Positions 1-64,000 of a stretch of 64,000 bases of DNA are shown here, in pieces. Source of the stretch: Spirochaetales bacterium Spiro_02 (GTDB lineage Bacteria; Spirochaetota; Spirochaetia; Sphaerochaetales; Sphaerochaetaceae). The position numbers and the translations under genes were made by a program. Within the stretch, counting starts at the first letter, position 1, and each line of letters opens with the position of its first letter. The stretch lies in the NCBI GenBank assembly GCA_001604275.1, contig LVBD01000035.1, positions 1-64,000 of the forward strand. The letters run 5' to 3'. The notes under the pieces are model-generated. The model was not told where the DNA came from, did not search any database, and saw nothing but the letters and a program-made list of their open reading frames with translations.

Positions 1-20
1 TTTTTCTATTGTGTGTCGAC

Positions 21-60
21 AAAAAGAGACTGCCGCATTTCTATTTTGCGACAGTCCCTT
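21..60 (-). terminator. Intrinsic terminator downstream of tRNA-Ala
   Basis: A 12-bp stem with two G-U pairs (arms about 26-37 and 47-58) is followed on the minus strand by TTTTT (A-run 21-25). It lies directly downstream of the minus-strand tRNA. The plus strand also has a T-rich flank (59-67), so it may work in both directions. Confidence 0.75.
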
Positions 61-73
61 TTCTTTTACTTAG

Positions 74-147
74 TGGAGGTAAGGGGAATCGAACCCCTGA
101 CCTTTTGAATGCCATTCAAACGCTCTAGCCAACTGAGCTACACCCCC
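74..147 (-). tRNA. tRNA-Ala (anticodon GGC)
   Basis: Read on the minus strand, the sequence folds into a full cloverleaf. The acceptor arm is GGGGGTG/TACCTCC with discriminator A, and the D-arm is GCTCAGTTGGCTAGAGC. The anticodon arm is TTTGA-ATGGCAT-TCAAA, giving anticodon GGC (codon GCC), and the T-arm is AGGGG-TTCGATT-CCCCT. CCA is not encoded beyond the discriminator. Confidence 0.95.
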
Positions 148-247
148 ATGATCAGCGGAATGTAGGATACCCGCCAGCCTGATTTTAGTCAATACCCGCC
201 ACGGGATTTTTCACCGCCCGGATGCCGACTGTTCAACTTACATAAAA

Positions 248-262
248 TGAAAATGATTTTCA
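248..262. promoter_or_regulatory. Fur/Zur-type operator, upstream copy
   Basis: Perfect inverted repeat TGAAAA-TGA-TTTTCA immediately upstream of the -35 box at 265. The same motif with a different 3-base centre occurs at 295-309. The divergent zinc operon starts with a Fur-family gene, so autoregulation is the natural reading (inference). Confidence 0.7.
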
Positions 263-264
263 TA

Positions 265-293
265 TTGACACAATCGGGCGCTCTCCATACAAT
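265..293 (+). promoter_or_regulatory. Promoter of the zinc (zur-znu) operon
   Basis: TTGACA (265-270), 17-bp spacer, TACAAT (288-293). The predicted start point near 300 lies inside the downstream operator, so a bound repressor would block both polymerase entry and initiation. Confidence 0.8.
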
Positions 294-294
294 C

Positions 295-309
295 TGAAAA
301 CGGTTTTCA
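295..309. promoter_or_regulatory. Fur/Zur-type operator, downstream copy
   Basis: Perfect inverted repeat TGAAAA-CGG-TTTTCA covering the predicted transcription start. Its centre is 47 bp from the upstream copy. Confidence 0.7.
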
Positions 310-332
310 AATTGACAAAGGAGGGAAGCACC

Positions 333-773
333 ATGAACGGATCGACGCAATACAGGACGAAGCAGCGGGAAGAACTTCTTGCATACCTCCGCTCCAGACA
401 GGGGCATCATGTCACCGTGAATGAAATCAGTGAATTCTTTCAAGGCAACGGAACGCCGATCGGAGTTACGACCATCTATCGTCATTTGGAGAGGATGGTC
501 GAGGATGGGTCGGTCAACAAATATATTCTGGACAAAAACAGCGGGGCATGCTTCGAATATGTCGACAAGCAACACAGCTGTGTACAGCCGGTCTGCTTCC
601 ACTGTAAATGCGAAGTCTGCGGCAAGCTGATCCACCTCAAATGCGACGAACTCGAGCATATCCAAGGACATCTGATGAAACAGCACGGGTTCGCGCTCGA
701 TCCTGCACGGACAGTATTCTACGGCATGTGCGAAGCTTGCAGACGAAATGCCGTCGCGCGCGATGTTCAATGA
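333..773 (+). CDS. zur: Fur-family metal regulator, probably Zur
   Basis: 146-residue Fur-family protein: an N-terminal winged helix (GVTTIYRHLERMVEDGSV recognition region) and a C-terminal dimer domain. The latter is rich in zinc ligands: CFHCKCEVCGK, the H-containing segment LEHIQGHLMKQHGF, and a final CEAC. ATG 333 is preferred over TTG 312 because AAAGGAGG lies 8 bp upstream. It heads an operon with znuACB, so zinc sensing is inferred from context; Fur or Mur specificity cannot be excluded from sequence alone. The protein probably binds the paired TGAAAA-N3-TTTTCA sites in front of its own promoter. Confidence 0.85.
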   Translation: MNGSTQYRTKQREELLAYLRSRQGHHVTVNEISEFFQGNGTPIGVTTIYRHLERMVEDGSVNKYILDKNSGACFEYVDKQHSCVQPVCFHCKCEVCGKLIHLKCDELEHIQGHLMKQHGFALDPARTVFYGMCEACRRNAVARDVQ

Positions 774-790
774 CAGGAACGGAGAGAATG

Positions 791-1117
791 ATGGACAGCC
801 CTTTTGAACGGATGGAACGGACAGGACTGTGGAGAAAGGCGATCCTTGTACTGGCGGGAGCGCTGTTCCTCTCCGTCGTCCTTTCTTCTTTGTTCTTCAT
901 CGCCCATCAGGAGAACCACGACTGCATCGGGGAGGATTGCCCTGTCTGCGCAAGCATCAGACTTGCGGTGCAGGTAGTCAAGCAGGCGATCGCGAAGATG
1001 ATGACGGTCTTCTCCATCATCGCTACGCTGACACTCCCGATCCTGTATATGTCTTTCGCCACGGACGAAGCGGCATCCCCTACCCCTGTCGGAGACAAAG
1101 TCAGAATCAATGATTAG
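791..1117 (+). CDS. Small cysteine-containing membrane protein in the zinc operon
   Basis: 108 residues with two predicted membrane segments (about 15-38 and 68-88) joined by a loop with the motif HDCIGEDCPVC. ATG 791 sits 6 nt after GGAG; ATG 788 is also possible but crowds the ribosome site. It lies 17 nt after zur and about 100 nt before znuA, in the same direction. I do not recognise a named family. The His/Cys loop could bind a metal and the location implies a role in zinc homeostasis, but this is inference. Confidence 0.65.
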   Translation: MDSPFERMERTGLWRKAILVLAGALFLSVVLSSLFFIAHQENHDCIGEDCPVCASIRLAVQVVKQAIAKMMTVFSIIATLTLPILYMSFATDEAASPTPVGDKVRIND

Positions 1118-1222
1118 CTCCGATACCGGAAGATGCATTTCCATTCAGCCGATGGGGACATGGGTCTTTCATCGGATGCAAGTTCGCATATCACGCACAA
1201 AATTCATCCATGAGGAAAAAAC

Positions 1223-2308
<1,086 letters not shown>

Positions 2309-2315
2309 TTGGATT

Positions 2316-2351
2316 CTGACGAGGGAGGCTCCCACCTCCCTCACTAGTCAG
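2316..2351 (+). other. Intercistronic hairpin between znuA and znuC
   Basis: Perfect GAGGGAGG (2321-2328) / CCTCCCTC (2335-2342) stem, extended by CTGAC/GTCAG outside. No T-run follows, so it is more likely an mRNA stabiliser or processing element that keeps znuA message more abundant than znuCB than a terminator. Confidence 0.5.
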
Positions 2352-2375
2352 ATATGCTAAGGGAAGGACCGAAAC

Positions 2376-3086
2376 ATGAACTTGATCACATGCACCGACA
2401 CAGCATTCGCATACGACGGCAACCTAGCCGTTGAAAACCTCAATTTCGTCGTAGAAAACGGAGACTACCTCTGTATTGTCGGGGAAAACGGCGCGGGGAA
2501 AAGCACGTTGATCAAAGGACTGCTGAACCTGAAGAAACCGACGGAAGGCACGGTCAGGACGGGAGACGGCTTGGTTCCTAATGAAATCGGTTATCTTCCG
2601 CAACAAACAGAAGTCCAGAAAGACTTTCCCGCAAGCGTCTACGAAGTCGTTCTTTCAGGATGTCTGAACAGCCTTGGACGCAAGCCGTTCTACACGAAGA
2701 AGGAACAGAACCGGGCGCTTCAGAACATGGAGAGGCTCGGTATCGGAGCGCTACGCAACAAATGCTATCGGGAACTGTCAGGAGGACAGCAGCGAAGGGT
2801 ATTGCTCGCCCGCGCCCTATGCGCGACGAAAAAACTATTGCTACTCGACGAACCGACAGCAGGGCTCGACCCAGTGGCGACGCAGGAACTATATGGACTG
2901 ATCAAGAGTCTCAACGAGACGACGGGGATCACGATCATCATGGTCTCCCACGACATTCGTGCGGCGATCACGTATGCGAAACATATCCTGCACCTGCATA
3001 CGACGCAGGTATTCTTCGGTACGGTCGAGCAATACCTGCACAGTTCCGCCGGCAGGCGTTTTCTAGGAGGTGGACCAGATGTTTGA
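2376..3086 (+). CDS. znuC: Zinc ABC transporter ATP-binding protein
   Basis: 236-residue ABC ATPase. Walker A is GENGAGKST (about 35-43), followed by a Q-loop (GYLPQQTEV), signature LSGGQQRR, Walker B LLLLDEPTAGLD and H-loop VSHD. Length and the following membrane gene match ZnuC/MntB-type cluster A-I transporters. It overlaps znuB by 8 bp, so the two are likely translationally coupled. Confidence 0.9.
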   Translation: MNLITCTDTAFAYDGNLAVENLNFVVENGDYLCIVGENGAGKSTLIKGLLNLKKPTEGTVRTGDGLVPNEIGYLPQQTEVQKDFPASVYEVVLSGCLNSLGRKPFYTKKEQNRALQNMERLGIGALRNKCYRELSGGQQRRVLLARALCATKKLLLLDEPTAGLDPVATQELYGLIKSLNETTGITIIMVSHDIRAAITYAKHILHLHTTQVFFGTVEQYLHSSAGRRFLGGGPDV

Positions 3087-3933
3087 GCTCATCGGTGAAA
3101 TGCTATCGTATCCGTTCATGACGCGGGCGCTGTTCGTCGGTACGATCATCGCCCTGTGCTCTTCCTTGCTTGGAGTCAGTCTTGTCCTCAAACGATATTC
3201 GATGATCGGGGACGGATTATCCCACGTCGGAGTCGGAGCCCTGTCGGTCGCAGCAGCCACCAATCTGGCCCCGTTGGCAGTAGCTACACCGGTCGTCGTG
3301 CTCGCCGCATTCCTGTTGCTCCGCATCAGCGAAAACGGAAAAATCAAAGGGGATGCCGCCATCGCGCTGATTTCCACAGGGGCTCTGGCGATAGGCGTCA
3401 CCGTCGTCTCCATGACATCGGGGATGAACACCGATGTCTACAACTACTTGTTCGGAAGCATCCTCGGCATGTCGTCCGAGGACGTAACACTGAGCGCGAT
3501 ATTATCTGTCATCGTACTGATTCTCTTCATCCTATTCTACAACAGAATCTTCGCCATCACGTTCGACGAAACGTTCGCGAAAGCCACCGGTACGAACGCC
3601 GGACGCTACAACATGCTCATCGCACTGCTTACCGCATTGATCATCGTCCTGGGGATGCGGATGATGGGTGCGTTGCTGATATCGAGTCTGATCATCTTCC
3701 CCGCCTTGACCTCCATGCGGCTGTGCAAGCGATTCAAGACAGTCATCATCAATTCTGCCGTCATATCGGTACTGTGCATGTGGGCGGGAATGACCCTTTC
3801 CTACGTATACGCAACTCCGACCGGCGCCAGCATCGTCCTGTGCAATATCGTCATGTTCATTGCGTATTGGATCGCCGGTCTTGTACGAAAAGCACTGCCT
3901 GGAGTCTTTGCCGGCAGCAAGAACCGCATCTAG
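3079..3933 (+). CDS. znuB: Zinc ABC transporter permease
   Basis: 284-residue ABC-3 family permease with about eight to nine membrane segments and the typical GDGLSHVGVGAL motif near residue 50. ATG 3079 is chosen over the in-frame GTG 3070 because AGGAGG (3065-3070) lies 8 bp before it and covers the GTG. It forms the inner-membrane channel for zinc with ZnuC. Confidence 0.9.
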   Translation: MFELIGEMLSYPFMTRALFVGTIIALCSSLLGVSLVLKRYSMIGDGLSHVGVGALSVAAATNLAPLAVATPVVVLAAFLLLRISENGKIKGDAAIALISTGALAIGVTVVSMTSGMNTDVYNYLFGSILGMSSEDVTLSAILSVIVLILFILFYNRIFAITFDETFAKATGTNAGRYNMLIALLTALIIVLGMRMMGALLISSLIIFPALTSMRLCKRFKTVIINSAVISVLCMWAGMTLSYVYATPTGASIVLCNIVMFIAYWIAGLVRKALPGVFAGSKNRI

Positions 3934-4058
3934 CCAACATGCAATAACTTGATTATCCTATATGTACCGAATATCTTCCTGCCCGGCGAATATCGGACGG
4001 CGTTTCGAAACACGAAAGCATCCGCACCGCGGAGCAGGAACCATGAAGGAGAGTCTTG

Positions 4059-4805
4059 ATGAAACTTGTATTGATACGCCATGGCGAAAGCGAATGGAAC
4101 AAACTGAACCTCTTTACCGGCTGGACAGACGTCGACCTCTCGGAGACCGGACGACAGGAAGCGAAAACCGGCGGACAATTGCTGAAGCAGGAAGGTTTTG
4201 ACTTCGACATCTGCTACACGTCCTACCTGAAACGAGCGATCCATACGCTCAATCTCGTCCTCGAAGAAATGGATCGGGAATGGCTTCCTGTGGAAAAAAG
4301 CTGGAAACTCAATGAACGCCACTATGGAGCCCTCCAAGGCTTGAACAAGGCCGATACCGCCGCGAAATATGGGGAGGATCAGGTCAAGATCTGGCGTCGT
4401 TCGTTCGATATCCAGCCCCCCGCCCTCGAGCCGGACGACGAACGGAACCCCCGGTCGCAGGATCAGTATCGGAATGTCGAGCCTAACAATCTTCCGTTGA
4501 CAGAAAGCTTGAAGGATACGATCGCCCGTGTCGTACCGTATTTCGAAGCGGTCGTCAAGAAGGACATGGAAGCCGGTAAGCGGGTATTGATCGCCGCACA
4601 TGGAAATTCCCTGCGGGCCTTGGTCAAATACTTCGACCAGCTCTCGGACGATGAAATCGTCGGTGTCAACATTCCTACCGGAGTCCCGCTCGTATACGAG
4701 TTCGACGAAACCTTCAAGGTCGTCTCCAAGCGCTACTTGGGTGACCAAGCGGCGATCGAACGCAAGATGCAGAGCGTCGCAAAACAGGGCAGCGTCCAGA
4801 AATAA
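4059..4805 (+). CDS. gpmA: 2,3-bisphosphoglycerate-dependent phosphoglycerate mutase
   Basis: 248 residues, the usual length for dPGM. Catalytic motif [10 protein letters not shown] (phosphohistidine at about residue 9), second His in [12 protein letters not shown], and the substrate loop with conserved [11 protein letters not shown]. It interconverts 3- and 2-phosphoglycerate in glycolysis. ATG 4059 follows AAGGAGAG; TTG 4056 directly before it is less likely. Separate transcription unit from the zinc operon. Confidence 0.95.
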
Positions 4806-4824
4806 GGACGGAAACACGGGTACG

Positions 4825-4854
4825 GACAGGGTTGAGGGACGCCCCTACCCTGTC
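4825..4854. terminator. Hairpin between convergent gpmA and ABC-ATPase genes
   Basis: GACAGGGT (4825-4832) pairs with ACCCTGTC (4847-4854). It lies between the convergent gpmA and the ATPase gene and overlaps the last codons of the latter. Neither side has a strong T-run, so termination may be weak or factor-assisted. Confidence 0.4.
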
Positions 4855-5441
4855 TCTGGACCTTCAGTTTTCACGGTGATGATCCTACGGGCGTCCATCG
4901 CCAGGGCTTCCTGGCGATCATGGGTCACCAGCAGCACCGTCCTACCTGCCGTCATCCCCCGGGTGTACGTGATGACGGTTTCTTTCGTTGTTTCGTCCAG
5001 TCCTTTGAACGGTTCATCGAGCAACAGCAAGTCGTAGTCGGACAGCAGCGCCCTGATCAATGCCACACGTCGCCGCATGCCCCCCGACAGTTCCCTCGCA
5101 GGCTTGTCCAGACAGGAGCCGAGCCCCACCGAAGATAGGGCACGCTGGATCGCTTCGCGGGAAACGGACGGAGCGACCAGCTTGACGTTCGAAACTGGGG
5201 ACAGATTGTCGCAAAGTCGGTCTTCCTGAAAGACAGCGCCGACTTTCAGATCGGAAAGCGAGCTGAGATCGCCGGCATCGGGACGCGCCAGCCCCATAAC
5301 AAGACGGAGCAATGTCGTCTTGCCGGCTCCGGAAGGACCGAAAACCACATTCACCGCACAACCGAGCAGCGAGCAGTCGAAATGATCGAATACCGTCACG
5401 TCTCCATATCGTTTCTTCAGACCCCGGATATTCAGCTCCAT
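4845..5441 (-). CDS. TauB/SsuB-like ABC transporter ATP-binding protein
   Basis: 198-residue compact ABC ATPase. It has Walker A GPSGAGKTT (about 32-40), signature LSGGMRRR, Walker B LLLLDEPFKGLD and H-loop VTHDRQEAL. It is shorter than typical TauB/SsuB (about 250 aa), having lost the C-terminal tail. ATG 5441 shares one base with the permease stop (ATGA). Partner of the permease and binding protein upstream; the substrate is unknown. Confidence 0.85.
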   Translation of the reverse strand: MELNIRGLKKRYGDVTVFDHFDCSLLGCAVNVVFGPSGAGKTTLLRLVMGLARPDAGDLSSLSDLKVGAVFQEDRLCDNLSPVSNVKLVAPSVSREAIQRALSSVGLGSCLDKPARELSGGMRRRVALIRALLSDYDLLLLDEPFKGLDETTKETVITYTRGMTAGRTVLLVTHDRQEALAMDARRIITVKTEGPETG

Positions 5442-6217
5442 CACATCCTCTCCAATTTTCCAACCGCGGCATCGAGCATCTTCAGAAACAATTTTTCGAA
5501 ACAGACGCTGACGACGATGATCACCAATGTCCATGCGAACAAATCGGGGGTATCGAGAAAGATCTTCGACTGATAGAGTTTCTCGCCGATCGATCCGACG
5601 GGAATTCCGATCACCTCCGCCGCGATTCCGGATTTCCAACCGAGGCCGAGCGCCACGGAACACGCCGAACGAAAATACGGCAGGACCTGGGAAACATAGA
5701 TGTATCGGATCCGTCTGCCCGTCGGAACACGGAACACGTCGGCCATCTCCAGCAACTGCCGGTCGGTGCTTCTGATACCGGCGAGCACATTGGTATACAT
5801 GATCGGCAATACCATCAGGAACGAAATGACGACCGACAAGTTCCGCGATGGCACCCAGATGAGGATCAGTATCACGAACGAAGCGACAGGCGTGGCCTTG
5901 ATGGTCTGCATCGGCGGTTCAAGCATAATTTCAATCGCCCTGAACCTGTATGAAGCTGCCGCGAACAACAATCCGGTCCCCGCTGCCAGGAAGAACCCCC
6001 CGATGATCCTGAGCAACGAGAACCCGATTGAATTCCAGAACGAACCGGTGACGGCAAGTTCCACCAGCCTCCGTACGACGGTGACAGGAGAAACCAGCAG
6101 GATATCATGGCCGATAGCCATCGCGGCGATCTGCCATACGGCGAGCCAGAGCAACACGGACCAAACCCGGATCGCGTTGCGGCGGCTTCCTCCGTCAGAG
6201 GGAGAAGTAGAAGCCAT
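5441..6217 (-). CDS. TauC/SsuC-like ABC transporter permease
   Basis: 258 residues, six predicted membrane segments and the EAA-type cytoplasmic loop (GRRIRYIYVSQVLPYF). Family: nitrate/sulfonate/taurine/thiamine-precursor permeases. Start ATG 6217 (MASTSPSDGG) overlaps the binding-protein gene by 23 bp. The substrate cannot be read from the sequence. Confidence 0.85.
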   Translation of the reverse strand: MASTSPSDGGSRRNAIRVWSVLLWLAVWQIAAMAIGHDILLVSPVTVVRRLVELAVTGSFWNSIGFSLLRIIGGFFLAAGTGLLFAAASYRFRAIEIMLEPPMQTIKATPVASFVILILIWVPSRNLSVVISFLMVLPIMYTNVLAGIRSTDRQLLEMADVFRVPTGRRIRYIYVSQVLPYFRSACSVALGLGWKSGIAAEVIGIPVGSIGEKLYQSKIFLDTPDLFAWTLVIIVVSVCFEKLFLKMLDAAVGKLERM

Positions 6218-7235
6218 CGCTCGGAAGCGCACCACCCACGCTCTTTGGATTCTGCCCATACAGCACCGCAAGATATCCGGAAAGCTTCGTCTTCATTTCA
6301 GAACCGGTGATGCACACGATATTGCAGTATGGCAACGCCTGCTTCGCGACTGCGGCGGGAACGATCCCGTATTTCTCGATCAATGAAGCGGCGCCCGGAA
6401 TATCCCGCTGGGCGAATACTACGGACTGCCCATACTGTTCCAGGAACGAAGCAATGGCGTGCGGATGCTCCTCGACATAGGAAGTTCGTCCCACAACTAC
6501 TCCGGTGACCAACGTGCTTGGTGCATCCGACAGCTGTTGCAGCTCGTCCCACAGCTTCGTCATGTCCAGCGCGATCCGGATCGAAGGGGCCTTCATGATG
6601 GCCGTAGTGGCGAACGGCTGCGGCAGCATCGCGATTCCGCCTGAGGCCGTCGCGATCGCCGCGACACACTCGGAGTGTTCGCTCTTCCACTCGATCGTCA
6701 CATCCTTCTGCGGGTCGATGCCGTTCTGCTTGAGGATATAGTTCAACGCATACTCCGGGGTAGCGCCCTTTCCGCTCGCATATATCGTCTTTCCGCGCAG
6801 GTCTTCAACCGACGAGACCGAATTTCCGTTCTCCGCGATATACAGCACTCCAAGGGTATTGATCGCCAGAACCTTGATAGCTCCTTTCGTATTGTTGTAG
6901 AGTACGGCGGCCAGATTCGCCGGCACCGCGGCGATATCGACTTCACCGCGGACGATCTTCGGAGTGACTTCGTCGATTGCCGCGGCGATCGCAAACCGAT
7001 AGTCGACACCATCGACCACCCCGTCTTCAGCCTCATCCATCAGTTCGACCATTCCCATCGCGGTAGGCCCCTTGAGCGCAAGCACGTTCATAGTCGTCGG
7101 CTCCACCGGTTGCGACCCCTTGTCGCCGAATAGAGACAGATCGACAGGAACGCCTTCCTTGGATCCTGCGGCGAACAGACCGACGGCGCTCAGCGTCAGT
7201 GCAAGCAACAGAACAATCGATAGCTTTCTTTTCAT
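6195..7235 (-). CDS. NitT/TauT-type ABC transporter substrate-binding protein
   Basis: 346 residues. The signal peptide ends in LFAAGSKEG, a junction common in Sphaerochaeta/Treponema binding proteins and lacking a lipobox Cys. The body is an NMT1/SsuA-like two-lobe fold, with VNVLALKGPTAMG-like first strand and DLRGKTIYASGKGATPEYAL. It lies 41 bp downstream of the Crp-type regulator in the same direction, so regulator and importer probably form one operon. The ligand could be a sulfonate, an aromatic precursor or a metal-linked compound. Confidence 0.85.
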   Translation of the reverse strand: MKRKLSIVLLLALTLSAVGLFAAGSKEGVPVDLSLFGDKGSQPVEPTTMNVLALKGPTAMGMVELMDEAEDGVVDGVDYRFAIAAAIDEVTPKIVRGEVDIAAVPANLAAVLYNNTKGAIKVLAINTLGVLYIAENGNSVSSVEDLRGKTIYASGKGATPEYALNYILKQNGIDPQKDVTIEWKSEHSECVAAIATASGGIAMLPQPFATTAIMKAPSIRIALDMTKLWDELQQLSDAPSTLVTGVVVGRTSYVEEHPHAIASFLEQYGQSVVFAQRDIPGAASLIEKYGIVPAAVAKQALPYCNIVCITGSEMKTKLSGYLAVLYGQNPKSVGGALPSDGFYFSL

Positions 7236-7276
7236 ACGAATTCCTTCTATGTCTCGCGACATATATGCGTTGTATT

Positions 7277-7933
7277 TCATTGCTGGAGACACTCCTCCAG
7301 TTTTTCACGATCCACGATGACCAGCTGAGTCCCTTCGGTTCGGATCGCACCGACTTCCTGGAGGGAAGACAGTTCCCGATACAGGGCCGCCCTGCTGATG
7401 CCCAGACGAAGGGAAAGGGATTCCTTGGTCGCCACGAACAACTCTTCCCCACCATCCTCGGATGAAGCGAGAAGGAATCCGGCGAGTTTCGCCCGCGACG
7501 AATTCAATGAAAGCTGCTCGATGCGTCGGATCAGAAATTGGATTTTCTTATTGCACAATCGAGCGTATGCCGCCATTGCCTCCGGATGACGGAGCAACGC
7601 ATCTCGCAAGACGGCTTTCCTGATGAACAGCAGCTCGCACTCAGTCCTGCACTGGAGCACCGTACGCAGTTCATCGTCATCGAACAGATTCGAAATTCCG
7701 AACATGTCGCCCTGCGACAATGTTGTCAGAAGCACTTCGTTCCCATCCATGGAAACGCTGTAGACATCGACGTTTCCCGATCGCACCAGCACTACGCCCG
7801 GAGTCTCCCCGATCCGATCCTCCACAAGCCGACCACGGGGATACCGCATGGAAGCCGACTCTTCAAGATGTATCCCGCAGGCTGCGAGCAATCGGGAGGA
7901 AACACTTCCTCCATGAGATTCACTAGCTTTCAT
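7277..7933 (-). CDS. Crp/Fnr-family transcriptional regulator
   Basis: 218 residues: an N-terminal cyclic-nucleotide-binding-like beta barrel (GNVDVYSVSMDGNEVLLTTLSQGDMFG) and a C-terminal Crp-type HTH (SLSLRLGISRAALYRELSSLQ). There is no Cys cluster of the FNR type. ATG 7933 is preferred; TTG 7945 is in frame, and neither has a clear SD. It is divergent from the GTPase operon at 8089 and upstream of the importer. Palindromes at 7948-7967 and 8026-8039 are candidate binding sites. Confidence 0.85.
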   Translation of the reverse strand: MKASESHGGSVSSRLLAACGIHLEESASMRYPRGRLVEDRIGETPGVVLVRSGNVDVYSVSMDGNEVLLTTLSQGDMFGISNLFDDDELRTVLQCRTECELLFIRKAVLRDALLRHPEAMAAYARLCNKKIQFLIRRIEQLSLNSSRAKLAGFLLASSEDGGEELFVATKESLSLRLGISRAALYRELSSLQEVGAIRTEGTQLVIVDREKLEECLQQ

Positions 7934-7947
7934 CTGAGCATCCAAAT

Positions 7948-7967
7948 AAGTTAAATAAAACTAACTT
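7948..7967. promoter_or_regulatory. Inverted repeat in front of the Crp-type regulator gene
   Basis: AAGTTA-N8-TAACTT, 20 bp, just upstream of the regulator start. Size and spacing suit a dimeric HTH protein. Autoregulation is inferred only. Confidence 0.45.
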
Positions 7968-8025
7968 TATGCTCATGATAGTATAGCAGGATACGATTAA
8001 TCAAGAGCATATTCTCAGCATAACC

Positions 8026-8039
8026 GTCTCATATGAGAC
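8026..8039. promoter_or_regulatory. Perfect palindrome upstream of the GTPase operon
   Basis: GTCTCAT-ATGAGAC, a 14-bp perfect palindrome. A TATAGA hexamer at 8060-8065 could be the -10 box. The palindrome would then be centred near -40, the position of a class II Crp/Fnr activator site. The regulator gene is the divergent neighbour. Confidence 0.5.
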
Positions 8040-8088
8040 AATCATTAAATAAATGTTGATATAGACTAACAGAAAAGGGAACTACGGA

Positions 8089-8790
8089 ATGAAACGAATC
8101 ATCATGGTAACCGGAGGATCCGCGGTCGGAAAGACTGCGTTTCTGCAAGCGACGATCCCCTATCTGACCTCCTGCGGACAATATTGCTGCGTCTGCAAGA
8201 TGGACTGTCTGCAGAGCGACGACCAGAAGACATACCGACGGCTCGGAATACCATGCGTCACCGGACTGAGCAACGACATCTGCCCAGACCATTTTCTCGT
8301 ATCGAACCTTCCGGAACTCTGGAACTGGGCGACGGACAGCAAAGCCGATTTTCTGTTCATCGAAAGTGCGGGGCTCTGCCACCGCTGTTCTCCAGCCACG
8401 GAAAAAACCGCCGCACTCTGCGTCCTTGACGCTACGGCGAGCAGTCGGTCTCCAAGCCGGCTCGGGCCGATGCTGACGCAGGCTGACGCCATCGTCATCA
8501 CGAAAATCGACATGATTTCGCAGGCCGAGCGAGAGATCATCGCCCATCAAGTGGCGGAACTCAATGAACAGGCTGCAATGTTCTTCGTCGACGGAAGGGA
8601 AGGCTACGGAGCGGAACTTGTCGGAGACTGGTTGCTCGCGCTTCCCGCCATCACCACATACGAGAACGACCTGCTTCGGCACACAATGCCCAGCGGAGTC
8701 TGCTCCTATTGCGTCGGAGAACGCAGAGTTGGGAGTGATTTCCAGCTCGGAGTGGTGGGAAAAATCGATTTTTCGGAGGCCGCCCGATGA
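8089..8790 (+). CDS. HypB/UreG-like SIMIBI GTPase with two CxxC motifs
   Basis: 233 residues. P-loop GGSAVGKT at about 9-16, Walker-B-like FLFIESAGLCHRCSP (contains CxxC), guanine-specificity motif TKID, and a C-terminal CSYCVGERRVG with a second CxxC. HypB and UreG GTPases load nickel into enzymes, and this protein shares their core but lacks a His-rich tail. It starts a three-gene unit with 4-bp overlaps. A role in inserting a metal or metallocofactor is inferred; I do not recognise an exact family. Confidence 0.7.
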   Translation: MKRIIMVTGGSAVGKTAFLQATIPYLTSCGQYCCVCKMDCLQSDDQKTYRRLGIPCVTGLSNDICPDHFLVSNLPELWNWATDSKADFLFIESAGLCHRCSPATEKTAALCVLDATASSRSPSRLGPMLTQADAIVITKIDMISQAEREIIAHQVAELNEQAAMFFVDGREGYGAELVGDWLLALPAITTYENDLLRHTMPSGVCSYCVGERRVGSDFQLGVVGKIDFSEAAR

Positions 8791-9545
8791 CCAATCTTTC
8801 CATCCTTCCGGGAAAGGACCGAGTCGGGAAAGCGGAATGTTTCGACGAAATCCGACTCGAACGGGGAAATCTCTATTCGATCGTCGGCAGCACAGGTTCC
8901 GGCAAAAGCCGCTTGATCAAGGACATCGAACAACTGGTCGACGGCGATTCGATCACCGGCCGAAGGATCCTGCTCGACGGACAGCCTGTCGGCAAGGAGC
9001 GGAGGAACAGGCTGTCAAACTCACTCATCGCCCATCTGGGGCAGAACATGAAATTCGTTCTCGACATCAGCATCGAACAATTCATCGGACAACACGCATC
9101 TGCGAGAGGACTCCCCACACACGTGCGGGACTCGCTCGCGGAGCGGGTCATCGCCACAGCAAACAGAATCACGCAGGAACCGATTTTCGCGGAGTTGCAA
9201 CTCAGCGCCCTGAGCGGAGGACAGAGCCGAGCGCTGATGGCAAGCGATATCGCCCATATTTGCGACAGTCCCGTGGTATTGATCGATGAGATAGAGAATG
9301 CCGGAATCGACAAGCACGAGGCTCTCCAGGCGCTGGTCGGAACGGAAAAACTGGTACTGCTGGTCACCCATGACCCGCATACCGCGCTCATGGCGGGAAT
9401 GCGGATCGTTCTGGACCATGGCGGAATCGTGAGGACGGTCGAACGAGACGAGCAGGAACAGCGGTTGTTCCTGGAGCTGGAGACGAACTACCGGAACCAG
9501 ACGACTCTCCAGCAACGGTTGAGAAGAGGAGAACATCTGGCATGA
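8787..9545 (+). CDS. Soluble ABC-type ATPase of unknown function
   Basis: 252 residues. Walker A GSTGSGKS (about 33-40), ABC signature LSGGQSRAL, unusual Walker B VVLIDEIENAGIDKHEAL and H-loop VTHDPH. The DEIEN sequence differs from the DEP of transport ATPases, and no permease gene is in the unit. It overlaps the GTPase and the next gene by 4 bp each (ATGA), implying a complex made in fixed ratio. It may act with the GTPase in a maturation or reactivation step rather than in transport. Confidence 0.7.
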   Translation: MTNLSILPGKDRVGKAECFDEIRLERGNLYSIVGSTGSGKSRLIKDIEQLVDGDSITGRRILLDGQPVGKERRNRLSNSLIAHLGQNMKFVLDISIEQFIGQHASARGLPTHVRDSLAERVIATANRITQEPIFAELQLSALSGGQSRALMASDIAHICDSPVVLIDEIENAGIDKHEALQALVGTEKLVLLVTHDPHTALMAGMRIVLDHGGIVRTVERDEQEQRLFLELETNYRNQTTLQQRLRRGEHLA

Positions 9546-10471
9546 CCAAGATCGTGATGTATTGGAATAATATCTGCGTCCTTCATCGGAGGGAACTGTC
9601 GCATCTGGCGCATTGCAAGGAAGTGCTTGCAAGACAGGACATCGATCTACAGGCGACCTGCTTCGGGCTCGGGTATCCCCGACACATGTCCGACTATCTG
9701 CGCGATCCTGATCCGATACTGCCGGATATCATCGTCAGCGCCGATCTGGAGGTATTCGAGGACCGGAGGATATTCCGCCACATGGAAACGGATCTACTCC
9801 CGATCCGGCAGTGGTATGACACAAAATCCGACGAAGGCGTTCCGACAGTGGATCTTGGCGAGAAGTTGCTTCCGTACCTGATCATCCCGCTGGTATTCTA
9901 CAGTCACGATACATCCTGCGACGTTTCCGCGAGCTTGGAACAGGTGGCCGCCGAAGGGCGTGAGATCGCATTCGGCGGCATCAACAATTCGGCTGCGAAA
10001 TCCGTGGTGAAGACCGTCTGGAGTCGATACGGACGGGACATGGCATCAACGCTGTTCCGACGAGCGGTCGTTACCGGAATGCCGGTGCAATCGTTCCAAC
10101 TGGCAAAGACGGACGCCGTTCCGCTGGCGCTGGTACCGTCCCTGTTCGCCGTGAACACGACAGAAGGGATCGCATTCTGCCCAAATGACGGCGCGGTGGC
10201 GGTACCGTCCTACATATGTGTCAGGAATTCGATCGGACGGAAAACCGCCTCGAAGGTCCTCGACTTGCTGTTCGAGCCGGCATTCCTGCGATTCTTCGTA
10301 GAACAAGGAAATCTGATCTCGGCGCTCAAGGGCAGCCCTCCGCAACCGTGGATGGAACGTCGCGGCTCGAAACTTCAGATAACGACACCCAAGTGGCTTG
10401 ACGAAACACATCCTCAAGACTTCTACCGCTTCTATTGCGAACATATTCCTGCCGCGGACCGGCATGATTGA
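9542..10471 (+). CDS. Periplasmic-binding-protein-like protein without signal peptide
   Basis: 309 residues starting KIVMYWNNICVLHRREL, so there is no signal peptide or lipobox and the protein should stay in the cytoplasm. Segments such as PDIIVSADLEVFEDRRIF and LLPYLIIPLVFYSHD resemble the two-lobe fold of ABC binding proteins (type 2). Cys and His in the first 25 residues (CVLH, CKE) could be ligands. It is the last gene of the unit with the GTPase and ABC ATPase. No known function recognised. Confidence 0.65.
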   Translation: MTKIVMYWNNICVLHRRELSHLAHCKEVLARQDIDLQATCFGLGYPRHMSDYLRDPDPILPDIIVSADLEVFEDRRIFRHMETDLLPIRQWYDTKSDEGVPTVDLGEKLLPYLIIPLVFYSHDTSCDVSASLEQVAAEGREIAFGGINNSAAKSVVKTVWSRYGRDMASTLFRRAVVTGMPVQSFQLAKTDAVPLALVPSLFAVNTTEGIAFCPNDGAVAVPSYICVRNSIGRKTASKVLDLLFEPAFLRFFVEQGNLISALKGSPPQPWMERRGSKLQITTPKWLDETHPQDFYRFYCEHIPAADRHD

Positions 10472-10664
10472 CCTTGCCGAAGCGCAGGAGTCCTTTAGAA
10501 AAAAATCAATCTGCCGTGGCATTCATGCACATGCCCCTCCCCCTCCGTCGGTTCGCAATATACGCGATCACGATGCTTATTACTTTTTATATAACCTGTT
10601 GCATCGGCTCCTTCAAACAAGCGTTAGGAATATATGAGAAAACAGTAAATTTTTAGTAAAACTA

Positions 10665-10693
10665 TTGCGTTCCCAAAAAACCTCCCGTATACT
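10665..10693 (+). promoter_or_regulatory. Promoter of the lacI-type gene
   Basis: TTGCGT (10665-10670), 17-bp spacer, TATACT (10688-10693). Transcription would start near 10700, giving a very short leader before ATG 10713. Confidence 0.7.
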
Positions 10694-10712
10694 GGATTCG
10701 GAGTGAAAAGCG

Positions 10713-11684
10713 ATGGCGACGATCAAGGAAATTTCCCAATTGGCCAACGTCTCGAGCACGACTGTCTCACGAGTCCTGAACAGAGACGAAAGCATCGTCG
10801 TCTCCCCGGAAGTCCGCAATAGAATCTTTACGATAGCCCATGAGCTGCACTATGTCCCGCCCCGGATGCGACATCCTGCGGACGAACGGCGAATCGTCAT
10901 CGGCGTGGCCGACTGGCACATCATTCGCAGCGAATGCGAGAACATCAAGCTTTCCTCTCTCGAATGTCTGACGAAAACCCTCTCCTTCCCCGGCGAAATC
11001 ATCTTCGAACGGATCAAGGTCGACACGCCCCCCTCCAAGGCGGTGGACGGAATCATCGCGTTCGGCTCGTTCAGCGAAGCTGAACTCGAATCTCTCAGGC
11101 AATATAGCTTCAGCATCGTCTTCATCAACAGCGACGCCAAGGACTATGTCTTCGACCGCATCAACATGGATTTCGAAGAAGGGCTGAAGCAAGCAGTCAG
11201 GTTTCTGCTGGAAAAAGGCTACGGGAGCATCGGCTATATCGGAGGGATCTATCAGAACGGCGGCATACAGATCGGAACGCATCGGAGAGATTGCTTCGAA
11301 CGGTTGTTGAGAGACGCGAACATGTTCGATGAGAGATATTTCCACATAGGAGAGTTACGTAGAGCGGAGGGGTACCGGATGATGCTGCAAGCCATCGACT
11401 CCGGTACCGCGGCGCGTGCGATCCTGTTGGGAAGCGACGAAATCGCGGAAGGTGCGCTGCAAGCGATCCGGGAACGTTCCGTCAGGATTCCCGAAGATAT
11501 CGAGATAGTCCTCTACAAGGACATAGAAACCTTGCAATCGGAGTATCCCCGCTACCCGACGGTCAGGATGTACACCGACTTCGTCTGGGAGATGGCTTTG
11601 AAATTACTGTTGGAACGGATCAACGGAAAAAGGAGTGAAGCCGTCACGGTGTTCGTACCCGCAAGACTGGAGAAAGGGGAATAA
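10713..11684 (+). CDS. LacI-family transcriptional regulator
   Basis: 323 residues. N-terminal LacI HTH (ATIKEISQLANVSSTTVSRVLNRDE) is followed by a sugar/nucleoside-binding-like effector domain ending in the usual ALKLLLERINGK region. It precedes the PhnD-like binding-protein gene by 77 bp, so it probably controls the importer. The effector is likely the imported compound or its product. Confidence 0.88.
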   Translation: MATIKEISQLANVSSTTVSRVLNRDESIVVSPEVRNRIFTIAHELHYVPPRMRHPADERRIVIGVADWHIIRSECENIKLSSLECLTKTLSFPGEIIFERIKVDTPPSKAVDGIIAFGSFSEAELESLRQYSFSIVFINSDAKDYVFDRINMDFEEGLKQAVRFLLEKGYGSIGYIGGIYQNGGIQIGTHRRDCFERLLRDANMFDERYFHIGELRRAEGYRMMLQAIDSGTAARAILLGSDEIAEGALQAIRERSVRIPEDIEIVLYKDIETLQSEYPRYPTVRMYTDFVWEMALKLLLERINGKRSEAVTVFVPARLEKGE

Positions 11685-11714
11685 CAACGTACAACGGGAA
11701 TCGTCTTGGTGAGA

Positions 11715-11733
11715 ATCCCTGCGAAACAGGGAT
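11715..11733 (+). other. Small hairpin in the leader of the phnD-like gene
   Basis: ATCCCTG-CGAAA-CAGGGAT, perfect 7-bp stem, 28 bp before the binding-protein start. No T-run follows. It could be a message-stability element or part of an operator for the adjacent LacI protein. Confidence 0.35.
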
Positions 11734-11761
11734 CAAATAGAAATGTCCTGAGGAGGATGTT

Positions 11762-12799
11762 ATGAAGAAAACCTTATTGGTGCTCCTGGTTTGCGCGATG
11801 AGCATCGCAACCGTCTTCGCGCAAGGCGCCAAGGAACAGACGAACTCGAAGGAAATCAAGGAACTGAACGTATATTTCGTTCCGTCCAGGGAACCGGAAG
11901 AAATCGTCACGGTGACGGAACCGTTGAAAGCGATGCTGCAGCAGGAGCTCGCCGCACAGGGTTATACGGTCGACAAAGTGAACATCGCCGTCGGAACCAA
12001 CTATGAAGCCGTCGGAGTGGCCCTTGGCGCTGGAACCGCCGACATCGGCCTGATTCCCGGCGGAACCTACGTCCTGTACGACGATGGATGCGATGTCATC
12101 CTGACGGCGACCCGGGACGGACTGAGCATCGACAGCGACGATCCGAAGGTGTGGAACGACAACAAGCCGACCACGGCCAGCACACGTCAGGCGGTCAGCT
12201 ACCGTGCGTTGATCATCGCGGGGCCTTCGGCGAAAGGTCGTGAACTCGCCGCGAAAGTCAATGCGGGACAATCCCTGACATGGGACGACCTCAACAGCGC
12301 GAACTGGTCGGTCATGAGCAGTTCCTCCCCCGCCGGCTATATCTATCCCGCCCTCTGGCTGATGGAACGGTACGACGGCAAGGGCATTACCAATCTCACC
12401 CATGCGGTCCAGTCCGATTCCTACGGCAGCGCATTCGCACGCCTTGCGGCGGGTCAGGTCGATATCCTGGTCACCTACGCCGATGCAAGACGCGACTACG
12501 AAAAGAAATGGAATAGTGAATTCGGTCGCACTGCCGGCATCTGGGATGAAACCGACTGCATCGGCATCACCCCGGCGATCTACAACGACACGGTCAGCGT
12601 CAGCAAGACCAGCAAGATCATGACTCCTGAATTCAAGGAAGCGCTCCAGAATGCGTTCATCAATATCGGCAACACCCCGGAAGGCAAAAAGGTCATCGCG
12701 ATCTACAGCCACAACGGATACCAGAAAGCGCAAGCTTCCGATTACGACAACGAACGGGCGGCCCAGCAGCTGATCCGACAGCTCAACTCGGCAAAATAA
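11762..12799 (+). CDS. phnD: PhnD-like ABC transporter substrate-binding protein
   Basis: 345 residues with a signal peptide ending FAQGAKE. The mature part is a phosphate/phosphonate PhnD fold: VYFVPSREPEE first strand, an AVGTNYEAV loop, GTADIGLIPGGTY, and SSSSPAGYIYPALWLM matching the ligand-binding turn with Ser residues. RBS AGGAGG before ATG. First gene of a five-gene operon. No C-P lyase genes are nearby, so the ligand may be a phosphate ester rather than a phosphonate. Confidence 0.85.
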   Translation: MKKTLLVLLVCAMSIATVFAQGAKEQTNSKEIKELNVYFVPSREPEEIVTVTEPLKAMLQQELAAQGYTVDKVNIAVGTNYEAVGVALGAGTADIGLIPGGTYVLYDDGCDVILTATRDGLSIDSDDPKVWNDNKPTTASTRQAVSYRALIIAGPSAKGRELAAKVNAGQSLTWDDLNSANWSVMSSSSPAGYIYPALWLMERYDGKGITNLTHAVQSDSYGSAFARLAAGQVDILVTYADARRDYEKKWNSEFGRTAGIWDETDCIGITPAIYNDTVSVSKTSKIMTPEFKEALQNAFINIGNTPEGKKVIAIYSHNGYQKAQASDYDNERAAQQLIRQLNSAK

Positions 12800-12869
12800 A
12801 CCGCGATATCACGGGAAGGTCGGCGTTCGCCGGCCTCCCCCGTCCATGAAACAGAAGGAGATTCCGGCG

Positions 12870-13625
12870 ATGATAGTTTTCGACCATGTCAGCAAAGTCT
12901 ACCAGAACGGATGCAAGGGGCTTGACGACGTGTCCCTGAGCATCGAGCAAGGCGAATTCGTCGGAATCATCGGGCTGTCCGGCGCAGGAAAGTCCACGTT
13001 GATACGATCCATCAACCGGATGCATGAAATCACCGCCGGAGAACTTACCGTGGACGGCATCGATGTGCATTCCCTCAAGGGAAAGGCGCTTCGACAGTTC
13101 CGCAGAAGAATCGGAATGATCTTCCAGTCGTTCAACCTGGTCACACGAACCACAGTCATCAAGAACGTGCTGACTTCGTTCGTCCCCGACCTGCCCTTCT
13201 GGAGAATGCTGTTCGGCATCTTTCCGAAAGAGGCGAAAATTACGGCGCTCGAGGCGCTGGAAAAGGTAGGCATCCTTGACAAGGCATACACCAGGGTGGA
13301 TCAGCTTTCGGGCGGACAGCAGCAACGGGTGGCCCTTGCCCGGACCCTGGCGCAGAATCCGTCGATCATCCTTGCCGACGAGCCGGTAGCGGCATTGGAT
13401 CCTGTGACGGCGAAACAGGTCATGGACGACTTCAAGAAAATCAACGAGGACATGAACATCACGGTCCTGATCAACATCCACCATGTCGAGCTCGCCCTGC
13501 AGTACGCCAGCAGGATCATCGGCATCAAAGCCGGCCGGATCATGTTCGACGGCCCTGTGGAAGCGGTGACTGATTCGGTGCTCGACGAAATCTATGGAGG
13601 CAAGCTCCAGGAGGAGGAAGCATGA
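12870..13625 (+). CDS. phnC: PhnC-like ABC transporter ATP-binding protein
   Basis: 251 residues. Walker A GLSGAGKST, signature LSGGQQQRVALAR, Walker B ILADEPVAALDP, and H-loop replaced by INIHHVELA as is usual in PhnC. ATG 12870 follows AGAAGGAG; an upstream in-frame ATG at 12846 has no ribosome site. It ends with a 4-bp overlap with the first permease gene. Confidence 0.88.
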   Translation: MIVFDHVSKVYQNGCKGLDDVSLSIEQGEFVGIIGLSGAGKSTLIRSINRMHEITAGELTVDGIDVHSLKGKALRQFRRRIGMIFQSFNLVTRTTVIKNVLTSFVPDLPFWRMLFGIFPKEAKITALEALEKVGILDKAYTRVDQLSGGQQQRVALARTLAQNPSIILADEPVAALDPVTAKQVMDDFKKINEDMNITVLINIHHVELALQYASRIIGIKAGRIMFDGPVEAVTDSVLDEIYGGKLQEEEA

Positions 13626-14443
13626 ACCCATACGACAAGCTCTTCCCGCCAAAACGGATCACGCTTTCCAACGGCAAGACGGTGGAGGAAAAACGGTCCC
13701 GGACTCCGCTCGTGCTGCTGATCCTGCTCATCGCATCGATCGTTTCCGTTCGAATCACCGGCTTCAATTTCAGTACGATCATCAACCGGGGGAACCAGTT
13801 CTTCGTGATATTCAGGAAAATGGCGCCACCGGACACCTCGTATCTTCCGAAGATATGGCAACCGTTGTTCGACACGATCAAGATGTCGTTGCTCGGTTCG
13901 TTCATCGGAAGCCTGTTGGCGATCCCGTTCGCAGTCATCGCATCGAGCAACATCGTCAGGAATCGGTTCGTCATCGCGGTCGTCAGACTGTTTCTCAGCA
14001 TCGTCAGAACCCTTCCCACCTTGGTCACGGCGCTGATCGCGACCTATATATTCGGCCTTGGGACCCTTGCGGGAACGACTGCGATCACGGTCTTCACCTT
14101 CTCCTACGTCGGAAAAATCCTGTACGAAGAAATCGAAACCGCCGACATGGGACCGTACGAGGCCATGGAAGCGATGGGCTTCGGGAAGGTCAATGCGTTC
14201 AGATACGCGGTCGCTCCGCAAATCCTTCCTTCATACCTTTCCAACTGCCTGTTCTGTTTCGAAGGAAACGTCAGGTACGCGGCGATTCTCGGATATGTCG
14301 GCGCAGGAGGGCTTGGGCTGATTCTCAACGAAAAGATCGGATGGAGGGAGTACGACAAGGTCGGAATGATCCTCATCATGCTGTTCTTCACGGTGCTCAT
14401 CATAGAATCGCTGAGCCATTATCTTCGCAGCAAACTGACGTAG
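13622..14443 (+). CDS. phnE: PhnE-like ABC transporter permease, first copy
   Basis: 273 residues, about six membrane segments, with the EAA-type loop GPYEAMEAMGFGKVNAFRYAVAPQILPSY. Phosphonate/phosphite permease family. It overlaps phnC by 4 bp. The second permease gene follows after 16 bp, so the channel is probably a heterodimer. Confidence 0.88.
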   Translation: MNPYDKLFPPKRITLSNGKTVEEKRSRTPLVLLILLIASIVSVRITGFNFSTIINRGNQFFVIFRKMAPPDTSYLPKIWQPLFDTIKMSLLGSFIGSLLAIPFAVIASSNIVRNRFVIAVVRLFLSIVRTLPTLVTALIATYIFGLGTLAGTTAITVFTFSYVGKILYEEIETADMGPYEAMEAMGFGKVNAFRYAVAPQILPSYLSNCLFCFEGNVRYAAILGYVGAGGLGLILNEKIGWREYDKVGMILIMLFFTVLIIESLSHYLRSKLT

Positions 14444-14459
14444 CCGGAGGAACAGGAAC

Positions 14460-15266
14460 ATGACAGTACAGGAACAATTCGAACGACGCCCCCGTGCATG
14501 GCTCTATCAGATGCTCATCATCCTGATCGTCATGGCCGCTTTGGTCTGGTCCAGCAGCGCGATACAGATCAACGAAACGGAAAGCGACGGCGCCACGGTC
14601 GCGCTGCGGATCATCAACGGGATATTCCATCCCGATGCGAAGCTGCTGTTCGATCTTTCCCGCCAAGGCGTGCTGTATCTGCTGCTCGAAACCATCTGCA
14701 TCGCGTTCCTCGGCACGGTCGTCGGCGCGATCCTGTCGATTCCCCTTTCGTTCCTCAGCGCAACGAACATCGTTCCCCGCCCGATCGCGCTGATCGGCAG
14801 ATTCCTGATCATGGCGATCAGGACCGTTCCGGTATTCGTGTACGGCCTGATGCTGATCATGGTTACCGGACCGGGACCGTTCGCGGGGTTGCTGACCATG
14901 AGTCTCTGTTCGATCGGAATGCTGTCGAAGATGTTCATCGAAACGATCGAAGACCTGGACAAGCGGATCCTGGAATCGCTCGCCGCCGCGGGTTGCACGA
15001 CATTCCAGAAAATCAGGTACGGTATCCTGCCGCAACTTTTTCCCAGCTTCGCCTCCACGATCATCTATCGGTTCGACATGAACCTGCGCGATGCGACCGT
15101 TCTCGGTCTGGTCGGAGCGGGAGGCATCGGAGCGCCGCTGATCTTCGCCATGAGCAGCTACCGTTGGAACGAAGTGGGGGCCATTCTGACCGGGCTGGTC
15201 ATCCTGGTTCTGATCGTCGAGTTCTTCTCGAACAGGATCAGGAACAAGCTCGCAAGGGGACTGTGA
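14460..15266 (+). CDS. phnE: PhnE-like ABC transporter permease, second copy
   Basis: 268 residues, about six membrane segments, with loop DKRILESLAAAGCTTFQKIRYGILPQLFPSF. Partner of the first PhnE-like permease. Its TGA shares a base with the ATG of the nucleotidase gene (TGATG), so the last gene of the operon is translationally coupled to the transporter. Confidence 0.88.
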   Translation: MTVQEQFERRPRAWLYQMLIILIVMAALVWSSSAIQINETESDGATVALRIINGIFHPDAKLLFDLSRQGVLYLLLETICIAFLGTVVGAILSIPLSFLSATNIVPRPIALIGRFLIMAIRTVPVFVYGLMLIMVTGPGPFAGLLTMSLCSIGMLSKMFIETIEDLDKRILESLAAAGCTTFQKIRYGILPQLFPSFASTIIYRFDMNLRDATVLGLVGAGGIGAPLIFAMSSYRWNEVGAILTGLVILVLIVEFFSNRIRNKLARGL

Positions 15267-16780
15267 TGGAAACGGCCACGATCTACTACACGTCGGATAC
15301 CCATGGCTATCTCTTTCCGACGAACTATATCGATGATGAAATCCGTCCCATGGGAGTCCTGCAGGCGACGCATCAGTTTACGAAGGACGACAATACCATC
15401 GTCATCGACGGTGGGGACACCCTACAGGGATCCGCGATGGCCAAATATGTTCAGGAACATCCCGAAGCGGGTATTCCGCAAGCGCTCGCATTCAATGCGG
15501 CGGGCTACGATCTCGTAACACTGGGCAACCATGACTTCAACTATGGACGGGAACGTCTGGCGGCATATCTGGAGGCGTTGGAAGCCAGATGCCTGTGCGC
15601 CAATGTGGAAGTTCTCGATGGCGAGCTTCCGATCGAGCCGTTCAGAGTCGTTTCGCTTCCCAACGGCATCAGGATCGGGTTCGTCGGAATCGTCACGGAC
15701 TATGTGAACCTCTGGGAGAAGCCGGAGCATCTGGCGGGACTGCGTGTCACCGATGCGTTCGAAGCCGCGCGAAAAAGCCTCGACGCAATCAAGCGGCGCT
15801 GCGATGCGACGGTATGCATCTACCATGGAGGATATGAAGCGGATCTCGAAACCGGCAGGGAGCTTTCGTCAAGCGGCGAAAACATCGGGTTCAGGATCGC
15901 CACGCAACTCTCCTACGACGTCGTGCTCTGCGCGCATCAGCACATGGATATCCCCGGACGTGTCATCGGAGGGACGTTGACGCTGCAGCTCCCCGCCAAT
16001 GCCGCGAAATTCGCGAAACTGACGCTCAGCAAGGATCGATTCGGCAAGGTCAGCGTTTCGGCTCTGACGATCCAGACAGGAATCGAACATGCCGATCATC
16101 CATACGACGACCTGCTGCCATTGGAACAGGATGTACAGCGATGGCTGGCGCAGCCGGCCGGGGTGCTGGCTCAAGCGATCCCTCCTGCCACGAAGCTGGA
16201 ATCGGCATGCGGCGGATCCAGAATCGCCGATTTCTACAACCAGATACAGATGGACTGTACGCATGCGGAAATTTCCTGCACCAGTCTGGGGAATATTCCC
16301 GCGGGATTCTCCAAGGAGGTGACCATCCGGCAGATCATAGCCACCTACCAGTTCCCCAATACACTGGTGGTCCTGGAAGTAGACGAAGCCATTCTTCGAA
16401 AAGCCTTGGAGCGGTGCGCCGAATATTTCACACTGCAGGAAGACGGTACGCCAAGAATCAGCGACGCATTCCTCATCCCGAAAGTGGAACACTACAACTA
16501 CGACTATTTCGCAGGAATCGACTACGCCTTCGACCTGCGCAAACCGATCGGAGGCCGGGTCGTACGACTCTCCAAGGACGGCAAGCCGCTGGAAAACCGT
16601 CCGTACACCCTCTGCATGAACAACTATCGGGCTACAGGAGCCGGAGGCTTCGAGTTCTATCAGAACTGTAGGATCATCAGAGTCGTCAATGAAGACGTGC
16701 AGGACCTGGCCATGGAATACTTCAAACGCCACCGGGTGATCGAACACTGGCAGAAACCCGATTTCAGCGTCGTCTGGTAA
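15266..16780 (+). CDS. Cytoplasmic 5'-nucleotidase/2',3'-cyclic phosphodiesterase family protein
   Basis: 504 residues. Metallophosphatase domain: TSDTHGYLFP, GGDTLQGS, GNHDFNYG, YHGGYE and CAHQHMDIPG, which carry the dinuclear-metal ligands. The C-terminal 5_nucleotid_C domain starts about residue 290. Unlike UshA or YfkN it has no signal peptide, so it acts inside the cell, presumably on the compound brought in by the PhnDCEE importer. Candidate substrates are nucleotides, cyclic nucleotides or other phosphate esters (inference). Confidence 0.85.
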   Translation: METATIYYTSDTHGYLFPTNYIDDEIRPMGVLQATHQFTKDDNTIVIDGGDTLQGSAMAKYVQEHPEAGIPQALAFNAAGYDLVTLGNHDFNYGRERLAAYLEALEARCLCANVEVLDGELPIEPFRVVSLPNGIRIGFVGIVTDYVNLWEKPEHLAGLRVTDAFEAARKSLDAIKRRCDATVCIYHGGYEADLETGRELSSSGENIGFRIATQLSYDVVLCAHQHMDIPGRVIGGTLTLQLPANAAKFAKLTLSKDRFGKVSVSALTIQTGIEHADHPYDDLLPLEQDVQRWLAQPAGVLAQAIPPATKLESACGGSRIADFYNQIQMDCTHAEISCTSLGNIPAGFSKEVTIRQIIATYQFPNTLVVLEVDEAILRKALERCAEYFTLQEDGTPRISDAFLIPKVEHYNYDYFAGIDYAFDLRKPIGGRVVRLSKDGKPLENRPYTLCMNNYRATGAGGFEFYQNCRIIRVVNEDVQDLAMEYFKRHRVIEHWQKPDFSVVW

Positions 16781-16824
16781 GAGAAGTCCTTGACAGCTTC
16801 GGTATTTCCGTACAGTTTTGAAGC

Positions 16825-17529
16825 ATGAAAATCACATTCATCCATCATAGTTCGTTCCTGTTGGAGGATGACGAACGGACGATGCTTTTCGATTACTTTG
16901 AAGGGGAAATCCCTTCGATCCGCAGGAATCGTCCGTTCCTCATTTTTGCCAGCCATCGCCACGGCGACCATTTTTCGCCGGCTATCTTCGACCTTTCGGA
17001 CTCAGCGGACGATGTTCGCTACGTGTTGTCGTACGACATCGGCAAGCGGAAGGTCCCCGAACGCCTGCTGGATCGGACTACGTTCCTCAAGGCGGGTGAA
17101 CGGACGGCGTTCGACACCCTGTCCGTCCGTACGCTCAAGTCCACGGACGAGGGGGTGGCTTTCGTCGTCTCCGACGGAAAGCGGACGGTCTACCATGCCG
17201 GCGATCTGAACGACTGGCGGTGGAAGGGAGAAAGCGATGCGTGGAACGACGCCATGCGCCGCGCCTATCTTTCCCAGATCGACGAGCTGAAAGATCTTCT
17301 ACTGGACATCGCCTTCGTACCCGTCGATCCCAGACTGGAGGAGTTCCGATTCCTCGGGGCTGAGGAGTTGATGGAACGAACCGTTCCGAAGTATCTTGTC
17401 CCCATGCACCTGTGGGGGGATTTTTCCGTCGGCAGGCAGACCGCGGCTCGGTGGAAGGAACAAGGGTATCCGACGCACGTGCTGGCGCCGGAACACGACG
17501 GTCAGACGTTCGTCCTGCCGATTTCCTGA
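16825..17529 (+). CDS. Metallo-beta-lactamase-fold hydrolase
   Basis: 234 residues. It begins KITFIHHSSFLLED and carries SHRHGDHFS, a variant of HxHxDH. Other candidate ligands are YHAGDLNDW and PMHLWGD. It resembles UlaG-like or YflN-like small hydrolases. No ribosome site is visible before ATG 16825, and a TTGACA (16790) with a poor -10 at 16811 would place the start of transcription at or next to the ATG. The substrate is unknown. Confidence 0.75.
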   Translation: MKITFIHHSSFLLEDDERTMLFDYFEGEIPSIRRNRPFLIFASHRHGDHFSPAIFDLSDSADDVRYVLSYDIGKRKVPERLLDRTTFLKAGERTAFDTLSVRTLKSTDEGVAFVVSDGKRTVYHAGDLNDWRWKGESDAWNDAMRRAYLSQIDELKDLLLDIAFVPVDPRLEEFRFLGAEELMERTVPKYLVPMHLWGDFSVGRQTAARWKEQGYPTHVLAPEHDGQTFVLPIS

Positions 17530-17558
17530 CGACAACGCCGCAGAACAAGGAGTCAACC

Positions 17559-17933
17559 ATGGAATTTCGATTCGCACACAACAACTTCAACGTCATCGAC
17601 CTGGACACGTCCCTGAAATTCTATGAGAAGGCGCTCGGCCTGAAGGAAGTCCGGCGAAAAACAGCCGACGACGGTTCGTACATCATCGTCTTCCTCGGCG
17701 ATGGAACATCGGTCCACCAGCTGGAGCTGACATGGCTCAGGGACTGGAAGAAAGACCACTACGATCTGGGGGACAACGAGTTTCATCTGGCGTTCATCGT
17801 CGATGACATGGAAGCCGCGCACAGGAAACATGAGGCGATGGGATGCATCTGCTACGAAAATCCGAAGATGGGTATCTACTTCATCAACGATCCGGACAAC
17901 TACTGGCTTGAAATCATTCCGCAACGCAAATAG
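17559..17933 (+). CDS. VOC-family (glyoxalase I-like) protein
   Basis: 124 residues, two beta-alpha-beta-beta-beta modules. Metal ligands are plausible at H9 (FAHNNFNV), E (HQLELTW), H (EFHLAFIVDD) and E (YWLEIIP), the pattern of lactoylglutathione lyase. RBS AAGGAG precedes ATG 17559. It lies 29 bp after the metallo-beta-lactamase gene, so a glyoxalase I/II-like pair is possible but unproven. Confidence 0.8.
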   Translation: MEFRFAHNNFNVIDLDTSLKFYEKALGLKEVRRKTADDGSYIIVFLGDGTSVHQLELTWLRDWKKDHYDLGDNEFHLAFIVDDMEAAHRKHEAMGCICYENPKMGIYFINDPDNYWLEIIPQRK

Positions 17934-17963
17934 CGACGACTGCAAACGACGGCATGAACGATA

Positions 17964-18806
17964 TCAATCGATGAGTCCTGTATGCCGGAACGCCTTGTAT
18001 AGACCATCCTCATGGATATCGGCGGTCACATAATCGGCAAGTCGCTTCAGCGGTTCGACGGCGTTGCCCATCGCGATCCCGGTTCCGGCGTACTCGATCA
18101 TCTCAAGATCGTTGTACCCATCCCCGATCGCGATGGAATCGGACCGCTCACAGCCGTAGAACCGAAGCACGGCTTCCATGCCCGTGGCCTTGGTGATCCC
18201 AAGCCGCGACAACTCGCCGCTCCTGTCGCCGGGTAGCCCGATCGTATTGTTGATCACCATGAACCGCCCAGAAAAATGGTCGCGCACTTCATCGACCGAC
18301 GTAACTTCCGACAGAAAGAAGACTTTCGTCACGTCACGGCATTCGTAGAGATTCTCTTTCGCGACGATGCCGGGAATGACGACCGGATCCGTGCCGGGCT
18401 TCACGTTTCTGCCGAGCATCGCGACGAACGCCTCCATAGAAGCTCGTCGCGCATAGGTGACCGCTGGGGATTGGAAGAAGCCATGGACGGCGTGGCTGTC
18501 GAAGTAATCGATGATTTCGACAACCTGTCGATCCTCAAGTTTCGCGAAGAAGATATTCACGCCGTCGATATCGACGAACGCCCCCGCTCCACCTACCATG
18601 CCGTCAAAACCGATGGCCATGACGTTCGGCTGAAGCTCCGCGCGGCTACGACCTGTGCAAAGCAGTACTTTCGCACCGTTCTGTCGAGCCATACGAATGG
18701 CGTCGACGGCACTCTGAGGAATCGGCGCGTCAAGCGGAGCGATCGTTCCGTCCACGTCAAGAAATACGACTTTTTTCGGTGCATGCAATTCCATAGTTGT
18801 ATTCAA
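17964..18806 (-). CDS. Cof-type HAD-superfamily phosphatase
   Basis: 280 residues. HAD motif I VFLDVDGTIAP, motif II LLCTGRS, and motif III/IV GDGYNDLEMIEYAGTGIAMGNA, with a C2-type cap in between, as in Cof/YbiV sugar-phosphate phosphatases. A TTG start (18806) follows AGGAAAAACCA at good spacing; ATG 18794, four codons in, is the alternative. The substrate is likely a small phosphorylated metabolite. Confidence 0.85.
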   Translation of the reverse strand: MNTTMELHAPKKVVFLDVDGTIAPLDAPIPQSAVDAIRMARQNGAKVLLCTGRSRAELQPNVMAIGFDGMVGGAGAFVDIDGVNIFFAKLEDRQVVEIIDYFDSHAVHGFFQSPAVTYARRASMEAFVAMLGRNVKPGTDPVVIPGIVAKENLYECRDVTKVFFLSEVTSVDEVRDHFSGRFMVINNTIGLPGDRSGELSRLGITKATGMEAVLRFYGCERSDSIAIGDGYNDLEMIEYAGTGIAMGNAVEPLKRLADYVTADIHEDGLYKAFRHTGLID

Positions 18807-18957
18807 ATGGTTTTTCCTGATCGGGTCAAGGCGAAATCACAATGAGTCGGAATATGTTGATTCTATGGAGTTTCTTCAGTTTACGATCCGCGAACTTGTC
18901 TTCTTGCCCGTGCGGCAACATATATTGGGTATCATGAACCTTGATAAGGAGCCAGAT

Positions 18958-20835
18958 ATGAAACATCCACATTACATACGAACGACGATCCTGGCATGTA
19001 CGGTGAGCATCGCGCTACTGCTTGCCGGCTGCGCAGGAACCACGACAGGCACGACGGCAGACCAGTCCGCTCCGACTGCGAAAGCGAGCGGCATGGCGGA
19101 ACGGCAAGCTCCCCAAGCGGGACCAGGCATGGAGCGGACCACAGGGGAGCCTGCGGTCTTTGCATCGACCGTCGACAGCGCTTCGGCATCTTCATCCGCC
19201 CAAGTACAGCTGTCCACATACGATGACCTGGCCGATGTAGCATCGAACTATACGTTCCTGCCTCTCTCCATCGATCTGGAAGCCACGGCTTTTCCCTCCG
19301 ACGAAGCACAGGGGCTGTCGATCGTCAAGGACGATGAAGGAAACATCGTGATCCGGAACAACGCAAGCACCCCGTATGAATATGTCCTGACAGGAACGTT
19401 GGCGGGAACGGTCTCCATCATCAATGACGAGGCGCCGTACATGGTCACGCTTTCCGGTGTGGACATTACAGGAACCACCGCCCCCGCCATTCAGCTCAAA
19501 AGTACGACGAAGGCGTTCATAAACGTGGCGGCGGGTTCGGAGAACAGTCTGTCGGACAGCCCGGACAATGATAAGAAGGGGGCGTTGACTGCCGATGGAG
19601 ATGTCATTTTCATGGGTACCGGATCCCTGACCGTCACCGGGACGAAAAAACATGCCGTGAAAGTGGATGGAACGGTCCGCGTGTCCGACGGAACCCTGCT
19701 GATCACTACCACGGAGACCGCGGAAGGCAACGGCATCCACGCAGACGATGCGTTCATCATGGACGACGGAGATCTGACAGTCGAAGCGAACGGATCGGTC
19801 TATGGAGAGGAAGGAAAAGGAATCAAGGTCAACGGCAGGGAAGCTGATCCGGAAAACGGAATCGAGGCAAAGGGATATCTGGTCGTCAATGGCGGTACGG
19901 TCACCATCACATCCGTCGGCAAGGCGATGACAGCCGGTTGGAAAATCGACGAAGATGCCGAAACCGAGACGACCGAAGATGATCCGTCTCCGGATCTGAT
20001 CATCAATGGCGGCACGGTCACCATCAGGACCACGGGAACTCCGTACGAAGTGAGCGACGAGGAATCTCTCAGTCCGGAGGGACTTGAGGCGAAGAACGAC
20101 TTGGTCATCAACGGCGGCTTGATCCAGATCACAGCCACCGACGATGCTTTGAATGCCGGAGCGAGCATCGTCATCAATGGCGGATACATCTTCGCCCATA
20201 GCAGTCAGGCGGACGCCGTCGATACCAACGGTACCCTCTTGATCAACGGCGGCACGACCGTCGCACTTGGGTCCCAGGTTCCCGAGATGGGTTTGGACAG
20301 CGATGACAGCTCGGCCTTCACCTATACCGGGGGAACGATCGTGGCGATGGGCGGTGGCGGTAACAACACCCCGGACAACGAAGCTACGACAGGGTACGTG
20401 CTGACGTATGGAGATCCTCTGGAAGCGGGAGAGACCATCGTGCTGACCGATGCGGACGGCTCGGTCGTCGTCGGTTTCACGGTTCCCTCCTACTACACGT
20501 CCGGGTCCGCTTCACTCATAGCTTCGGACGCAATGGACCTAGGGCAATCATACACGCTGTACGCGGGGGGGACGCTCTCCTCCTCCGTCTCGTTCAATGG
20601 GCTTGCGCTAGGGAATGACCAGACCTATGACGGGGGCACGGAAGTCGGAATGGTCGTCATTTCGTCCACAGTATCCCATCTAGGCGCTGAAATTCGGTTG
20701 ATGGGGTTCGGCGGAGCACCTGGTTTCGGAGAAGGAGACGGACAGTTTCCGGAACCTCCTGAGGGCTTTCCCGAAGGAGGACGGCCCGGCATGATGGCTC
20801 CGCCGGACGACATGTTCGCACCGCAGACCCGGTAA
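18958..20835 (+). CDS. Secreted beta-helix lipoprotein, Cthe_2159-like carbohydrate-binding family
   Basis: 625 residues. Lipoprotein signal ends LLAGC. A low-complexity linker precedes a long beta-helix with repeated turns of the type LVVNGGTVTITS, LIINGGTVTIR, LVINGGLIQIT and IVINGGYIFAHS. The tail is Gly/Pro-rich (about 590-625). This pattern matches the Cthe_2159 family (polygalacturonate-binding, pectate-lyase-like without lyase activity). RBS AAGGAG before ATG 18958. It may hold pectic or other polysaccharide at the cell surface, in keeping with the pectate lyase genes at 31-34 kb. Confidence 0.75.
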   Translation: MKHPHYIRTTILACTVSIALLLAGCAGTTTGTTADQSAPTAKASGMAERQAPQAGPGMERTTGEPAVFASTVDSASASSSAQVQLSTYDDLADVASNYTFLPLSIDLEATAFPSDEAQGLSIVKDDEGNIVIRNNASTPYEYVLTGTLAGTVSIINDEAPYMVTLSGVDITGTTAPAIQLKSTTKAFINVAAGSENSLSDSPDNDKKGALTADGDVIFMGTGSLTVTGTKKHAVKVDGTVRVSDGTLLITTTETAEGNGIHADDAFIMDDGDLTVEANGSVYGEEGKGIKVNGREADPENGIEAKGYLVVNGGTVTITSVGKAMTAGWKIDEDAETETTEDDPSPDLIINGGTVTIRTTGTPYEVSDEESLSPEGLEAKNDLVINGGLIQITATDDALNAGASIVINGGYIFAHSSQADAVDTNGTLLINGGTTVALGSQVPEMGLDSDDSSAFTYTGGTIVAMGGGGNNTPDNEATTGYVLTYGDPLEAGETIVLTDADGSVVVGFTVPSYYTSGSASLIASDAMDLGQSYTLYAGGTLSSSVSFNGLALGNDQTYDGGTEVGMVVISSTVSHLGAEIRLMGFGGAPGFGEGDGQFPEPPEGFPEGGRPGMMAPPDDMFAPQTR

Positions 20836-20869
20836 TCTCGCGGACTATACGAATTCATTCACCGAAGAC

Positions 20870-20906
20870 GAGGCTGTTTCGAATCAACGGAACAGCCTCT
20901 GTTTTT
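20870..20906 (+). terminator. Intrinsic terminator after the beta-helix lipoprotein gene
   Basis: GAGGCTGTT (20870-20878) pairs with AACAGCCTC (20891-20899), followed by TGTTTTT. Confidence 0.88.
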
Positions 20907-21037
20907 CGGGGCTTTTCGGGGCGATACTAGCCGTTTCGATCAAAAAGAGCGATATTCGGTATATAGCCATCATCCACGAACCTATACCCAGACATCGTGA
21001 TTGATGATTCGTCAGTGATGGAATAGGGAGGAATGCT

Positions 21038-21925
21038 ATGAACATGGAACAGTACGACCGCATGCGGTCTGGAAACGGTTTTATCGCGGCGTTGGATCAG
21101 AGCGGCGGAAGCACGCCGAAGGCTCTCGCCCTCTATGGGATCGGCAAGGAAGCATATTCGAACGACGAACAGATGTTCGACCTTGTCCATGCGATGCGCA
21201 CGCGGATCATACAAAGTCCGTCGTTCTCATCGACCTACATCCTGGGCGCGATACTCTTTGAAAATACCATGGATAGGGAAATAGACGGACAATATACCGC
21301 CGACTATTTGTGGAAAACGAAAGGGATCGTCCCGTTCCTCAAGGTGGACAAAGGGCTTGCTCCACTTGCCGACGGTGTCCAGTTGATGAAACCGATCCCG
21401 AATCTCGACAATCTGCTCGAACGGGCGGTAGCGCGTTCGATCTTCGGCACGAAGATGCGTTCGGTAATCAAGGAAGCGAATCCAAAAGGAATCAAGGCGA
21501 TCGTCGACCAGCAGTTCGAACTCGCACGGCAGATCGTCGTCGCAGGCCTGGTACCGATCATTGAACCGGAAGTCGACATCAACAGCCTCGACAAAGCCGA
21601 ATCGGAGAAATTGCTGAAGAACGAAATCATTTCCCATCTCGCGAAGCTGGGATCTGACGACAAGGTGATGCTGAAGCTTTCCATACCGAGTGTCGACGAT
21701 TTCTATGCGGATATCATGAACGATCCGCATGTCGTACGGATCGTCGCTTTGTCAGGCGGCTATACCAGAGAAGAAGCGAACAGGCTTCTGGCACGGAACC
21801 ATGGCTTGATCGCAAGTTTCTCGCGTGCGCTTTCCGAAGGGCTGAAGGCACAGCAAAGCGACAAGGAATTCGACGACATGCTCGCGGCTTCGATCAAGAG
21901 CATCTACGAAGCGTCAATTACCTGA
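21038..21925 (+). CDS. fda: Class I fructose-bisphosphate aldolase
   Basis: 295 residues, matching the short bacterial class I aldolase (Staphylococcus Fda type). It has [16 protein letters not shown] near the N-terminus, [19 protein letters not shown], and LKLSIPS with the candidate Schiff-base lysine. It cleaves fructose 1,6-bisphosphate to two triose phosphates without a metal. RBS GGGAGG before ATG. Own transcription unit with a terminator at 21974. Confidence 0.93.
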
Positions 21926-22267
21926 TTTTCCTGTAGCATTTTGAAACTTTCGTAATTTCATCCGCAATGCTCCTCCCCCGTTCACAACCGGTTTCTCTAG
22001 TGGACGGGGGATTTTGCTAGCTTTGTTAGCCAAGAGCATTCGCCTCCCGAGGGGGAGCATGACTGCAGGGTGGAGGAGCAGGCTTGAATGACAGGAAACA
22101 CGTCTACTACCACGTCTGCCCCGTGGGAAGCTCTTCTGGCGGGGTGCGTAGCAGGTTTGGGGAGCAGGAAGCACGTTTGCCGGCAGAAAAGCATTCCTCA
22201 AGAGGATGATGTTTCTTCTCCTTCTGTTTTTTGCACTGAGTTTTTCTTGTTACCGAGGACGGAGGAG
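21926..22267. other. Long intergenic stretch with a terminator and unexplained GC-rich sequence
   Basis: This non-coding stretch contains the aldolase terminator (21974-22015) and the promoter of the EamA gene at its end. Between them, 22016-22260 has no convincing gene. It has short repeats such as CACGTCTGCC (22111) and CACGTTTGCC (22172), and possible stems (CCCCG/CGGGG at 22119-22144). It might be a structured RNA or a decayed gene. Confidence 0.4.
21974..22015 (+). terminator. Intrinsic terminator after the aldolase gene
   Basis: TCCCCCGTTCAC (21974-21985) pairs with GTGGACGGGGGA (22000-22011) with one G-U pair, followed by TTTT. Confidence 0.8.
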
Positions 22268-22296
22268 TTGCCTCGGATACCCCCCTTTCCTATACT
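22268..22296 (+). promoter_or_regulatory. Promoter directly abutting the EamA start codon
   Basis: TTGCCT (22268-22273), 17-bp spacer, TATACT (22291-22296). The predicted start of transcription (about 22303) coincides with ATG 22304, so the message may be leaderless. Confidence 0.6.
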
Positions 22297-22303
22297 ACCA
22301 TTC

Positions 22304-23251
22304 ATGCGTGCACACCATCTTACCCGTACAGCGAAAGGAATCGCGGCCTCCATTCTCTCCGCCATCGGCTTTGGGCTGCTGCCGACGTTCAACGCAGGCG
22401 GCGAGGCGGCGGGACTCGATACCTGGGACAGGATCGCGATACGATTCTTCGGCACGGCGGTGATCCTGCTTCCCGTACTGCTGCTCCGCAAACAGGACCC
22501 GAGACTCCCGAAAGGGCTCCGGTTCAGGATGTTCCTCGTAGCGGTCTTCGCATTCGGAATGACCAGCGTCTTCCTGTTCTTCGGCTACAAGTACGCACCC
22601 ACGGGACTGGTCACGGTACTGCATTTCAACTACCCGTTGATCGTCATGCTGATGTGCTCCGCGACGGGAACCGAGAAGCTCTCCCCCTCCACCGTCGCCG
22701 CGGCTTTCGCATCCCTGCTCGGACTGACGATCATCATAGAACCCTGGCATGCGGGGGGTGCCACGATACAGGGAATTTTTCTCGCACTTGCCTCGGCGGT
22801 CACCTTCGCGTTCTACGTAATGAGCCTGAACCGCCAGGAAATCAAACGGCTGGACAACACGGTGCTGATTTTCTGGCTGTCGTTCTTTTCCGGTAGCGTC
22901 GCGCTAGGATTCGTCGTGATCCGAGCCGTCATCGAAGGAGGACATCCTCCAGTGGATATCCCCTCGGCTATGCTTCCCGTCCTGGGACTGATCGTATGTT
23001 CCACCATAGGCGCCGCATCCCTGTTTTCGATCGGAAACCGACTGGTCGGCGGAACTACAGCTTCGATCCTCAGCATGTGCGAACCGGTCACCGCGGTCCT
23101 GCTGGGATGGCTCGTCCTCGGAGAACAGCTGCGCACGACGTTCCTGTTCGGGGCCGTGCTCGTGCTGGCATCGGCGACGATGATCTCGGTCGTCAGGATC
23201 AGGGAGCAGGATCGGCCTCGCCGTCAGTCGGCCGCAACAAGAAAACCGTAG
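22304..23251 (+). CDS. EamA/DMT-family transporter
   Basis: 315 residues, ten predicted membrane segments in two EamA halves; the second half ends with SMCEPVTAVLLGWLVLGEQL, the usual EamA signature. Family members export amino acids, nucleosides or other metabolites; the substrate here is unknown. ATG 22304 is chosen because the transmembrane region begins about 10 residues after it. No SD is present and the promoter ends 7 bp upstream. Confidence 0.82.
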   Translation: MRAHHLTRTAKGIAASILSAIGFGLLPTFNAGGEAAGLDTWDRIAIRFFGTAVILLPVLLLRKQDPRLPKGLRFRMFLVAVFAFGMTSVFLFFGYKYAPTGLVTVLHFNYPLIVMLMCSATGTEKLSPSTVAAAFASLLGLTIIIEPWHAGGATIQGIFLALASAVTFAFYVMSLNRQEIKRLDNTVLIFWLSFFSGSVALGFVVIRAVIEGGHPPVDIPSAMLPVLGLIVCSTIGAASLFSIGNRLVGGTTASILSMCEPVTAVLLGWLVLGEQLRTTFLFGAVLVLASATMISVVRIREQDRPRRQSAATRKP

Positions 23252-23318
23252 CACGGTTGCACCAAACCGACGTATGCGCTATGAATACCAGTATCTTGGA
23301 TAGGAGGCATACAATACG

Positions 23319-23651
23319 ATGTCAGACAAATTCACCCATAACGACGAAACTCCGTTCATCGAACTTGGCGGGGGCACACGGAGAAAGATACTGTCCCATA
23401 GCGACAACCTCATGGCTGTCGAAGTCTATTTTGAAACGGGGGCGATCGGGGCTCCGCATACGCATCCCCACGAACAGATCGCCTATATCATCGAAGGAGA
23501 ATTCGAATTCACCAACGACGGAGAAACCCAGCGGGTAACAGCCGGCGACAGCGTCAAATTCGCACCCAACGTGCTGCACGGGGCGGTATGCCTCAAAGCC
23601 GGCAAGGTGCTGGACATCTTCACCCCATGCCGTCTTGATTTCCTCAGCTGA
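23319..23651 (+). CDS. Small cupin-domain protein
   Basis: 110 residues, a single cupin barrel. Motif 1 is GAPHTHPHEQIAYIIEGEFEF (H, H, E metal ligands) and motif 2 is GDSVKFAPNVLHGAVC. TAGGAGG lies 12 bp before the ATG. Small cupins of this kind act as sensors, isomerases or dioxygenases. Nothing nearby points to the substrate. It is convergent with the phosphate genes, which end 13 bp away. Confidence 0.8.
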   Translation: MSDKFTHNDETPFIELGGGTRRKILSHSDNLMAVEVYFETGAIGAPHTHPHEQIAYIIEGEFEFTNDGETQRVTAGDSVKFAPNVLHGAVCLKAGKVLDIFTPCRLDFLS

Positions 23652-23664
23652 GCGGTCCGCAGCG

Positions 23665-24285
23665 TCAGCGGTTCTTCAGCGCCATGGCATCGAGCAGGTC
23701 CGCGACATCCTCGCAGTTGTCGAGGACCTGTTCCATATCGTCGAAAATTTCCTTCCATCGGATAATGTCGAGAATCGGCTCGTCGGAGGTATAGAGGCGT
23801 TTCACCCCTTCATGATACAGGCGGTCGGCTTCCTCCTCGCATCGGTTCACTTCGATTACCAGCTTGGGAAGTTTCTGTGAATTCTTGAAGCTCTTGAACT
23901 CCCCCATCGCATCCGCCAGCAACGAACAAGCCTCCATCATCAGGCTGGAGACTTCCAGAATCTCCGGACGAATCGAAGAAACGCTCAACATGTCGAGTTT
24001 GATTCCCACCTGTTCGATCGCATCGGTCAAGGAATCGATGCGATTCCCCATCGCCAGCAGATCCTCCCGGTCGATCGGCGTAATGAACGCCACGTTCAAT
24101 TCATCCGAGAACACATGAAGCAGATGGTCTCCTTCATCCTCCAGCTTGTCGAGGATCTGAAGTTTCCGTTTTACATCGGTATAGTCGCGTAGCAGGTCGT
24201 CCAATTGCCTGGCTGTCCGCATCGAACAATCGACCATGCCGCTGAGCATTTCAAAGTAGTTGGGTTCCTTTTTTCCGAATTTCAT
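23665..24285 (-). CDS. DUF47 (PhoU-like) phosphate transport accessory protein
   Basis: 206 residues, all-helical. KKEPNYFEMLSGMVDC at the start, and the metal-binding-like EEADRLYHEGVKRLY and DGDH-type helix (KLEDEGDHLLH) are typical of the DUF47/PhoU-related family. These proteins are encoded beside PiT transporters and modulate them. It lies 84 bp downstream of the PiT gene in the same direction. Confidence 0.88.
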   Translation of the reverse strand: MKFGKKEPNYFEMLSGMVDCSMRTARQLDDLLRDYTDVKRKLQILDKLEDEGDHLLHVFSDELNVAFITPIDREDLLAMGNRIDSLTDAIEQVGIKLDMLSVSSIRPEILEVSSLMMEACSLLADAMGEFKSFKNSQKLPKLVIEVNRCEEEADRLYHEGVKRLYTSDEPILDIIRWKEIFDDMEQVLDNCEDVADLLDAMALKNR

Positions 24286-24369
24286 CGCGCCACATCCTTA
24301 TTCAGTTTCAATCAACATCCGAACCATATCGCGCTCGCCCCGCGTCCGACGTTCCGGGCATCGCGAAGC

Positions 24370-25407
24370 CTACCACCACAGCAGGAACAGTTTCGCCATC
24401 GCGAATCCGATCAGGCCGCACCCCGGAAACGTCAGGACCCACGCCAGAACCATCTCCCTGGCGATGCCCCAGTCAACGCTCGACACACGGCGAGATGCGG
24501 CGACTCCCATCATGGCCGTAGTCTTCGTATGGGTCGTGGACACGGGAAGTCCTGTCAGCGATGCAAGCAGCAGGCACCCGCTTGCAGCAAGATCCGACGC
24601 GAACCCCTGATAGGTCCGCATCTTCACCATATCCATGCCTACTGTCTTGATGATCTTCTTTCCACCGACCAGCGTTCCGAATCCCATCATCAGCGAGCAA
24701 AGAACCATGACCCACAGGGGGATCAGGAACGTGCCGTCGGCCTGCCGGACGGCCGAGCCGTTGAGGAACAACGCCAACATGAACACGCCCATGAATTTCT
24801 GGCCGTCCTGCGCCCCATGCAGGAACGCCATCAGTCCCGCCGCCACCGCCTGACCGCATGTGAAGAAACGTTCCGCGCTCCTGCGGGCGACATGACGACA
24901 GAGCCGTTCGATGATCCTGACGATCACCCAACCGCTTCCGAAACCGAGCACCGAGGAAACGAACAAACCGACGATGACTTTGCTCCATTCTCCCATGTTG
25001 ATGGAATCGAGACCGCCCAGAGCCATCGCCGCACCAGTGAGTCCAGCGATCAACGCATGGCTTTCGCTTGTCGGAATTCCAAATACCCATGCGGCGACAG
25101 CCCATGTGACAATGGCGAACAACGCCGCGGCCATGACGATGATCGGCGCTCTTCCAGCTTCTCCTGGCATGCCGGCGTTCGGTCCGAAATCGACCATCTT
25201 CGAGATAGTGTCCGCCACCTGGGAACTAATCTGAGTCATCAGCAGTACGCCGAGAAAATTGCATGCGACGGCCATGAGTATCGCCGCCCGAGGGCTCAGT
25301 GCCCGTGTGCCGACCGCACTTCCGATAGCGTTCGGCGCATCGGTCCATCCGTTGACGAACACCACTCCGAGCACCAAGATGATGCTGATTATGAATGCTG
25401 GTTCCAA
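24370..25407 (-). CDS. pit: PiT-family inorganic phosphate transporter
   Basis: 345 residues, about ten membrane segments. Both PiT signatures are visible: GWTDAPNAIGSAVGTRALSPRAA in the N-half and a second inverted copy in the C-half (GFASDLAASGCLLLASLTGLPVSTTHTKTTAMMGVA). It symports phosphate with a cation. The start is a TTG at 25407 supported by GGAAGGAGA 6 bp upstream; no ATG lies near. Confidence 0.9.
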   Translation of the reverse strand: MEPAFIISIILVLGVVFVNGWTDAPNAIGSAVGTRALSPRAAILMAVACNFLGVLLMTQISSQVADTISKMVDFGPNAGMPGEAGRAPIIVMAAALFAIVTWAVAAWVFGIPTSESHALIAGLTGAAMALGGLDSINMGEWSKVIVGLFVSSVLGFGSGWVIVRIIERLCRHVARRSAERFFTCGQAVAAGLMAFLHGAQDGQKFMGVFMLALFLNGSAVRQADGTFLIPLWVMVLCSLMMGFGTLVGGKKIIKTVGMDMVKMRTYQGFASDLAASGCLLLASLTGLPVSTTHTKTTAMMGVAASRRVSSVDWGIAREMVLAWVLTFPGCGLIGFAMAKLFLLWW

Positions 25408-25740
25408 AAGAAATCTCCTTCCTCTTGTAGGATAGAACGATCAAGCGCCGGAATGGTTGTCATGATCAACCGCGGCAGCACACACCGTTCCTTCGCGTAC
25501 CCAAGATATCAACACAATAAAATTCACAGTGCGTTGGATAGCCCGGAAATCGCAGGTCACGAAACAGGATCCAACAGTCATGGCAGCGTATCGCCCCAAA
25601 CTGTCCGGCTCTTTGCATGTCGATCCAATCCCTTCAGTCGGTTTCCCAAGGCGGTATAGGCTGGTTCAAGTGTAGGGTGAGCGAACGGAGCCGGTCAACG
25701 AACTTTTAGCATTTTTTTCACAATTCTAGCGCCGTTTCTA
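25408..25740. other. Intergenic region upstream of pit, no gene seen
   Basis: About 330 bp between the divergent pit and TrpX-like genes, before the promoter at 25741. No coding potential stood out on either strand. It must hold the pit promoter, but I could not place a convincing -35/-10 pair. Confidence 0.4.
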
Positions 25741-25770
25741 TTGACAGGAACGCATATGTTTCTATATAAA
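25741..25770 (+). promoter_or_regulatory. Promoter of the TrpX-like gene
   Basis: TTGACA (25741-25746) with TATATA at 25763 (16-bp spacer) or TATAAA at 25765 (18-bp spacer). It overlaps the inverted repeat at 25755-25778. Confidence 0.75.
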
Positions 25771-25778
25771 GAAACATA
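25755..25778. promoter_or_regulatory. Inverted-repeat operator over the -10 box
   Basis: TATGTTTC-N8-GAAACATA, a perfect 8-bp inverted repeat, covers the -10 element. A repressor bound here would exclude RNA polymerase. The regulator is not encoded next to it. Confidence 0.65.
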
Positions 25779-25800
25779 AAGTAAAGGAGATGTACGAGTC

Positions 25801-26805
25801 ATGAAAAAAATCAGCCTGTTCTGTATCCTGCTGTCAGTACTATCACTGGCGTTGTTCGCCCAAGGGGCCCCCGAACAACCGTCAACGTCCGCCACAACGA
25901 AAATCGGCATTTCGAAACTGCTCGCCCACCCTGCGCTGGACGTGATCGAACAGGGGATCCAGGATTATCTGGCGACGACAGGTCTTGCGGTCTCCTATGA
26001 TCTGCAGAATGCGAACGGAGATATCTCCACCGCAGCTTCGATCGCCCAGAAGTTCAAATCGGACAAGATGGATATCGTCATCGGCATCGCGACACCGACC
26101 GCGCAGGCTCTCGCCAACGTGTTTACCGATATTCCGGTCATATTCAGCGCGATTACCGACCCGAGGGGTGCCGGGCTCGTCGACTCGTACGATGTGCCTC
26201 AGGACACGAACGTCTGCGGCGTCTCCGACCTCAGTCCTGTCGAGTCCCAGATCAAGCTGCTGCTCGACCTTACCGGAGCAAAGACGGTCGGCATGGTCTA
26301 CACGAGCAATGAGGCCAACGGCGTGGCATTGATGGAACTCGCCCAGCAGGCCTGCGACACATACGGCGCGAAACTGATCACGACGGCGGTTTCCAATTCC
26401 GCCGAAGTCAAGATGGCCGCACAATCGATCATCGACCGGGTCGATGCCGTCTATGTAGGGACCGACAACACGGTCATTTCCGCACTCGCCTCGTTGGCCG
26501 ATGTCTGTTCCAAGGCGAACAAACCCTTGTTCAGCGGCGATACTACATCATCCGAAGGTCTGGATGTCTTCGCCGCATGGGGCTTCAACTACTACAACTG
26601 CGGCGTCTACACGGGAAAGATGGTCGAGCAACTCATCACAGGCGCCAAGCCCGGCGATTTGGGGACGATGTTCCTCACCGATCCGGCGGATTTCGAACTC
26701 TGGTTCAACATGGACGTCATCAAACGGCTTGGGCTGACCATTCCGCAGGAAATTCTCGACAGCGCCGCCCGGATCGTCGAGAACGGCCAGGTAATCCAGA
26801 AGTAA
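25801..26805 (+). CDS. TrpX-like (ABC_sub_bind) substrate-binding protein, orphan
   Basis: 334 residues, signal peptide ending FAQGAPE. Family: COG2984 binding proteins, with KIGISKLLAHPALD at the start of the mature domain, IVIGIATPTAQAL, VIFSAITDPRGAGLV and VYVGTDNTVISAL. Close relatives bind tryptophan or other amino acids (Trp is the best-known ligand). The matching permease and ATPase genes are absent here, since a terminator follows at once. RBS AAAGGAGAT before ATG. Confidence 0.85.
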   Translation: MKKISLFCILLSVLSLALFAQGAPEQPSTSATTKIGISKLLAHPALDVIEQGIQDYLATTGLAVSYDLQNANGDISTAASIAQKFKSDKMDIVIGIATPTAQALANVFTDIPVIFSAITDPRGAGLVDSYDVPQDTNVCGVSDLSPVESQIKLLLDLTGAKTVGMVYTSNEANGVALMELAQQACDTYGAKLITTAVSNSAEVKMAAQSIIDRVDAVYVGTDNTVISALASLADVCSKANKPLFSGDTTSSEGLDVFAAWGFNYYNCGVYTGKMVEQLITGAKPGDLGTMFLTDPADFELWFNMDVIKRLGLTIPQEILDSAARIVENGQVIQK

Positions 26806-26852
26806 GGGAAGGTACGACGTTACGGCAAAAATGTATCATGCGTCGACATGAT

Positions 26853-26884
26853 GGCCGGCTCAATTCAGCCGGCCGACTTTTTTT
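26853..26884 (+). terminator. Intrinsic terminator after the TrpX-like gene
   Basis: GGCCGGCT (26853-26860) pairs with AGCCGGCC (26867-26874), then GAC and seven T's. Confidence 0.92.
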
Positions 26885-26948
26885 CCATCGGGCGCATTGC
26901 CGTATCCGCCAGTATCTGCCGCCGCCATTCTTGTCCACAGTTCGGAAC

Positions 26949-27605
26949 TTACGACGGCTCAAGCAACAGAGCGGACAGCTTGTCGCTATGGATCACGTAG
27001 CTGCCGTGGGATTCGCCGGGAAAAAGCAACAGCCGACAGGAGGGGATGCATCGGGCGATCATCCGGGTATGGGACAGGGAGACGACGTCGCGGCTGCCGA
27101 CGGTGACCGTGGTCGGAATGGTGATGCAAGCCAGATCGGAACAAGGGATATGCGGCTGTTCAAGCATGAGCTTGAGCTTCGGATCGCCGGTCAAACGATA
27201 TTGGATGCGGATCGGTAGCCGCCAGATCCATCGGATACCGGAGGGATCGACGTTGGCGCCGCTGACGATCAAAGAGGAAAGCAAGTCGGGATGTCGGATG
27301 GCGATCATCAGACCGATGATCCCCCCATCGCTAAAACCATAGAACCGAGGCCGCTCGAGTCCGAGCGCCTCGATCAAGGCGACCATGTCGTCGGCCATTC
27401 CGCCATAGTCGAACGAATCGACAGCACTGCTGCGTCCGTGCCCGCGAGAATCAACCGCATAGACGGTATAGCGCGAAGCCAGGAGCGGAATGAGCCGATC
27501 GAAGATCGTATGGTCCTCTCCATTACCATGGACAAGGAGCATCGCCGGCCCGTCTCCGGTCCGCTCATAGAACAGCTCGATATCGTTGACATGTACAACG
27601 GGCAT
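26949..27605 (-). CDS. Alpha/beta-fold hydrolase
   Basis: 218 residues. Oxyanion-hole motif LLVHGNGED, nucleophile elbow GFSDGG (Ser about 92), a likely acid in VTVGSRDVV, and catalytic His in PGESHGSY. It is slightly short for the family (about 250), with a reduced cap. RBS AAGGAG. It lies 27 bp after the KamA-family gene, so it is probably cotranscribed. The substrate is unknown. Confidence 0.82.
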   Translation of the reverse strand: MPVVHVNDIELFYERTGDGPAMLLVHGNGEDHTIFDRLIPLLASRYTVYAVDSRGHGRSSAVDSFDYGGMADDMVALIEALGLERPRFYGFSDGGIIGLMIAIRHPDLLSSLIVSGANVDPSGIRWIWRLPIRIQYRLTGDPKLKLMLEQPHIPCSDLACITIPTTVTVGSRDVVSLSHTRMIARCIPSCRLLLFPGESHGSYVIHSDKLSALLLEPS

Positions 27606-27632
27606 GGCGACTCCTTCGGCCGGCTCGACTCC

Positions 27633-28736
27633 TCAGGTCAGGTTCTCGTCCAGCCAGCCTTGCCCCGTGCGCAGTGGAACGGAAAAAACCCGCCCCAATT
27701 CGGCAGGATCCTTCGCCTGATGGAACTGGAACAGCATGGAACCGTCCATCGGACCAAGCATCTCGATCTTGCCCTGAGGATGCGACATGCAGTACTTGAT
27801 GCATTTGCCCTGCCCGTTCTGCAACGCCTTCGCCCCCCGGACGATCTCGTACCCCTCGGAAATCGGAACCTGGAAGAGATTCTTGACCCCTGCCGCAGGC
27901 CGACACTGGAACACATAGTATGGCACGATGCCGCAGGCGGTCAACTTCTTCAGCAATGCACCCAGAACTTCGGAGGAATCGTTGACACCTCTGAGCAGCA
28001 CGGTCTGGTTCTTGACCACTATGCCGCATGCAAGCAAGGCGCGGATCGCCCCGACGGCCTGGTCGGTGACTTCCGAGGCATGGTTGAACTGCGTTACCAC
28101 ATAGATCTGTTTCTTTGCGGCGAACTCGGACAGAATGCCGAGCAGTTCCTCATCGCCCGAGATACGTTGGGGAATGACCACCGGCGTACGGGTTCCGAAC
28201 CGAATGAAATCGAGATGGTCGATCTTCGTCAGTTCGTCAAGGTATCGCCAGATCACGAGATTGCTGTTGAGGAACGCGTCGCCACCGGAAATGAGGACGT
28301 TGGTGATCTCTTCATGGGATGCGATATATTCCACGATGTCGGGAAAATTCCTGATGATTTCGTCGGTATCGGTTCCGACCATCCGTTTGCGGAAACAATG
28401 GCGGCAATACATGGCGCACTGGTTGGTGGAAAGGATCAACGCAGTCTGCTTGTACTTGTGCTGCAGTCCGGGGAGCACCGTATTTTCGCCTTCCCCACTC
28501 GTATCCTCCACTCCGCCGAACAGCGATTCATCCAACGTCGGGATGCACATCTTCCGTATCGGATCGTCCGGATTCTCCTTGTCGATCAGCGAAAGGTAGT
28601 ACGGGGTGATCGCCATGGGATACTTGTCGATGATATGGGACAACGTCGTTTTTTCTTCGTCTGTCAACGGGAGATAGCGTCCCAGTTCCTCCGCGTCACG
28701 AATACATGCTTTGAGTTCTTTTTTCCAATCCTTCAT
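27633..28736 (-). CDS. KamA-family radical SAM protein (aminomutase-like)
   Basis: 367 residues. Radical SAM cluster motif CAMYCRHC (about 110-117), SAM-binding region VLISGGDAFL, and RFGTRTPVVIPQRI, as in lysine 2,3-aminomutase. At the C-terminus the PGGGGK-type segment used by KamA to bind the substrate is not evident; the region reads SHPQGKIEMLG. Substrate could therefore be another amino acid or a protein-bound lysine. ATG 28736 follows AAAAAAGG; ATG 28766 is also in frame but has no SD. Promoter at 28870-28898. Confidence 0.78.
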   Translation of the reverse strand: MKDWKKELKACIRDAEELGRYLPLTDEEKTTLSHIIDKYPMAITPYYLSLIDKENPDDPIRKMCIPTLDESLFGGVEDTSGEGENTVLPGLQHKYKQTALILSTNQCAMYCRHCFRKRMVGTDTDEIIRNFPDIVEYIASHEEITNVLISGGDAFLNSNLVIWRYLDELTKIDHLDFIRFGTRTPVVIPQRISGDEELLGILSEFAAKKQIYVVTQFNHASEVTDQAVGAIRALLACGIVVKNQTVLLRGVNDSSEVLGALLKKLTACGIVPYYVFQCRPAAGVKNLFQVPISEGYEIVRGAKALQNGQGKCIKYCMSHPQGKIEMLGPMDGSMLFQFHQAKDPAELGRVFSVPLRTGQGWLDENLT

Positions 28737-29094
28737 CGGTACCTTTTTTTCTTCATTCCCCGTCATGAATTTCGGGGGATGTCATGGGTGATGATCGCAC
28801 GCACAAGCCCTTCCCCGGCGTACCGATCCCTCGCCCGTCAGACATTCCTGACATCGGGTGCAACAGGTAATTATACATCCAGAATGAAAATAACGCAATA
28901 CGCCTATTTTTTCTTGATATAGCAAGCAATAATCTTCGTCAGATACGATACGTATTTCGAAGCGCTGACCGGCGCTGGAAAAGCAGGGAATCTCTATCGA
29001 CATTCCGCGTACCAACGTGTAGGATAGTAGGCACAGCATATCAGCGGCAATCAGAAAACTTGCTCTTTTCGTCGCCGCATTCGCAGGAGGAAAT
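28737..29094. other. Divergent intergenic region between kamA-like and aminotransferase genes
   Basis: 358 bp holding the minus-strand promoter (28870-28898) and the aminotransferase ribosome site (AGGAGG, about 29084). No credible gene was seen. A convincing plus-strand promoter could not be picked. Confidence 0.45.
28870..28898 (-). promoter_or_regulatory. Promoter of the kamA-like/hydrolase unit
   Basis: On the minus strand TTGCGT (28898-28893), 17-bp spacer, TATAAT (28875-28870). This gives a leader of about 125 nt before the gene. Confidence 0.75.
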
Positions 29095-30375
29095 ATGAAT
29101 CCACTCGCTCAGCAACTGAACCAGACGCTTTCGGGCACCATCGTCGACGACATGTTGTCGGATTATGGACGGAGGATGTATTTCCCGAAAGGTATCATTT
29201 CACAATCCGCGGAAGCGAAGCAGAAAGCCACACGGTTCAACGCGACCATCGGAATCGCGACCGAACACGGCAAGGCGATGCATCTGCCTTCGGTCTACGC
29301 ATGTTTTTCCCCGGAGATGGGTGTCGACGAATTGTTCCCCTACGCGCCCACCGCAGGCGAAATGGCATTGCGGAAGAAGTGGCTGGAGGAGATGCGTGTC
29401 AAGAATCCGCCGATGAAGGATGCCACCGTTTCGCTTCCGATCGTCACCAGCGGACTGACCCATGCGATCAGCGTGGCCGCATCATTGTTCATCGACAAGG
29501 ATCAGCAGGTTCTCTGCCCGGATATGTACTGGGGAAACTACAACTTGATATTCACCGAACAGCGCCAGGCCAAGATGGTCTCGTTTCCGCTGTTTTTCGA
29601 CGGCAAGCTCAATATCGCAGGGCTGTCGAAAGCAATCGACGACGCCGGTTCCGACCGGATAGCGATGATCCTCAACTTCCCCAACAACCCCGCAGGCTAT
29701 ACGCCGACCGAAACGGAGATGGAAGCGCTGGCTGCGATGCTGATCCAGAAAGCGGATGACGGCAAGAAGCTGCTGGTATTCACCGATGACGCCTATTTTG
29801 GTCTGTTCTTCGAGCCGGATGTCTGCACCCACTCCCTGTTCTCGAAACTATGCAACGCCCACGAGAACATTCTTGCGGTCAAAGGCGACGCGGCGACGAA
29901 AGAGGAGATGGTCTGGGGCTTCCGCATCGGGTTCATCACCTATGGTTCAAAGAATTTGACCGAAGACCAGTATGCGGCGCTTGAAAAAAAGACGATGGGT
30001 GCGATTCGAGGCGTCGTCTCATCCTGCGACAAGCCGGGTCAGAGCATTCTGCTGCGGGCGATGCAGGATGGATCGTATCATGCGGACAAGGCGAAGGGCA
30101 TCGCCACGATCGGCAAACGATATGCGGCGCTCAAGCAGGAACTGGCCAAGCATGCCGGCGATACGGCGCTGATGCCCCTTCCTTTCAATTCCGGCTACTT
30201 CATGTCGTTCGTCTGTTCCGTTGACGCCGAGGAGCTTCGGCTCCGCCTGCTCGACAAATACCAGACGGGAACCATTTCGATCCAGGGCAAGTATCTCCGC
30301 CTGGCGTTCTCCAGCATCGATTTGGAAAACATTCCGGCCTTGATCGATACCGTATACAAAGCCGCCCACGAATGA
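29095..30375 (+). CDS. PLP-dependent aminotransferase, class I/II
   Basis: 426 residues. Fold type I: PFTPTAGE-like segment (YAPTAGEMALRKKW), ILNFPNNPAGYTPTETE, FTDDAYFGLFF, and the PLP lysine in AVKGDAATKEEMVWGFRIGF. The amino donor and acceptor are unknown. The NNPAGY motif and the length fit the aspartate/aromatic aminotransferase group in a broad sense. RBS CAGGAGGAAAT before ATG. Confidence 0.85.
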   Translation: MNPLAQQLNQTLSGTIVDDMLSDYGRRMYFPKGIISQSAEAKQKATRFNATIGIATEHGKAMHLPSVYACFSPEMGVDELFPYAPTAGEMALRKKWLEEMRVKNPPMKDATVSLPIVTSGLTHAISVAASLFIDKDQQVLCPDMYWGNYNLIFTEQRQAKMVSFPLFFDGKLNIAGLSKAIDDAGSDRIAMILNFPNNPAGYTPTETEMEALAAMLIQKADDGKKLLVFTDDAYFGLFFEPDVCTHSLFSKLCNAHENILAVKGDAATKEEMVWGFRIGFITYGSKNLTEDQYAALEKKTMGAIRGVVSSCDKPGQSILLRAMQDGSYHADKAKGIATIGKRYAALKQELAKHAGDTALMPLPFNSGYFMSFVCSVDAEELRLRLLDKYQTGTISIQGKYLRLAFSSIDLENIPALIDTVYKAAHE

Positions 30376-30669
30376 GGGTCGTTCCGGGGTCATTGTAAGG
30401 CGCGGGAGAAGATCGCAAGGTCCGAGGTGCGTTGCTGTGCATGGTGGTCGCGACGTGGCCGTCCGGTTTCGACCAAAACGGCCATCGTGCGCAAGCCAAA
30501 CGGTGGAAACGAAAAGCGTACTTGCGGACACCCGGATCTTGCAGGTCTCTTTCATGTACGCTACGTGTACTCCGCCATGTCGTAATAGTTCAAAAATATC
30601 ACTGCATCCAGCCGGTGGCTGGTGGTATAGTTTTTTCAGGGGATATCATCACACAAAGGGAGAATCACC

Positions 30670-31164
30670 ATGAAAAAGCTGATTTGTGCAGTTTTACTCG
30701 GGCTGGGAGTCATCGTTCCCGTGCTCGCAGGCGGTTTTGTCAGCGCCAATGATCTATCCGCCGAAAAATTGGTCTCGAACAAGGACATCGACGGATTCGT
30801 TTTCAAAGCGACGGGCGAAAAAGGAATCACGATCGAAACCATCGACGAAGTCCGGGAAGCGGAAGATGGAGAAATCTTCAACGCACGCGTCAAACTCAAC
30901 GGAAGCGGCAACACAAGCTACAGGAGTGTCCAGTTCAGCGCAAAGAAAGGAGAAACGCTCACGGTGTACCTGAACAGCAGTAGCAAAAGCGACGCACGGG
31001 TGCTGATCGTCGCGAAAGCCGACGGTACGGTCGTGCAGAGCCTCACAGCGCCGCCAGACACCGGAGAGGCGGGAATCGCCAATTGCGTCTTGCCGGACAA
31101 CGGAACCTACAGCATCTATTCGAAATCAAGCGGCATCAATCTGTACCAAATCATCGTCGAATAA
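30670..31164 (+). CDS. Small secreted protein similar to pectate-lyase accessory domains
   Basis: 164 residues. Signal peptide of about 25 residues (ICAVLLGLGVIVPVLAGGF). The mature part, with DGFVFKATGEKGITIE, FNARVKLNGSGNTSYRSVQFSAKKGETLTVYLNSSS and GTYSIYSKSSGINLYQIIVE, looks like the beta-sandwich domain often fused to the N-terminus of secreted pectate lyases. Here it is a separate protein, 90 bp before the lyase gene. It likely binds pectic polymer or assists the lyase (inference). Confidence 0.6.
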   Translation: MKKLICAVLLGLGVIVPVLAGGFVSANDLSAEKLVSNKDIDGFVFKATGEKGITIETIDEVREAEDGEIFNARVKLNGSGNTSYRSVQFSAKKGETLTVYLNSSSKSDARVLIVAKADGTVVQSLTAPPDTGEAGIANCVLPDNGTYSIYSKSSGINLYQIIVE

Positions 31165-31170
31165 CCGGTA

Positions 31171-31225
31171 ACGGACCGCACCAGTCTTGCATGTTCGCAG
31201 GAACCGATGGGCGGTCTGTTTTTTT
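31171..31225 (+). terminator. Terminator between the small secreted protein and the pectate lyase
   Basis: ACGGACCGC (31171-31179) pairs with GCGGTCTGT (31211-31219, one G-U), followed by a T-run to 31225. The 31-nt loop is long. It may act as a partial terminator or attenuator, since the lyase gene starts 28 bp later. Confidence 0.6.
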
Positions 31226-31253
31226 CCCGCCGAACAAACGAGAGGTATCCGTT

Positions 31254-34181
31254 ATGCAGACTTCAAAGAAAATCATGGCGCTGTCGTTCATGTACATGCT
31301 GACCGTCGCCATGTCGTTCGCGGCCACGCCATGGGCGGAAGTCGCCCCGCCGGCCATCGATAGCGTATCGGTCAGCGAAGAGGATCCATACAGGATCGTC
31401 GTCGCATTCACCATGCCAACCGGAGCGGACGGCGCGGACAAAGGGGAAGTGAGCGTCATTGACACGGCCACCGGCAAAATCATCGACACCCGACCGGTAG
31501 GACGATCGAAGAACGACCAGCGACAGGTGGAGTTCACCGTGGACCACAGCGCCATGTATCGCGTCGGCGTCGAGTCCTCGCGGCGAAAGGAAGATACGAC
31601 GAAACAGAGTCCGCCATACGATTTCAGCTATGTGCTCCCGTTGGAAAAACCGTTTGTTTCGGCGATGAATATCGGAGACGGAACACTGAATGTCAGTTTT
31701 GATCCTATCTCCGAAGCCGAGACCTATCTGGTCACGCTCAAGGATCCTGAGACGGAGGAACGCACGATCCTCTTCACCCCGGACGCGGGGACATTCAGCT
31801 TCCCCGATCTGAAAATCGGCAGGACCTATGAAATTTCCGTCAGGGCACGACGAGGCGATGAACGAGCGGTCGGCGTTCCGTTGAAAAAGACAGCACGGGC
31901 GGAGGCGGAACGGATCTGGCAGTTCACCAGTTTCGGCCAGTCGACGAAGAAAGACGTGCTCAACCGGATGGAGATGCTCGACAGCGACGATCTCACGTTC
32001 CGACTGTTCAGCTGCACCTACGATGAAGTGACGGGGAACATCGACAGCAAGGGGGGCAAATTCACCGCGTTCCATGACGGAGTATCATTCTACTATACGA
32101 CCATCGATCCGAAGACAGAGAATTTCGAGTTGAGCGCCACGTTCGCCATCGACTATATCAATCCGACGGCCGACGGACAGGAAGGCTTCGGTCTGATTTG
32201 CATGGACAGTTTGGGAGAGGACGGCATATCGAACATCAATCACTACACCAACAGCGCTGCGCTGATCGCCACAAAATTCGAGGCGACGATCGGAGGAGTG
32301 AAGAAAACCAGCAAAGATACGTTGGGTGCCAGATTCGTCACCGGCCTGACCGACGAGATCATCGAAGGGGGCGATGAAGAAATCGCAAAGTACGGCAAGT
32401 CGACATCGCAAGCATACAGCTATGATCAGAGCGAACTGGTCCGTCAGGGTGATGTCTATCGTCTGACGCTGAAGAAGGACAATACCGGCTACCATGCCAT
32501 ATACCGGCGGGAGATCGCCAGCGAGGATACCATCGAGGAATTCACCTTGTACGGACCTGAGAAGCTGGAGGTGATCGATTCTGAACGCAGCTATGTCGGG
32601 TTCGTCGTCGCCAGAGGATGCAATGCGACGATCAGCGACGTGGCGATGGCAGTCACCGATCCTGCGACCGATCCACCGGCGCAGGCCGAACCGGACGAGT
32701 TGATACCGTTGGTTACGAAAGTCGACTCCCCCACCACCTACGGGGAGAACTCGTATCCATTCGTATTTTTCGCGAATGCAGACGGATGGCTTTCCGTCTC
32801 GAGTAACGATGGGACGAAACTGATCGATTCCGCAAGGATAACTGCGGAAACAGACTATACGAAAACGCTGGACATCACCCCGGGCTTCAACGACTACGTG
32901 GTGACATTCGCCCCCGATCCATCCTATCGACCGGGGCCGAAGCAAACGCTCGCGGCCTATGACCGGACGCTGAAGCACTATGTGGAAAGCTATGCACCGG
33001 TGACAATCATGCATTCGGTGATCTCCATTGGATACGAAGGAACCGAGCTGCATGTATCGCGAGATGGATCGCCGTTCGGCAAAGGGACGAAAGCCGATCC
33101 TCTGGATATTGCATCGGCGATCAGTTACGTGCGTCCTGGACAGACCATCGTGATGGAACCCGGAACATACTATCTGAATCGTCCGCTGATCATTGAACGG
33201 GGCAACAGCGGCAAGCCGGGACAGCCGAAACGGATTGTCGTCGAAATCGGAGCGCGTGCGGTGCTGGACTTCTCGATGGCCGGCGGCGGCATGCAGCTGT
33301 GGGGCGACTGGTGGGAAATCGAAGGTATCGACATCACCAGGACACAAGGCAACATCAAAGGGCTGCAGATCGCAGGCGACCACAACATCGTACGGAACGT
33401 CCGGGCCTATGAATGCGGCGATACGGGAATCCAGATTTCCGGCACCAGTTCCGAACGTTTCGATAAATGGCCCCACGACAATCTCGTCGAAAGCTGCATC
33501 AGCCATGACAACTGCGATCCGGCACAGAACAATGCCGATGGATTTGCCGCAAAACTGACCTGCGGGGAAAACAACGTGTTCCGAGACTGCATCGGGTACA
33601 GCAATATCGACGATGGCTGGGATCTGTTCGCCAAGATCGAGTCGGGGCCGATCGGCGCGGTGCTGATCGAACGTTGCGTCGCCTATGGAAACGGGTCATT
33701 GAGCGATGGTTCTGGCAACGGCGACGGCAATGGATTCAAACTCGGTGGCGATGGAATCGCCGTAGCCCATATCTTGCGCGACAGTATCGCCTACAAAAAC
33801 GGTGCGAGCGGTGTCACTAGCAACAGCAACCCGGCGCTGATTCTCGAACGAATCACCAGCTACGGGAACAACGGCTATAATATCGCCCTGTACGGCAAAG
33901 GTTCTGGCGAACGACAGTTCCAAGCCTGCGGCGTGCTTTCGCTGGACGGAGCCATGGCGGACAATATCGACGAAGCTCCGGCGCTGCGTACCGCCGACAA
34001 CTTCTTCTTCGACGGGGCGAATAGCAGAAACAACGATGGAACTGTCATGGATTCGAGCCGCTTCGTCTCCACCGACATGGCCATCGTCCCGACCATCGGT
34101 TCTTTCGGAACCATCGACATGTCGGGGTTGCTGGAACCGACCGCGGCTTTGCCACGGCATATCGGAGCAAGGCTCCACTGA
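31254..34181 (+). CDS. Secreted pectate lyase, PL9-like right-handed beta-helix
   Basis: 975 residues. Signal peptide of about 23 residues (ending SFAATP), two fibronectin-III-like modules (about 25-215), and a beta-sandwich region (about 220-480). From about 600 onward comes a parallel beta-helix with WWEIEGIDITRTQGN, ENNVFRDCIGYSNIDDGWDLFAK and NGDGNGFKLGGDGIA, hallmarks of PL9 pectate/exopolygalacturonate lyases. The catalytic lysine and Ca-binding aspartates are plausibly in NADGFAAKLTCGEN. It cleaves polygalacturonate by beta-elimination outside the cell. RBS GAGAGG before ATG 31254. Confidence 0.85.
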   Translation: MQTSKKIMALSFMYMLTVAMSFAATPWAEVAPPAIDSVSVSEEDPYRIVVAFTMPTGADGADKGEVSVIDTATGKIIDTRPVGRSKNDQRQVEFTVDHSAMYRVGVESSRRKEDTTKQSPPYDFSYVLPLEKPFVSAMNIGDGTLNVSFDPISEAETYLVTLKDPETEERTILFTPDAGTFSFPDLKIGRTYEISVRARRGDERAVGVPLKKTARAEAERIWQFTSFGQSTKKDVLNRMEMLDSDDLTFRLFSCTYDEVTGNIDSKGGKFTAFHDGVSFYYTTIDPKTENFELSATFAIDYINPTADGQEGFGLICMDSLGEDGISNINHYTNSAALIATKFEATIGGVKKTSKDTLGARFVTGLTDEIIEGGDEEIAKYGKSTSQAYSYDQSELVRQGDVYRLTLKKDNTGYHAIYRREIASEDTIEEFTLYGPEKLEVIDSERSYVGFVVARGCNATISDVAMAVTDPATDPPAQAEPDELIPLVTKVDSPTTYGENSYPFVFFANADGWLSVSSNDGTKLIDSARITAETDYTKTLDITPGFNDYVVTFAPDPSYRPGPKQTLAAYDRTLKHYVESYAPVTIMHSVISIGYEGTELHVSRDGSPFGKGTKADPLDIASAISYVRPGQTIVMEPGTYYLNRPLIIERGNSGKPGQPKRIVVEIGARAVLDFSMAGGGMQLWGDWWEIEGIDITRTQGNIKGLQIAGDHNIVRNVRAYECGDTGIQISGTSSERFDKWPHDNLVESCISHDNCDPAQNNADGFAAKLTCGENNVFRDCIGYSNIDDGWDLFAKIESGPIGAVLIERCVAYGNGSLSDGSGNGDGNGFKLGGDGIAVAHILRDSIAYKNGASGVTSNSNPALILERITSYGNNGYNIALYGKGSGERQFQACGVLSLDGAMADNIDEAPALRTADNFFFDGANSRNNDGTVMDSSRFVSTDMAIVPTIGSFGTIDMSGLLEPTAALPRHIGARLH

Positions 34182-34189
34182 GAAATCAT

Positions 34190-34220
34190 GGACGGTAGAT
34201 GATCCGGACATTTACCGTCC
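34190..34220 (+). other. Inverted repeat between the pectate lyase and FAH-family genes
   Basis: GGACGGTA (34190-34197) pairs with TACCGTCC (34213-34220). An alternative inner pairing CCGGAC/GTCCGG overlaps it. No T-run follows, so it is either a weak terminator or an operator for the following genes. Confidence 0.4.
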
Positions 34221-34257
34221 GGCTCCGATTCGATATGATAGCCTCCAGGAGGAGTTC

Positions 34258-35016
34258 ATGAAATACGTACGTATCCAATTTCCTGGAGGTCCACGGTTCG
34301 GCATCATCGACGGAGACACGGTTCGCTTGATCGAGGGATCGCCGTTCGGATCACTGGTGATGACCGATTTCGTCGTTCCTTTGGCGGGAGCAAAGCTCCT
34401 TTCCCCATGCGAGCCCTCGAAAGGGGTGTGCATCGGGCTGAACTACCGCGACCATGCGGAGGAATTCAAACTTCCGATCCCGACCGAACCAGTCGTGTTT
34501 CTCAAGCCGTCTACCAGCGTCAACGACCCGCAGGAAGGAATCGTATTCCCTCCGCAGTGCAAGCGACTCGACTACGAAGCGGAGCTTGCGATCGTCATCG
34601 GCAAGACGGCGAAGAACGTCGAAGAGTCGGATGTACACGAGTATATTCTCGGCTATACCTGCGCCAACGATGTGACGGCCCGCGACCTGCAGCCGAAGCA
34701 GGGGCAATGGACGGTGGCGAAGTCGTTCGATACGTTCATGCCTCTGGGGCCGTTCATCACTGACGAAGTCGATCCTGACCATCTCGATATCGAAAGCCGG
34801 GTCAACGGCAAGACGATGCAGCATTCCAATACGTCGAACCTGATCTTCAAGCCAGCCTTTCTCGTCAGCTACCTGTCCAAGGTCATGACCTTGCTTCCTG
34901 GCGATGTCATTTTGACGGGTACTCCCGGCGGTATCAGCGGTATGCAGGTCGGCGACCAGGTGGATATCGTCATCGAGGGAATCGGGACGCTGACCAATAC
35001 GATCGTTGCGCCATGA
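34258..35016 (+). CDS. Fumarylacetoacetate hydrolase-family protein
   Basis: 252 residues. FAH fold with metal ligands in LDYEAELAIVIG (E-x-E and the following D in NDVTARDLQ). Conserved GKSFDTFMPLGP-like stretch (AKSFDTFMPLGPFI) and GDVILTGTPGG. Family enzymes are acylpyruvases, oxaloacetate decarboxylases or 2-keto-acid hydratases/isomerases; the exact reaction cannot be chosen. RBS AGGAGG before ATG 34258. Its TGA overlaps the ATG of the YjbQ gene. Confidence 0.85.
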   Translation: MKYVRIQFPGGPRFGIIDGDTVRLIEGSPFGSLVMTDFVVPLAGAKLLSPCEPSKGVCIGLNYRDHAEEFKLPIPTEPVVFLKPSTSVNDPQEGIVFPPQCKRLDYEAELAIVIGKTAKNVEESDVHEYILGYTCANDVTARDLQPKQGQWTVAKSFDTFMPLGPFITDEVDPDHLDIESRVNGKTMQHSNTSNLIFKPAFLVSYLSKVMTLLPGDVILTGTPGGISGMQVGDQVDIVIEGIGTLTNTIVAP

Positions 35017-35408
35017 TCCGGACGTATTCGCTCAAGACACAGGCGCAAGGGATGTACTTGATCACGGCGAAGGTGCAGGAGGCCGTCGAAGCGAGCGGCG
35101 TGACGGACGGTATTTGCGTGGTGTGGTGTCCCCACACTACGGCGGCGATCACGATCAACGAAAACGCCGATCCCGATGTTACGGAAGATCTTCTGTTCGG
35201 ATTGGGCAAGGCGTTTCCCGACCGTCCTGAATTCCGTCATTTCGAGGGGAATTCCTCAGCCCATCTCAAGGCAAGCTGCGTGGGATGCAACCAGACGATC
35301 ATCATCGAAAACGGGCGGTTGCATCTGGGAACATGGCAAGGAATCTGGTTCTGCGAGTTCGATGGTCCGCGTTCCCGTCGGTTCGAAGTGCAGGTGGTCG
35401 GTTCCTGA
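35013..35408 (+). CDS. YjbQ-family protein (UPF0047)
   Basis: 131 residues, single-domain YjbQ fold. GICVVWCPHTTAAITINENADPDV, HLKASCVGCNQTIIIENGRLHLGTWQGIWFCEFDGPR are the family signatures, with conserved His and Asp in the pocket. E. coli YjbQ shows weak thiamine-phosphate synthase activity; the physiological role is unsettled. Starts inside the stop of the FAH gene (ATGA), so the two are coupled. Confidence 0.88.
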   Translation: MIRTYSLKTQAQGMYLITAKVQEAVEASGVTDGICVVWCPHTTAAITINENADPDVTEDLLFGLGKAFPDRPEFRHFEGNSSAHLKASCVGCNQTIIIENGRLHLGTWQGIWFCEFDGPRSRRFEVQVVGS

Positions 35409-35496
35409 TAATTTTTTCCATTCTGACGAAATAATTGTTGCTTTCAGCCGGGGAATGAGTATATTCATAGTATCTCGCTATGATTAAGGAGAGCGT

Positions 35497-36033
35497 ATGA
35501 ACATCTACGATTTCGAGGTTATTGATAACCACGGCAAGCCCGTGTCTTTGAAAAAATACGAAGGAAATGTCCTCCTTGTCGTCAATACCGCGACAAAGTG
35601 CGGTCTGACTCCCCAGTACTCAGCCTTGCAGGCTCTGTATGATGAGTTCCATGGCAAAGGGTTCGAGATTCTCGACTTCCCCTGCAACCAATTTCTCGAA
35701 CAGGCTCCGGGCACCGATGAGCAGATCGAGGGGTTCTGTACGTTGAATTATGGTACTACGTTCCCTCGGTTCTCGAAGATCGAAGTGAATGGCGATCATA
35801 CCGCCCCGCTGTATGTCTGGTTGAAGGGTCAGGCTCAGGAAGCGAAACGGGACGATGCTGCGATCGCTTTCGAGAAAAAAGTGGCGCCTCTGACTCAGTG
35901 GAATCGGCCGCAGGATATCAAGTGGAACTTCGGCAAGTTCCTCGTCGATCGTACCGGCAAGGTCGTGGCTCAATACTCTCCCGCCTACTCGCTGGACACA
36001 ATCAAACAAGATATTGGGGTCATTGTAGGGTAA
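35497..36033 (+). CDS. Glutathione peroxidase-family (thioredoxin-type) peroxidase
   Basis: 178 residues. Motifs NTATKCGLTPQY (peroxidatic Cys rather than selenocysteine), DFPCNQFLEQAPG and WNFGKFLVD match bacterial Cys-type GPx that usually use thioredoxin. Plausible promoter TTGCTT (35438) with 16-bp spacer to TATATT (35460). RBS AAGGAGAG before ATG. Reduces hydroperoxides in the cytoplasm. Confidence 0.92.
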   Translation: MNIYDFEVIDNHGKPVSLKKYEGNVLLVVNTATKCGLTPQYSALQALYDEFHGKGFEILDFPCNQFLEQAPGTDEQIEGFCTLNYGTTFPRFSKIEVNGDHTAPLYVWLKGQAQEAKRDDAAIAFEKKVAPLTQWNRPQDIKWNFGKFLVDRTGKVVAQYSPAYSLDTIKQDIGVIVG

Positions 36034-36063
36034 TTTGAGTAGGTACTACGGCACGGCGCGGGC

Positions 36064-36180
36064 GGGTATGCCCGGTGGGTATGCCCGGTGGGTATGCCCG
36101 GTGGGTATGCCCGGTGGGTATGCCCGGTGGGTATGCCCGGTGGGTATGCCCGGTAGGTATGCCCGGTAGGTATGCCCGGT
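36064..36180. repeat. 13-bp tandem repeat array
   Basis: Nine contiguous copies of a 13-bp unit: seven GGGTATGCCCGGT and then two AGGTATGCCCGGT, followed by a degenerate tenth (36181-36193). It starts 30 bp after the peroxidase stop. The unit length is not a multiple of three and neither strand has a plausible gene, so it is a non-coding minisatellite. Confidence 0.92.
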
Positions 36181-36190
36181 AGGTATGTTT

Positions 36191-36258
36191 GTAGGGTAAT
36201 GCAGGGCTCTTGCAGGGGTACGGTCAGTACCCCTGCAATGACCCTGCAATAACCCTAC
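36191..36258. other. Long nested hairpin between convergent gpx and asnB
   Basis: Inner perfect 12-bp stem TTGCAGGGGTAC (36210-36221) / GTACCCCTGCAA (36227-36238) with a 5-nt loop. An outer arm GTAGGGTAATGCAGGG (36191-36206) pairs with CCCTGCAATAACCCTAC (36242-36258) with one bulge. No T-run. It may act as a two-way transcription block or be a repeat-family element. Confidence 0.75.
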
Positions 36259-36265
36259 AACGACC

Positions 36266-37954
36266 CTAATAGGCTTGGTCGTGGACACCGGCGATCGCGC
36301 GACCGGAAGGTTCGTTCATCTTTTTGAACGCCGCATCCCATTCCAGGGCGATGGCAGTGGAACAAGCAACCGAAGCCTCGTGGGGAACACAACGGGCGGC
36401 GGACTCCGACGGAAAATGCTTGGCGAAGATCGCTCGATAGTAGTACTCCTCCTTGGTGGAAGGAGTATTGATCGGGAAGCGACGGGCAGCCGCGGCGAAC
36501 TGCTGGTCTGTGACCAACTCGTTGGTCATCCTGCGAAGCGTATCAATCCAATTGTAGCCGACACCATCGGAAAACTGCTCCTTCTGCCGCCATGTAATCG
36601 AAGGCGGCATATAGTCCTTGAAAGCCTCCCGAACGATCCATTTCTCGATCCGTTGCCTACCATCGACGACCAACGACATCTTGTCGCGCGGGTTGAGCCG
36701 CATCGCGACATCGATGAATTCCTTGTCAAGAAACGGGACGCGCCCTTCGACTCCCCATGCCGCCAGGGACTTGTTGGCACGCAGACAGTCGTAAAGATGC
36801 AGCTTGCCGAGTTTACGGACCGTCTCCTCATGGAAAGCCTGGGGACTCGGAGCCTTGTGGAAGTAGAGGTAGCCGCCGAACAGCTCGTCGGAACCTTCCC
36901 CGGAAAGAACCATCTTGATTCCCATCGACTTGATCACCCGAGCCAGCAGGAACATCGGCGTCGAGGCACGTACCGTCGTGATATCGTACGTCTCCAAATG
37001 ATAGATGACATCATCCAGTGCATCGAGCGCCTCCTGGATGGTGAAATGAACCTCGTGATGGACAGTGCCGATAAAATCAGCGGCGACCTTGGCCGCGGCC
37101 AGATCCGGAGATCCTTCCAATCCGATCGCAAAACTGTGCAGACGAGGCCACCATGCAACTTCGGTATCGGCGCTCTCGACCCGCTTGGCTGCGTACTTCG
37201 CCGTAACCGCGGCGATCACCGTACTATCCAGACCACCGGACAGCAGCACCCCGTAGGGAACATCGCTCATCAGCTGCCGCTTGACCGCCGCCTCCAAAGC
37301 GTCGCGGAGCTCATCGATATCGCTGACATTGTCCTTGACCGCATCGTAGGAAACCCAGTCCCGATGATACCATCTGACAGGCTTTCCATCCGGGCTATAG
37401 AAGTACTGCCCCGGCTGGAACTCCTCGATCGTCGAGCAGACACCCTCCAACGCTTTCAGCTCGCTGGCCACGTAGTAATGCCCCTCGCCGTCCCACCCCT
37501 GGTACAGGGGGATGATGCCGATATGGTCGCGGGCGATCAGGTAGACATCCTTCTCCATATCGTAGAGGGCGAACGCGAAAATCCCGTTCAGGTCCTCGAG
37601 AAAATCGGGCCCCTTGTCTTGATACAGGGCGAGAATCACCTCGCAGTCGCTCTGCGTGAGGAATTCGTAGTACTTGCCGTTCGTCCCATCATATCGTTTT
37701 CGAATTTCCTGATGATTATAAATCTCGCCGTTGGCCGCCAGAACAAGCTTCCCATCCTTGCTATACAGCGGCTGCTTACCGGAAAGAGGATCGACGATGG
37801 ACAGCCGCTCATGGCTGATAATCGCATCCTCCCCGCAATAGATACCGGACCAGTCCGGTCCCCGATGCCGAATCTTGCGCGACATCGACAGAACACGATC
37901 CCGATACTGGGCGGCTCCCTCCTCGACATCGAACATCCCTACGAATCCACACAT
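36266..37954 (-). CDS. asnB: Asparagine synthase (glutamine-hydrolysing), AsnB type
   Basis: 562 residues. After Met removal the N-terminal Cys of MCGFVGMFD is the glutaminase nucleophile. The synthetase half has the ATP pyrophosphatase loop LSGGLDSTVIAAV and GEGSDELFGGYLYF. GGAGGTACC lies before ATG 37954; an in-frame extension upstream is not coding because the Cys must be residue 2. It makes asparagine from aspartate, ATP and glutamine. The promoter at 38082-38111 is separated from the gene by an early terminator. Confidence 0.95.
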   Translation of the reverse strand: MCGFVGMFDVEEGAAQYRDRVLSMSRKIRHRGPDWSGIYCGEDAIISHERLSIVDPLSGKQPLYSKDGKLVLAANGEIYNHQEIRKRYDGTNGKYYEFLTQSDCEVILALYQDKGPDFLEDLNGIFAFALYDMEKDVYLIARDHIGIIPLYQGWDGEGHYYVASELKALEGVCSTIEEFQPGQYFYSPDGKPVRWYHRDWVSYDAVKDNVSDIDELRDALEAAVKRQLMSDVPYGVLLSGGLDSTVIAAVTAKYAAKRVESADTEVAWWPRLHSFAIGLEGSPDLAAAKVAADFIGTVHHEVHFTIQEALDALDDVIYHLETYDITTVRASTPMFLLARVIKSMGIKMVLSGEGSDELFGGYLYFHKAPSPQAFHEETVRKLGKLHLYDCLRANKSLAAWGVEGRVPFLDKEFIDVAMRLNPRDKMSLVVDGRQRIEKWIVREAFKDYMPPSITWRQKEQFSDGVGYNWIDTLRRMTNELVTDQQFAAAARRFPINTPSTKEEYYYRAIFAKHFPSESAARCVPHEASVACSTAIALEWDAAFKKMNEPSGRAIAGVHDQAY

Positions 37955-38026
37955 ACCTGGGTACCTCCAAACCTTCCCCCGGACGTCAGCCCGAAGGTCT
38001 TGCACGACGAACATCATCAGAAAATA

Positions 38027-38069
38027 AGAAAAAAGGCATTCCACCCCCTGTGAGGATGAAACGCCTTTG
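38027..38069 (-). terminator. Terminator/attenuator in the asnB leader
   Basis: Minus-strand stem AAAGGCGTTTC...GGAATGCCTTT followed by TTTTTTCTT. It lies downstream of argD, but also just downstream of the asnB promoter, with the predicted start (about 38075) only some 8 nt before the stem. It could end the arg operon, attenuate asnB, or both. Confidence 0.8.
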
Positions 38070-38081
38070 TTTCTTTCGGTG

Positions 38082-38111
38082 ATACTAGCTGGTTTGCATA
38101 GGAAATGTCAA
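38082..38111 (-). promoter_or_regulatory. Promoter of asnB
   Basis: On the minus strand TTGACA (38111-38106), 18-bp spacer, TAGTAT (38087-38082), just after the argD stop codon. Confidence 0.7.
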
Positions 38112-38121
38112 CGACCCGCAA

Positions 38122-39354
38122 CTATTCCGATTGGCTGGCGAGCGATGCGAACACTTCGTCGATGATCCCTACGGCGCGGTCGATCTCCCCCTCCGTCACG
38201 GTCAGCGGCGGCACGAAACGAAGCACGTCGTACCCAGCGGAAGCCACCAGCAGACCGCGGGACATCGCCCCGTCGACAACCGTCCGGGGCGGAACCGACA
38301 ACTGGATCCCGAGCATCAGCCCCAGCCCGCGAACATCGACAGCGATCGACGGATACTTTGCCTGCAGCGCATGGAGCGCCTTGAGAAAATATGCGCTCAT
38401 CGCCTGGACATGGTCGCACAAAGTTCCCTCGGCAAGCCGCTCCAGCATCACGCACGCTCCGCTCATGGCCAGTAGATTGCCACCGAACGTGGCGGCATGG
38501 TCGCCGGGCTGCAGTATCTCGGCGGCGACACCGGAGGCTACCATCGCACCGGCGGGCACCCCGCCGGCGAGCGCCTTGGCGATGGTCAAAACATCAGGCT
38601 TGACACCATATGTCTGCCAGGCGAACGGCATTCCCGATCGCCCCATGCCGCACTGCACCTCATCGAACATCAGCAGAAGATTCTTTTCATCGCACAGCTT
38701 TCGCAGCGAGACGAGGAACTCCTTTTCGGCCGGGATGATCCCCCCTTCCCCTTGGATCGGCTCGACGAGAATCGCGCAGGTATCGTCGTCGACCAATGAA
38801 CAGACGCTCTCGAAGTCGTTGAACACGGCGTACGAGATATGGGGGAGCAACGGATCGAAGTCCTTATGGTACTTGGCCTGTCCCGTAGCGGTGATGGCTC
38901 CGTACGTACGTCCATGGAACGAGTGTTCCATCGTAATGATGCCAGACCGATGGCCGCCGTCCAGATGCCCGAACTTGCGGGCAAGCTTCAATGCGGCCTC
39001 ATTGGCTTCGGCTCCGCTATTGCAGAAGAACACCTTGTCCATGCCGGAAACGAGCTTCAGGAGTTTTGCGGCGTTGACCGCATACGGATTCCAATACAGG
39101 TTGGAACAATGCAGCACTCCGTTGTCGATGACATGCTTCAACGCCGCGGCTAGCGTTTCGTCCCCGTAGCCGAGGGCGTTGACGGCGATGCCCGCCACGA
39201 AATCCAGATACTCCTTTCCCTCCGTATCGACCAGCGTCCTGCCGTGTCCGGATGCGAACACGACAGGAAACTGGGCGTAGGTATGCATGATGTCCCGTTG
39301 CCCTTCCTCGATGATCCTCTGCATCGGTCCATATGCATCGATAGCCTTGTTCAT
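38122..39354 (-). CDS. argD: Acetylornithine aminotransferase
   Basis: 410 residues. Class III aminotransferase: FFCNSGAEANEAALKLARKF, FHGRTYGAI, LMFDEVQCGMGRSG, and the PLP lysine in PDVLTIAKALAGGVPAGAM. It converts N-acetylglutamate semialdehyde to N-acetylornithine. RBS GGGAGG before ATG. Last gene of argC-argJ-argB-argD. Confidence 0.93.
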   Translation of the reverse strand: MNKAIDAYGPMQRIIEEGQRDIMHTYAQFPVVFASGHGRTLVDTEGKEYLDFVAGIAVNALGYGDETLAAALKHVIDNGVLHCSNLYWNPYAVNAAKLLKLVSGMDKVFFCNSGAEANEAALKLARKFGHLDGGHRSGIITMEHSFHGRTYGAITATGQAKYHKDFDPLLPHISYAVFNDFESVCSLVDDDTCAILVEPIQGEGGIIPAEKEFLVSLRKLCDEKNLLLMFDEVQCGMGRSGMPFAWQTYGVKPDVLTIAKALAGGVPAGAMVASGVAAEILQPGDHAATFGGNLLAMSGACVMLERLAEGTLCDHVQAMSAYFLKALHALQAKYPSIAVDVRGLGLMLGIQLSVPPRTVVDGAMSRGLLVASAGYDVLRFVPPLTVTEGEIDRAVGIIDEVFASLASQSE

Positions 39355-39375
39355 AGCGGAACCTCCCGTTTCGTC

Positions 39376-40263
39376 CTATTTGTCGGAATACTGCGAAGGG
39401 GTCATCATGGTTCCGATTCCCTTCGTGGTGAAAATTTCCAGCAGAATGCTGTGGTCGAGCCGGCCGTCCAGGATATGTACGCTCTTGACGCCCTTGACGA
39501 TTCCATCGATACAGCATTGCGCTTTGGGGATCATCCCCCCTTTGATCGTCCCGTCGTTGATGTAGTCCAGCGCCTCGTCGACCGTCAGGCGACGGATGAT
39601 CGTCGACGGATCGTCCTTGTCCTTGAGAATACCTTCCACATCGGTGAGGAAAATCAGCTTCTGGGCGTTCAATGCCCCTGCGATGGCGCTGGCGGCATAG
39701 TCGGCGTTGATATTGTAGGTATTGCCGGCTTCGTCCATACCGATCGGAGAGATGACCGGCACGAAGTTGTTGTCCAGCAACGTACGGACCAGCGTCGTAT
39801 CGACTCCGTTCACCTCGCCGACGAAGCCAAGGTCACGCCCTTTCGGGTCGAGTTTCTTGTGGACGGTCAGCGTACGGCCGTCCTTGCCGTTGATTCCCAC
39901 CGCATTGATCCCCACGCTCTCCAAATCAGCCACGAGCGATTTGTTGATTGATCCGGACAACACCATCTCGGCCGCCCAAGCGGTCTCTTGGTCGGTCACG
40001 CGAAGCCCGTCGATGAACTGCGTCTCCTTGCCCAATCGGTCGAGCAGATTGGTGATCTCCTTGCCGCCGCCATGGACGACGACCGGCATCAGGCCGATAT
40101 ATTTCATCAGCGCGATGTCCTGAATCACCGATTTGCGCAGTTTTTCATCGACCATCGCGCTTCCACCGTACTTCACGACCACGATGGTTCCGGCGAACTT
40201 CCTGATATACGGAATGGCTTCGATCAGTACCTCGGCCTTCTCGATTTCTTGTCTCATATCCAC
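39376..40263 (-). CDS. argB: Acetylglutamate kinase
   Basis: 295 residues. Phosphate-binding Lys in VVKYGGSAM, GGGKEI loop, INADYAASAIAGAL. Phosphorylates N-acetylglutamate. A GTG start at 40263 lies 7 nt after AGGAG and 3 bp after the argJ stop; the in-frame ATG 40257 is the alternative. The N-terminal helix of Arg-inhibited hexameric enzymes seems present in short form. Confidence 0.93.
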   Translation of the reverse strand: MDMRQEIEKAEVLIEAIPYIRKFAGTIVVVKYGGSAMVDEKLRKSVIQDIALMKYIGLMPVVVHGGGKEITNLLDRLGKETQFIDGLRVTDQETAWAAEMVLSGSINKSLVADLESVGINAVGINGKDGRTLTVHKKLDPKGRDLGFVGEVNGVDTTLVRTLLDNNFVPVISPIGMDEAGNTYNINADYAASAIAGALNAQKLIFLTDVEGILKDKDDPSTIIRRLTVDEALDYINDGTIKGGMIPKAQCCIDGIVKGVKSVHILDGRLDHSILLEIFTTKGIGTMMTPSQYSDK

Positions 40264-40266
40264 TTG

Positions 40267-41520
40267 TCAGCTCCTGTAATCGCCGTTGATCCGAACATAT
40301 TCATACGAAAGATCGCACCCCCAGGCGGTGGCTTCCGCCGTGCCGTCGCGCAGTAGGGCATGGACGGTGACCTCCTTCTCCGACAGGATCTTCTTGGCCA
40401 GCTGTTCGTCGAACGCCACAGGTTCCCCCTTGTCCACTACGATGATCGAACCTTTGTCGCTGGAGAACGACAGCTCGGTTCCAGCAGGATCGAAATCGGC
40501 CCCGCTGTAGCCCATGGCGCAGAGAATACGCCCCCAGTTGGCGTCGGCGCCGAAGAACGCCGTCTTCACCAAGCTGGAACTGACCACCGAACGAGCGAGC
40601 GTACGGGCGTCCTCGACCGTTTTCGCCCCCTCGACAGTGACCTCGATGAATTTGCCAGCTCCCTCCCCGTCACGGACGATCGCCTTGGCGAGGAACGCAT
40701 GGACATACAGGAACGCCTCGGAGAACGCCTCCCATCCGTCGGTTCCCGGTCGGACAGATACTCCGCTACAGCCGTTGGCCAGCGTCAACACCGTATCATT
40801 TGTCGAGGTATCCCCATCCACCGAAATCATGTTGTACGTATCGATGATCGTCGTACCGAGCAACCCTTGCAGGTCGGCCGCCGCCACATCGGCGTCGGTG
40901 GTAATGAACGAAAGCATCGTAGCCATGTTCGGATGGATCATCCCCGAGCCCTTCGCCATACCGGCGATTCTGACCGGACTGCCGGCGATCTCGATTTCGA
41001 CGGCGATCTCCTTGCGGAACGTATCGGTCGTGCAGATCGCCTCGGCTGCGGCGACGGCAGCTTCAAAAGAGGAAGAAAGGCCGGAGGCGCATGCCGAGAT
41101 GCCTTTCTTGACGATATCCATCGGAAGCGGAACGCCGATGACGCCGGTGGAACAGACAAGCACCTGTTCCGGAGCCACCGGATACGGATGCTCGAGCACG
41201 GGCTTTGCGGCGTCCGAAATCAAAGAGGCCGTCCAGGAAGCCATTTCTTTCGCATCCGCCAACCCTTGCGCTCCGGTACATGCGTTGGCATTGCCACTGT
41301 TGACCACTATGGCCGCCATCGGCCTGGCGCTGTCCACCAGCCGCCTGTCCCACAGCACGGGCGCCGCTTTCACCTTGTTCGTAGTAAACGCACCGGCGAC
41401 CTGGGCGGGAACCGCACTGACCAACAACGCAAGATCCTTCTTCCGTTTCTTGATGCCGGCGGCGATGCCGTTGGCAAAGAACCCCTTGGGGGCGGTGATG
41501 CCGCCTTCAATGACTTTCAT
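40267..41520 (-). CDS. argJ: Glutamate N-acetyltransferase/amino-acid acetyltransferase
   Basis: 417 residues. Ntn-type self-cleaving enzyme; the cleavage motif AKGSGMIHPNMATMLSF is intact with the nucleophilic Thr in MATML. It recycles the acetyl group from acetylornithine to glutamate and may also use acetyl-CoA, giving the cyclic arginine pathway. ATG 41520 (MKVIEGGITAPKGF) is chosen by homology to the family start; a 14-codon extension upstream is unlikely. Confidence 0.93.
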   Translation of the reverse strand: MKVIEGGITAPKGFFANGIAAGIKKRKKDLALLVSAVPAQVAGAFTTNKVKAAPVLWDRRLVDSARPMAAIVVNSGNANACTGAQGLADAKEMASWTASLISDAAKPVLEHPYPVAPEQVLVCSTGVIGVPLPMDIVKKGISACASGLSSSFEAAVAAAEAICTTDTFRKEIAVEIEIAGSPVRIAGMAKGSGMIHPNMATMLSFITTDADVAAADLQGLLGTTIIDTYNMISVDGDTSTNDTVLTLANGCSGVSVRPGTDGWEAFSEAFLYVHAFLAKAIVRDGEGAGKFIEVTVEGAKTVEDARTLARSVVSSSLVKTAFFGADANWGRILCAMGYSGADFDPAGTELSFSSDKGSIIVVDKGEPVAFDEQLAKKILSEKEVTVHALLRDGTAEATAWGCDLSYEYVRINGDYRS

Positions 41521-41558
41521 ATATCCGATCCTTTCCTTTTCTGAGGAGAATCGGCCGC

Positions 41559-42629
41559 TCACAGGGGAAACGCGGCCGCGACATCCAACCCTTCGGTCTC
41601 GTCAAAACCGAAGCGGATGTTCATGTTCTGCACCGCCTGCCCGGCGGCACCCTTTACCAGATTGTCGATGGCTCCGACAACGATGATCCGTCCGGTGCGT
41701 CGGTCGATCACCCAGCCGATATCGCAACGGTTTCCGCCCTTGACCCAGCGAGTCTCAGGGAGGACGCCTTCCCCGAGAATCCTGACAAACGGCTCTCCAT
41801 CATAGCAATCATGGAACGCCTGGGCGACTTGCCCGGCATCGACGCCTGTATTCAAATCGGCGTAGCATGTGGCGAGGATTCCCCGATCCATCGGGACCAG
41901 ATGGGGCGTGAACTGCAACGTGAGTCCCTTGCCGCTCGCCCCCTCGCTGGCGACCCAGGAAAGCTGCTCCTCGATCTCCGGCGTATGGCGATGGTTCGCG
42001 ACCCCGTAGGCCTTGATGGTTTCGTTGCATTCACAGTACAGCGACCCGAGTTTTTCCGAACGGCCCGCGCCGGAAACCCCCGATTTGGCGTCGATGATGA
42101 TGCTCGAAGGCTTGATCAAGCCCGCCTTGAGAAGGGGCGTCAGCGACAGGATCGAACAGGTGGTATAACAGCCGGGATTCGCGATCAGATCGGCCTTGGC
42201 TATCTTCGCCTTGTTCAACTCGCAAAGTCCATAGACTGCTTGCGCCAGCAGGCCCACAGAACCATGCTTGACTTTGTACCAGGCCTCGTAGACCGCGGGA
42301 TCGCTCAGCCGATAGTCTGCGCCAAGATCGATGACGACGCATTGTTCCAACAGCTCCGAAGTGATGCAGTTCGAGGCGATTCCTGCGGGGAGCGCCAGGA
42401 ACAATACATCGCACAGCGCGGAAGCGCGGGAGATGTCATCATCCGACAACACGAGATCGCAGACACCCTTCATGTTCGGATATACCTCGGAGAACGGCTT
42501 GCCTGCATAGGAACGGGACCCGACAAAGACAAGCCGCACCATGGGATGCCGGCACAACAGCCGCACCAATTCGCTTCCTGCATACCCTGTCGCTCCGACG
42601 ACACCCGCCTTGATCATGGTACTTTTCAT
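41559..42629 (-). CDS. argC: N-acetyl-gamma-glutamyl-phosphate reductase
   Basis: 356 residues. NADP-binding GVVGATGYAGSELVRLL and the catalytic Cys in ANPGCYTT. The His/Arg-bearing HRHTPEIEEQL segment is present. RBS GGAGG before ATG 42629. First gene of the arg operon, 38 bp before argJ. Confidence 0.95.
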   Translation of the reverse strand: MKSTMIKAGVVGATGYAGSELVRLLCRHPMVRLVFVGSRSYAGKPFSEVYPNMKGVCDLVLSDDDISRASALCDVLFLALPAGIASNCITSELLEQCVVIDLGADYRLSDPAVYEAWYKVKHGSVGLLAQAVYGLCELNKAKIAKADLIANPGCYTTCSILSLTPLLKAGLIKPSSIIIDAKSGVSGAGRSEKLGSLYCECNETIKAYGVANHRHTPEIEEQLSWVASEGASGKGLTLQFTPHLVPMDRGILATCYADLNTGVDAGQVAQAFHDCYDGEPFVRILGEGVLPETRWVKGGNRCDIGWVIDRRTGRIIVVGAIDNLVKGAAGQAVQNMNIRFGFDETEGLDVAAAFPL

Positions 42630-42769
42630 GCCCAGCTATCCTCCGTCTATCGCAAAAGTAGCATAATTATACAACAAACAGGTATTTTGCCTAGTGTTTT
42701 TGCATAAATTTTCATTAAAACAGAGAATATTCGTTGATAATATTCATTTTTCCGATGCTTCGCAAGCTT
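42630..42769 (-). promoter_or_regulatory. Control region of argCJBD with ARG-box-like site
   Basis: On the minus strand a TATAAT (42671-42666) is the likely -10, with no good -35. Upstream lies TGAAAATTTATGCA (42714-42701), which matches 12 of 14 positions of the ArgR half-site pair TGAATWWWWATTCA. A further inverted repeat GAATATT-N7-AATATTC lies at about 42726-42746. ArgR control is inferred; no argR is in the window. Confidence 0.5.
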
Positions 42770-43507
42770 TTAGCAGTCCGCTCTGTCCAACCAATGCACC
42801 GTTGATGCGGCGCAGGTAAAGCCTATCTTGCGCTGCAAGGCCATGGACGCATCGTTTCCTATGAACACCTGACCATAAGGAACACGGCCGGCGGACTGCA
42901 GACGACGGCAGATTTCGCTTTCCAGCAACGTGGCTAGACCCCGACGCCTGAACTTGGGGACCACCTCCAGCAACCCGATCGAGCCCTCCGCATGGGTGCC
43001 GATGAATCCGGCAAGTTCATCGCCAACCCAGGCACCGAGCATCGCGCCGGCGCGCAGGCGTCCAAGCACATATGCAGGCGGGGCCGTATGGTACTGCGCT
43101 ACGACCAGATCGAGATGGGAGGGATTCAGCGGCGACAGCGTATATTCGGACTGTTCCATGGAAAGAAACGCTTCGGAGATCTGATTTTTGAGTAACACCT
43201 GACGGCAATGCATCACTTCCGGTCGCCCCAGATGTTCGAGAAACAGCTCCAGACCGACCTCACCATGGGTGCAGAACACATCGTCGCCATCGACCAGATC
43301 AAGCACGTTCCGAGCGGCGGCGTCCGTCCTGACGCTGGCGAACCAGACCCCTTCCCTATGGCGCGCCAGCACGCCATCCGATGAGATGTGCACGACAGTC
43401 GCTTCTCCATGGCGAAGCGGTTCGATCATATCGATATGCTCGTCATACCCGAACGAGATCAGGAGATCCAAGACAGCGCGAATCGATGTATCCATGCAAG
43501 GAAGCAT
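42770..43507 (-). CDS. GNAT-family acetyltransferase
   Basis: 245 residues. N-terminal half without clear family features; C-terminal GNAT domain with the acetyl-CoA loop VVPKFRRRGLATLLESEICRRL and final FTCAASTVHWL. GAGG lies 7 nt before ATG 43507; ATG 43495 is possible. Acceptor unknown. It lies 39 bp after the AGE-family gene and may be cotranscribed with it. Confidence 0.8.
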   Translation of the reverse strand: MLPCMDTSIRAVLDLLISFGYDEHIDMIEPLRHGEATVVHISSDGVLARHREGVWFASVRTDAAARNVLDLVDGDDVFCTHGEVGLELFLEHLGRPEVMHCRQVLLKNQISEAFLSMEQSEYTLSPLNPSHLDLVVAQYHTAPPAYVLGRLRAGAMLGAWVGDELAGFIGTHAEGSIGLLEVVPKFRRRGLATLLESEICRRLQSAGRVPYGQVFIGNDASMALQRKIGFTCAASTVHWLDRADC

Positions 43508-43545
43508 ACATGAGCCTCACGATGCAGACAATAGGAAGAATCCCG

Positions 43546-44826
43546 CTATGACGGTTCCGAAAGGAGTTCGATCATGAGAATCAGGTTTCGCGCAATATGA
43601 TAGGGATCCTTGACGGGAAGCGCGACGATCTTGTCCTGAGGAATCCCATCCCTGCATCGTATCTGGATCCATTCTCCGACTGCCTTGTCGGGGTTCGGGA
43701 ATGTGGAGAACGCATAGGAGCGAATCCGTTCATGCCAGAGCAGGAACACATCGTCGCCAGTCAACCGATAGCACAGCATCGTCGCATAGAGAGCCTCGGA
43801 GTGCACCCACCAGAGCTTGTCCGTCCACCCGCCCAGAACCTGGGCGACCGTCGGATCATCCGCGATTCCATCCAAGGTACATCGCTTTGCCGAGAGAGGT
43901 CCGCCGTCCACGGCCACGAAGTGAAGCAACCCGCCGTACGGTTCGTCCCATCCGATTTCCAACGCCTTCTTGACGATGGGAAACACGCGTGCGAGCAGAC
44001 TGTCGTCGTCGATGATCCGGGCGGCATCGATGATGAACCACATGTCCTCCAATGTATGGCCGACGTTCGCATGCATGCCAAGCAGATTGTCGACGAAGCT
44101 CCCATCGGAACGAATCATTTCGTGGACGACGCCCGTTTTGTCGGTAAAATTGTCGAGCACATCGTATGCGCAACGCCGCATCGTTTTCCGCAACTCTCCA
44201 CAATACCGGGGATCGAAGACCAGCGCCGCAGCGTACAGCTCCTGCGTCACATTGTCGAGGATCATCGGAATCCCGTGCGCGCGATAGCCTTGGGGAATCG
44301 GATACGGCGCAGTATGGAATGCGCCGGACGAAATACGGTCGAGGATCGAACGATACAATCGTTTGGCGAATGCATAGGGCTGTTCATTCGCTGAAGACCG
44401 TGCATATCGCGCCAGCCCGGCCACGACAAAACAATCGGCGTAGAGGCTTCCGTCCAACGGGGCCCCCTCCTGCGCCGGTTTCGCCGTCCCCCTCTCGTCC
44501 ATCAGGAACGTACAGCGCCAGTCGCCGGGGGAAAGCAGGCAATGATCCATCAGAAAATCCGCCCCTTGTTCCGAAAGAGCAAGAAAGAAAGACCGTTCGC
44601 CATCGGAAAAACAGGAAGTCATCGAGGCGAGTTTTCCGAACAGCCAGACGAACCGCCCCTGGCTCCAGGTATATTTGTCACGACAGACCAGATGCCGTCC
44701 GGAATTATCGAAACAGTTGAAAAACCCGCCGTTTTCCGCGTCGATGCAACGGGACATCCAATATGGAAGGATATCTTCCTTCAGAACACCCTCGTAAAAG
44801 GCCAGATCCGATGATCGACTGTCCAC
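43546..44826 (-). CDS. AGE-family (N-acylglucosamine 2-epimerase/mannose isomerase-like) protein
   Basis: 426 residues, (alpha/alpha)6 barrel. Motifs RFVWLFGKLAS, HTLEDMWFIIDAAR and KLWWVHSEALYATMLCY carry the conserved active-site His and Glu. Members epimerise GlcNAc/ManNAc or isomerise sugars and cellobiose. The start is GTG 44826, 6 nt after AAAGGAG. It follows the ABC importer genes but is separated by a terminator. Confidence 0.85.
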   Translation of the reverse strand: MDSRSSDLAFYEGVLKEDILPYWMSRCIDAENGGFFNCFDNSGRHLVCRDKYTWSQGRFVWLFGKLASMTSCFSDGERSFFLALSEQGADFLMDHCLLSPGDWRCTFLMDERGTAKPAQEGAPLDGSLYADCFVVAGLARYARSSANEQPYAFAKRLYRSILDRISSGAFHTAPYPIPQGYRAHGIPMILDNVTQELYAAALVFDPRYCGELRKTMRRCAYDVLDNFTDKTGVVHEMIRSDGSFVDNLLGMHANVGHTLEDMWFIIDAARIIDDDSLLARVFPIVKKALEIGWDEPYGGLLHFVAVDGGPLSAKRCTLDGIADDPTVAQVLGGWTDKLWWVHSEALYATMLCYRLTGDDVFLLWHERIRSYAFSTFPNPDKAVGEWIQIRCRDGIPQDKIVALPVKDPYHIARNLILMIELLSEPS

Positions 44827-44859
44827 CCGGCACTCCTTTCGACCAAACCGACGAATATG

Positions 44860-44902
44860 AAAAAAAGCCCTTTCCCCGGATCATCCAACCAAGGAAAGAG
44901 CC
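44860..44902 (-). terminator. Intrinsic terminator after the Fbp/Afu-type permease gene
   Basis: Minus-strand stem GCTCTTTCC with GGGAAAGGGC, followed by seven T's. It separates the importer operon from the AGE gene. Confidence 0.75.
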
Positions 44903-44918
44903 CTTTTCCAAAAAGCGA

Positions 44919-46655
44919 TCAACCCATTTTGAACGCAGATGCCATTTTATTGCCTTGCGAGCGATTCATACCGTAGACGATGATGAACACTACGACCAGC
45001 AAGACGACCGATAAGGCGCTGGCTTCGCCGAGCTTGCCGTCGGCGACAGCTCCATAAATCTGGATCGGAACGGTACGGGTCTTGCCGCTGTACAGCAGAA
45101 TCGTCGTGCTCAGTTCCTGCAACAACGTCGTCAACGTCAGAATGGAGCCGGAGATGATCGCGGGCAAAATCAACGGAACGCTGACTTTGCGGAATGTATA
45201 GAACCACGAAGCGCCCATAATCGTTGAGGCTTCTTCCAAAGACGGGTTGAGCTGCGTCAGGCTCGCCGCGACGGACCGATAGACATACGGAGTACGACGG
45301 ATCATATAGGAAATGACGATGATCGTATACGTACCCGTCAGCCGTATCGCGCTGTTGCCGCTGAACGCCGACAGCAAGGCGATCGACACGACGGTTCCAG
45401 GCAGAATGAAGGGGGCCATCACAGACAGGTCAAGCAGAGCCGCTCCCTTGGGCTTCTTCCGTTCGGTGATATATGCTACCAGACTTCCGAGAATCGCACA
45501 CAGAAATGTGGCGAGGATCGAAAGATAGAAGGAGTTGAACAGTTCCCTGTGCGAATACGTCGGAATCCGTATGTAATTCTGCAACGTGAAGCCTTCGGGG
45601 AACAGACCAACCCACTTGGTGAAGAACGACATGATGATGATCGTCAGCTGAGGCAGCAACGAAGCGATCAGGACGAGCAGACAGAACACAAGCGCCATGA
45701 TCCTGATAGCCTTGCCTTCGTGCAGTTTCATTTCCGAACGGGAAGCGGATATCGTTTCATATTCATGCTTGCTGACCATATATTTCTGCAGCCACAGGAC
45801 CAATGCGGTGATCAGCACGTTCACCACGGCGATCGACGACGCACCGTTGATGTTCCAGAATCCATTCACCTCGAAGTAGATCAACGTCGGCAGCACATAG
45901 GAGTCGCCGCCGATCATGGCCGGAATCCCGAAATTACCGATCGCCCGGACAAAGACCAGCAAGGCGGCGGCTCCGAGGCTCGGCAGAACCAACGGGAACG
46001 TCACGGTGCGCATGATCCGCCATTTCTTGGCGCCCATGAGCATGGCGGCTTCCTCGAGCAACGGATTGGCCGATGCGAATGCGCCGTAGGCAAGCTGGAA
46101 CACGAATGGATAATATGTCAGCGTCATGCACAAGATCATGCCGAACATTCCATAGATGCTGGGCACCGTAACGCCGAACGGAGACAGCAGCCAGTTGAGG
46201 AATACGCGGACGATGCCGTTCCGCCCCATCAGGATCACCCATGTGAACGCTCCGACGAACGACGGCATGATGACAGGAAGAATCCCAAGCGACAGGATCA
46301 GATTCTTGCACGGCATCTTGACCCTCGCGACGAAATACCCCATCGGAATACCGATCAACAACGTCAGCAACGTGACGCTGATCGATACGACGAACGAATT
46401 GTAGAGACTCTTCCGATACAAACGCGAAACCACGAACTGCTTGAAGCCTTCGAGACTGAATCCATGGAACGCAAGGTCATCGGCCGGAGCCATGAACGCG
46501 CGGACCAACGTCGTGAACATGGGATACAACAGGAAGATTGCAAGGAACACCATCGGAACGGCTAGCACAAGATACTGGGAAAAGTCTTTCTGGAAAAACC
46601 TCTTCGTCCTGCTTTCCGCGCCGATACTCTCCATCGAGGGACTGTTCTTCTTCAT
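44919..46655 (-). CDS. Fbp/Afu-type ABC transporter permease (fused double domain)
   Basis: 578 residues, about twelve membrane segments in two tandem permease domains. The EAA loops are LLEEAAMLMGAKKWRIMRTVTFPLVLPSL and PSLEEASTIMGASWFYTFRKVSVPLILPAI. This fusion is typical of FbpB/AfuB/ThiP-like importers. Overlaps the ATPase gene by 4 bp. Substrate could be ferric ion or, as in AfuABC, a sugar phosphate. Confidence 0.85.
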   Translation of the reverse strand: MKKNSPSMESIGAESRTKRFFQKDFSQYLVLAVPMVFLAIFLLYPMFTTLVRAFMAPADDLAFHGFSLEGFKQFVVSRLYRKSLYNSFVVSISVTLLTLLIGIPMGYFVARVKMPCKNLILSLGILPVIMPSFVGAFTWVILMGRNGIVRVFLNWLLSPFGVTVPSIYGMFGMILCMTLTYYPFVFQLAYGAFASANPLLEEAAMLMGAKKWRIMRTVTFPLVLPSLGAAALLVFVRAIGNFGIPAMIGGDSYVLPTLIYFEVNGFWNINGASSIAVVNVLITALVLWLQKYMVSKHEYETISASRSEMKLHEGKAIRIMALVFCLLVLIASLLPQLTIIIMSFFTKWVGLFPEGFTLQNYIRIPTYSHRELFNSFYLSILATFLCAILGSLVAYITERKKPKGAALLDLSVMAPFILPGTVVSIALLSAFSGNSAIRLTGTYTIIVISYMIRRTPYVYRSVAASLTQLNPSLEEASTIMGASWFYTFRKVSVPLILPAIISGSILTLTTLLQELSTTILLYSGKTRTVPIQIYGAVADGKLGEASALSVVLLVVVFIIVYGMNRSQGNKMASAFKMG

Positions 46656-47773
46656 TCCCGCCCCTCCTTGGAGAACAACGCAGCTACATCCGGCTTGACG
46701 GAGATGTATACGTCGTCATGTTCATGTACTCCACGGACCATTCCGGGCATGTCGATTTCAAAAATCGTTTCGGAAATCGTTCTATCAAGATCGACTTCAT
46801 ATCTGACGAACTGCCCCAGATGCTGGATGATCTTGACGGTTCCCCGAACGCTTCTTGCGACTGGCTCTTTCGAGACCACCAACATTTCGGGTCTTGCACC
46901 GACAAGGACTTCGTGACCGGCGGCCAGCCGATCCATGTGACACCTGCATTTCTCCACGGGGACGACCAGTTCTGTACCATTGATCTTGCAATGCACCATA
47001 TCGCCGTCGAGACCAGCTATCGTCGATTCCAGGAAGTTCATTTTTCCGATGAAATTCGAAACAAAGGCGTTCCTAGGCTGAGTATACAGTTCATCGGAAG
47101 TTCCGATCTGCTCCACCACGCCTTTCTTCAATACGGCGAGCCGGTCGCCTACCGCCATCGCCTCTTCCTGGTCATGGGTGACGAAGATCGTCGTGATGTT
47201 CGTCGCTTTCTGGATACGACGGATCTCGGCGCGCATGTATCGGCGAAGCTTTGCGTCGAGATTCGCCAATGGTTCGTCCAGTAGCAGAATATCGGGATCA
47301 TATACCAACGCTCTGGCTATCGCCACCCGCTGCTGCTGACCGCCGGAAAGTCCGGTGGGACTCGGATTCCGTTTCAATTCCTCCTGCAGTCCGACCAGTT
47401 CCATCACCTCGGTGACCTTTCGCTTGACTTCCGCATCGGGAGTCTTGCGGACACGAAGTCCATAGGCAACGTTCTCGAAGATCGTCATATGGGGATACAG
47501 CGCAAAACTCTGGAACACCATGCCGATGTTCCGCTTGTACGGAGGAATCGTGGAAATATCCACATCGCCATACATCATTCTTCCAGAAGAAATCGTCTCC
47601 AACCCAGCGGTACTGCGCAACAAGGTCGTCTTCCCGCATCCGGAAGGCCCTAAAAGACAGAATAGTTCTCCTGCGTTGATGGTGAAAGACACATCTTTCA
47701 AAGCATGAACGGGATTCTTCCCTTTTTCGTCGTAGATCTTGTCAACCGCTTCGTATGTCAAATTCTGGCTCAT
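46652..47773 (-). CDS. Fbp/Afu-type ABC transporter ATP-binding protein
   Basis: 373 residues. Walker A GPSGCGKTT, signature LSGGQQQRVAIAR, Walker B LLLDEPLANLDAKLR, H-loop VTHDQEEA, then a C-terminal TOBE domain (about 260-370) as in FbpC/PotA. RBS CAGGAG before ATG. It is 166 bp downstream of the binding-protein gene; that gap holds no gene. Confidence 0.88.
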   Translation of the reverse strand: MSQNLTYEAVDKIYDEKGKNPVHALKDVSFTINAGELFCLLGPSGCGKTTLLRSTAGLETISSGRMMYGDVDISTIPPYKRNIGMVFQSFALYPHMTIFENVAYGLRVRKTPDAEVKRKVTEVMELVGLQEELKRNPSPTGLSGGQQQRVAIARALVYDPDILLLDEPLANLDAKLRRYMRAEIRRIQKATNITTIFVTHDQEEAMAVGDRLAVLKKGVVEQIGTSDELYTQPRNAFVSNFIGKMNFLESTIAGLDGDMVHCKINGTELVVPVEKCRCHMDRLAAGHEVLVGARPEMLVVSKEPVARSVRGTVKIIQHLGQFVRYEVDLDRTISETIFEIDMPGMVRGVHEHDDVYISVKPDVAALFSKEGRE

Positions 47774-47939
47774 GTGGTCAGTCTCCTGGAAAAGAATGTT
47801 CCGGCCGATATAGGAAAGGCGGCCTGAAACCAGGATCCGCCCGTCCGCCCGCCGACAGATGCGATCGGGTCGTCATATTCCGGACAAGAACGGGACTTGC
47901 AGACGGACACAGCCTCGGCAAGCCCCGATGATTCATAAA

Positions 47940-48935
47940 CTACAGCAACCCGTTGAACTCGGTCACCAACGCCTTCTTGGTCGTAGACGCCTCCTCGGCG
48001 TCATACGGGAAGAACTTCATGTCGGCCAGATCGGGCAGGTGATTCGGCCCGGAAATCTGTGTCGACACAGGGCGGCGGAAACACTCATCGCGAACAATGA
48101 CGAACGCCTCGGTGCTGGTCATGAAATCGATGAACTTCTTTGCGGAATCGAGGTTCGCGCAATTGGCGAGGATCGCAGATCCCTCGAGCCGATGTCCTGT
48201 ACCTTCTTCCGGAAGGACATAGGCCACAGGATCTCCTGCGTCGATCTTTTTGGCGATGTTCGCTTCACCGGTAACGGTGATCGCATACTCTCCTCGTGCA
48301 ACGGAATCGGGGCCTGCGGTCGAAGAAGCGACATAGGTGGAATTCTTCACCACATCAGCTACGAACGTCATACCGTAGAGCTTGTTCATCATATACAGCT
48401 GTGCGTAGGAGGATCCGGAAGAGGCGGGGTTGCCCAGGACGATCTCTCCCTTGTACTTGGGATCCGCAAGGTCTTTCCAGGACTTGGGCGCCTGATCGGG
48501 CGTCAGCATGTTGGTATTGTACATGATCGCCTGCAACGGCATCGAAGTACCATAATATTTCGGAACATCGGCGCTATCGCGGTTCTCCGGCAGGAACGAA
48601 TCATGGTTCACGCTCTTGTACGGCTCAAGCTTGTCATAGATCTGGTCGAGATTCTCCGTCCCCATCAGCAGAATGACATCGCCTTCCGGCTTCGGCCATT
48701 CGGTCTTGACACGGGTCACCAGATCCCCGGACCCCGCGCGAATGATCGTTACTTTGATCTCCGGATGCAATTCATTGAACTTCGCTACAAGTTTCTGAGC
48801 TTCCTCTTCCGATGCGGCGCTATAGACGACCAGTTTGCCGGTCGCTCCGGATGAAGCGGTTTCCGCTTTCCCCTGCGCGGCCACGAACCCCAGTGCAACA
48901 ACCAACATCAACAGAACGGCCATTGTCTTTTTCAT
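47940..48935 (-). CDS. Fbp/Afu-type ABC transporter substrate-binding protein
   Basis: 331 residues, signal peptide ending FVAAQGKAE. Mature domain starts KLVVYSAASEEEAQKLVAKF, the COG1840 (iron(III)/AfuA) fold. The tyrosine pair typical of ferric-binding FbpA near the C-terminus is not evident, which makes a non-iron ligand worth considering. RBS GGGAGGAG before ATG. Promoter at 48996-49024. Confidence 0.83.
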   Translation of the reverse strand: MKKTMAVLLMLVVALGFVAAQGKAETASSGATGKLVVYSAASEEEAQKLVAKFNELHPEIKVTIIRAGSGDLVTRVKTEWPKPEGDVILLMGTENLDQIYDKLEPYKSVNHDSFLPENRDSADVPKYYGTSMPLQAIMYNTNMLTPDQAPKSWKDLADPKYKGEIVLGNPASSGSSYAQLYMMNKLYGMTFVADVVKNSTYVASSTAGPDSVARGEYAITVTGEANIAKKIDAGDPVAYVLPEEGTGHRLEGSAILANCANLDSAKKFIDFMTSTEAFVIVRDECFRRPVSTQISGPNHLPDLADMKFFPYDAEEASTTKKALVTEFNGLL

Positions 48936-48995
48936 GATTCTCCTCCCATAGTCAATCAGGAAGCACCAATGTGGTGGTTAGCTTTCCCAAATATC

Positions 48996-49024
48996 AGTAT
49001 AGCCCTCAATTTTACATTTCACAA
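48996..49024 (-). promoter_or_regulatory. Promoter of the Fbp/Afu-type importer operon
   Basis: On the minus strand TTGTGA (49024-49019), 17-bp spacer, TATACT (49001-48996), preceded by A/T-rich sequence that could serve as an UP element. Confidence 0.75.
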
Positions 49025-49095
49025 GCAAAATTTTTTCTTTTTTTGTTCTTTGCAAGCTGATGGCCTAAAAAAAGAAAATAAAACAAAGACAATGT

Positions 49096-49986
49096 CTAAC
49101 AAGATGCAAGCAACCGATCCAAATAGAGCGAATTCTCCACTGGGTTGCCCACCGTTTCAAGCACAAGATTCACCGGCAGCCCTTCTGCGAGGCGAACGAT
49201 CCGCTGCGCAGGGAACCCATCGGCGAAGAAATCGGAGTGGGAATCTTCAAGCACCGTCCCGTCCGAAGGATTCGAATGCAGATGCAGCGAAGCCACTTTC
49301 CCCGATGCGAGCATCCGTTCCACAGCAGGCAGGAATTCGAACCCGAACACAAAATGCGATATCCACAGATGCCCGACATCAAGACAGAATCTGATATCCG
49401 GCGTGAACATCTCCAATTCTTCGGGTTGCATATACAAGTATCCGGCGCGAGGATTGAGATTCTCCACCGCCAGGACGATCCCCATTTCTCCGAGCCGTCC
49501 GGAAACGCGCCGCACATGCTCACGCATGACGGAGAACCGATGGCGGTAGCCTTCGGTCCGCAATATGTCCGCCCGAGCGATATATCCTTCCCTCCGACCT
49601 ATGAACGGAGCGAACTCAGGACCGTTCATCAGCTGCTTCCGCCCCTGATAGTCCGAACTGACCAACGCATCGGTCAGATACCCCGGATGCAGCACGATCA
49701 GTTCGGCGCCGAACCGCAATGCGGTGTCGGCGCTGCGCATCAGCAACTGCTCGCTCGTTTCGATGACATCCGGATCTTCGCTTGCGAAATTCGGGAACCA
49801 TGGCTCCAGCGGGGAACAGGCATGAAGCGACACGACACGTCCGGTGATCAACGGCGTGACTTCCTGAAGAAACGACGGGCTCATATTGTACGCAAGTTCA
49901 AATCGCGCATCGGGATATGCTTCTATATACGAAGCGATCTGCTCATAGCTGGAAAATCCGACCAAGGAAATGGCTGTATGCTTCAT
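49096..49986 (-). CDS. Xylose-isomerase-like TIM-barrel protein (sugar phosphate isomerase/epimerase)
   Basis: 296 residues, AP endonuclease 2-type TIM barrel. Metal ligands plausible in LIVLHPGYL, AVENLNPRAG, CLDVGHLWIS and SLHLHSNPSDG. Likely a sugar or inositol isomerase/epimerase. ATG 49986 starts KHTAISLVGFSS; no SD precedes it, but a short ORF with a strong SD ends 14 nt upstream (50000-50089). It lies upstream of the ABC importer genes in the same direction. Confidence 0.78.
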   Translation of the reverse strand: MKHTAISLVGFSSYEQIASYIEAYPDARFELAYNMSPSFLQEVTPLITGRVVSLHACSPLEPWFPNFASEDPDVIETSEQLLMRSADTALRFGAELIVLHPGYLTDALVSSDYQGRKQLMNGPEFAPFIGRREGYIARADILRTEGYRHRFSVMREHVRRVSGRLGEMGIVLAVENLNPRAGYLYMQPEELEMFTPDIRFCLDVGHLWISHFVFGFEFLPAVERMLASGKVASLHLHSNPSDGTVLEDSHSDFFADGFPAQRIVRLAEGLPVNLVLETVGNPVENSLYLDRLLASC

Positions 49987-49999
49987 GCGTTTTGTTTCA

Positions 50000-50089
50000 T
50001 CATGAAAGAAACAAATCGGATGCGACACCACAGTACGGCATATCCGCACGAATTTTGCAGAATCGCATCAGCATTCGCTTCCATTGCAT
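50000..50089 (-). CDS. Possible 29-codon leader peptide upstream of the TIM-barrel gene
   Basis: ATG 50089 follows GGAGG (50098-50094) at 4-nt spacing; the 29-residue peptide (MQWKRMLMRFCK...) ends at TGA 50002-50000. An extended -10 (TGCTACAAT, minus strand, 50113-50105) lies just upstream. The peptide is rich in Met, Cys and Arg. It may couple translation to the following gene or be a leader; there is no homology evidence. Confidence 0.4.
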   Translation of the reverse strand: MQWKRMLMRFCKIRADMPYCGVASDLFLS

Positions 50090-50104
50090 GATGCCTCCAC
50101 GTCC

Positions 50105-50113
50105 ATTGTAGCA
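50105..50113 (-). promoter_or_regulatory. Extended -10 promoter upstream of the TIM-barrel gene
   Basis: Minus-strand TGC-TACAAT. No strong -35 was found 17-18 bp upstream, as is usual for extended -10 promoters. Confidence 0.5.
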
Positions 50114-50168
50114 ATCTTTCCGCAAAAAGACCAGAAAAAGAAAATAAAGAAAAGTAAAGAAAATCAGA

Positions 50169-50369
50169 TTACTCCTTAAATGACAAAAAAGTATAAAAAC
50201 AGGCAGGAAGCTCTTCCTGAAACAGAGTCCGATCCAGTCGTATCCTGAGCGTTTCAGCCGCCACGTTCGGATCGGCTTCTCCGGTCAAGACATCGAAGAC
50301 AGCCTGAGCCGTGACGGCGTACGACACGGCAGGAACGGCATGCCAGGTCTTTCCTGCTTCGGAAACCAC
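50169..50369 (-). CDS. Uncharacterised 66-residue ORF, doubtful
   Basis: GTG start 50369 without a ribosome site, 29 bp after the DUF2721 gene. The peptide (HAVPAVSYAVTAQAVFDVL...) has plausible amphipathic helices but no family I know. It could be a remnant of a larger gene or spurious. Confidence 0.25.
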   Translation of the reverse strand: MVSEAGKTWHAVPAVSYAVTAQAVFDVLTGEADPNVAAETLRIRLDRTLFQEELPACFYTFLSFKE

Positions 50370-50398
50370 GCTATGTGATCCGATTCGAAATCGCCAGG

Positions 50399-50785
50399 CT
50401 ATCGTATCTCGTCAAGTTCCACACGCAACGCGCCTATCGACAGGAACAGTTCCCGCAAGGAAAGCAGAAGCGAGATGAAAAGCAATATCAGACTCAGAGC
50501 GAAGCTCCATTTCGCCGCCGCAACGGCTTCCACGAAGATCAGGAACATGCTGACCACGCAGAACAGGAAACTGATGACTCCGAATATCTGCGTCCATTTG
50601 ATCACGCTGAGCCGAACCCGGAAATTCGTGATCTGCTTGAGTATCTTCGGGTCGGGATTGTCCCGATACATGGCATTGTGCTGGCGGATCAAGCTGGCAA
50701 GAGCAAGAAACCTGTTCGTATATGCAAGCATCAGCAAACTGATGGCAGAGAACATCACCGCGGGAGTCCCGATGTCAAAGTCCAT
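50399..50785 (-). CDS. DUF2721-family membrane protein
   Basis: 128 residues, three membrane segments (about 8-28, 68-90, 93-115). The segment ISLLMLAYTNRFLALASLIR is the DUF2721 signature. ATG 50785 follows GGAGGATGCT; the longer in-frame extension lacks an SD. Function unknown. Confidence 0.8.
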   Translation of the reverse strand: MDFDIGTPAVMFSAISLLMLAYTNRFLALASLIRQHNAMYRDNPDPKILKQITNFRVRLSVIKWTQIFGVISFLFCVVSMFLIFVEAVAAAKWSFALSLILLFISLLLSLRELFLSIGALRVELDEIR

Positions 50786-50961
50786 AGCATCCTCCGTTTC
50801 GTGCATTCGTCCGGCGTATTCATCCATCATGGAAGCCGGAACTGCTCGCCTACCCATGGAATACTGGATTTTCTTTCAAAACGCAAGACCGCACCGCAAG
50901 CAGACGTGCCGCCCCACAGAGGACTTTCACCTCCAAGATAAGCACCATGCTCGGCGCACAA

Positions 50962-50995
50962 CAAAAAACGATCGGCTACAAACTCAGCCGATCGT
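50962..50995 (-). terminator. Intrinsic terminator downstream of glnN
   Basis: Minus-strand stem ACGATCGGCT (50995-50986) / AGCCGATCGT (50977-50968), followed by TTTTTT. Confidence 0.92.
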
Positions 50996-50999
50996 CACG

Positions 51000-51100
51000 G
51001 AACACGAGCCGGCACAAACTTCGCTCGCCTTGTGCCGACACTCATATAAGAGGGGGCCCGGCATCCTTAGGAGAAGTACCCAGGAACCACCGGATGCCGA
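51000..51100 (-). other. Two extra hairpins in the glnN 3' region
   Basis: Between the glnN stop and its terminator are two more stems: GGCATCC/GGATGCC (51098-51061) and CGGCACAA/TTGTGCCG (51038-51010). With the terminator they make three consecutive hairpins, and the segment could be a stable 3' UTR fragment or a small RNA. Confidence 0.5.
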
Positions 51101-51115
51101 ACCCCCGGGGAAGGC

Positions 51116-53206
51116 TTATACGTAGAAGAGCAAATCGCCGTAAGTCGGATACGGCCAGTACTTCGTACCGACCAGCGTTTCCAACTCATCTGCCACCGCA
51201 CGCACTTCGTTCATGCTCGACAACACGTCGTTGTGATAGAACCGGGCGCTTTCTTCGACCTCGGAAATGCCGCTGACACGGAGGATGGCGGCATCAAGCT
51301 CCTCTAGCTTCCGACAGAGACTGTCGGACAACACGGAAAGCTGTTTGACCAGATTGACTTCCGTCTCGCATGCCAGTTCCGGACAAAGCTGCTTCTTCTT
51401 CAACGCAGACTTGCTCAGTTCCTCGCTATAGGAAACGACAGCCGGCAACACCTGCTTCCGCACCATCTCCATCATGGTCTGGGCCTCGATGTTGATCGTC
51501 TTGCAATAACTCTCCATCAGCAACTCGTAGCGACTATGCATCTCGGCGGCAGTAAAGATATTGAACTTCTTGAACACCTCGATATTCTTCGCCGCAATGA
51601 AGGCGGGCAACGCCTCGGGGGTGGACTTGAGATTCAGCAACCCACGTCTGGCGGCCTCCTCCTCCCACTCCTTGCTGTACCCGTTGCCGTTGAAGATAAT
51701 CCGCTTGTGGGCGGTATAGGTATCCACGACCAACTTGGACAGCGTGGCGTAGAAATCATCAGCCTTTTCGAGACTATCGGCGAATTTCGACAATTCATCG
51801 GCCACGATCGTGTTGAGCACGATGTTCGGACCGGCGACGGAGAACGTCGAACCGAGCATACGGAACTCGAACTTGTTGCCGGTGAACGCGAACGGACTCG
51901 TCCTGTTCCGGTCGGTCGTATCCTTGGGAAGGTCCGGCAACACATGGACGCCCAGACTCATCGCAGTCTTGGACCGCCCGCCGCACTTGCGGCCATTGGC
52001 GAGAGAATCGAGCACATCCGCAAGGTCATCGCCAAGGAACATCGATACGATCGCGGGAGGAGCCTCGTTGGCACCGAGACGATGATCATTGCCGGCACTC
52101 GCAACGGAGACTCGGAGCAAATCCTGATACTCATCGACGGCCTTGAGCACCGCCACAAGGAACAACAGGAACTGCGCGTTCTCTTCCGGGGAATCACCGG
52201 GCTCGAGAAGATTTTCACCGGAATCGGTGGAAATGGACCAGTTGTTGTGCTTGCCGGAACCATTGACACCGGCAAACGGTTTTTCATGGAGCAAACAAGC
52301 CAAGCCGTGCTTGTCGGCGATCTTCTTCATCAGCTCCATCGTCAGCTGATTATGGTCGCTGGCGATATTGGTCGTACTGAAAATCGGAGCCAGCTCATGC
52401 TGGGCGGGGGCGACTTCGTTGTGACGGGTCTTGGCCAGGACGCCGAGCTTCCACAGCTCATGGTCGAGATCGTTCATGAAAGCGGCCACCTTCGGGCGAA
52501 TCGCACCGAAGTAATGGTCCTCCATCTCCTGCCCCTTCGGAGGCTTGGCACCGAGCAATGTCCGACCGCAGTAGATCAGGTCCTTGCGCTTGCTATACAT
52601 TTCCTTGTCGATCAGGAAGTACTCCTGCTCGGGGCCGACGGTGGTGATGACCCGCTTGACACTGTCCTTACCGAACAGCTTCAGAATCCGTACCGCCTGG
52701 TCGCTGAGAGCTTCCATGGAACGGAGAAGCGGCGTCTTCTTGTCGAGCACTTCGCCGGTATAGGAGCAAAAAGCGGTCGGAATGCACAGCACCCCTTCCT
52801 TAATGAACGCATAGCTTGTGGGATCCCAAGCGGTATATCCGCGGGCCTCGAATGTGGCGCGCAGACCGCCCGAAGGGAAGGAAGAGGCATCAGGTTCGCC
52901 TTTGACGAGCTCCTTGCCGGAGAACTCCATGATGACCTGACCGTCTTTGGTGGGGGAAATGAAACTTTCCTGTTTTTCGGCTGTGATACCGGTCATGGGC
53001 TGGAACCAGTGGGTGAAATGGGTACACCCGCGTTCGATCGCCCAATCTTTCATGGCATTCGCAACGACATTGGCGACATTGATATCAAGGTCCTTCCCCT
53101 CGCCGATCGTCTTTTTCAACGCTTTGTAGGTATCCTTCGGCAGGCGTTCACGCATCGCTTTGTCGTTGAACACCAGCGAACCGAAATAATCAGCTACACT
53201 TTCCAT
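51116..53206 (-). CDS. glnN: Glutamine synthetase type III (GlnN)
   Basis: 696 residues, the length of GSIII. Conserved GSIII blocks: [80 protein letters not shown]. Forms glutamine from glutamate, ammonia and ATP. ATG 53206 follows GGGGAGG; an in-frame extension of 14 codons is rejected. The promoter lies at 53513-53540, more than 300 nt upstream, with a terminator hairpin immediately after it. Confidence 0.95.
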
Positions 53207-53456
53207 ATTTCCTCCCCGTACCGTAGGTACTTCTGGTATAGGTTTCACATTTCTTCAATCGGGGGCATCTGGCGTTTCGACAACCCTGTCTTGAAGCAGG
53301 GAGCCGAAAGCCACTGTTGCCACCCAAACCGATCTGCACACACCCTGTCGTTGCTTAGGAGGTAGTACATGGATCGGAAAACAAACTCATCATCGGCGCG
53401 GGACGTCAGGAGCATCATCGTTCGCCGCGCCGAATCCGATACAGCCAAAGGCAAAC
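53207..53456 (-). other. Long glnN 5' leader
   Basis: 250 nt between the early terminator and glnN ATG. It contains one open frame (53454-53245, 69 codons) without a good ribosome site. No riboswitch class was recognised. It may carry the elements that control read-through. Confidence 0.4.
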
Positions 53457-53496
53457 AAAAAAGGCGCCGTAGACCGAAACGGCCTACAGCGCCTTT
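53457..53496 (-). terminator. Promoter-proximal terminator in the glnN leader
   Basis: Near-perfect minus-strand hairpin AAAGGCGC-GTAG-CC...GG-CTAC-GCGCCTTTTTT with a 3-nt AAA-complement loop and T-run. No gene precedes it on this strand, so it can only act on the transcript starting at the promoter 10 bp upstream, i.e. on glnN. Confidence 0.88.
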
Positions 53497-53512
53497 GCTG
53501 TTTGCATCGGGT

Positions 53513-53540
53513 TGTATACCAAGAACGCCCTGCTTGTCAA
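53513..53540 (-). promoter_or_regulatory. Promoter of glnN
   Basis: On the minus strand TTGACA (53540-53535), 16-bp spacer, TATACA (53518-53513). Confidence 0.75.
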
Positions 53541-53744
53541 CGATTCCAACGAAAAAAACTGTACTTTTTTCTTACGATTTTTTCATAAACTATGATATTT
53601 CTTTATATTAAAAATGGTTATGAGCATCTTGAACAATTTGATCACTCGCAGAGTCTTCACGCCATAAACCGTTGGACACAAAGAAGCCCCGTACGATAAG
53701 ACAGCTCCCTTCGTCGACAGGGTCTTTGACAGGTCTTTTCAGAG

Positions 53745-53773
53745 TAGACAGGACGATGGCGATGGTATATAGT
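53745..53773 (+). promoter_or_regulatory. Promoter of the FecCD-type importer operon
   Basis: TAGACA (53745-53750), 17-bp spacer, TATAGT (53768-53773). Confidence 0.7.
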
Positions 53774-53776
53774 CCT

Positions 53777-53796
53777 TTATGTACAAAAAAACATAA
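53777..53796. promoter_or_regulatory. Inverted repeat over the transcription start of the FecCD-type operon
   Basis: TTATGT-N8-ACATAA, directly after the -10 box and ending at the first base of the start codon. A metal- or cofactor-responsive repressor could bind here, or it could form a hairpin at the 5' end of the message. Confidence 0.5.
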
Positions 53797-54863
53797 TGGA
53801 AGACATGCAGAACAGCCCATCTCCGATCCCATCTCAGTCTCAGCAAGTCGCATCCGGCGTCTGCCGCCAAGGAAGCCGGGTCGCTTTGCTGGGGCTTCTG
53901 TTCGCGGCCTGCTTCATCCTCTCGTTCTCCATCGGCCGATTCCCCATCTCGCCTGTACAGGTGGTACGGGTTCTCCTGAGCCGGATATTCCCGTTGGAAC
54001 AGACCTGGACGAAACAGATGGAGATCGTCATGCTCAATGTCCGTCTCCCGCGGATCATCGCCGCGGCACTCATCGGGGCGGCGCTTTCGGTATCGGGCAG
54101 CGTCTATCAAGGAATCTTCAAGAACCCGATGGTTTCTCCCGACATCCTCGGATCTTCGGCCGGTGCAGGATTCGGAGCGGCGTTGGGGATATTCATAGGA
54201 TTCGGGTATCTGGGAATCTCGCTTTCATCGTTCCTCTTCGGGCTGGCCGCTGTTCTGATGGCGTGCGCCGCATCGGTCAAGTTCAAGGAGAATCCGATGC
54301 TCGGCCTGATTTTGGCCGGCATCATGATCGGGTCGCTGTTCTCCGCCGCCACATCGTTCCTGAAGCTGGTCGCCGATCCTACGAACCAGCTGCCGGCGAT
54401 CACGTACTGGCTCATGGGAAGCCTCGCTTCGATCCGGATGAGCGATGTCAAGCTGCTGTTCCCCACGATGCTGCTGGCGGCTGTCCCGCTGTACCTGATC
54501 CGCTGGAGGCTCAATCTGCTGACGCTGGGGGAGGACGAGGCAAAATCGCTGGGGATCAACACATGGGCGCTTCGGGCGATCACGATCCTCTGCACCACGG
54601 TCCTGACCTCCGCGAGCGTCGCAGTCAGCGGCCTGATCGGTTGGGTCGGCTTGGTGATCCCCCACTTCGCCCGAAAAGCGGTCGGACCGGACTTCCGCTA
54701 CCAATTGCCGGCGAGCATGTTCATCGGCGCTTCGTTTCTGATCCTTGTCGACGATATCGCCAGAATCCTGGCCACGAGCGAGGTTCCGATCGGCATTCTC
54801 ACCGCATTCGTCGGAGCACCCTTCTTCCTCCACCTGATCATGCGAGGAGGCAAGGAGTCATGA
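53796..54863 (+). CDS. FecCD-family ABC transporter permease
   Basis: 355 residues, about ten membrane segments. GAALSVSGSVYQGIFKNPMVSPDILGSSAGAGFGAALG and GLIGWVGLVIPHFARKAVGPDFRYQLP are the FecCD/BtuC signatures. Importers of this type carry iron-siderophores, cobalamin, haem or molybdate (MolB). ATG 53796 or 53805; neither has a clear SD. The Se/Mo maturation genes next door favour molybdate or tungstate (inference). Confidence 0.85.
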   Translation: MEDMQNSPSPIPSQSQQVASGVCRQGSRVALLGLLFAACFILSFSIGRFPISPVQVVRVLLSRIFPLEQTWTKQMEIVMLNVRLPRIIAAALIGAALSVSGSVYQGIFKNPMVSPDILGSSAGAGFGAALGIFIGFGYLGISLSSFLFGLAAVLMACAASVKFKENPMLGLILAGIMIGSLFSAATSFLKLVADPTNQLPAITYWLMGSLASIRMSDVKLLFPTMLLAAVPLYLIRWRLNLLTLGEDEAKSLGINTWALRAITILCTTVLTSASVAVSGLIGWVGLVIPHFARKAVGPDFRYQLPASMFIGASFLILVDDIARILATSEVPIGILTAFVGAPFFLHLIMRGGKES

Positions 54864-55648
54864 ACATCTCGGTCAACGGCATCAGCTTCGCATATGGAAC
54901 CCACCAAGTACTCGAGAATATCGATTTCACCCTCACCCCCGGGCATCTGACATTCCTCCTCGGACCGAACGGCAGTGGCAAGAGCACCCTGTTCAAATGC
55001 ATGCTCGGACACCGCAGACCGCAGGCAGGCGCCGTATCGCTGGACGGCATGCCGACGACGGGCATGTCCCCCGCCGAGCTCGCCCATCGGATCGCATACA
55101 TCCCGCAGATATCGACGCCGACATTCAACTACACGGTGCTGCAAGCGGTGCTGATGGGTCGTACCGCCCATATGAAACTATTCTCGACCCCGTCGGCGCA
55201 GGACATCAGGATCGCATACGAAGCGCTGGAACGGCTGGGCATCAGGCATCTGGCCGACAAAGGCTCCAACCAGATATCGGGCGGGGAACAGCAGCTGGTG
55301 CTGATCGCACGGGCGTTGGCCCAGCAGGCGCAGGTCATCATCATGGACGAACCGACGTCGAGCCTCGACTACGGCAACCAGCTGATGGTACTTTCCCAGA
55401 TGAAATCGCTCTGCCAGGACGGCAAACTGGTGTTCCTCTCATCGCACAACCCCCAGCATGCCATGGCGTATGGGGACGATGTGCTCGTCCTCTACCGGGG
55501 AAAGGTATGGCGTCACGGCACGCCGCAGGAAGTCATCACACGGGAAATGATCCATCAAGTATACCATGTCGATGTCGCGATTCTCCAGTACACTGACGAC
55601 GCAGGACAGGTACGGCACATGGTCGCTCCGATCCAAGGAGGGCGCTGA
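54860..55648 (+). CDS. FecE-type ABC transporter ATP-binding protein
   Basis: 262 residues. Walker A GPNGSGKST, signature ISGGEQQLVLIARAL, Walker B VIIMDEPTSSLD and H-loop SSHNPQHA (Asn in place of the usual Asp after His). Overlaps the permease by 4 bp (ATGA) and the methyltransferase by one base (TGATG). Confidence 0.88.
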   Translation: MNISVNGISFAYGTHQVLENIDFTLTPGHLTFLLGPNGSGKSTLFKCMLGHRRPQAGAVSLDGMPTTGMSPAELAHRIAYIPQISTPTFNYTVLQAVLMGRTAHMKLFSTPSAQDIRIAYEALERLGIRHLADKGSNQISGGEQQLVLIARALAQQAQVIIMDEPTSSLDYGNQLMVLSQMKSLCQDGKLVFLSSHNPQHAMAYGDDVLVLYRGKVWRHGTPQEVITREMIHQVYHVDVAILQYTDDAGQVRHMVAPIQGGR

Positions 55649-56436
55649 TGTACCGGTGGACGGAAGAAAAGCTTCGATGGATGATGGCTGCAAACAGGCG
55701 AATTCCGTTATATCAGGACATCATATCGCAATTTAATGACATTATCGGGCAAGATGCCGTTGTCTGCGACGCAGGATGCGGACCCGGAGGACTGAGCCTT
55801 GCCTTGGCGCGATACGTCAAGGAAGTCGTGGCGGCGGATACCGATGCACGGGCGATTGAACTGCTGGAGCGGGAACGGCAACGCCTCGGACTTTTGAACA
55901 TAACGCCGATATGCGCCGACATTTTCTCCGACAAGATCGCCGAACGATTCGACGTCATGGTCTTCTGCCGGTTCGGACAGATCAAGGATATCCTCCCGAC
56001 AGCCTACCGCTACGACTGTTCGCATCTGGTCGTCGTCAAACAGAACAACCGCCGACATCGATTCGATTTTTCGCAGATGGAGAATGGGAGGAATTCCTTC
56101 GCCAGCCTGCTTGACCAGATCTCCACGCTGGACATTCCGTTCATCGTCAGGGAAGGCTCCTTCGAATCGGGGCAACCGTTCACATCGCTGGACGACGCGC
56201 GAAGATTCTTCGCCGCCTACGACAAAAGCGGAACAGGAGGGAACCTGAGCGACGAAGCGCTGCTCGAGCGTCTCTTCCTAGTGGATGATGCTGCATATCC
56301 GTTTTTTCTTCCCGCGACGGAAGATTTGGGAATCGCCATTTGCAAGCTACGACCTGCCGGAAAGGATCAAATAGGAAGCATGGGGGCTTCCGGTTCTTCC
56401 GGCGAAAAAATATCATTGCAAGGAGAGTTTCTATGA
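55648..56436 (+). CDS. Class I SAM-dependent methyltransferase within the importer operon
   Basis: 262 residues. SAM-binding motif I VCDAGCGPGGLSLAL (about 38-52), acidic end of beta2 in VVAADTDARAI, then PICADIFSD. Its stop overlaps the start of the binding-protein gene (ATGA), so it is embedded between transporter genes at overlap spacing. It may modify the imported compound or a chelator; the substrate is unknown. Confidence 0.8.
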   Translation: MYRWTEEKLRWMMAANRRIPLYQDIISQFNDIIGQDAVVCDAGCGPGGLSLALARYVKEVVAADTDARAIELLERERQRLGLLNITPICADIFSDKIAERFDVMVFCRFGQIKDILPTAYRYDCSHLVVVKQNNRRHRFDFSQMENGRNSFASLLDQISTLDIPFIVREGSFESGQPFTSLDDARRFFAAYDKSGTGGNLSDEALLERLFLVDDAAYPFFLPATEDLGIAICKLRPAGKDQIGSMGASGSSGEKISLQGEFL

Positions 56437-57530
56437 AAAAGAACAGCATGATCAGACCGTTGATCGTCATCGGCCTGTTGCTGTGCCTGTTGTCCCCGCT
56501 CTGGGCGCAACCCAGTTATGAAACGGCGCCGACCACAGCCGAAGCGCCGCAGACGATCCTGTTCACCGATTCAACGGGTCGGGAAGTCGAACTTCCTGCG
56601 AATATCACAAGGGTGGCTCCCAGCGGGCCTGCCGCACAGATGATCCTCTACTCGCTCGCACCCGATTCCTTGATCGGATGGGGGACGAAGCCGAGCGAAG
56701 TGCAGAAACAGTACATGGACGAAAAGTACTGGAGCCTTCCGGTCTTCGGACAGTTCTACGGCAAGAGCAACACGCTGAACCTCGAGGCGCTCATCGAAGC
56801 CGATCCGCAGGTGATCATCGACCTAGGCGACAAGAAGGCGAGCCATAAGGAAGACATGACCGGGGTACAGGAACAGACCGGTATCCCGACGATCTTCATC
56901 GAAGCGAACCTCAACACCTTCCCCGACGCATACCGCAAGCTCGGAAAGCTGCTGGGCAAAGAAGAGAAAGCCGAGCAGATCGCCCAATATATCGAGCGGA
57001 CGGTCGCCATGGCGAAGGAAAACGCTGCGAAGATCCCCGAAGACCAGCGAGTATCCGTCATGTTCGGCACCGGGCCGACCGGATTGGATGTCAATGCGAA
57101 GAATTCGATCCATGCCGACGTCATCGATGTCATCGGCGCCGTGAACGCCATCGAAGTGCCCAACGTCAGCAGCAAGGGAGGCGGCAATACGATCAACATG
57201 GAACAGCTGATGATGTTCGATCCCGATGTCATCCTCTTCAACGAAGGAGGCCCGTACCAGACTGTCGCGGACGATCCGCTGTGGCAGGGACTGAGCGCCA
57301 TTACCGAAGGCCGGTACTATGAAATTCCAAGCGCTCCGTACAACTGGCTGGCGAGCCCTCCGTCCGTCAACCGGATCATCGGCATCCCATGGCTGGGCAA
57401 TCTGGTATACCCCCAGCTGTACGATCTGGACATGGTCGCCGAAGCGCAGAAGTTCTATTCGCTGTTCTGGCACTACGATCTGAGCGAAGCGGAGGCGAAA
57501 GCGCTGCTGAAGAACTCCACGCTCAAATAA
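56433..57530 (+). CDS. FecB/MolA-like ABC transporter substrate-binding protein
   Basis: 365 residues, signal peptide ending PLWAQPSYE. Cluster A-II fold: TILFTDSTGREVELPANITRVAPSGPAAQMILYSL, EADPQVIIDLGDK, and FDPDVILFNEGGPYQTVADDPLWQGLSAITEGRYYEIPSAPYNW. The last motif (PxGPYNW type) is common in molybdate/tungstate or cobalamin-related binding proteins. RBS AAGGAGAG before ATG. Convergent with yqeB. Confidence 0.83.
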   Translation: MKKNSMIRPLIVIGLLLCLLSPLWAQPSYETAPTTAEAPQTILFTDSTGREVELPANITRVAPSGPAAQMILYSLAPDSLIGWGTKPSEVQKQYMDEKYWSLPVFGQFYGKSNTLNLEALIEADPQVIIDLGDKKASHKEDMTGVQEQTGIPTIFIEANLNTFPDAYRKLGKLLGKEEKAEQIAQYIERTVAMAKENAAKIPEDQRVSVMFGTGPTGLDVNAKNSIHADVIDVIGAVNAIEVPNVSSKGGGNTINMEQLMMFDPDVILFNEGGPYQTVADDPLWQGLSAITEGRYYEIPSAPYNWLASPPSVNRIIGIPWLGNLVYPQLYDLDMVAEAQKFYSLFWHYDLSEAEAKALLKNSTLK

Positions 57531-57547
57531 CGGACGAAAAGGGACGG

Positions 57548-58363
57548 CTACCTCGACCTGAGGAACCCGTCCACAGCTTCAAGGACTGCGCCGGCGACGG
57601 CCCGGGCCTTGTCGCTGACCGAATGAACGAACTCCCGGTTTCCTCTTGGATCGACATCGCCGACCTTGAAGCCGGGAGTCACTTCTATTCCGTCATGGAG
57701 CAAGCCACGCAACACCCCGTCGATCGTGGCAAGAACCGGCTGACCATCTCCATCCTCCCCATCGGGAGGAGCGACCATGGCGACGACCTCCCCCGCCCCG
57801 ACCATGTCGCCGATACGATGGTCGGAGGTAAAGACACCGGCGCATGGAGAACGAAGCACCCGATCCGCACCATGGCCGGCGATGATGCCGGGAATGCCGG
57901 TATTTGCGGCGGCAGTCCCTTCCCGGATGATCGTACCGAGATAATGGCCCCGCTGGGTCTCCACCACGCAGTGGCAATCCACCCCGGCACGGAAGCCCGG
58001 ACCAAGGGCTACGACGAACGGAGCCATCGTGATCCGGGTGCCGAGGTTCCGCTTGGCGAGGATCGCATCGACAAGGACGACGGGATGGAACGCCTCGATC
58101 GTCTCGCCCTTTGGATCGGCCAGGACCGGAACGAGACCCGACGTCATGGCGCTCATCGCCGCAGGAACGCTCTCCACCCGTACGGCACGCACCCCTTCCA
58201 CGGCACAGGCTCCTTCGAACAACGCTTCGGCGAACGATACGGTACGGCGGATCACCGTCGGACGCTCAACGTCCAGCGCCACCACCATCAGCCCGGCGTT
58301 ATGCAACCTCAAGATAGTTCCGGTAGCAAGATCTCCCGCGCCACGTACCACTACGATATCCAT
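57548..58363 (-). CDS. yqeB: Selenium-dependent molybdenum hydroxylase maturation protein YqeB (EF2563 family)
   Basis: 271 residues. N-terminal VVVRGAGDLATGTILRLHNAG nucleotide-binding segment, central GPGFRAGVDCHCVVET with conserved Cys/His, and C-terminal biotinyl-like hammerhead (SPCAGVFTSDHRIGDMVGAGEVVAMV). Members occur only with SelD and Mo hydroxylases. Start overlaps the yqeC end by 13 bp. Confidence 0.9.
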   Translation of the reverse strand: MDIVVVRGAGDLATGTILRLHNAGLMVVALDVERPTVIRRTVSFAEALFEGACAVEGVRAVRVESVPAAMSAMTSGLVPVLADPKGETIEAFHPVVLVDAILAKRNLGTRITMAPFVVALGPGFRAGVDCHCVVETQRGHYLGTIIREGTAAANTGIPGIIAGHGADRVLRSPCAGVFTSDHRIGDMVGAGEVVAMVAPPDGEDGDGQPVLATIDGVLRGLLHDGIEVTPGFKVGDVDPRGNREFVHSVSDKARAVAGAVLEAVDGFLRSR

Positions 58364-59100
58364 TTCGTCCCTCCATATATCCTATCCAGCTGTACTGAAA
58401 CGTACAGATATTCGTCGCCGATAGCATCCATAGCTTTCTCCAGTCGATCGGCGGACAGCAGATCACATTGATTGAGCAACACGAAACCGCGGCGTGAATC
58501 CCCATGGTCGGAGAATCCTTTGCGAAGTCCCTCGTCGATATCCAGAAACCGCCGTATCGTCCGCTCGGAAACGACCGCATCCGTATCGCCGGTCGCCTTC
58601 CGGTACTCCTCGCAATTGTAGACGACACGCTCCAGCGGTTCGTCCAAAGCCCCCATGCCGGCCAGTGCGATCACATCGGTGGAGAACGACGGAATCACAG
58701 GATCCCATGGGTGATGATATTTCAACGGCAGGCCACGCGAACCGTCGGCTTCCATGAGCACCACATCGAAGTCCTTCGCCAAGCGGGCAAGTTCCGCAAG
58801 ATCGGGGGAACAGACCTTGCGCCGATTCGTCCGTCCGTCATCGAACGTCCGGGCGTAGAACACCCGTCTGCCGGGTTCGGCGCATATGCCGTCGGTCGAA
58901 TCGAGGAATATCGAATCGCATCCATAGTCGAGTTCATATGGACTGCGCAGTTTCGTCGTGGTGGTGATCAGGACCGAACGCCCCCTTGAGGCATATTCAA
59001 CGCCCAGAGCGATCATCAGCGAGGTCTTGCCCCCGCAGCCGGTAATGGCCACCCGAGGGCGAAAATCGAGCAGTCCCGTCAGACATGCCGTCAATCCCAC
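58351..59100 (-). CDS. yqeC: Selenium cofactor biosynthesis protein YqeC
   Basis: 249 residues. P-loop VAITGCGGKTSLM near the N-terminus, VLITTTTKL, DVVLMEADGSRGLPLKYHHPWDPVIP and VLLNQCDLL match YqeC. It is required with SelD for the Se-labile Mo cofactor. Start is a GTG, either 59100 (1 nt after the selD stop) or 59112 (overlapping selD, 13 nt after AGGAG); no ATG is near. Confidence 0.85.
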   Translation of the reverse strand: MGLTACLTGLLDFRPRVAITGCGGKTSLMIALGVEYASRGRSVLITTTTKLRSPYELDYGCDSIFLDSTDGICAEPGRRVFYARTFDDGRTNRRKVCSPDLAELARLAKDFDVVLMEADGSRGLPLKYHHPWDPVIPSFSTDVIALAGMGALDEPLERVVYNCEEYRKATGDTDAVVSERTIRRFLDIDEGLRKGFSDHGDSRRGFVLLNQCDLLSADRLEKAMDAIGDEYLYVSVQLDRIYGGTKWIS

Positions 59101-59101
59101 G

Positions 59102-60163
59102 CTAGAGGACACGGACGTGGACTTTCTCCTGTGCCGCAGTCCGAGGGACGGTCGCACCCTCCACCCGGCCGATCCGGACGGCCGACGGCATCCGCCTTTC
59201 GTAGATATCCGCCTCATCGGCGGCCATGGAAAGCAACAGCCCGCCGGAAGTCTGGGGATCGTAGAGGACATCGATCAGATTCTGCGGAACCGACGGGTCG
59301 AACCGCACATGGGGACCTGCGAAATCGCGGTTGTTGTACATTCCTTCAGGGATGATCCCCATCGAAGCAAGCTCCAGGACGTCGGGCATCAGCGGCACCT
59401 CCGTCGAGTCGATGACCAACGTGACGGAGCTTCCCTGGGCCATCTCCAGTCCATGGCCGAGCAGACCGAAGCCGGTAATGTCGGTACATGCGTGGACATC
59501 CAGACCTTCGGCGGCTTCCTTGGCCGCCCGATTGAGGGTGGTCATCCAGCCGATGACGGCCTGCTTCGCGTCATCGCTCGCCATATCGGCCTTGATCGCC
59601 GTATTGAGGATGCCGGCGCCGAGCGGTTTGGTCAGAACCAGGACATCGCCCGGCCGCGCTCCCGTATTGCGCCAGACACGGGTCGGGTCGGCGAACCCGG
59701 TGACGCACAGACCGTACTTGGGGGTAGGATCGGCGATGGTATGCCCGCCGGCGACGATCGCCCCCGCTTCCTTGACCTTGGAATATCCCCCTTCGAGGAT
59801 CCGTTGCATGACGGAGATATCGAGACAGGAGGGAAAGCACAACAGGTTCATCGCCACGGCGGGGGTCCCTCCCATGGCATAGATATCGGACAAAGCGTTC
59901 GCCGCGGCCACCTGACCGAACACGAACGGATCATCGACCATCGGAGGGAAGAAATCGACGGTCTGGATCATTCCGGTACGCTCGTCTATCTTGTATACCA
60001 GCGCATCGTCGGCGCTCTCGAATCCTACGAGCAGGCGACCATCCGGTTCAAATTTCGGAAGCTCGTCGAGCACGGACCGGAGCAACGACGGAGCGAGCTT
60101 CGCCGCACAACCGGACGTCTTGACCAACGACGTCAGCCGCACCGCTTCATCTTTCGTTTCCAT
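59102..60163 (-). CDS. selD: Selenide, water dikinase (selenophosphate synthetase)
   Basis: 353 residues. Active-site region TSGCAAKL gives Cys (not selenocysteine) and Lys; FPPMVDDPFVFGQVAAANALSDIYAMGG and GGHTIADPTPKYGLCVTG are ATP-binding blocks. It makes selenophosphate from selenide and ATP. GGGAGG precedes ATG 60163. No selA, selB or tRNA-Sec was seen here, so it probably serves the Se cofactor and perhaps selenouridine. Confidence 0.93.
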   Translation of the reverse strand: METKDEAVRLTSLVKTSGCAAKLAPSLLRSVLDELPKFEPDGRLLVGFESADDALVYKIDERTGMIQTVDFFPPMVDDPFVFGQVAAANALSDIYAMGGTPAVAMNLLCFPSCLDISVMQRILEGGYSKVKEAGAIVAGGHTIADPTPKYGLCVTGFADPTRVWRNTGARPGDVLVLTKPLGAGILNTAIKADMASDDAKQAVIGWMTTLNRAAKEAAEGLDVHACTDITGFGLLGHGLEMAQGSSVTLVIDSTEVPLMPDVLELASMGIIPEGMYNNRDFAGPHVRFDPSVPQNLIDVLYDPQTSGGLLLSMAADEADIYERRMPSAVRIGRVEGATVPRTAAQEKVHVRVL

Positions 60164-60164
60164 A

Positions 60165-60422
60165 TCATTTCCTCCCGTCGATCCGCTGGGCATGCTCCCC
60201 TTCTATGCGGAACACCCCATCGAGAGCATCATCATCGAACCCGAGATCCCAAGTCTCCGCTTCGAATCGGACACACGTTCCGCACGACGAGCTGAGAAAC
60301 CGGGGAACCGGCATCATTTTGCTCGCCACCCCGTGTTCCTTGCAATATCGGTTGAACGAGACCGCGCCGTAATGGGTGAAGAACGTTGCGATGAACACCG
60401 ACATCGGCCTTCCGTCACTCAT
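60165..60422 (-). CDS. DUF3343 protein (selenium-associated)
   Basis: 85 residues; ATFFTHYGAVSFNRYCKEHG and PRFLSSSCGTCVRFE with a CxxC-like pair match DUF3343, a small family tied to SelD/YedF genes. Overlaps yedF by 8 bp. It might carry selenium or act in redox delivery (inference). Confidence 0.8.
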   Translation of the reverse strand: MSDGRPMSVFIATFFTHYGAVSFNRYCKEHGVASKMMPVPRFLSSSCGTCVRFEAETWDLGFDDDALDGVFRIEGEHAQRIDGRK

Positions 60423-60654
60423 GAGTCAGTACCAGTCGGTACTCGCCCGGCGAGGTCTCGATGGACTCGACGGCATAGCCGCTGTGGGCCGCATACCGAG
60501 TTACGTTTTCCAACGCCGCCCGATGGTTGACCAGCACGACCAGTTCCTTCAGGCCGGTATCGGTGACCCGCTTGGTCATGATGACCGGCTGGGGACACGG
60601 AAGCCCCCGGGCGTCGATTTCCTTCAGATTCCTTGTTTCCAGAGTTTCCTGCAT
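60415..60654 (-). CDS. yedF: TusA/YedF-type sulfur (selenium) carrier protein
   Basis: 79 residues. TusA fold with the active Cys in DARGLPCPQPVIMTK. Full-length YedF proteins carry an additional C-terminal DsrE domain, which is missing here; DUF3343, encoded next door, may replace it. It likely carries selenium from YedE/desulfurase toward SelD. Confidence 0.85.
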   Translation of the reverse strand: MQETLETRNLKEIDARGLPCPQPVIMTKRVTDTGLKELVVLVNHRAALENVTRYAAHSGYAVESIETSPGEYRLVLTHE

Positions 60655-60666
60655 GACGATACTCTC

Positions 60667-61722
60667 CTATTCCTGCTTCGTATTGGCGACGGCGATGATG
60701 ACCAGCACGACCAATGCGACGATCGTCGCGACCTGCCCGCGCACCGTCGGACCGGCGGCGGAAGAGGCCAGGCCGAAGTTGTGGGAGAACGCTCCGCCCA
60801 TCAACAGACCGACGACAGTGATCGCGCTATCGGTATTCCCTTCTCCCGCCAAGATCATCTGCCGAAGCGGACAACCGCCGAGCAACGTACAACCGAATCC
60901 GACGACCGACATGCCCAGGAAGTTCCACAGTCCGTCGGTATGGGCGATCGGCTGATCGGCGAACCCCGGATGGAAAGAGCCTGTGGCGAGATTGAGGATC
61001 AGGATGGTGACGAAGATCGAGACAAATCCGGTGAGCAACGTCCAGTCCTTGAACAGGATCGCATCCCGGATGCCCCCGATCATGCACAGCCTCGTCCGCT
61101 GGGAAAGCGCTCCGACTATCAGACCCGCAGCAAGGGAGGCGACCAGCGGAGCATGCTGGGAGCCGGGACCGGAGACGCTGAAGAACAGCATCGTCGGAAT
61201 GAATACCATGATGGACAGCAGCACGATGTTGATCGCCGGAAGGGCGATGCCTTCGAGCGAAGGAAGATTGAAGTTCCGGCCCAAAGAGAAACCGCGGTTG
61301 AGGAACAGCACCCCCACCCAGATTCCTGCGGAGAACCCGAACAGGGCGACCAGTGCGTTGAGATCGCCGCCGGCGAGACGGATGATCATCCGGAACGGAC
61401 AGCCCAGGAACACCAGCGCCCCGATCATCACGAAGAATCCGATGACGAACCGAAGCATCGGCGATGATCCGCCTCGTGGGGAAAACTCCTTCTTCCACAG
61501 CGCCACGACGAACGAACCCAGCAACAGTCCGATGACTTCCGGGCGCACATACTGGACCGCTTCGGCGCGGTGCAGACCGACTCCGCCCGCGATATCGCGG
61601 ACAAAACAGGCAATGCAGAACCCCATGTTCTTCGGATTGCCCAAGAGCACGAGGACGAACGATATCGCGCCGATAATAACACCGGCGACCAGCAGTCGCT
61701 TCTGTTCCTTCGAGAAAGTCAT
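60667..61722 (-). CDS. yedE: YedE-type putative selenium transporter (YeeE/YedE family)
   Basis: 351 residues, about nine to ten membrane segments with conserved Cys in MGFCIACFVRDIAGG, VFLGCPFRMI, TRLCMIGGIRD and LLGGCPLRQMI, the YedE pattern. GGAGGACAGT precedes ATG 61722. First gene of the run yedE-yedF-DUF3343-selD-yqeC-yqeB. Function as a selenium importer is a family prediction. Confidence 0.88.
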   Translation of the reverse strand: MTFSKEQKRLLVAGVIIGAISFVLVLLGNPKNMGFCIACFVRDIAGGVGLHRAEAVQYVRPEVIGLLLGSFVVALWKKEFSPRGGSSPMLRFVIGFFVMIGALVFLGCPFRMIIRLAGGDLNALVALFGFSAGIWVGVLFLNRGFSLGRNFNLPSLEGIALPAINIVLLSIMVFIPTMLFFSVSGPGSQHAPLVASLAAGLIVGALSQRTRLCMIGGIRDAILFKDWTLLTGFVSIFVTILILNLATGSFHPGFADQPIAHTDGLWNFLGMSVVGFGCTLLGGCPLRQMILAGEGNTDSAITVVGLLMGGAFSHNFGLASSAAGPTVRGQVATIVALVVLVIIAVANTKQE

Positions 61723-61759
61723 ACTGTCCTCCAAACCATATCAGCAATTCAGCAAGGAC

Positions 61760-61788
61760 ATCGTACCATTGTTCATCAAAATGCGCAA
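61760..61788 (-). promoter_or_regulatory. Promoter of the selenium operon
   Basis: On the minus strand TTGCGC (61788-61783), 17-bp spacer, TACGAT (61765-61760). Confidence 0.75.
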
Positions 61789-61823
61789 TGGATTTTTTCC
61801 ATACTCCGTGTTACCTTTGTTTC

Positions 61824-62960
61824 ATGGACCGAATATATCTGGATACTGCCAGCACAAGCTTTCCCAAGGCGCCGGGCGTCGCCGAGGCCATGGCGAATTT
61901 CATTCTTTCCAATGGCTGCAACATCAACAGGGGCGGCTATGCGCAAGCCTACGAAGCGGAGGAACTTGTGTTCGACACCAGGGAGAGGATCGCCTCCCTG
62001 TTCGATTTCCCCAAACCCGACCATGTCGTCTTCACCGCCAATGTGACCACTGCGCTGAATTTCATCATCAAAGGGCTGTTCGGGCGGGGCGATCATGTGC
62101 TTGTCACGTCGATGGAGCATAACGCCGTCATGCGTCCGTTGGTCCAGATGGAACGGCATGGGGTGTCGTTTTCGCGCATTCCGTGTACGTCACGGGGGGA
62201 GCTCGAGACAGAGACGATCGAATCGCTGATCAAGACAAACACCAAGGCGATCATCATGACCCATGCCTCGAACGTCTGCGGTACGGTGATGCCGGTCGCC
62301 GAAGTTGCCCGGATCGCCCATCGGCATGGGCTGTATCTGGTCGTCGATGCCGCCCAGACGGCGGGAATCTTGCCGATCGACATGCAGGCGATGGGGATCG
62401 ACATACTCTGTTTCACCGGGCACAAAGGACTAGGAGGCCCTCAGGGAACGGGAGGCTTTCTGATCTCGGAAGCGCTTGCCCAGCGGATTGAACCGTTGAT
62501 CTCCGGGGGAACCGGATCGATGAGCGACAGCGAGGAAGTCCCCGTATGGCTTCCCGACCGGTTCGAGGCGGGGACGATGAACCTCCCCGGGATCGCGGGA
62601 CTCCATGCGGCGCTGGATTCCATCCGGTACGACCGGCATGAGGATCTGTCTGCGCTGTTCCTTGAAGGTCTGCGGAACATCGCAGGAGCCAAGCTCGTCG
62701 GAAGGGACGGAACCGATGGACGGCTCGCCGTGTTCGGCGTCGATTTCCCCGACCACGACAACGCATATATCGCGGCGGCGCTGGAGGAACGGTACGCGAT
62801 CATGACCCGTGTCGGCCTGCACTGCGCCCCGAACGCACATAAGACGCTGGGGACGTTCCCCAAGGGGCTCGTCCGGTTCTCGTTCGGACCGGCGACGACG
62901 GAAACGGAGATAGAGACGACGCTCGCCGCGCTCAGATCGATTCTGAATGCCGGCAAATGA
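61824..62960 (+). CDS. Cysteine desulfurase-family protein, EF2568 type
   Basis: 378 residues, class V aminotransferase fold. YLDTASTSFPKAPGV start, ASNVCGTVMPV, VVDAAQTAGILPID, PLP lysine in CFTGHKGLGGPQGTGG, and RVGLHCAPNAHKTLG with the Cys loop. This matches the EF2568 family that occurs with the Se-dependent Mo hydroxylase genes, probably supplying S or Se to the Mo cofactor. ATG 61824 has no SD. Confidence 0.88.
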   Translation: MDRIYLDTASTSFPKAPGVAEAMANFILSNGCNINRGGYAQAYEAEELVFDTRERIASLFDFPKPDHVVFTANVTTALNFIIKGLFGRGDHVLVTSMEHNAVMRPLVQMERHGVSFSRIPCTSRGELETETIESLIKTNTKAIIMTHASNVCGTVMPVAEVARIAHRHGLYLVVDAAQTAGILPIDMQAMGIDILCFTGHKGLGGPQGTGGFLISEALAQRIEPLISGGTGSMSDSEEVPVWLPDRFEAGTMNLPGIAGLHAALDSIRYDRHEDLSALFLEGLRNIAGAKLVGRDGTDGRLAVFGVDFPDHDNAYIAAALEERYAIMTRVGLHCAPNAHKTLGTFPKGLVRFSFGPATTETEIETTLAALRSILNAGK

Positions 62961-62993
62961 CGTGTGTCCACAGGACACAGAGGAGACGATTGC

Positions 62994-63944
62994 ATGGAGA
63001 ATCATATTTTTTCACAAATCGAACAGGGACCGGTCACCCTCTTTACCTATACGGAAGGGCCCCATGCGGGAGAAACGTTTCAACCAGAGACGGGGTTCGA
63101 CATTCCCGCGCTTCCGGCTCTGTTCGACTATCATGGGACGCAGGCGTTCGGCGAACAGCTTGCCTTGCAGAAACGGATCGTCGTGTTCGGATGCGGGCAC
63201 GTCGGTGCGGCGTTGTATCGGTTGGCGCGGTTCGCCGATTATCCGGTGACGATGGTCGACGACCGTCCGGAGTTCGCGAACCAGGAGCGGTTTCCCGAAG
63301 CGACGGTGATCTGCCAACCGTTCGAGCAGGTGTTCACCCCCGGACGGTTCGGTTCCCAGGACTGTCTGGTAATCCTTACCCGAGGGCATTCGTTCGATGC
63401 ATACTGCCTGGAGCAGTCGCTCAAGGAGCCGCACGCCTACATCGGCATGATCGGTAGCGGCACGAAGGTGGCCGCTACCCGCAAGAAGTTGCTGGATACA
63501 GGTATCGACAAGGCTCTGCTCGACAGCGTATACGCCCCGATCGGGCTACCCATCGGCGCGAACACGCCACAGGAGATCGCCATTTCGATCATCGCCCAGA
63601 TCATGCAGGCTACCGGCAAGGGCAAGCACGTGGGAGAATGCCCCGTAGAGGTGTTCAAAGCGATCGAAGAACGGTCCGAACCGGGGGTCGAGGTCGTCAT
63701 CGTCGAACGCAGCGGTTCGGCCCCCCGATCGACGGGAAGCCGGATGTTCGTCACCTCGCGCACATTGGAAGGAACGGTCGGTGGCGGTGCGATAGAATCG
63801 CAAGCGATCGACTATGCCCGCCAGATGCTTCGGGATGGGTCGGGAGCCTGCACGAAGCATTATTCGCTGACCAACAGTGGCGCACAGAGCATCGGCATGA
63901 TCTGCGGGGGAGCCGTGACGCTGTTGTTCATTCCGCGAAAGTGA
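62994..63944 (+). CDS. xdhC: XdhC/CoxI-family Mo-hydroxylase maturation factor, inverted domain order
   Basis: 316 residues. The Rossmann (XdhC_C) domain is N-terminal: KRIVVFGCGHVGAALYRLARFADYPVTMVDDRPEF, AYIGMIGSGTKVAATR and APIGLPIGANTPQEIAISIIAQI. The CoxI/XdhC_N-like domain is C-terminal: ERSGSAPRSTGSRMFV and GTVGGGAIESQAIDYA. In XdhC of many bacteria the order is reversed. XdhC binds and sulfurates the Mo cofactor and hands it to the hydroxylase. GAGGAG precedes ATG 62994. Confidence 0.88.
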   Translation: MENHIFSQIEQGPVTLFTYTEGPHAGETFQPETGFDIPALPALFDYHGTQAFGEQLALQKRIVVFGCGHVGAALYRLARFADYPVTMVDDRPEFANQERFPEATVICQPFEQVFTPGRFGSQDCLVILTRGHSFDAYCLEQSLKEPHAYIGMIGSGTKVAATRKKLLDTGIDKALLDSVYAPIGLPIGANTPQEIAISIIAQIMQATGKGKHVGECPVEVFKAIEERSEPGVEVVIVERSGSAPRSTGSRMFVTSRTLEGTVGGGAIESQAIDYARQMLRDGSGACTKHYSLTNSGAQSIGMICGGAVTLLFIPRK

Positions 63945-64000
63945 CCGTACACATGCTCAAATGGACACTCCATCACTGCGTTAAGAAAAACTGGTCTTTG

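Follow-up and report, generated by a model that had tools for sequence, protein, structure and literature searches.

A type II importer operon with an embedded methyltransferase is linked to molybdenum metabolism in Spirochaetota, Bacillota, and Chloroflexota

What does a FecCD-type importer carry when a methyltransferase gene is set among its components? One such operon lies in a 64,000-nucleotide stretch of DNA (the window) from Spirochaetales bacterium Spiro_02. We consider it probable that the operon encodes a type II molybdenum importer resembling MolBC, which supplies the maturation of Mo hydroxylases, with the methyltransferase (MT) engaged in cofactor work in the cytoplasm. A place for the importer family in molybdenum metabolism is supported by its linkage to XdhC, moa/mog, and yqeB genes and by a molybdenum-cofactor (Moco) riboswitch in six relatives; these neighbors, together with the riboswitch in relatives, suggest that molybdenum is also the cargo. 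The operon points to a little-known route of molybdenum uptake and possibly to an undescribed step in the production of Mo enzymes.

The genes for the permease, ATPase, MT, and substrate-binding protein (SBP) overlap at every junction (ATGA, TGATG, and ATGA), a reading made in a preliminary description of the region and confirmed in the DNA. A FecCD permease, an ABC ATPase, and a PF01497 SBP are encoded together, which identifies a type II (FecBCD/BtuCD-type) importer, and the four-gene arrangement is beyond chance, because it is found again in other phyla. The promoter-like site upstream is weak taken alone, because shuffled sequences already yield a mean of 2.1 such sites against the five found in the region. 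Only 17 bases separate the stop codon of the operon from that of yqeB, which lies with yqeC, selD, a Se/S-carrier gene, and yedE on the minus strand, convergent with the importer (Table 1). Being convergent on the opposite strand, the yqeB/yqeC/selD set adjoins the operon and is not in one transcription unit with it in the window. The preliminary description placed Se/Mo maturation genes beside the importer; that adjacency and the molybdenum link hold. The host genome also contains ModB above cut-off, so the importer is not the only molybdenum route of this organism, and we rejected that reading.

Table 1. Features of the importer operon and its Se/Mo neighbors in the window
Feature	Coordinates	Strand	Evidence
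Promoter-like site TAGACA-17-TATAGT upstream of operon	53745..53773	+	10/12 consensus match only
FecCD-type (type II importer) permease	53796..54863	+	PF01032, 286 bits, above Pfam cut-off
ABC ATPase of importer	54860..55648	+	PF00005 (ABC_tran), 113 bits, above cut-off; ATGA overlap
Predicted class I SAM-dependent methyltransferase (MT), Mo-linked family, GQPF motif	55648..56436	+	PF13649 (Methyltransf_25), 38.6 bits, above cut-off; TGATG overlap
SBP with N-terminal signal-like stretch	56433..57530	+	PF01497 (Peripla_BP_2), 84.7 bits, above cut-off
yqeB, Se-dependent Mo cofactor protein, neighbor, convergent	57548..58363	-	TIGR03309, 338 bits, above cut-off
yqeC, neighbor, start approximate	58351..59145	-	PF19842 and TIGR03172, above cut-off
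selD, neighbor, Cys in TSGC (residue read from sequence)	59102..60193	-	TIGR00476, above cut-off
XdhC-family Mo hydroxylase maturation factor, 5.4 kb downstream	62964..63944	+	PF13478, 141 bits; PF02625, 60 bits

How consistently does the MT keep this company? A scan based solely on MT sequence recovered 24 loci in Spirochaetota, Bacillota, and Chloroflexota. The same importer is present in 19/24 of them, an XdhC, MocA, YqeBC, Moa, Moe, or Mog gene in 20/24, and a Moco-maturation gene (mostly XdhC) or Moco riboswitch in 22/24, in a linkage search for which several query proteins came from loci that were then searched. L075 is counted through its own MocA-like gene, MocA matches elsewhere being short; the counts of 20 and 22 exclude the DMSO-reductase-type protein of L085, which, like ModA, ModB, and MoaC of L066 and Mog of L083, was identified by reading or mutual matches, not by Pfam. 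In a second sample of 295 genomes, from the order of the Flavonifractor plautii genome, 8 carried the MT; its seven new MT loci contained the importer in five cases and a Mo gene or riboswitch in six. In the window, and likewise in L048, L051, L052, L147, and L150, the operon has a YqeB match beside it.

The first MT search listed 29 matches. At E <= 3e-25, permease and ATPase genes adjoin the MT in all seven matches (the window's own included). Fifteen of the 22 weaker matches were set aside as other methyltransferases; the remaining seven (L008, L012, L013, L014, L018, L019, and L024), in which importer genes adjoin the MT, are outside the counts of 24, 8, and 7 because they were chosen by context. 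Contigs L062–L065, L069, L073, and L084 duplicate L048, L046, L047, L045, L044, L049, and L055, respectively, and L050 (cut MT), L047/L064 (cut SBP), and L056 (MT a near copy of that of L055) were left out of one alignment or another. Within the scanned stretches, the neighborhood survey proposed in the preliminary description revealed no linkage of the MT family to unrelated transporters; ModABC is the other Mo-type transporter next to the MT, with ModAB-type genes in L066, L077, and L078. At L151 the MT has neither importer nor Mo gene beside it, and that genome is without PF02738.

In six Bacillota (L076, L085, L149, L172, L185, and L187), the Moco riboswitch (RF01055) precedes the importer or the MT on the same strand; in L149, ~540 bases and a possible 188-residue ORF intervene between riboswitch and MT. 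The P3 stem of this RNA ties it to the molybdenum rather than the tungsten type (PMC2408646). Because all six keep P3, which was examined in 8 of 30 riboswitch loci plus L085, they point to molybdenum rather than tungsten. Among three comparison RNAs, those of L178 and L200 precede MoCF/MoeA or ModA-type genes, and that of L181 is divergent from a Mog gene. No Moco riboswitch was found in the window or its host at the thresholds used, nor in 10 scanned loci of the window's family. The preliminary description had the importer supplying molybdate/tungstate or a metallophore complex; molybdenum supply is favored by the linkage to XdhC, moa/mog, and yqeB genes and by the riboswitch, whose P3 stem speaks for molybdenum over tungsten.

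Genomes carrying the MT also tend to encode Mo hydroxylases. PF02738 is found in 15/17 MT-positive genomes, 10 of which came from loci of the 24-locus scan, vs. 6/59 MT-negative genomes; within the 295-genome sample only, the figures are 7/8 and 6/59. The 59 MT-negative genomes, all from that sample, had no MT match at 1e-25, with G125 left out. Inside the host family the comparison is uninformative, with matches in all 37 family genomes examined, and the test was therefore moved to another order. As a control, five other FecBCD/SBP stretches of the host contained none of the queried Mo genes (0/5), a small set searched with queries that did not include a Mo hydroxylase subunit; one of the control FecCD genes (contig C11, 65540) has two Mo hydroxylase genes ~10 kb away.

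The predicted model of the window SBP (pLDDT 88.1) has as its nearest solved structure 4pag (Z 34.3, rmsd 2.5 over 318). MolA (3psa; Z 26.2, rmsd 3.3 over 296, 17% identity in the structural alignment) is fifth by Z, with four solved SBPs ranking higher, one of them (2etv) tied. By whole-protein sequence it is ninth, and for the SBP C-terminus it is third among PDB sequence matches (E 2e-7). YiuA (Z 23.6–24.3) and Helicobacter pylori CeuE (Z 22.0–22.4), relatives that rank similarly by structure, bind iron complexes or nickel. The window SBP falls in one supported 36-row clade (100/99) with those of the riboswitch-bearing Bacillota relatives, and its 11-row subclade (100/97) includes L203, which has a riboswitch. 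The SBP residues R50, Y109, K135, N238, W305, and Y326 are conserved and may face the ligand cleft.

What of the methyltransferase itself? The GxG motif and an acidic residue at the end of beta2 are kept in 29/29 MTs, and the model of the window protein (pLDDT 86.7) has a predicted Rossmann fold, which together assign it to the class I SAM-dependent methyltransferases. Its best fold match reaches Z 17.9 (rmsd 6.3 over 169), top rows being tied. As a guide to substrate the fold was ruled out: 1000/1000 chains scored Z >= 8, and the top rows were mixed as well as tied. Four loci (L076, L079, L080, and L081) encode the MT as a C-terminal fusion to the importer ATPase, and two genomes (L055 and L056) as a fusion to NTPase_1. 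In L070, L077, L078, L082, L083, and L145 the MT adjoins XdhC or moa/mog genes with no importer in the stretch covered. These importer-less loci speak against the earlier suggestion that the MT modifies the ligand or a chelator. Given its XdhC or moa/mog neighbors there, cytoplasmic maturation of the cofactor is a more likely role for the MT than modification of an imported ligand.

The same loci weigh on the strongest alternative, in which a metal chelate (Mo- or Fe-siderophore-like) is the cargo and its chelator is completed or recycled by the MT. Large complexes are the usual cargo of type II importers, most MT loci also contain the importer, and the SBP relatives include CeuE-type proteins and YiuA with Fe and DHB-L-Arg-L-Ser. 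However, the MT also keeps to Moco genes where no importer is nearby, the Moco riboswitch is upstream in relatives, and no metallophore- or chelator-synthesis gene was recognized among the ORFs read; we regard this reading as unlikely. A little less likely again is a regulatory role, with the MT domain sensing SAM or a cofactor intermediate and gating the importer ATPase. ModC carries a C-terminal molybdate-binding domain, whose place the MT would take, and the fusions to the ATPase C-terminus would suit such a role; the free MTs, the NTPase_1 fusions, the importer-less loci, and the universally kept SAM motif argue against it.

Uptake of the intact pterin cofactor (molybdopterin/Moco salvage), followed by processing by XdhC, NTPase, and MT, seems improbable. 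Type II importers do carry cofactors such as B12 and heme, and Moco riboswitch control in relatives would fit. Yet several of these loci (L066, L077, L078, and L083) contain Moa/Moe/Mog genes, and those cells therefore make the cofactor; moreover, the related MolA binds a bare oxyanion (PMC4031551). Least probable of all is an ordinary iron/siderophore, heme, or corrinoid importer with coincidental Mo neighbors: the generic domain models alone would give that name, but the linkage repeated in three phyla and the Moco riboswitch speak against it, and the only cobalamin riboswitch in the loci scanned (L147:505–703) is separated from the importer by ~5.7 kb in which SelD, YqeB, and YqeC genes lie.

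The reading we prefer, a dedicated molybdenum importer, has a precedent in MolBC-A of Haemophilus influenzae (HI1470–1472), likewise a type II importer with a related SBP. As MolBC-A works beside ModBC in that bacterium (available text of PMC4031551), so the Spiro_02 host has ModB in addition to its importer; the same text makes no mention of the MT, XdhC, or NTPase_1 partners found here. ModABC, TupABC, and WtpABC likewise supply Mo/W but belong to other protein families (ModA of L077 is PF13531). YqeB is common to the window, its relatives, and the SDMH maturation set yqeB-yqeC-ygfJ(mocA)-selD (Haft and Self 2008, PMC2276186), a paper whose main text nowhere uses the terms "methyltransferase" or "ABC transporter."

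Among NCBIfam models, the XdhC proteins of L067 and the window best match NF045664 (XdhC_rel_AOR), and the MocA-like protein of L075 best matches NF045665 (NTPtran_DVU1551), all under cut-off. With NF045667 (MTase_DVU1556), these models presumably describe one Desulfovibrio aldehyde-oxidoreductase cluster. NF045667 was weakly matched by 18/29 MTs at E <= 0.01 (best 1.2e-6); a parallel role for a methyltransferase in that cluster is therefore possible. However, NF045667 ranks below many unrelated methyltransferase families, too low to place the MTs in that family, and for the window MT it does not come within the best 25 of 29 families. Elsewhere, DUF364 is another family tied to Mo/W transport (PMC2954201), and Enterocloster has two induced clusters, one with a methyltransferase and the other with molybdate transport and XdhC (PMC12771579). 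The accessible portions of a D. vulgaris fitness paper (PMC10102598) do not mention DVU1551 or DVU1556, and those of PMC11980592, PMC5322559, and PMC11448449 contain nothing on the present importer–MT system. Among the literature matches listed, seen in part and with subscription papers mostly outside the search, none connected XdhC or the Moco riboswitch with this MT or with an importer of the FecCD type.

How might the system work? The SBP would capture an oxyanion or simple complex, and the permease and ATPase would then import the molybdenum, most likely in the form of molybdate, for use in building the cofactor of xanthine-oxidase-family Mo hydroxylases, which in the Spiro_02 host are probably Se-dependent. 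The cotranslated MT would be a cytoplasmic SAM-dependent enzyme working with XdhC and, in relatives, with NTPase_1, itself presumably a participant in cofactor maturation; its methyl acceptor would be the cofactor or the insertion machinery rather than an extracellular ligand. More tentatively, we propose as one possibility an undescribed SAM methylation in anaerobic Mo hydroxylase cofactor assembly, in which MT, XdhC, and NTPase_1 may act on the cofactor (Moco/MCD or a Se/S ligand precursor) or on maturation proteins, coupled to a dedicated type II Mo importer that is riboswitch-controlled in several Bacillota.

Going by domain models, the members of this importer family, among them that of the human gut bacterium F. 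plautii, would be labeled as systems for iron or siderophores. If these importers supply molybdenum, then the molybdenum economy of anaerobes with xanthine-oxidase-type enzymes has been under-read. The MT, for its part, is a concrete, testable candidate for an as yet undescribed step in Mo hydroxylase maturation, a process whose labile-selenium form is still poorly understood.

How firmly is the methyltransferase tied to the importer operon, and the operon to its molybdenum neighbors? The preliminary description had permease, ATPase, SAM methyltransferase, and binding protein (SBP) overlapping at each junction, which open reading frames, Pfam matches, and junction DNA bear out for a FecCD permease, an ABC ATPase, a class I methyltransferase, and a PF01497 SBP. 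It had also set selenium and molybdenum genes beside the operon; they do adjoin it but lie on the opposite strand and are therefore neighbors with a separate transcript.

Features in the window and in related loci (L-numbers, other genomes)
Locus	Feature	Position	Strand	Remark
Window	Glutamine-synthetase-like gene	51116-53248		Named from reading the sequence only
Window	Terminator-like hairpin, 17 pairs	53460-53496	-	Between operon and glutamine-synthetase-like gene
Window	Promoter-like site	from 53745	+	Ahead of operon
Window	yqeB, yqeC, selD, Se/S-carrier gene, yedE		-	Past operon
Window	SelD, Se/S-carrier gene, yedE	59102-61734	-	SelD has Cys in TSGC
Window	EF2568-type cysteine desulfurase	61788-62960	other strand	After yedE; TIGR01977 over cut-off
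Window	XdhC gene	62964-63944		Farther along than yqeB-yedE
L055	Methyltransferase-NTPase_1 (PF03266), 390 residues	7603-8775		Single protein; convergent with importer's SBP
L056	Methyltransferase-NTPase_1 (PF03266), 390 residues	7417-8589		As L055
L066	Crp/Fnr-type regulator	7304-7987		Adjoins methyltransferase
L150	Crp/Fnr-type regulator	7243-7956		Adjoins methyltransferase
L075	MocA-like NTP transferase with C-terminal ModE-type helix-turn-helix region	5281-6219		Directly upstream of importer operon
L076	RF01055	5475-5612	same as genes	73.6 bits, over Rfam gathering score
L085	RF01055	5101-5247	same as genes	60.5 bits, over gathering score
L149	RF01055	7580-7716	same as genes	74.1 bits, over gathering score
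L149	FmdE-type protein (PF02663)	8858-9550		107 bits; between methyltransferase and importer genes, downstream of riboswitch

How widely does this linkage hold? Permease and ATPase adjoin the methyltransferase in all seven host-family matches at E <= 3e-25, the window's own included. Scanning genomes of 84,980 species with the methyltransferase alignment only (one peptide pattern, then tblastn), a pattern that misses more divergent members, gave 24 loci spread over Spirochaetota, Bacillota, and Chloroflexota. Permease, ATPase, and SBP are all present within the stretch examined in 19 of these, and 20 carry at least one of XdhC, MocA-like, YqeB/YqeC, MoaA, MoaC, MoeA, molybdopterin-binding, or Mog genes. 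Two further loci, from Flavonifractor plautii (L076) and Sporobacter termitidis (L085), have a Moco (molybdenum/tungsten) riboswitch, RF01055. Neither queried molybdenum genes nor this riboswitch were found in L064 (a 3.2-kb contig) or in L084, which has only NTPase_1, fused to the methyltransferase. Gene names were checked by Pfam on representative proteins: XdhC (PF13478 and PF02625), NTPase_1 (PF03266), MoeA, MoaA, ModA-type SBP, MobA-like NTP transferase, FmdE, and Crp-type regulators.

A second sample, 295 genomes from the order of the F. plautii genome, contained the methyltransferase in 8, with seven new loci. The importer occurs in five of the seven and a molybdenum gene in five (L145-L148, L150); L149 has a Moco riboswitch and an FmdE-type gene, and neither molybdenum gene nor riboswitch was found in L151. 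The Mo hydroxylase domain PF02738 was present in 15/17 methyltransferase-positive versus 6/59 negative genomes (P = 2e-9), and within the 295-genome sample only in 7/8 versus 6/59 (P = 1e-5). None of the host's five other FecBCD/SBP stretches had any of the queried molybdenum genes, a small control whose query set contained no Mo hydroxylase subunit and in which one FecCD gene has two Mo hydroxylase genes ~10 kb away on its contig.

Do these importers form one family? In a 45-SBP tree, a single clade with support of 100/99 unites the 36 SBPs of this system and leaves out the remaining PF01497 proteins sampled. The window's SBP is sister to one from a Bacillota-order genome (L148; 100/97, 63% identity), within a supported 11-row set that includes L203, where the SBP starts ~90 bases past a Moco riboswitch. 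The host family requires at least four changes on this tree, an indication that genes have passed horizontally between spirochaetes and Bacillota. Further FecBCD sets in the S. termitidis genome (L143, L144) share 49% and 44% permease identity with the window but have distant SBPs; a MoeA-type match (26%) lies near a second SBP in L143.

The riboswitches lie upstream of an NTPase-permease-ATPase/methyltransferase-SBP set (L076), a permease-ATPase-SBP set (L085), and a methyltransferase-importer set (L149), where ~540 bases and a possible reading frame separate riboswitch from methyltransferase. Searching 394 genomes for RF01055 gave matches in 25 (24 over cut-off), with the importer or its methyltransferase downstream in 5 of 30 loci examined. 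L172, L185, and L187 are new and were found without use of the methyltransferase, the L185 importer being seen only as a permease fragment (44% identity) at a contig end. The P3 stem is kept in all six RNAs ahead of the importer or methyltransferase and missing in three comparison RNAs, which precede MoCF/MoeA or ModA-type genes (L178, L200) or diverge from a Mog gene (L181). Given the published association of P3-containing RNAs with molybdenum and P3-lacking RNAs with tungsten metabolism (Regulski et al. 2008, PMC2408646), these three would answer to tungsten cofactor. No Moco riboswitch was found in the window, the host, or 10 scanned loci of its family; molybdenum is thus inferred for the window via orthology. 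In the L075 NTP transferase, the ModE-type region (TIGR00637, 55 bits, below cut-off) may join a molybdenum sensor to a cofactor nucleotidyl transferase.

What could the SBP carry? Among solved structures, 4pag fits its model (pLDDT 88.1) best (Z 34.3, rmsd 2.5 over 318); next come 4hn9 (28.8), 4ovk (28.6), and 2etv (26.4), followed by molybdate-binding MolA (3psa; Z 26.2, rmsd 3.3 over 296); Veillonella FepB (24.4), iron-binding YiuA (23.6-24.3), and nickel-binding Helicobacter pylori CeuE (22.0-22.4) rank lower. On this ranking the structure allows molybdate, short of proof. MolBC-A is described as a type II molybdate importer working beside ModBC, and MolA as also binding tungstate (PMC4031551); ModB likewise accompanies the window's importer in its host. 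For the importer family, molybdenum supply as first proposed is well supported, and orthology carries that support over to the window, whose importer we take to be of a known kind, a type II importer with molybdenum as putative cargo.

What, then, does the methyltransferase do? Modeling and fold comparison give a canonical class I fold; across 29 members GxG and the acidic SAM residue are always kept, and a GQPF motif of the family's own has an invariant Q176. XdhC directly adjoins it in 13 distinct loci, and in 8 more only the SBP intervenes. It lies between mog/moaE-like genes and XdhC inside a modAB-moe-moa-mog cluster (L077, L078), beside XdhC (L070, L082, L145), or after mog (L083), in all six with no importer in the stretch examined. 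An orthologous SBP lies elsewhere in three of five tested genomes with importer-free loci (L077, L078, L082) and was not found in the genomes of L070 and L083; in the L145 genome, a separate permease-ATPase-SBP set lies downstream of a Moco riboswitch (L172/L202). L055 encodes the methyltransferase fused to NTPase_1, and so does L056, judging from its length and 82% identity. Fusion of the methyltransferase to the ATPase in L076, L079, L080, and L081 makes a regulatory role possible. The earlier proposal that it modifies the imported ligand or a chelator is weakly placed, given loci with the methyltransferase beside XdhC or mog/moa genes and no importer nearby. In the simplest reading it would act in making or inserting the Mo hydroxylase cofactor; it is a candidate for a new maturation step.
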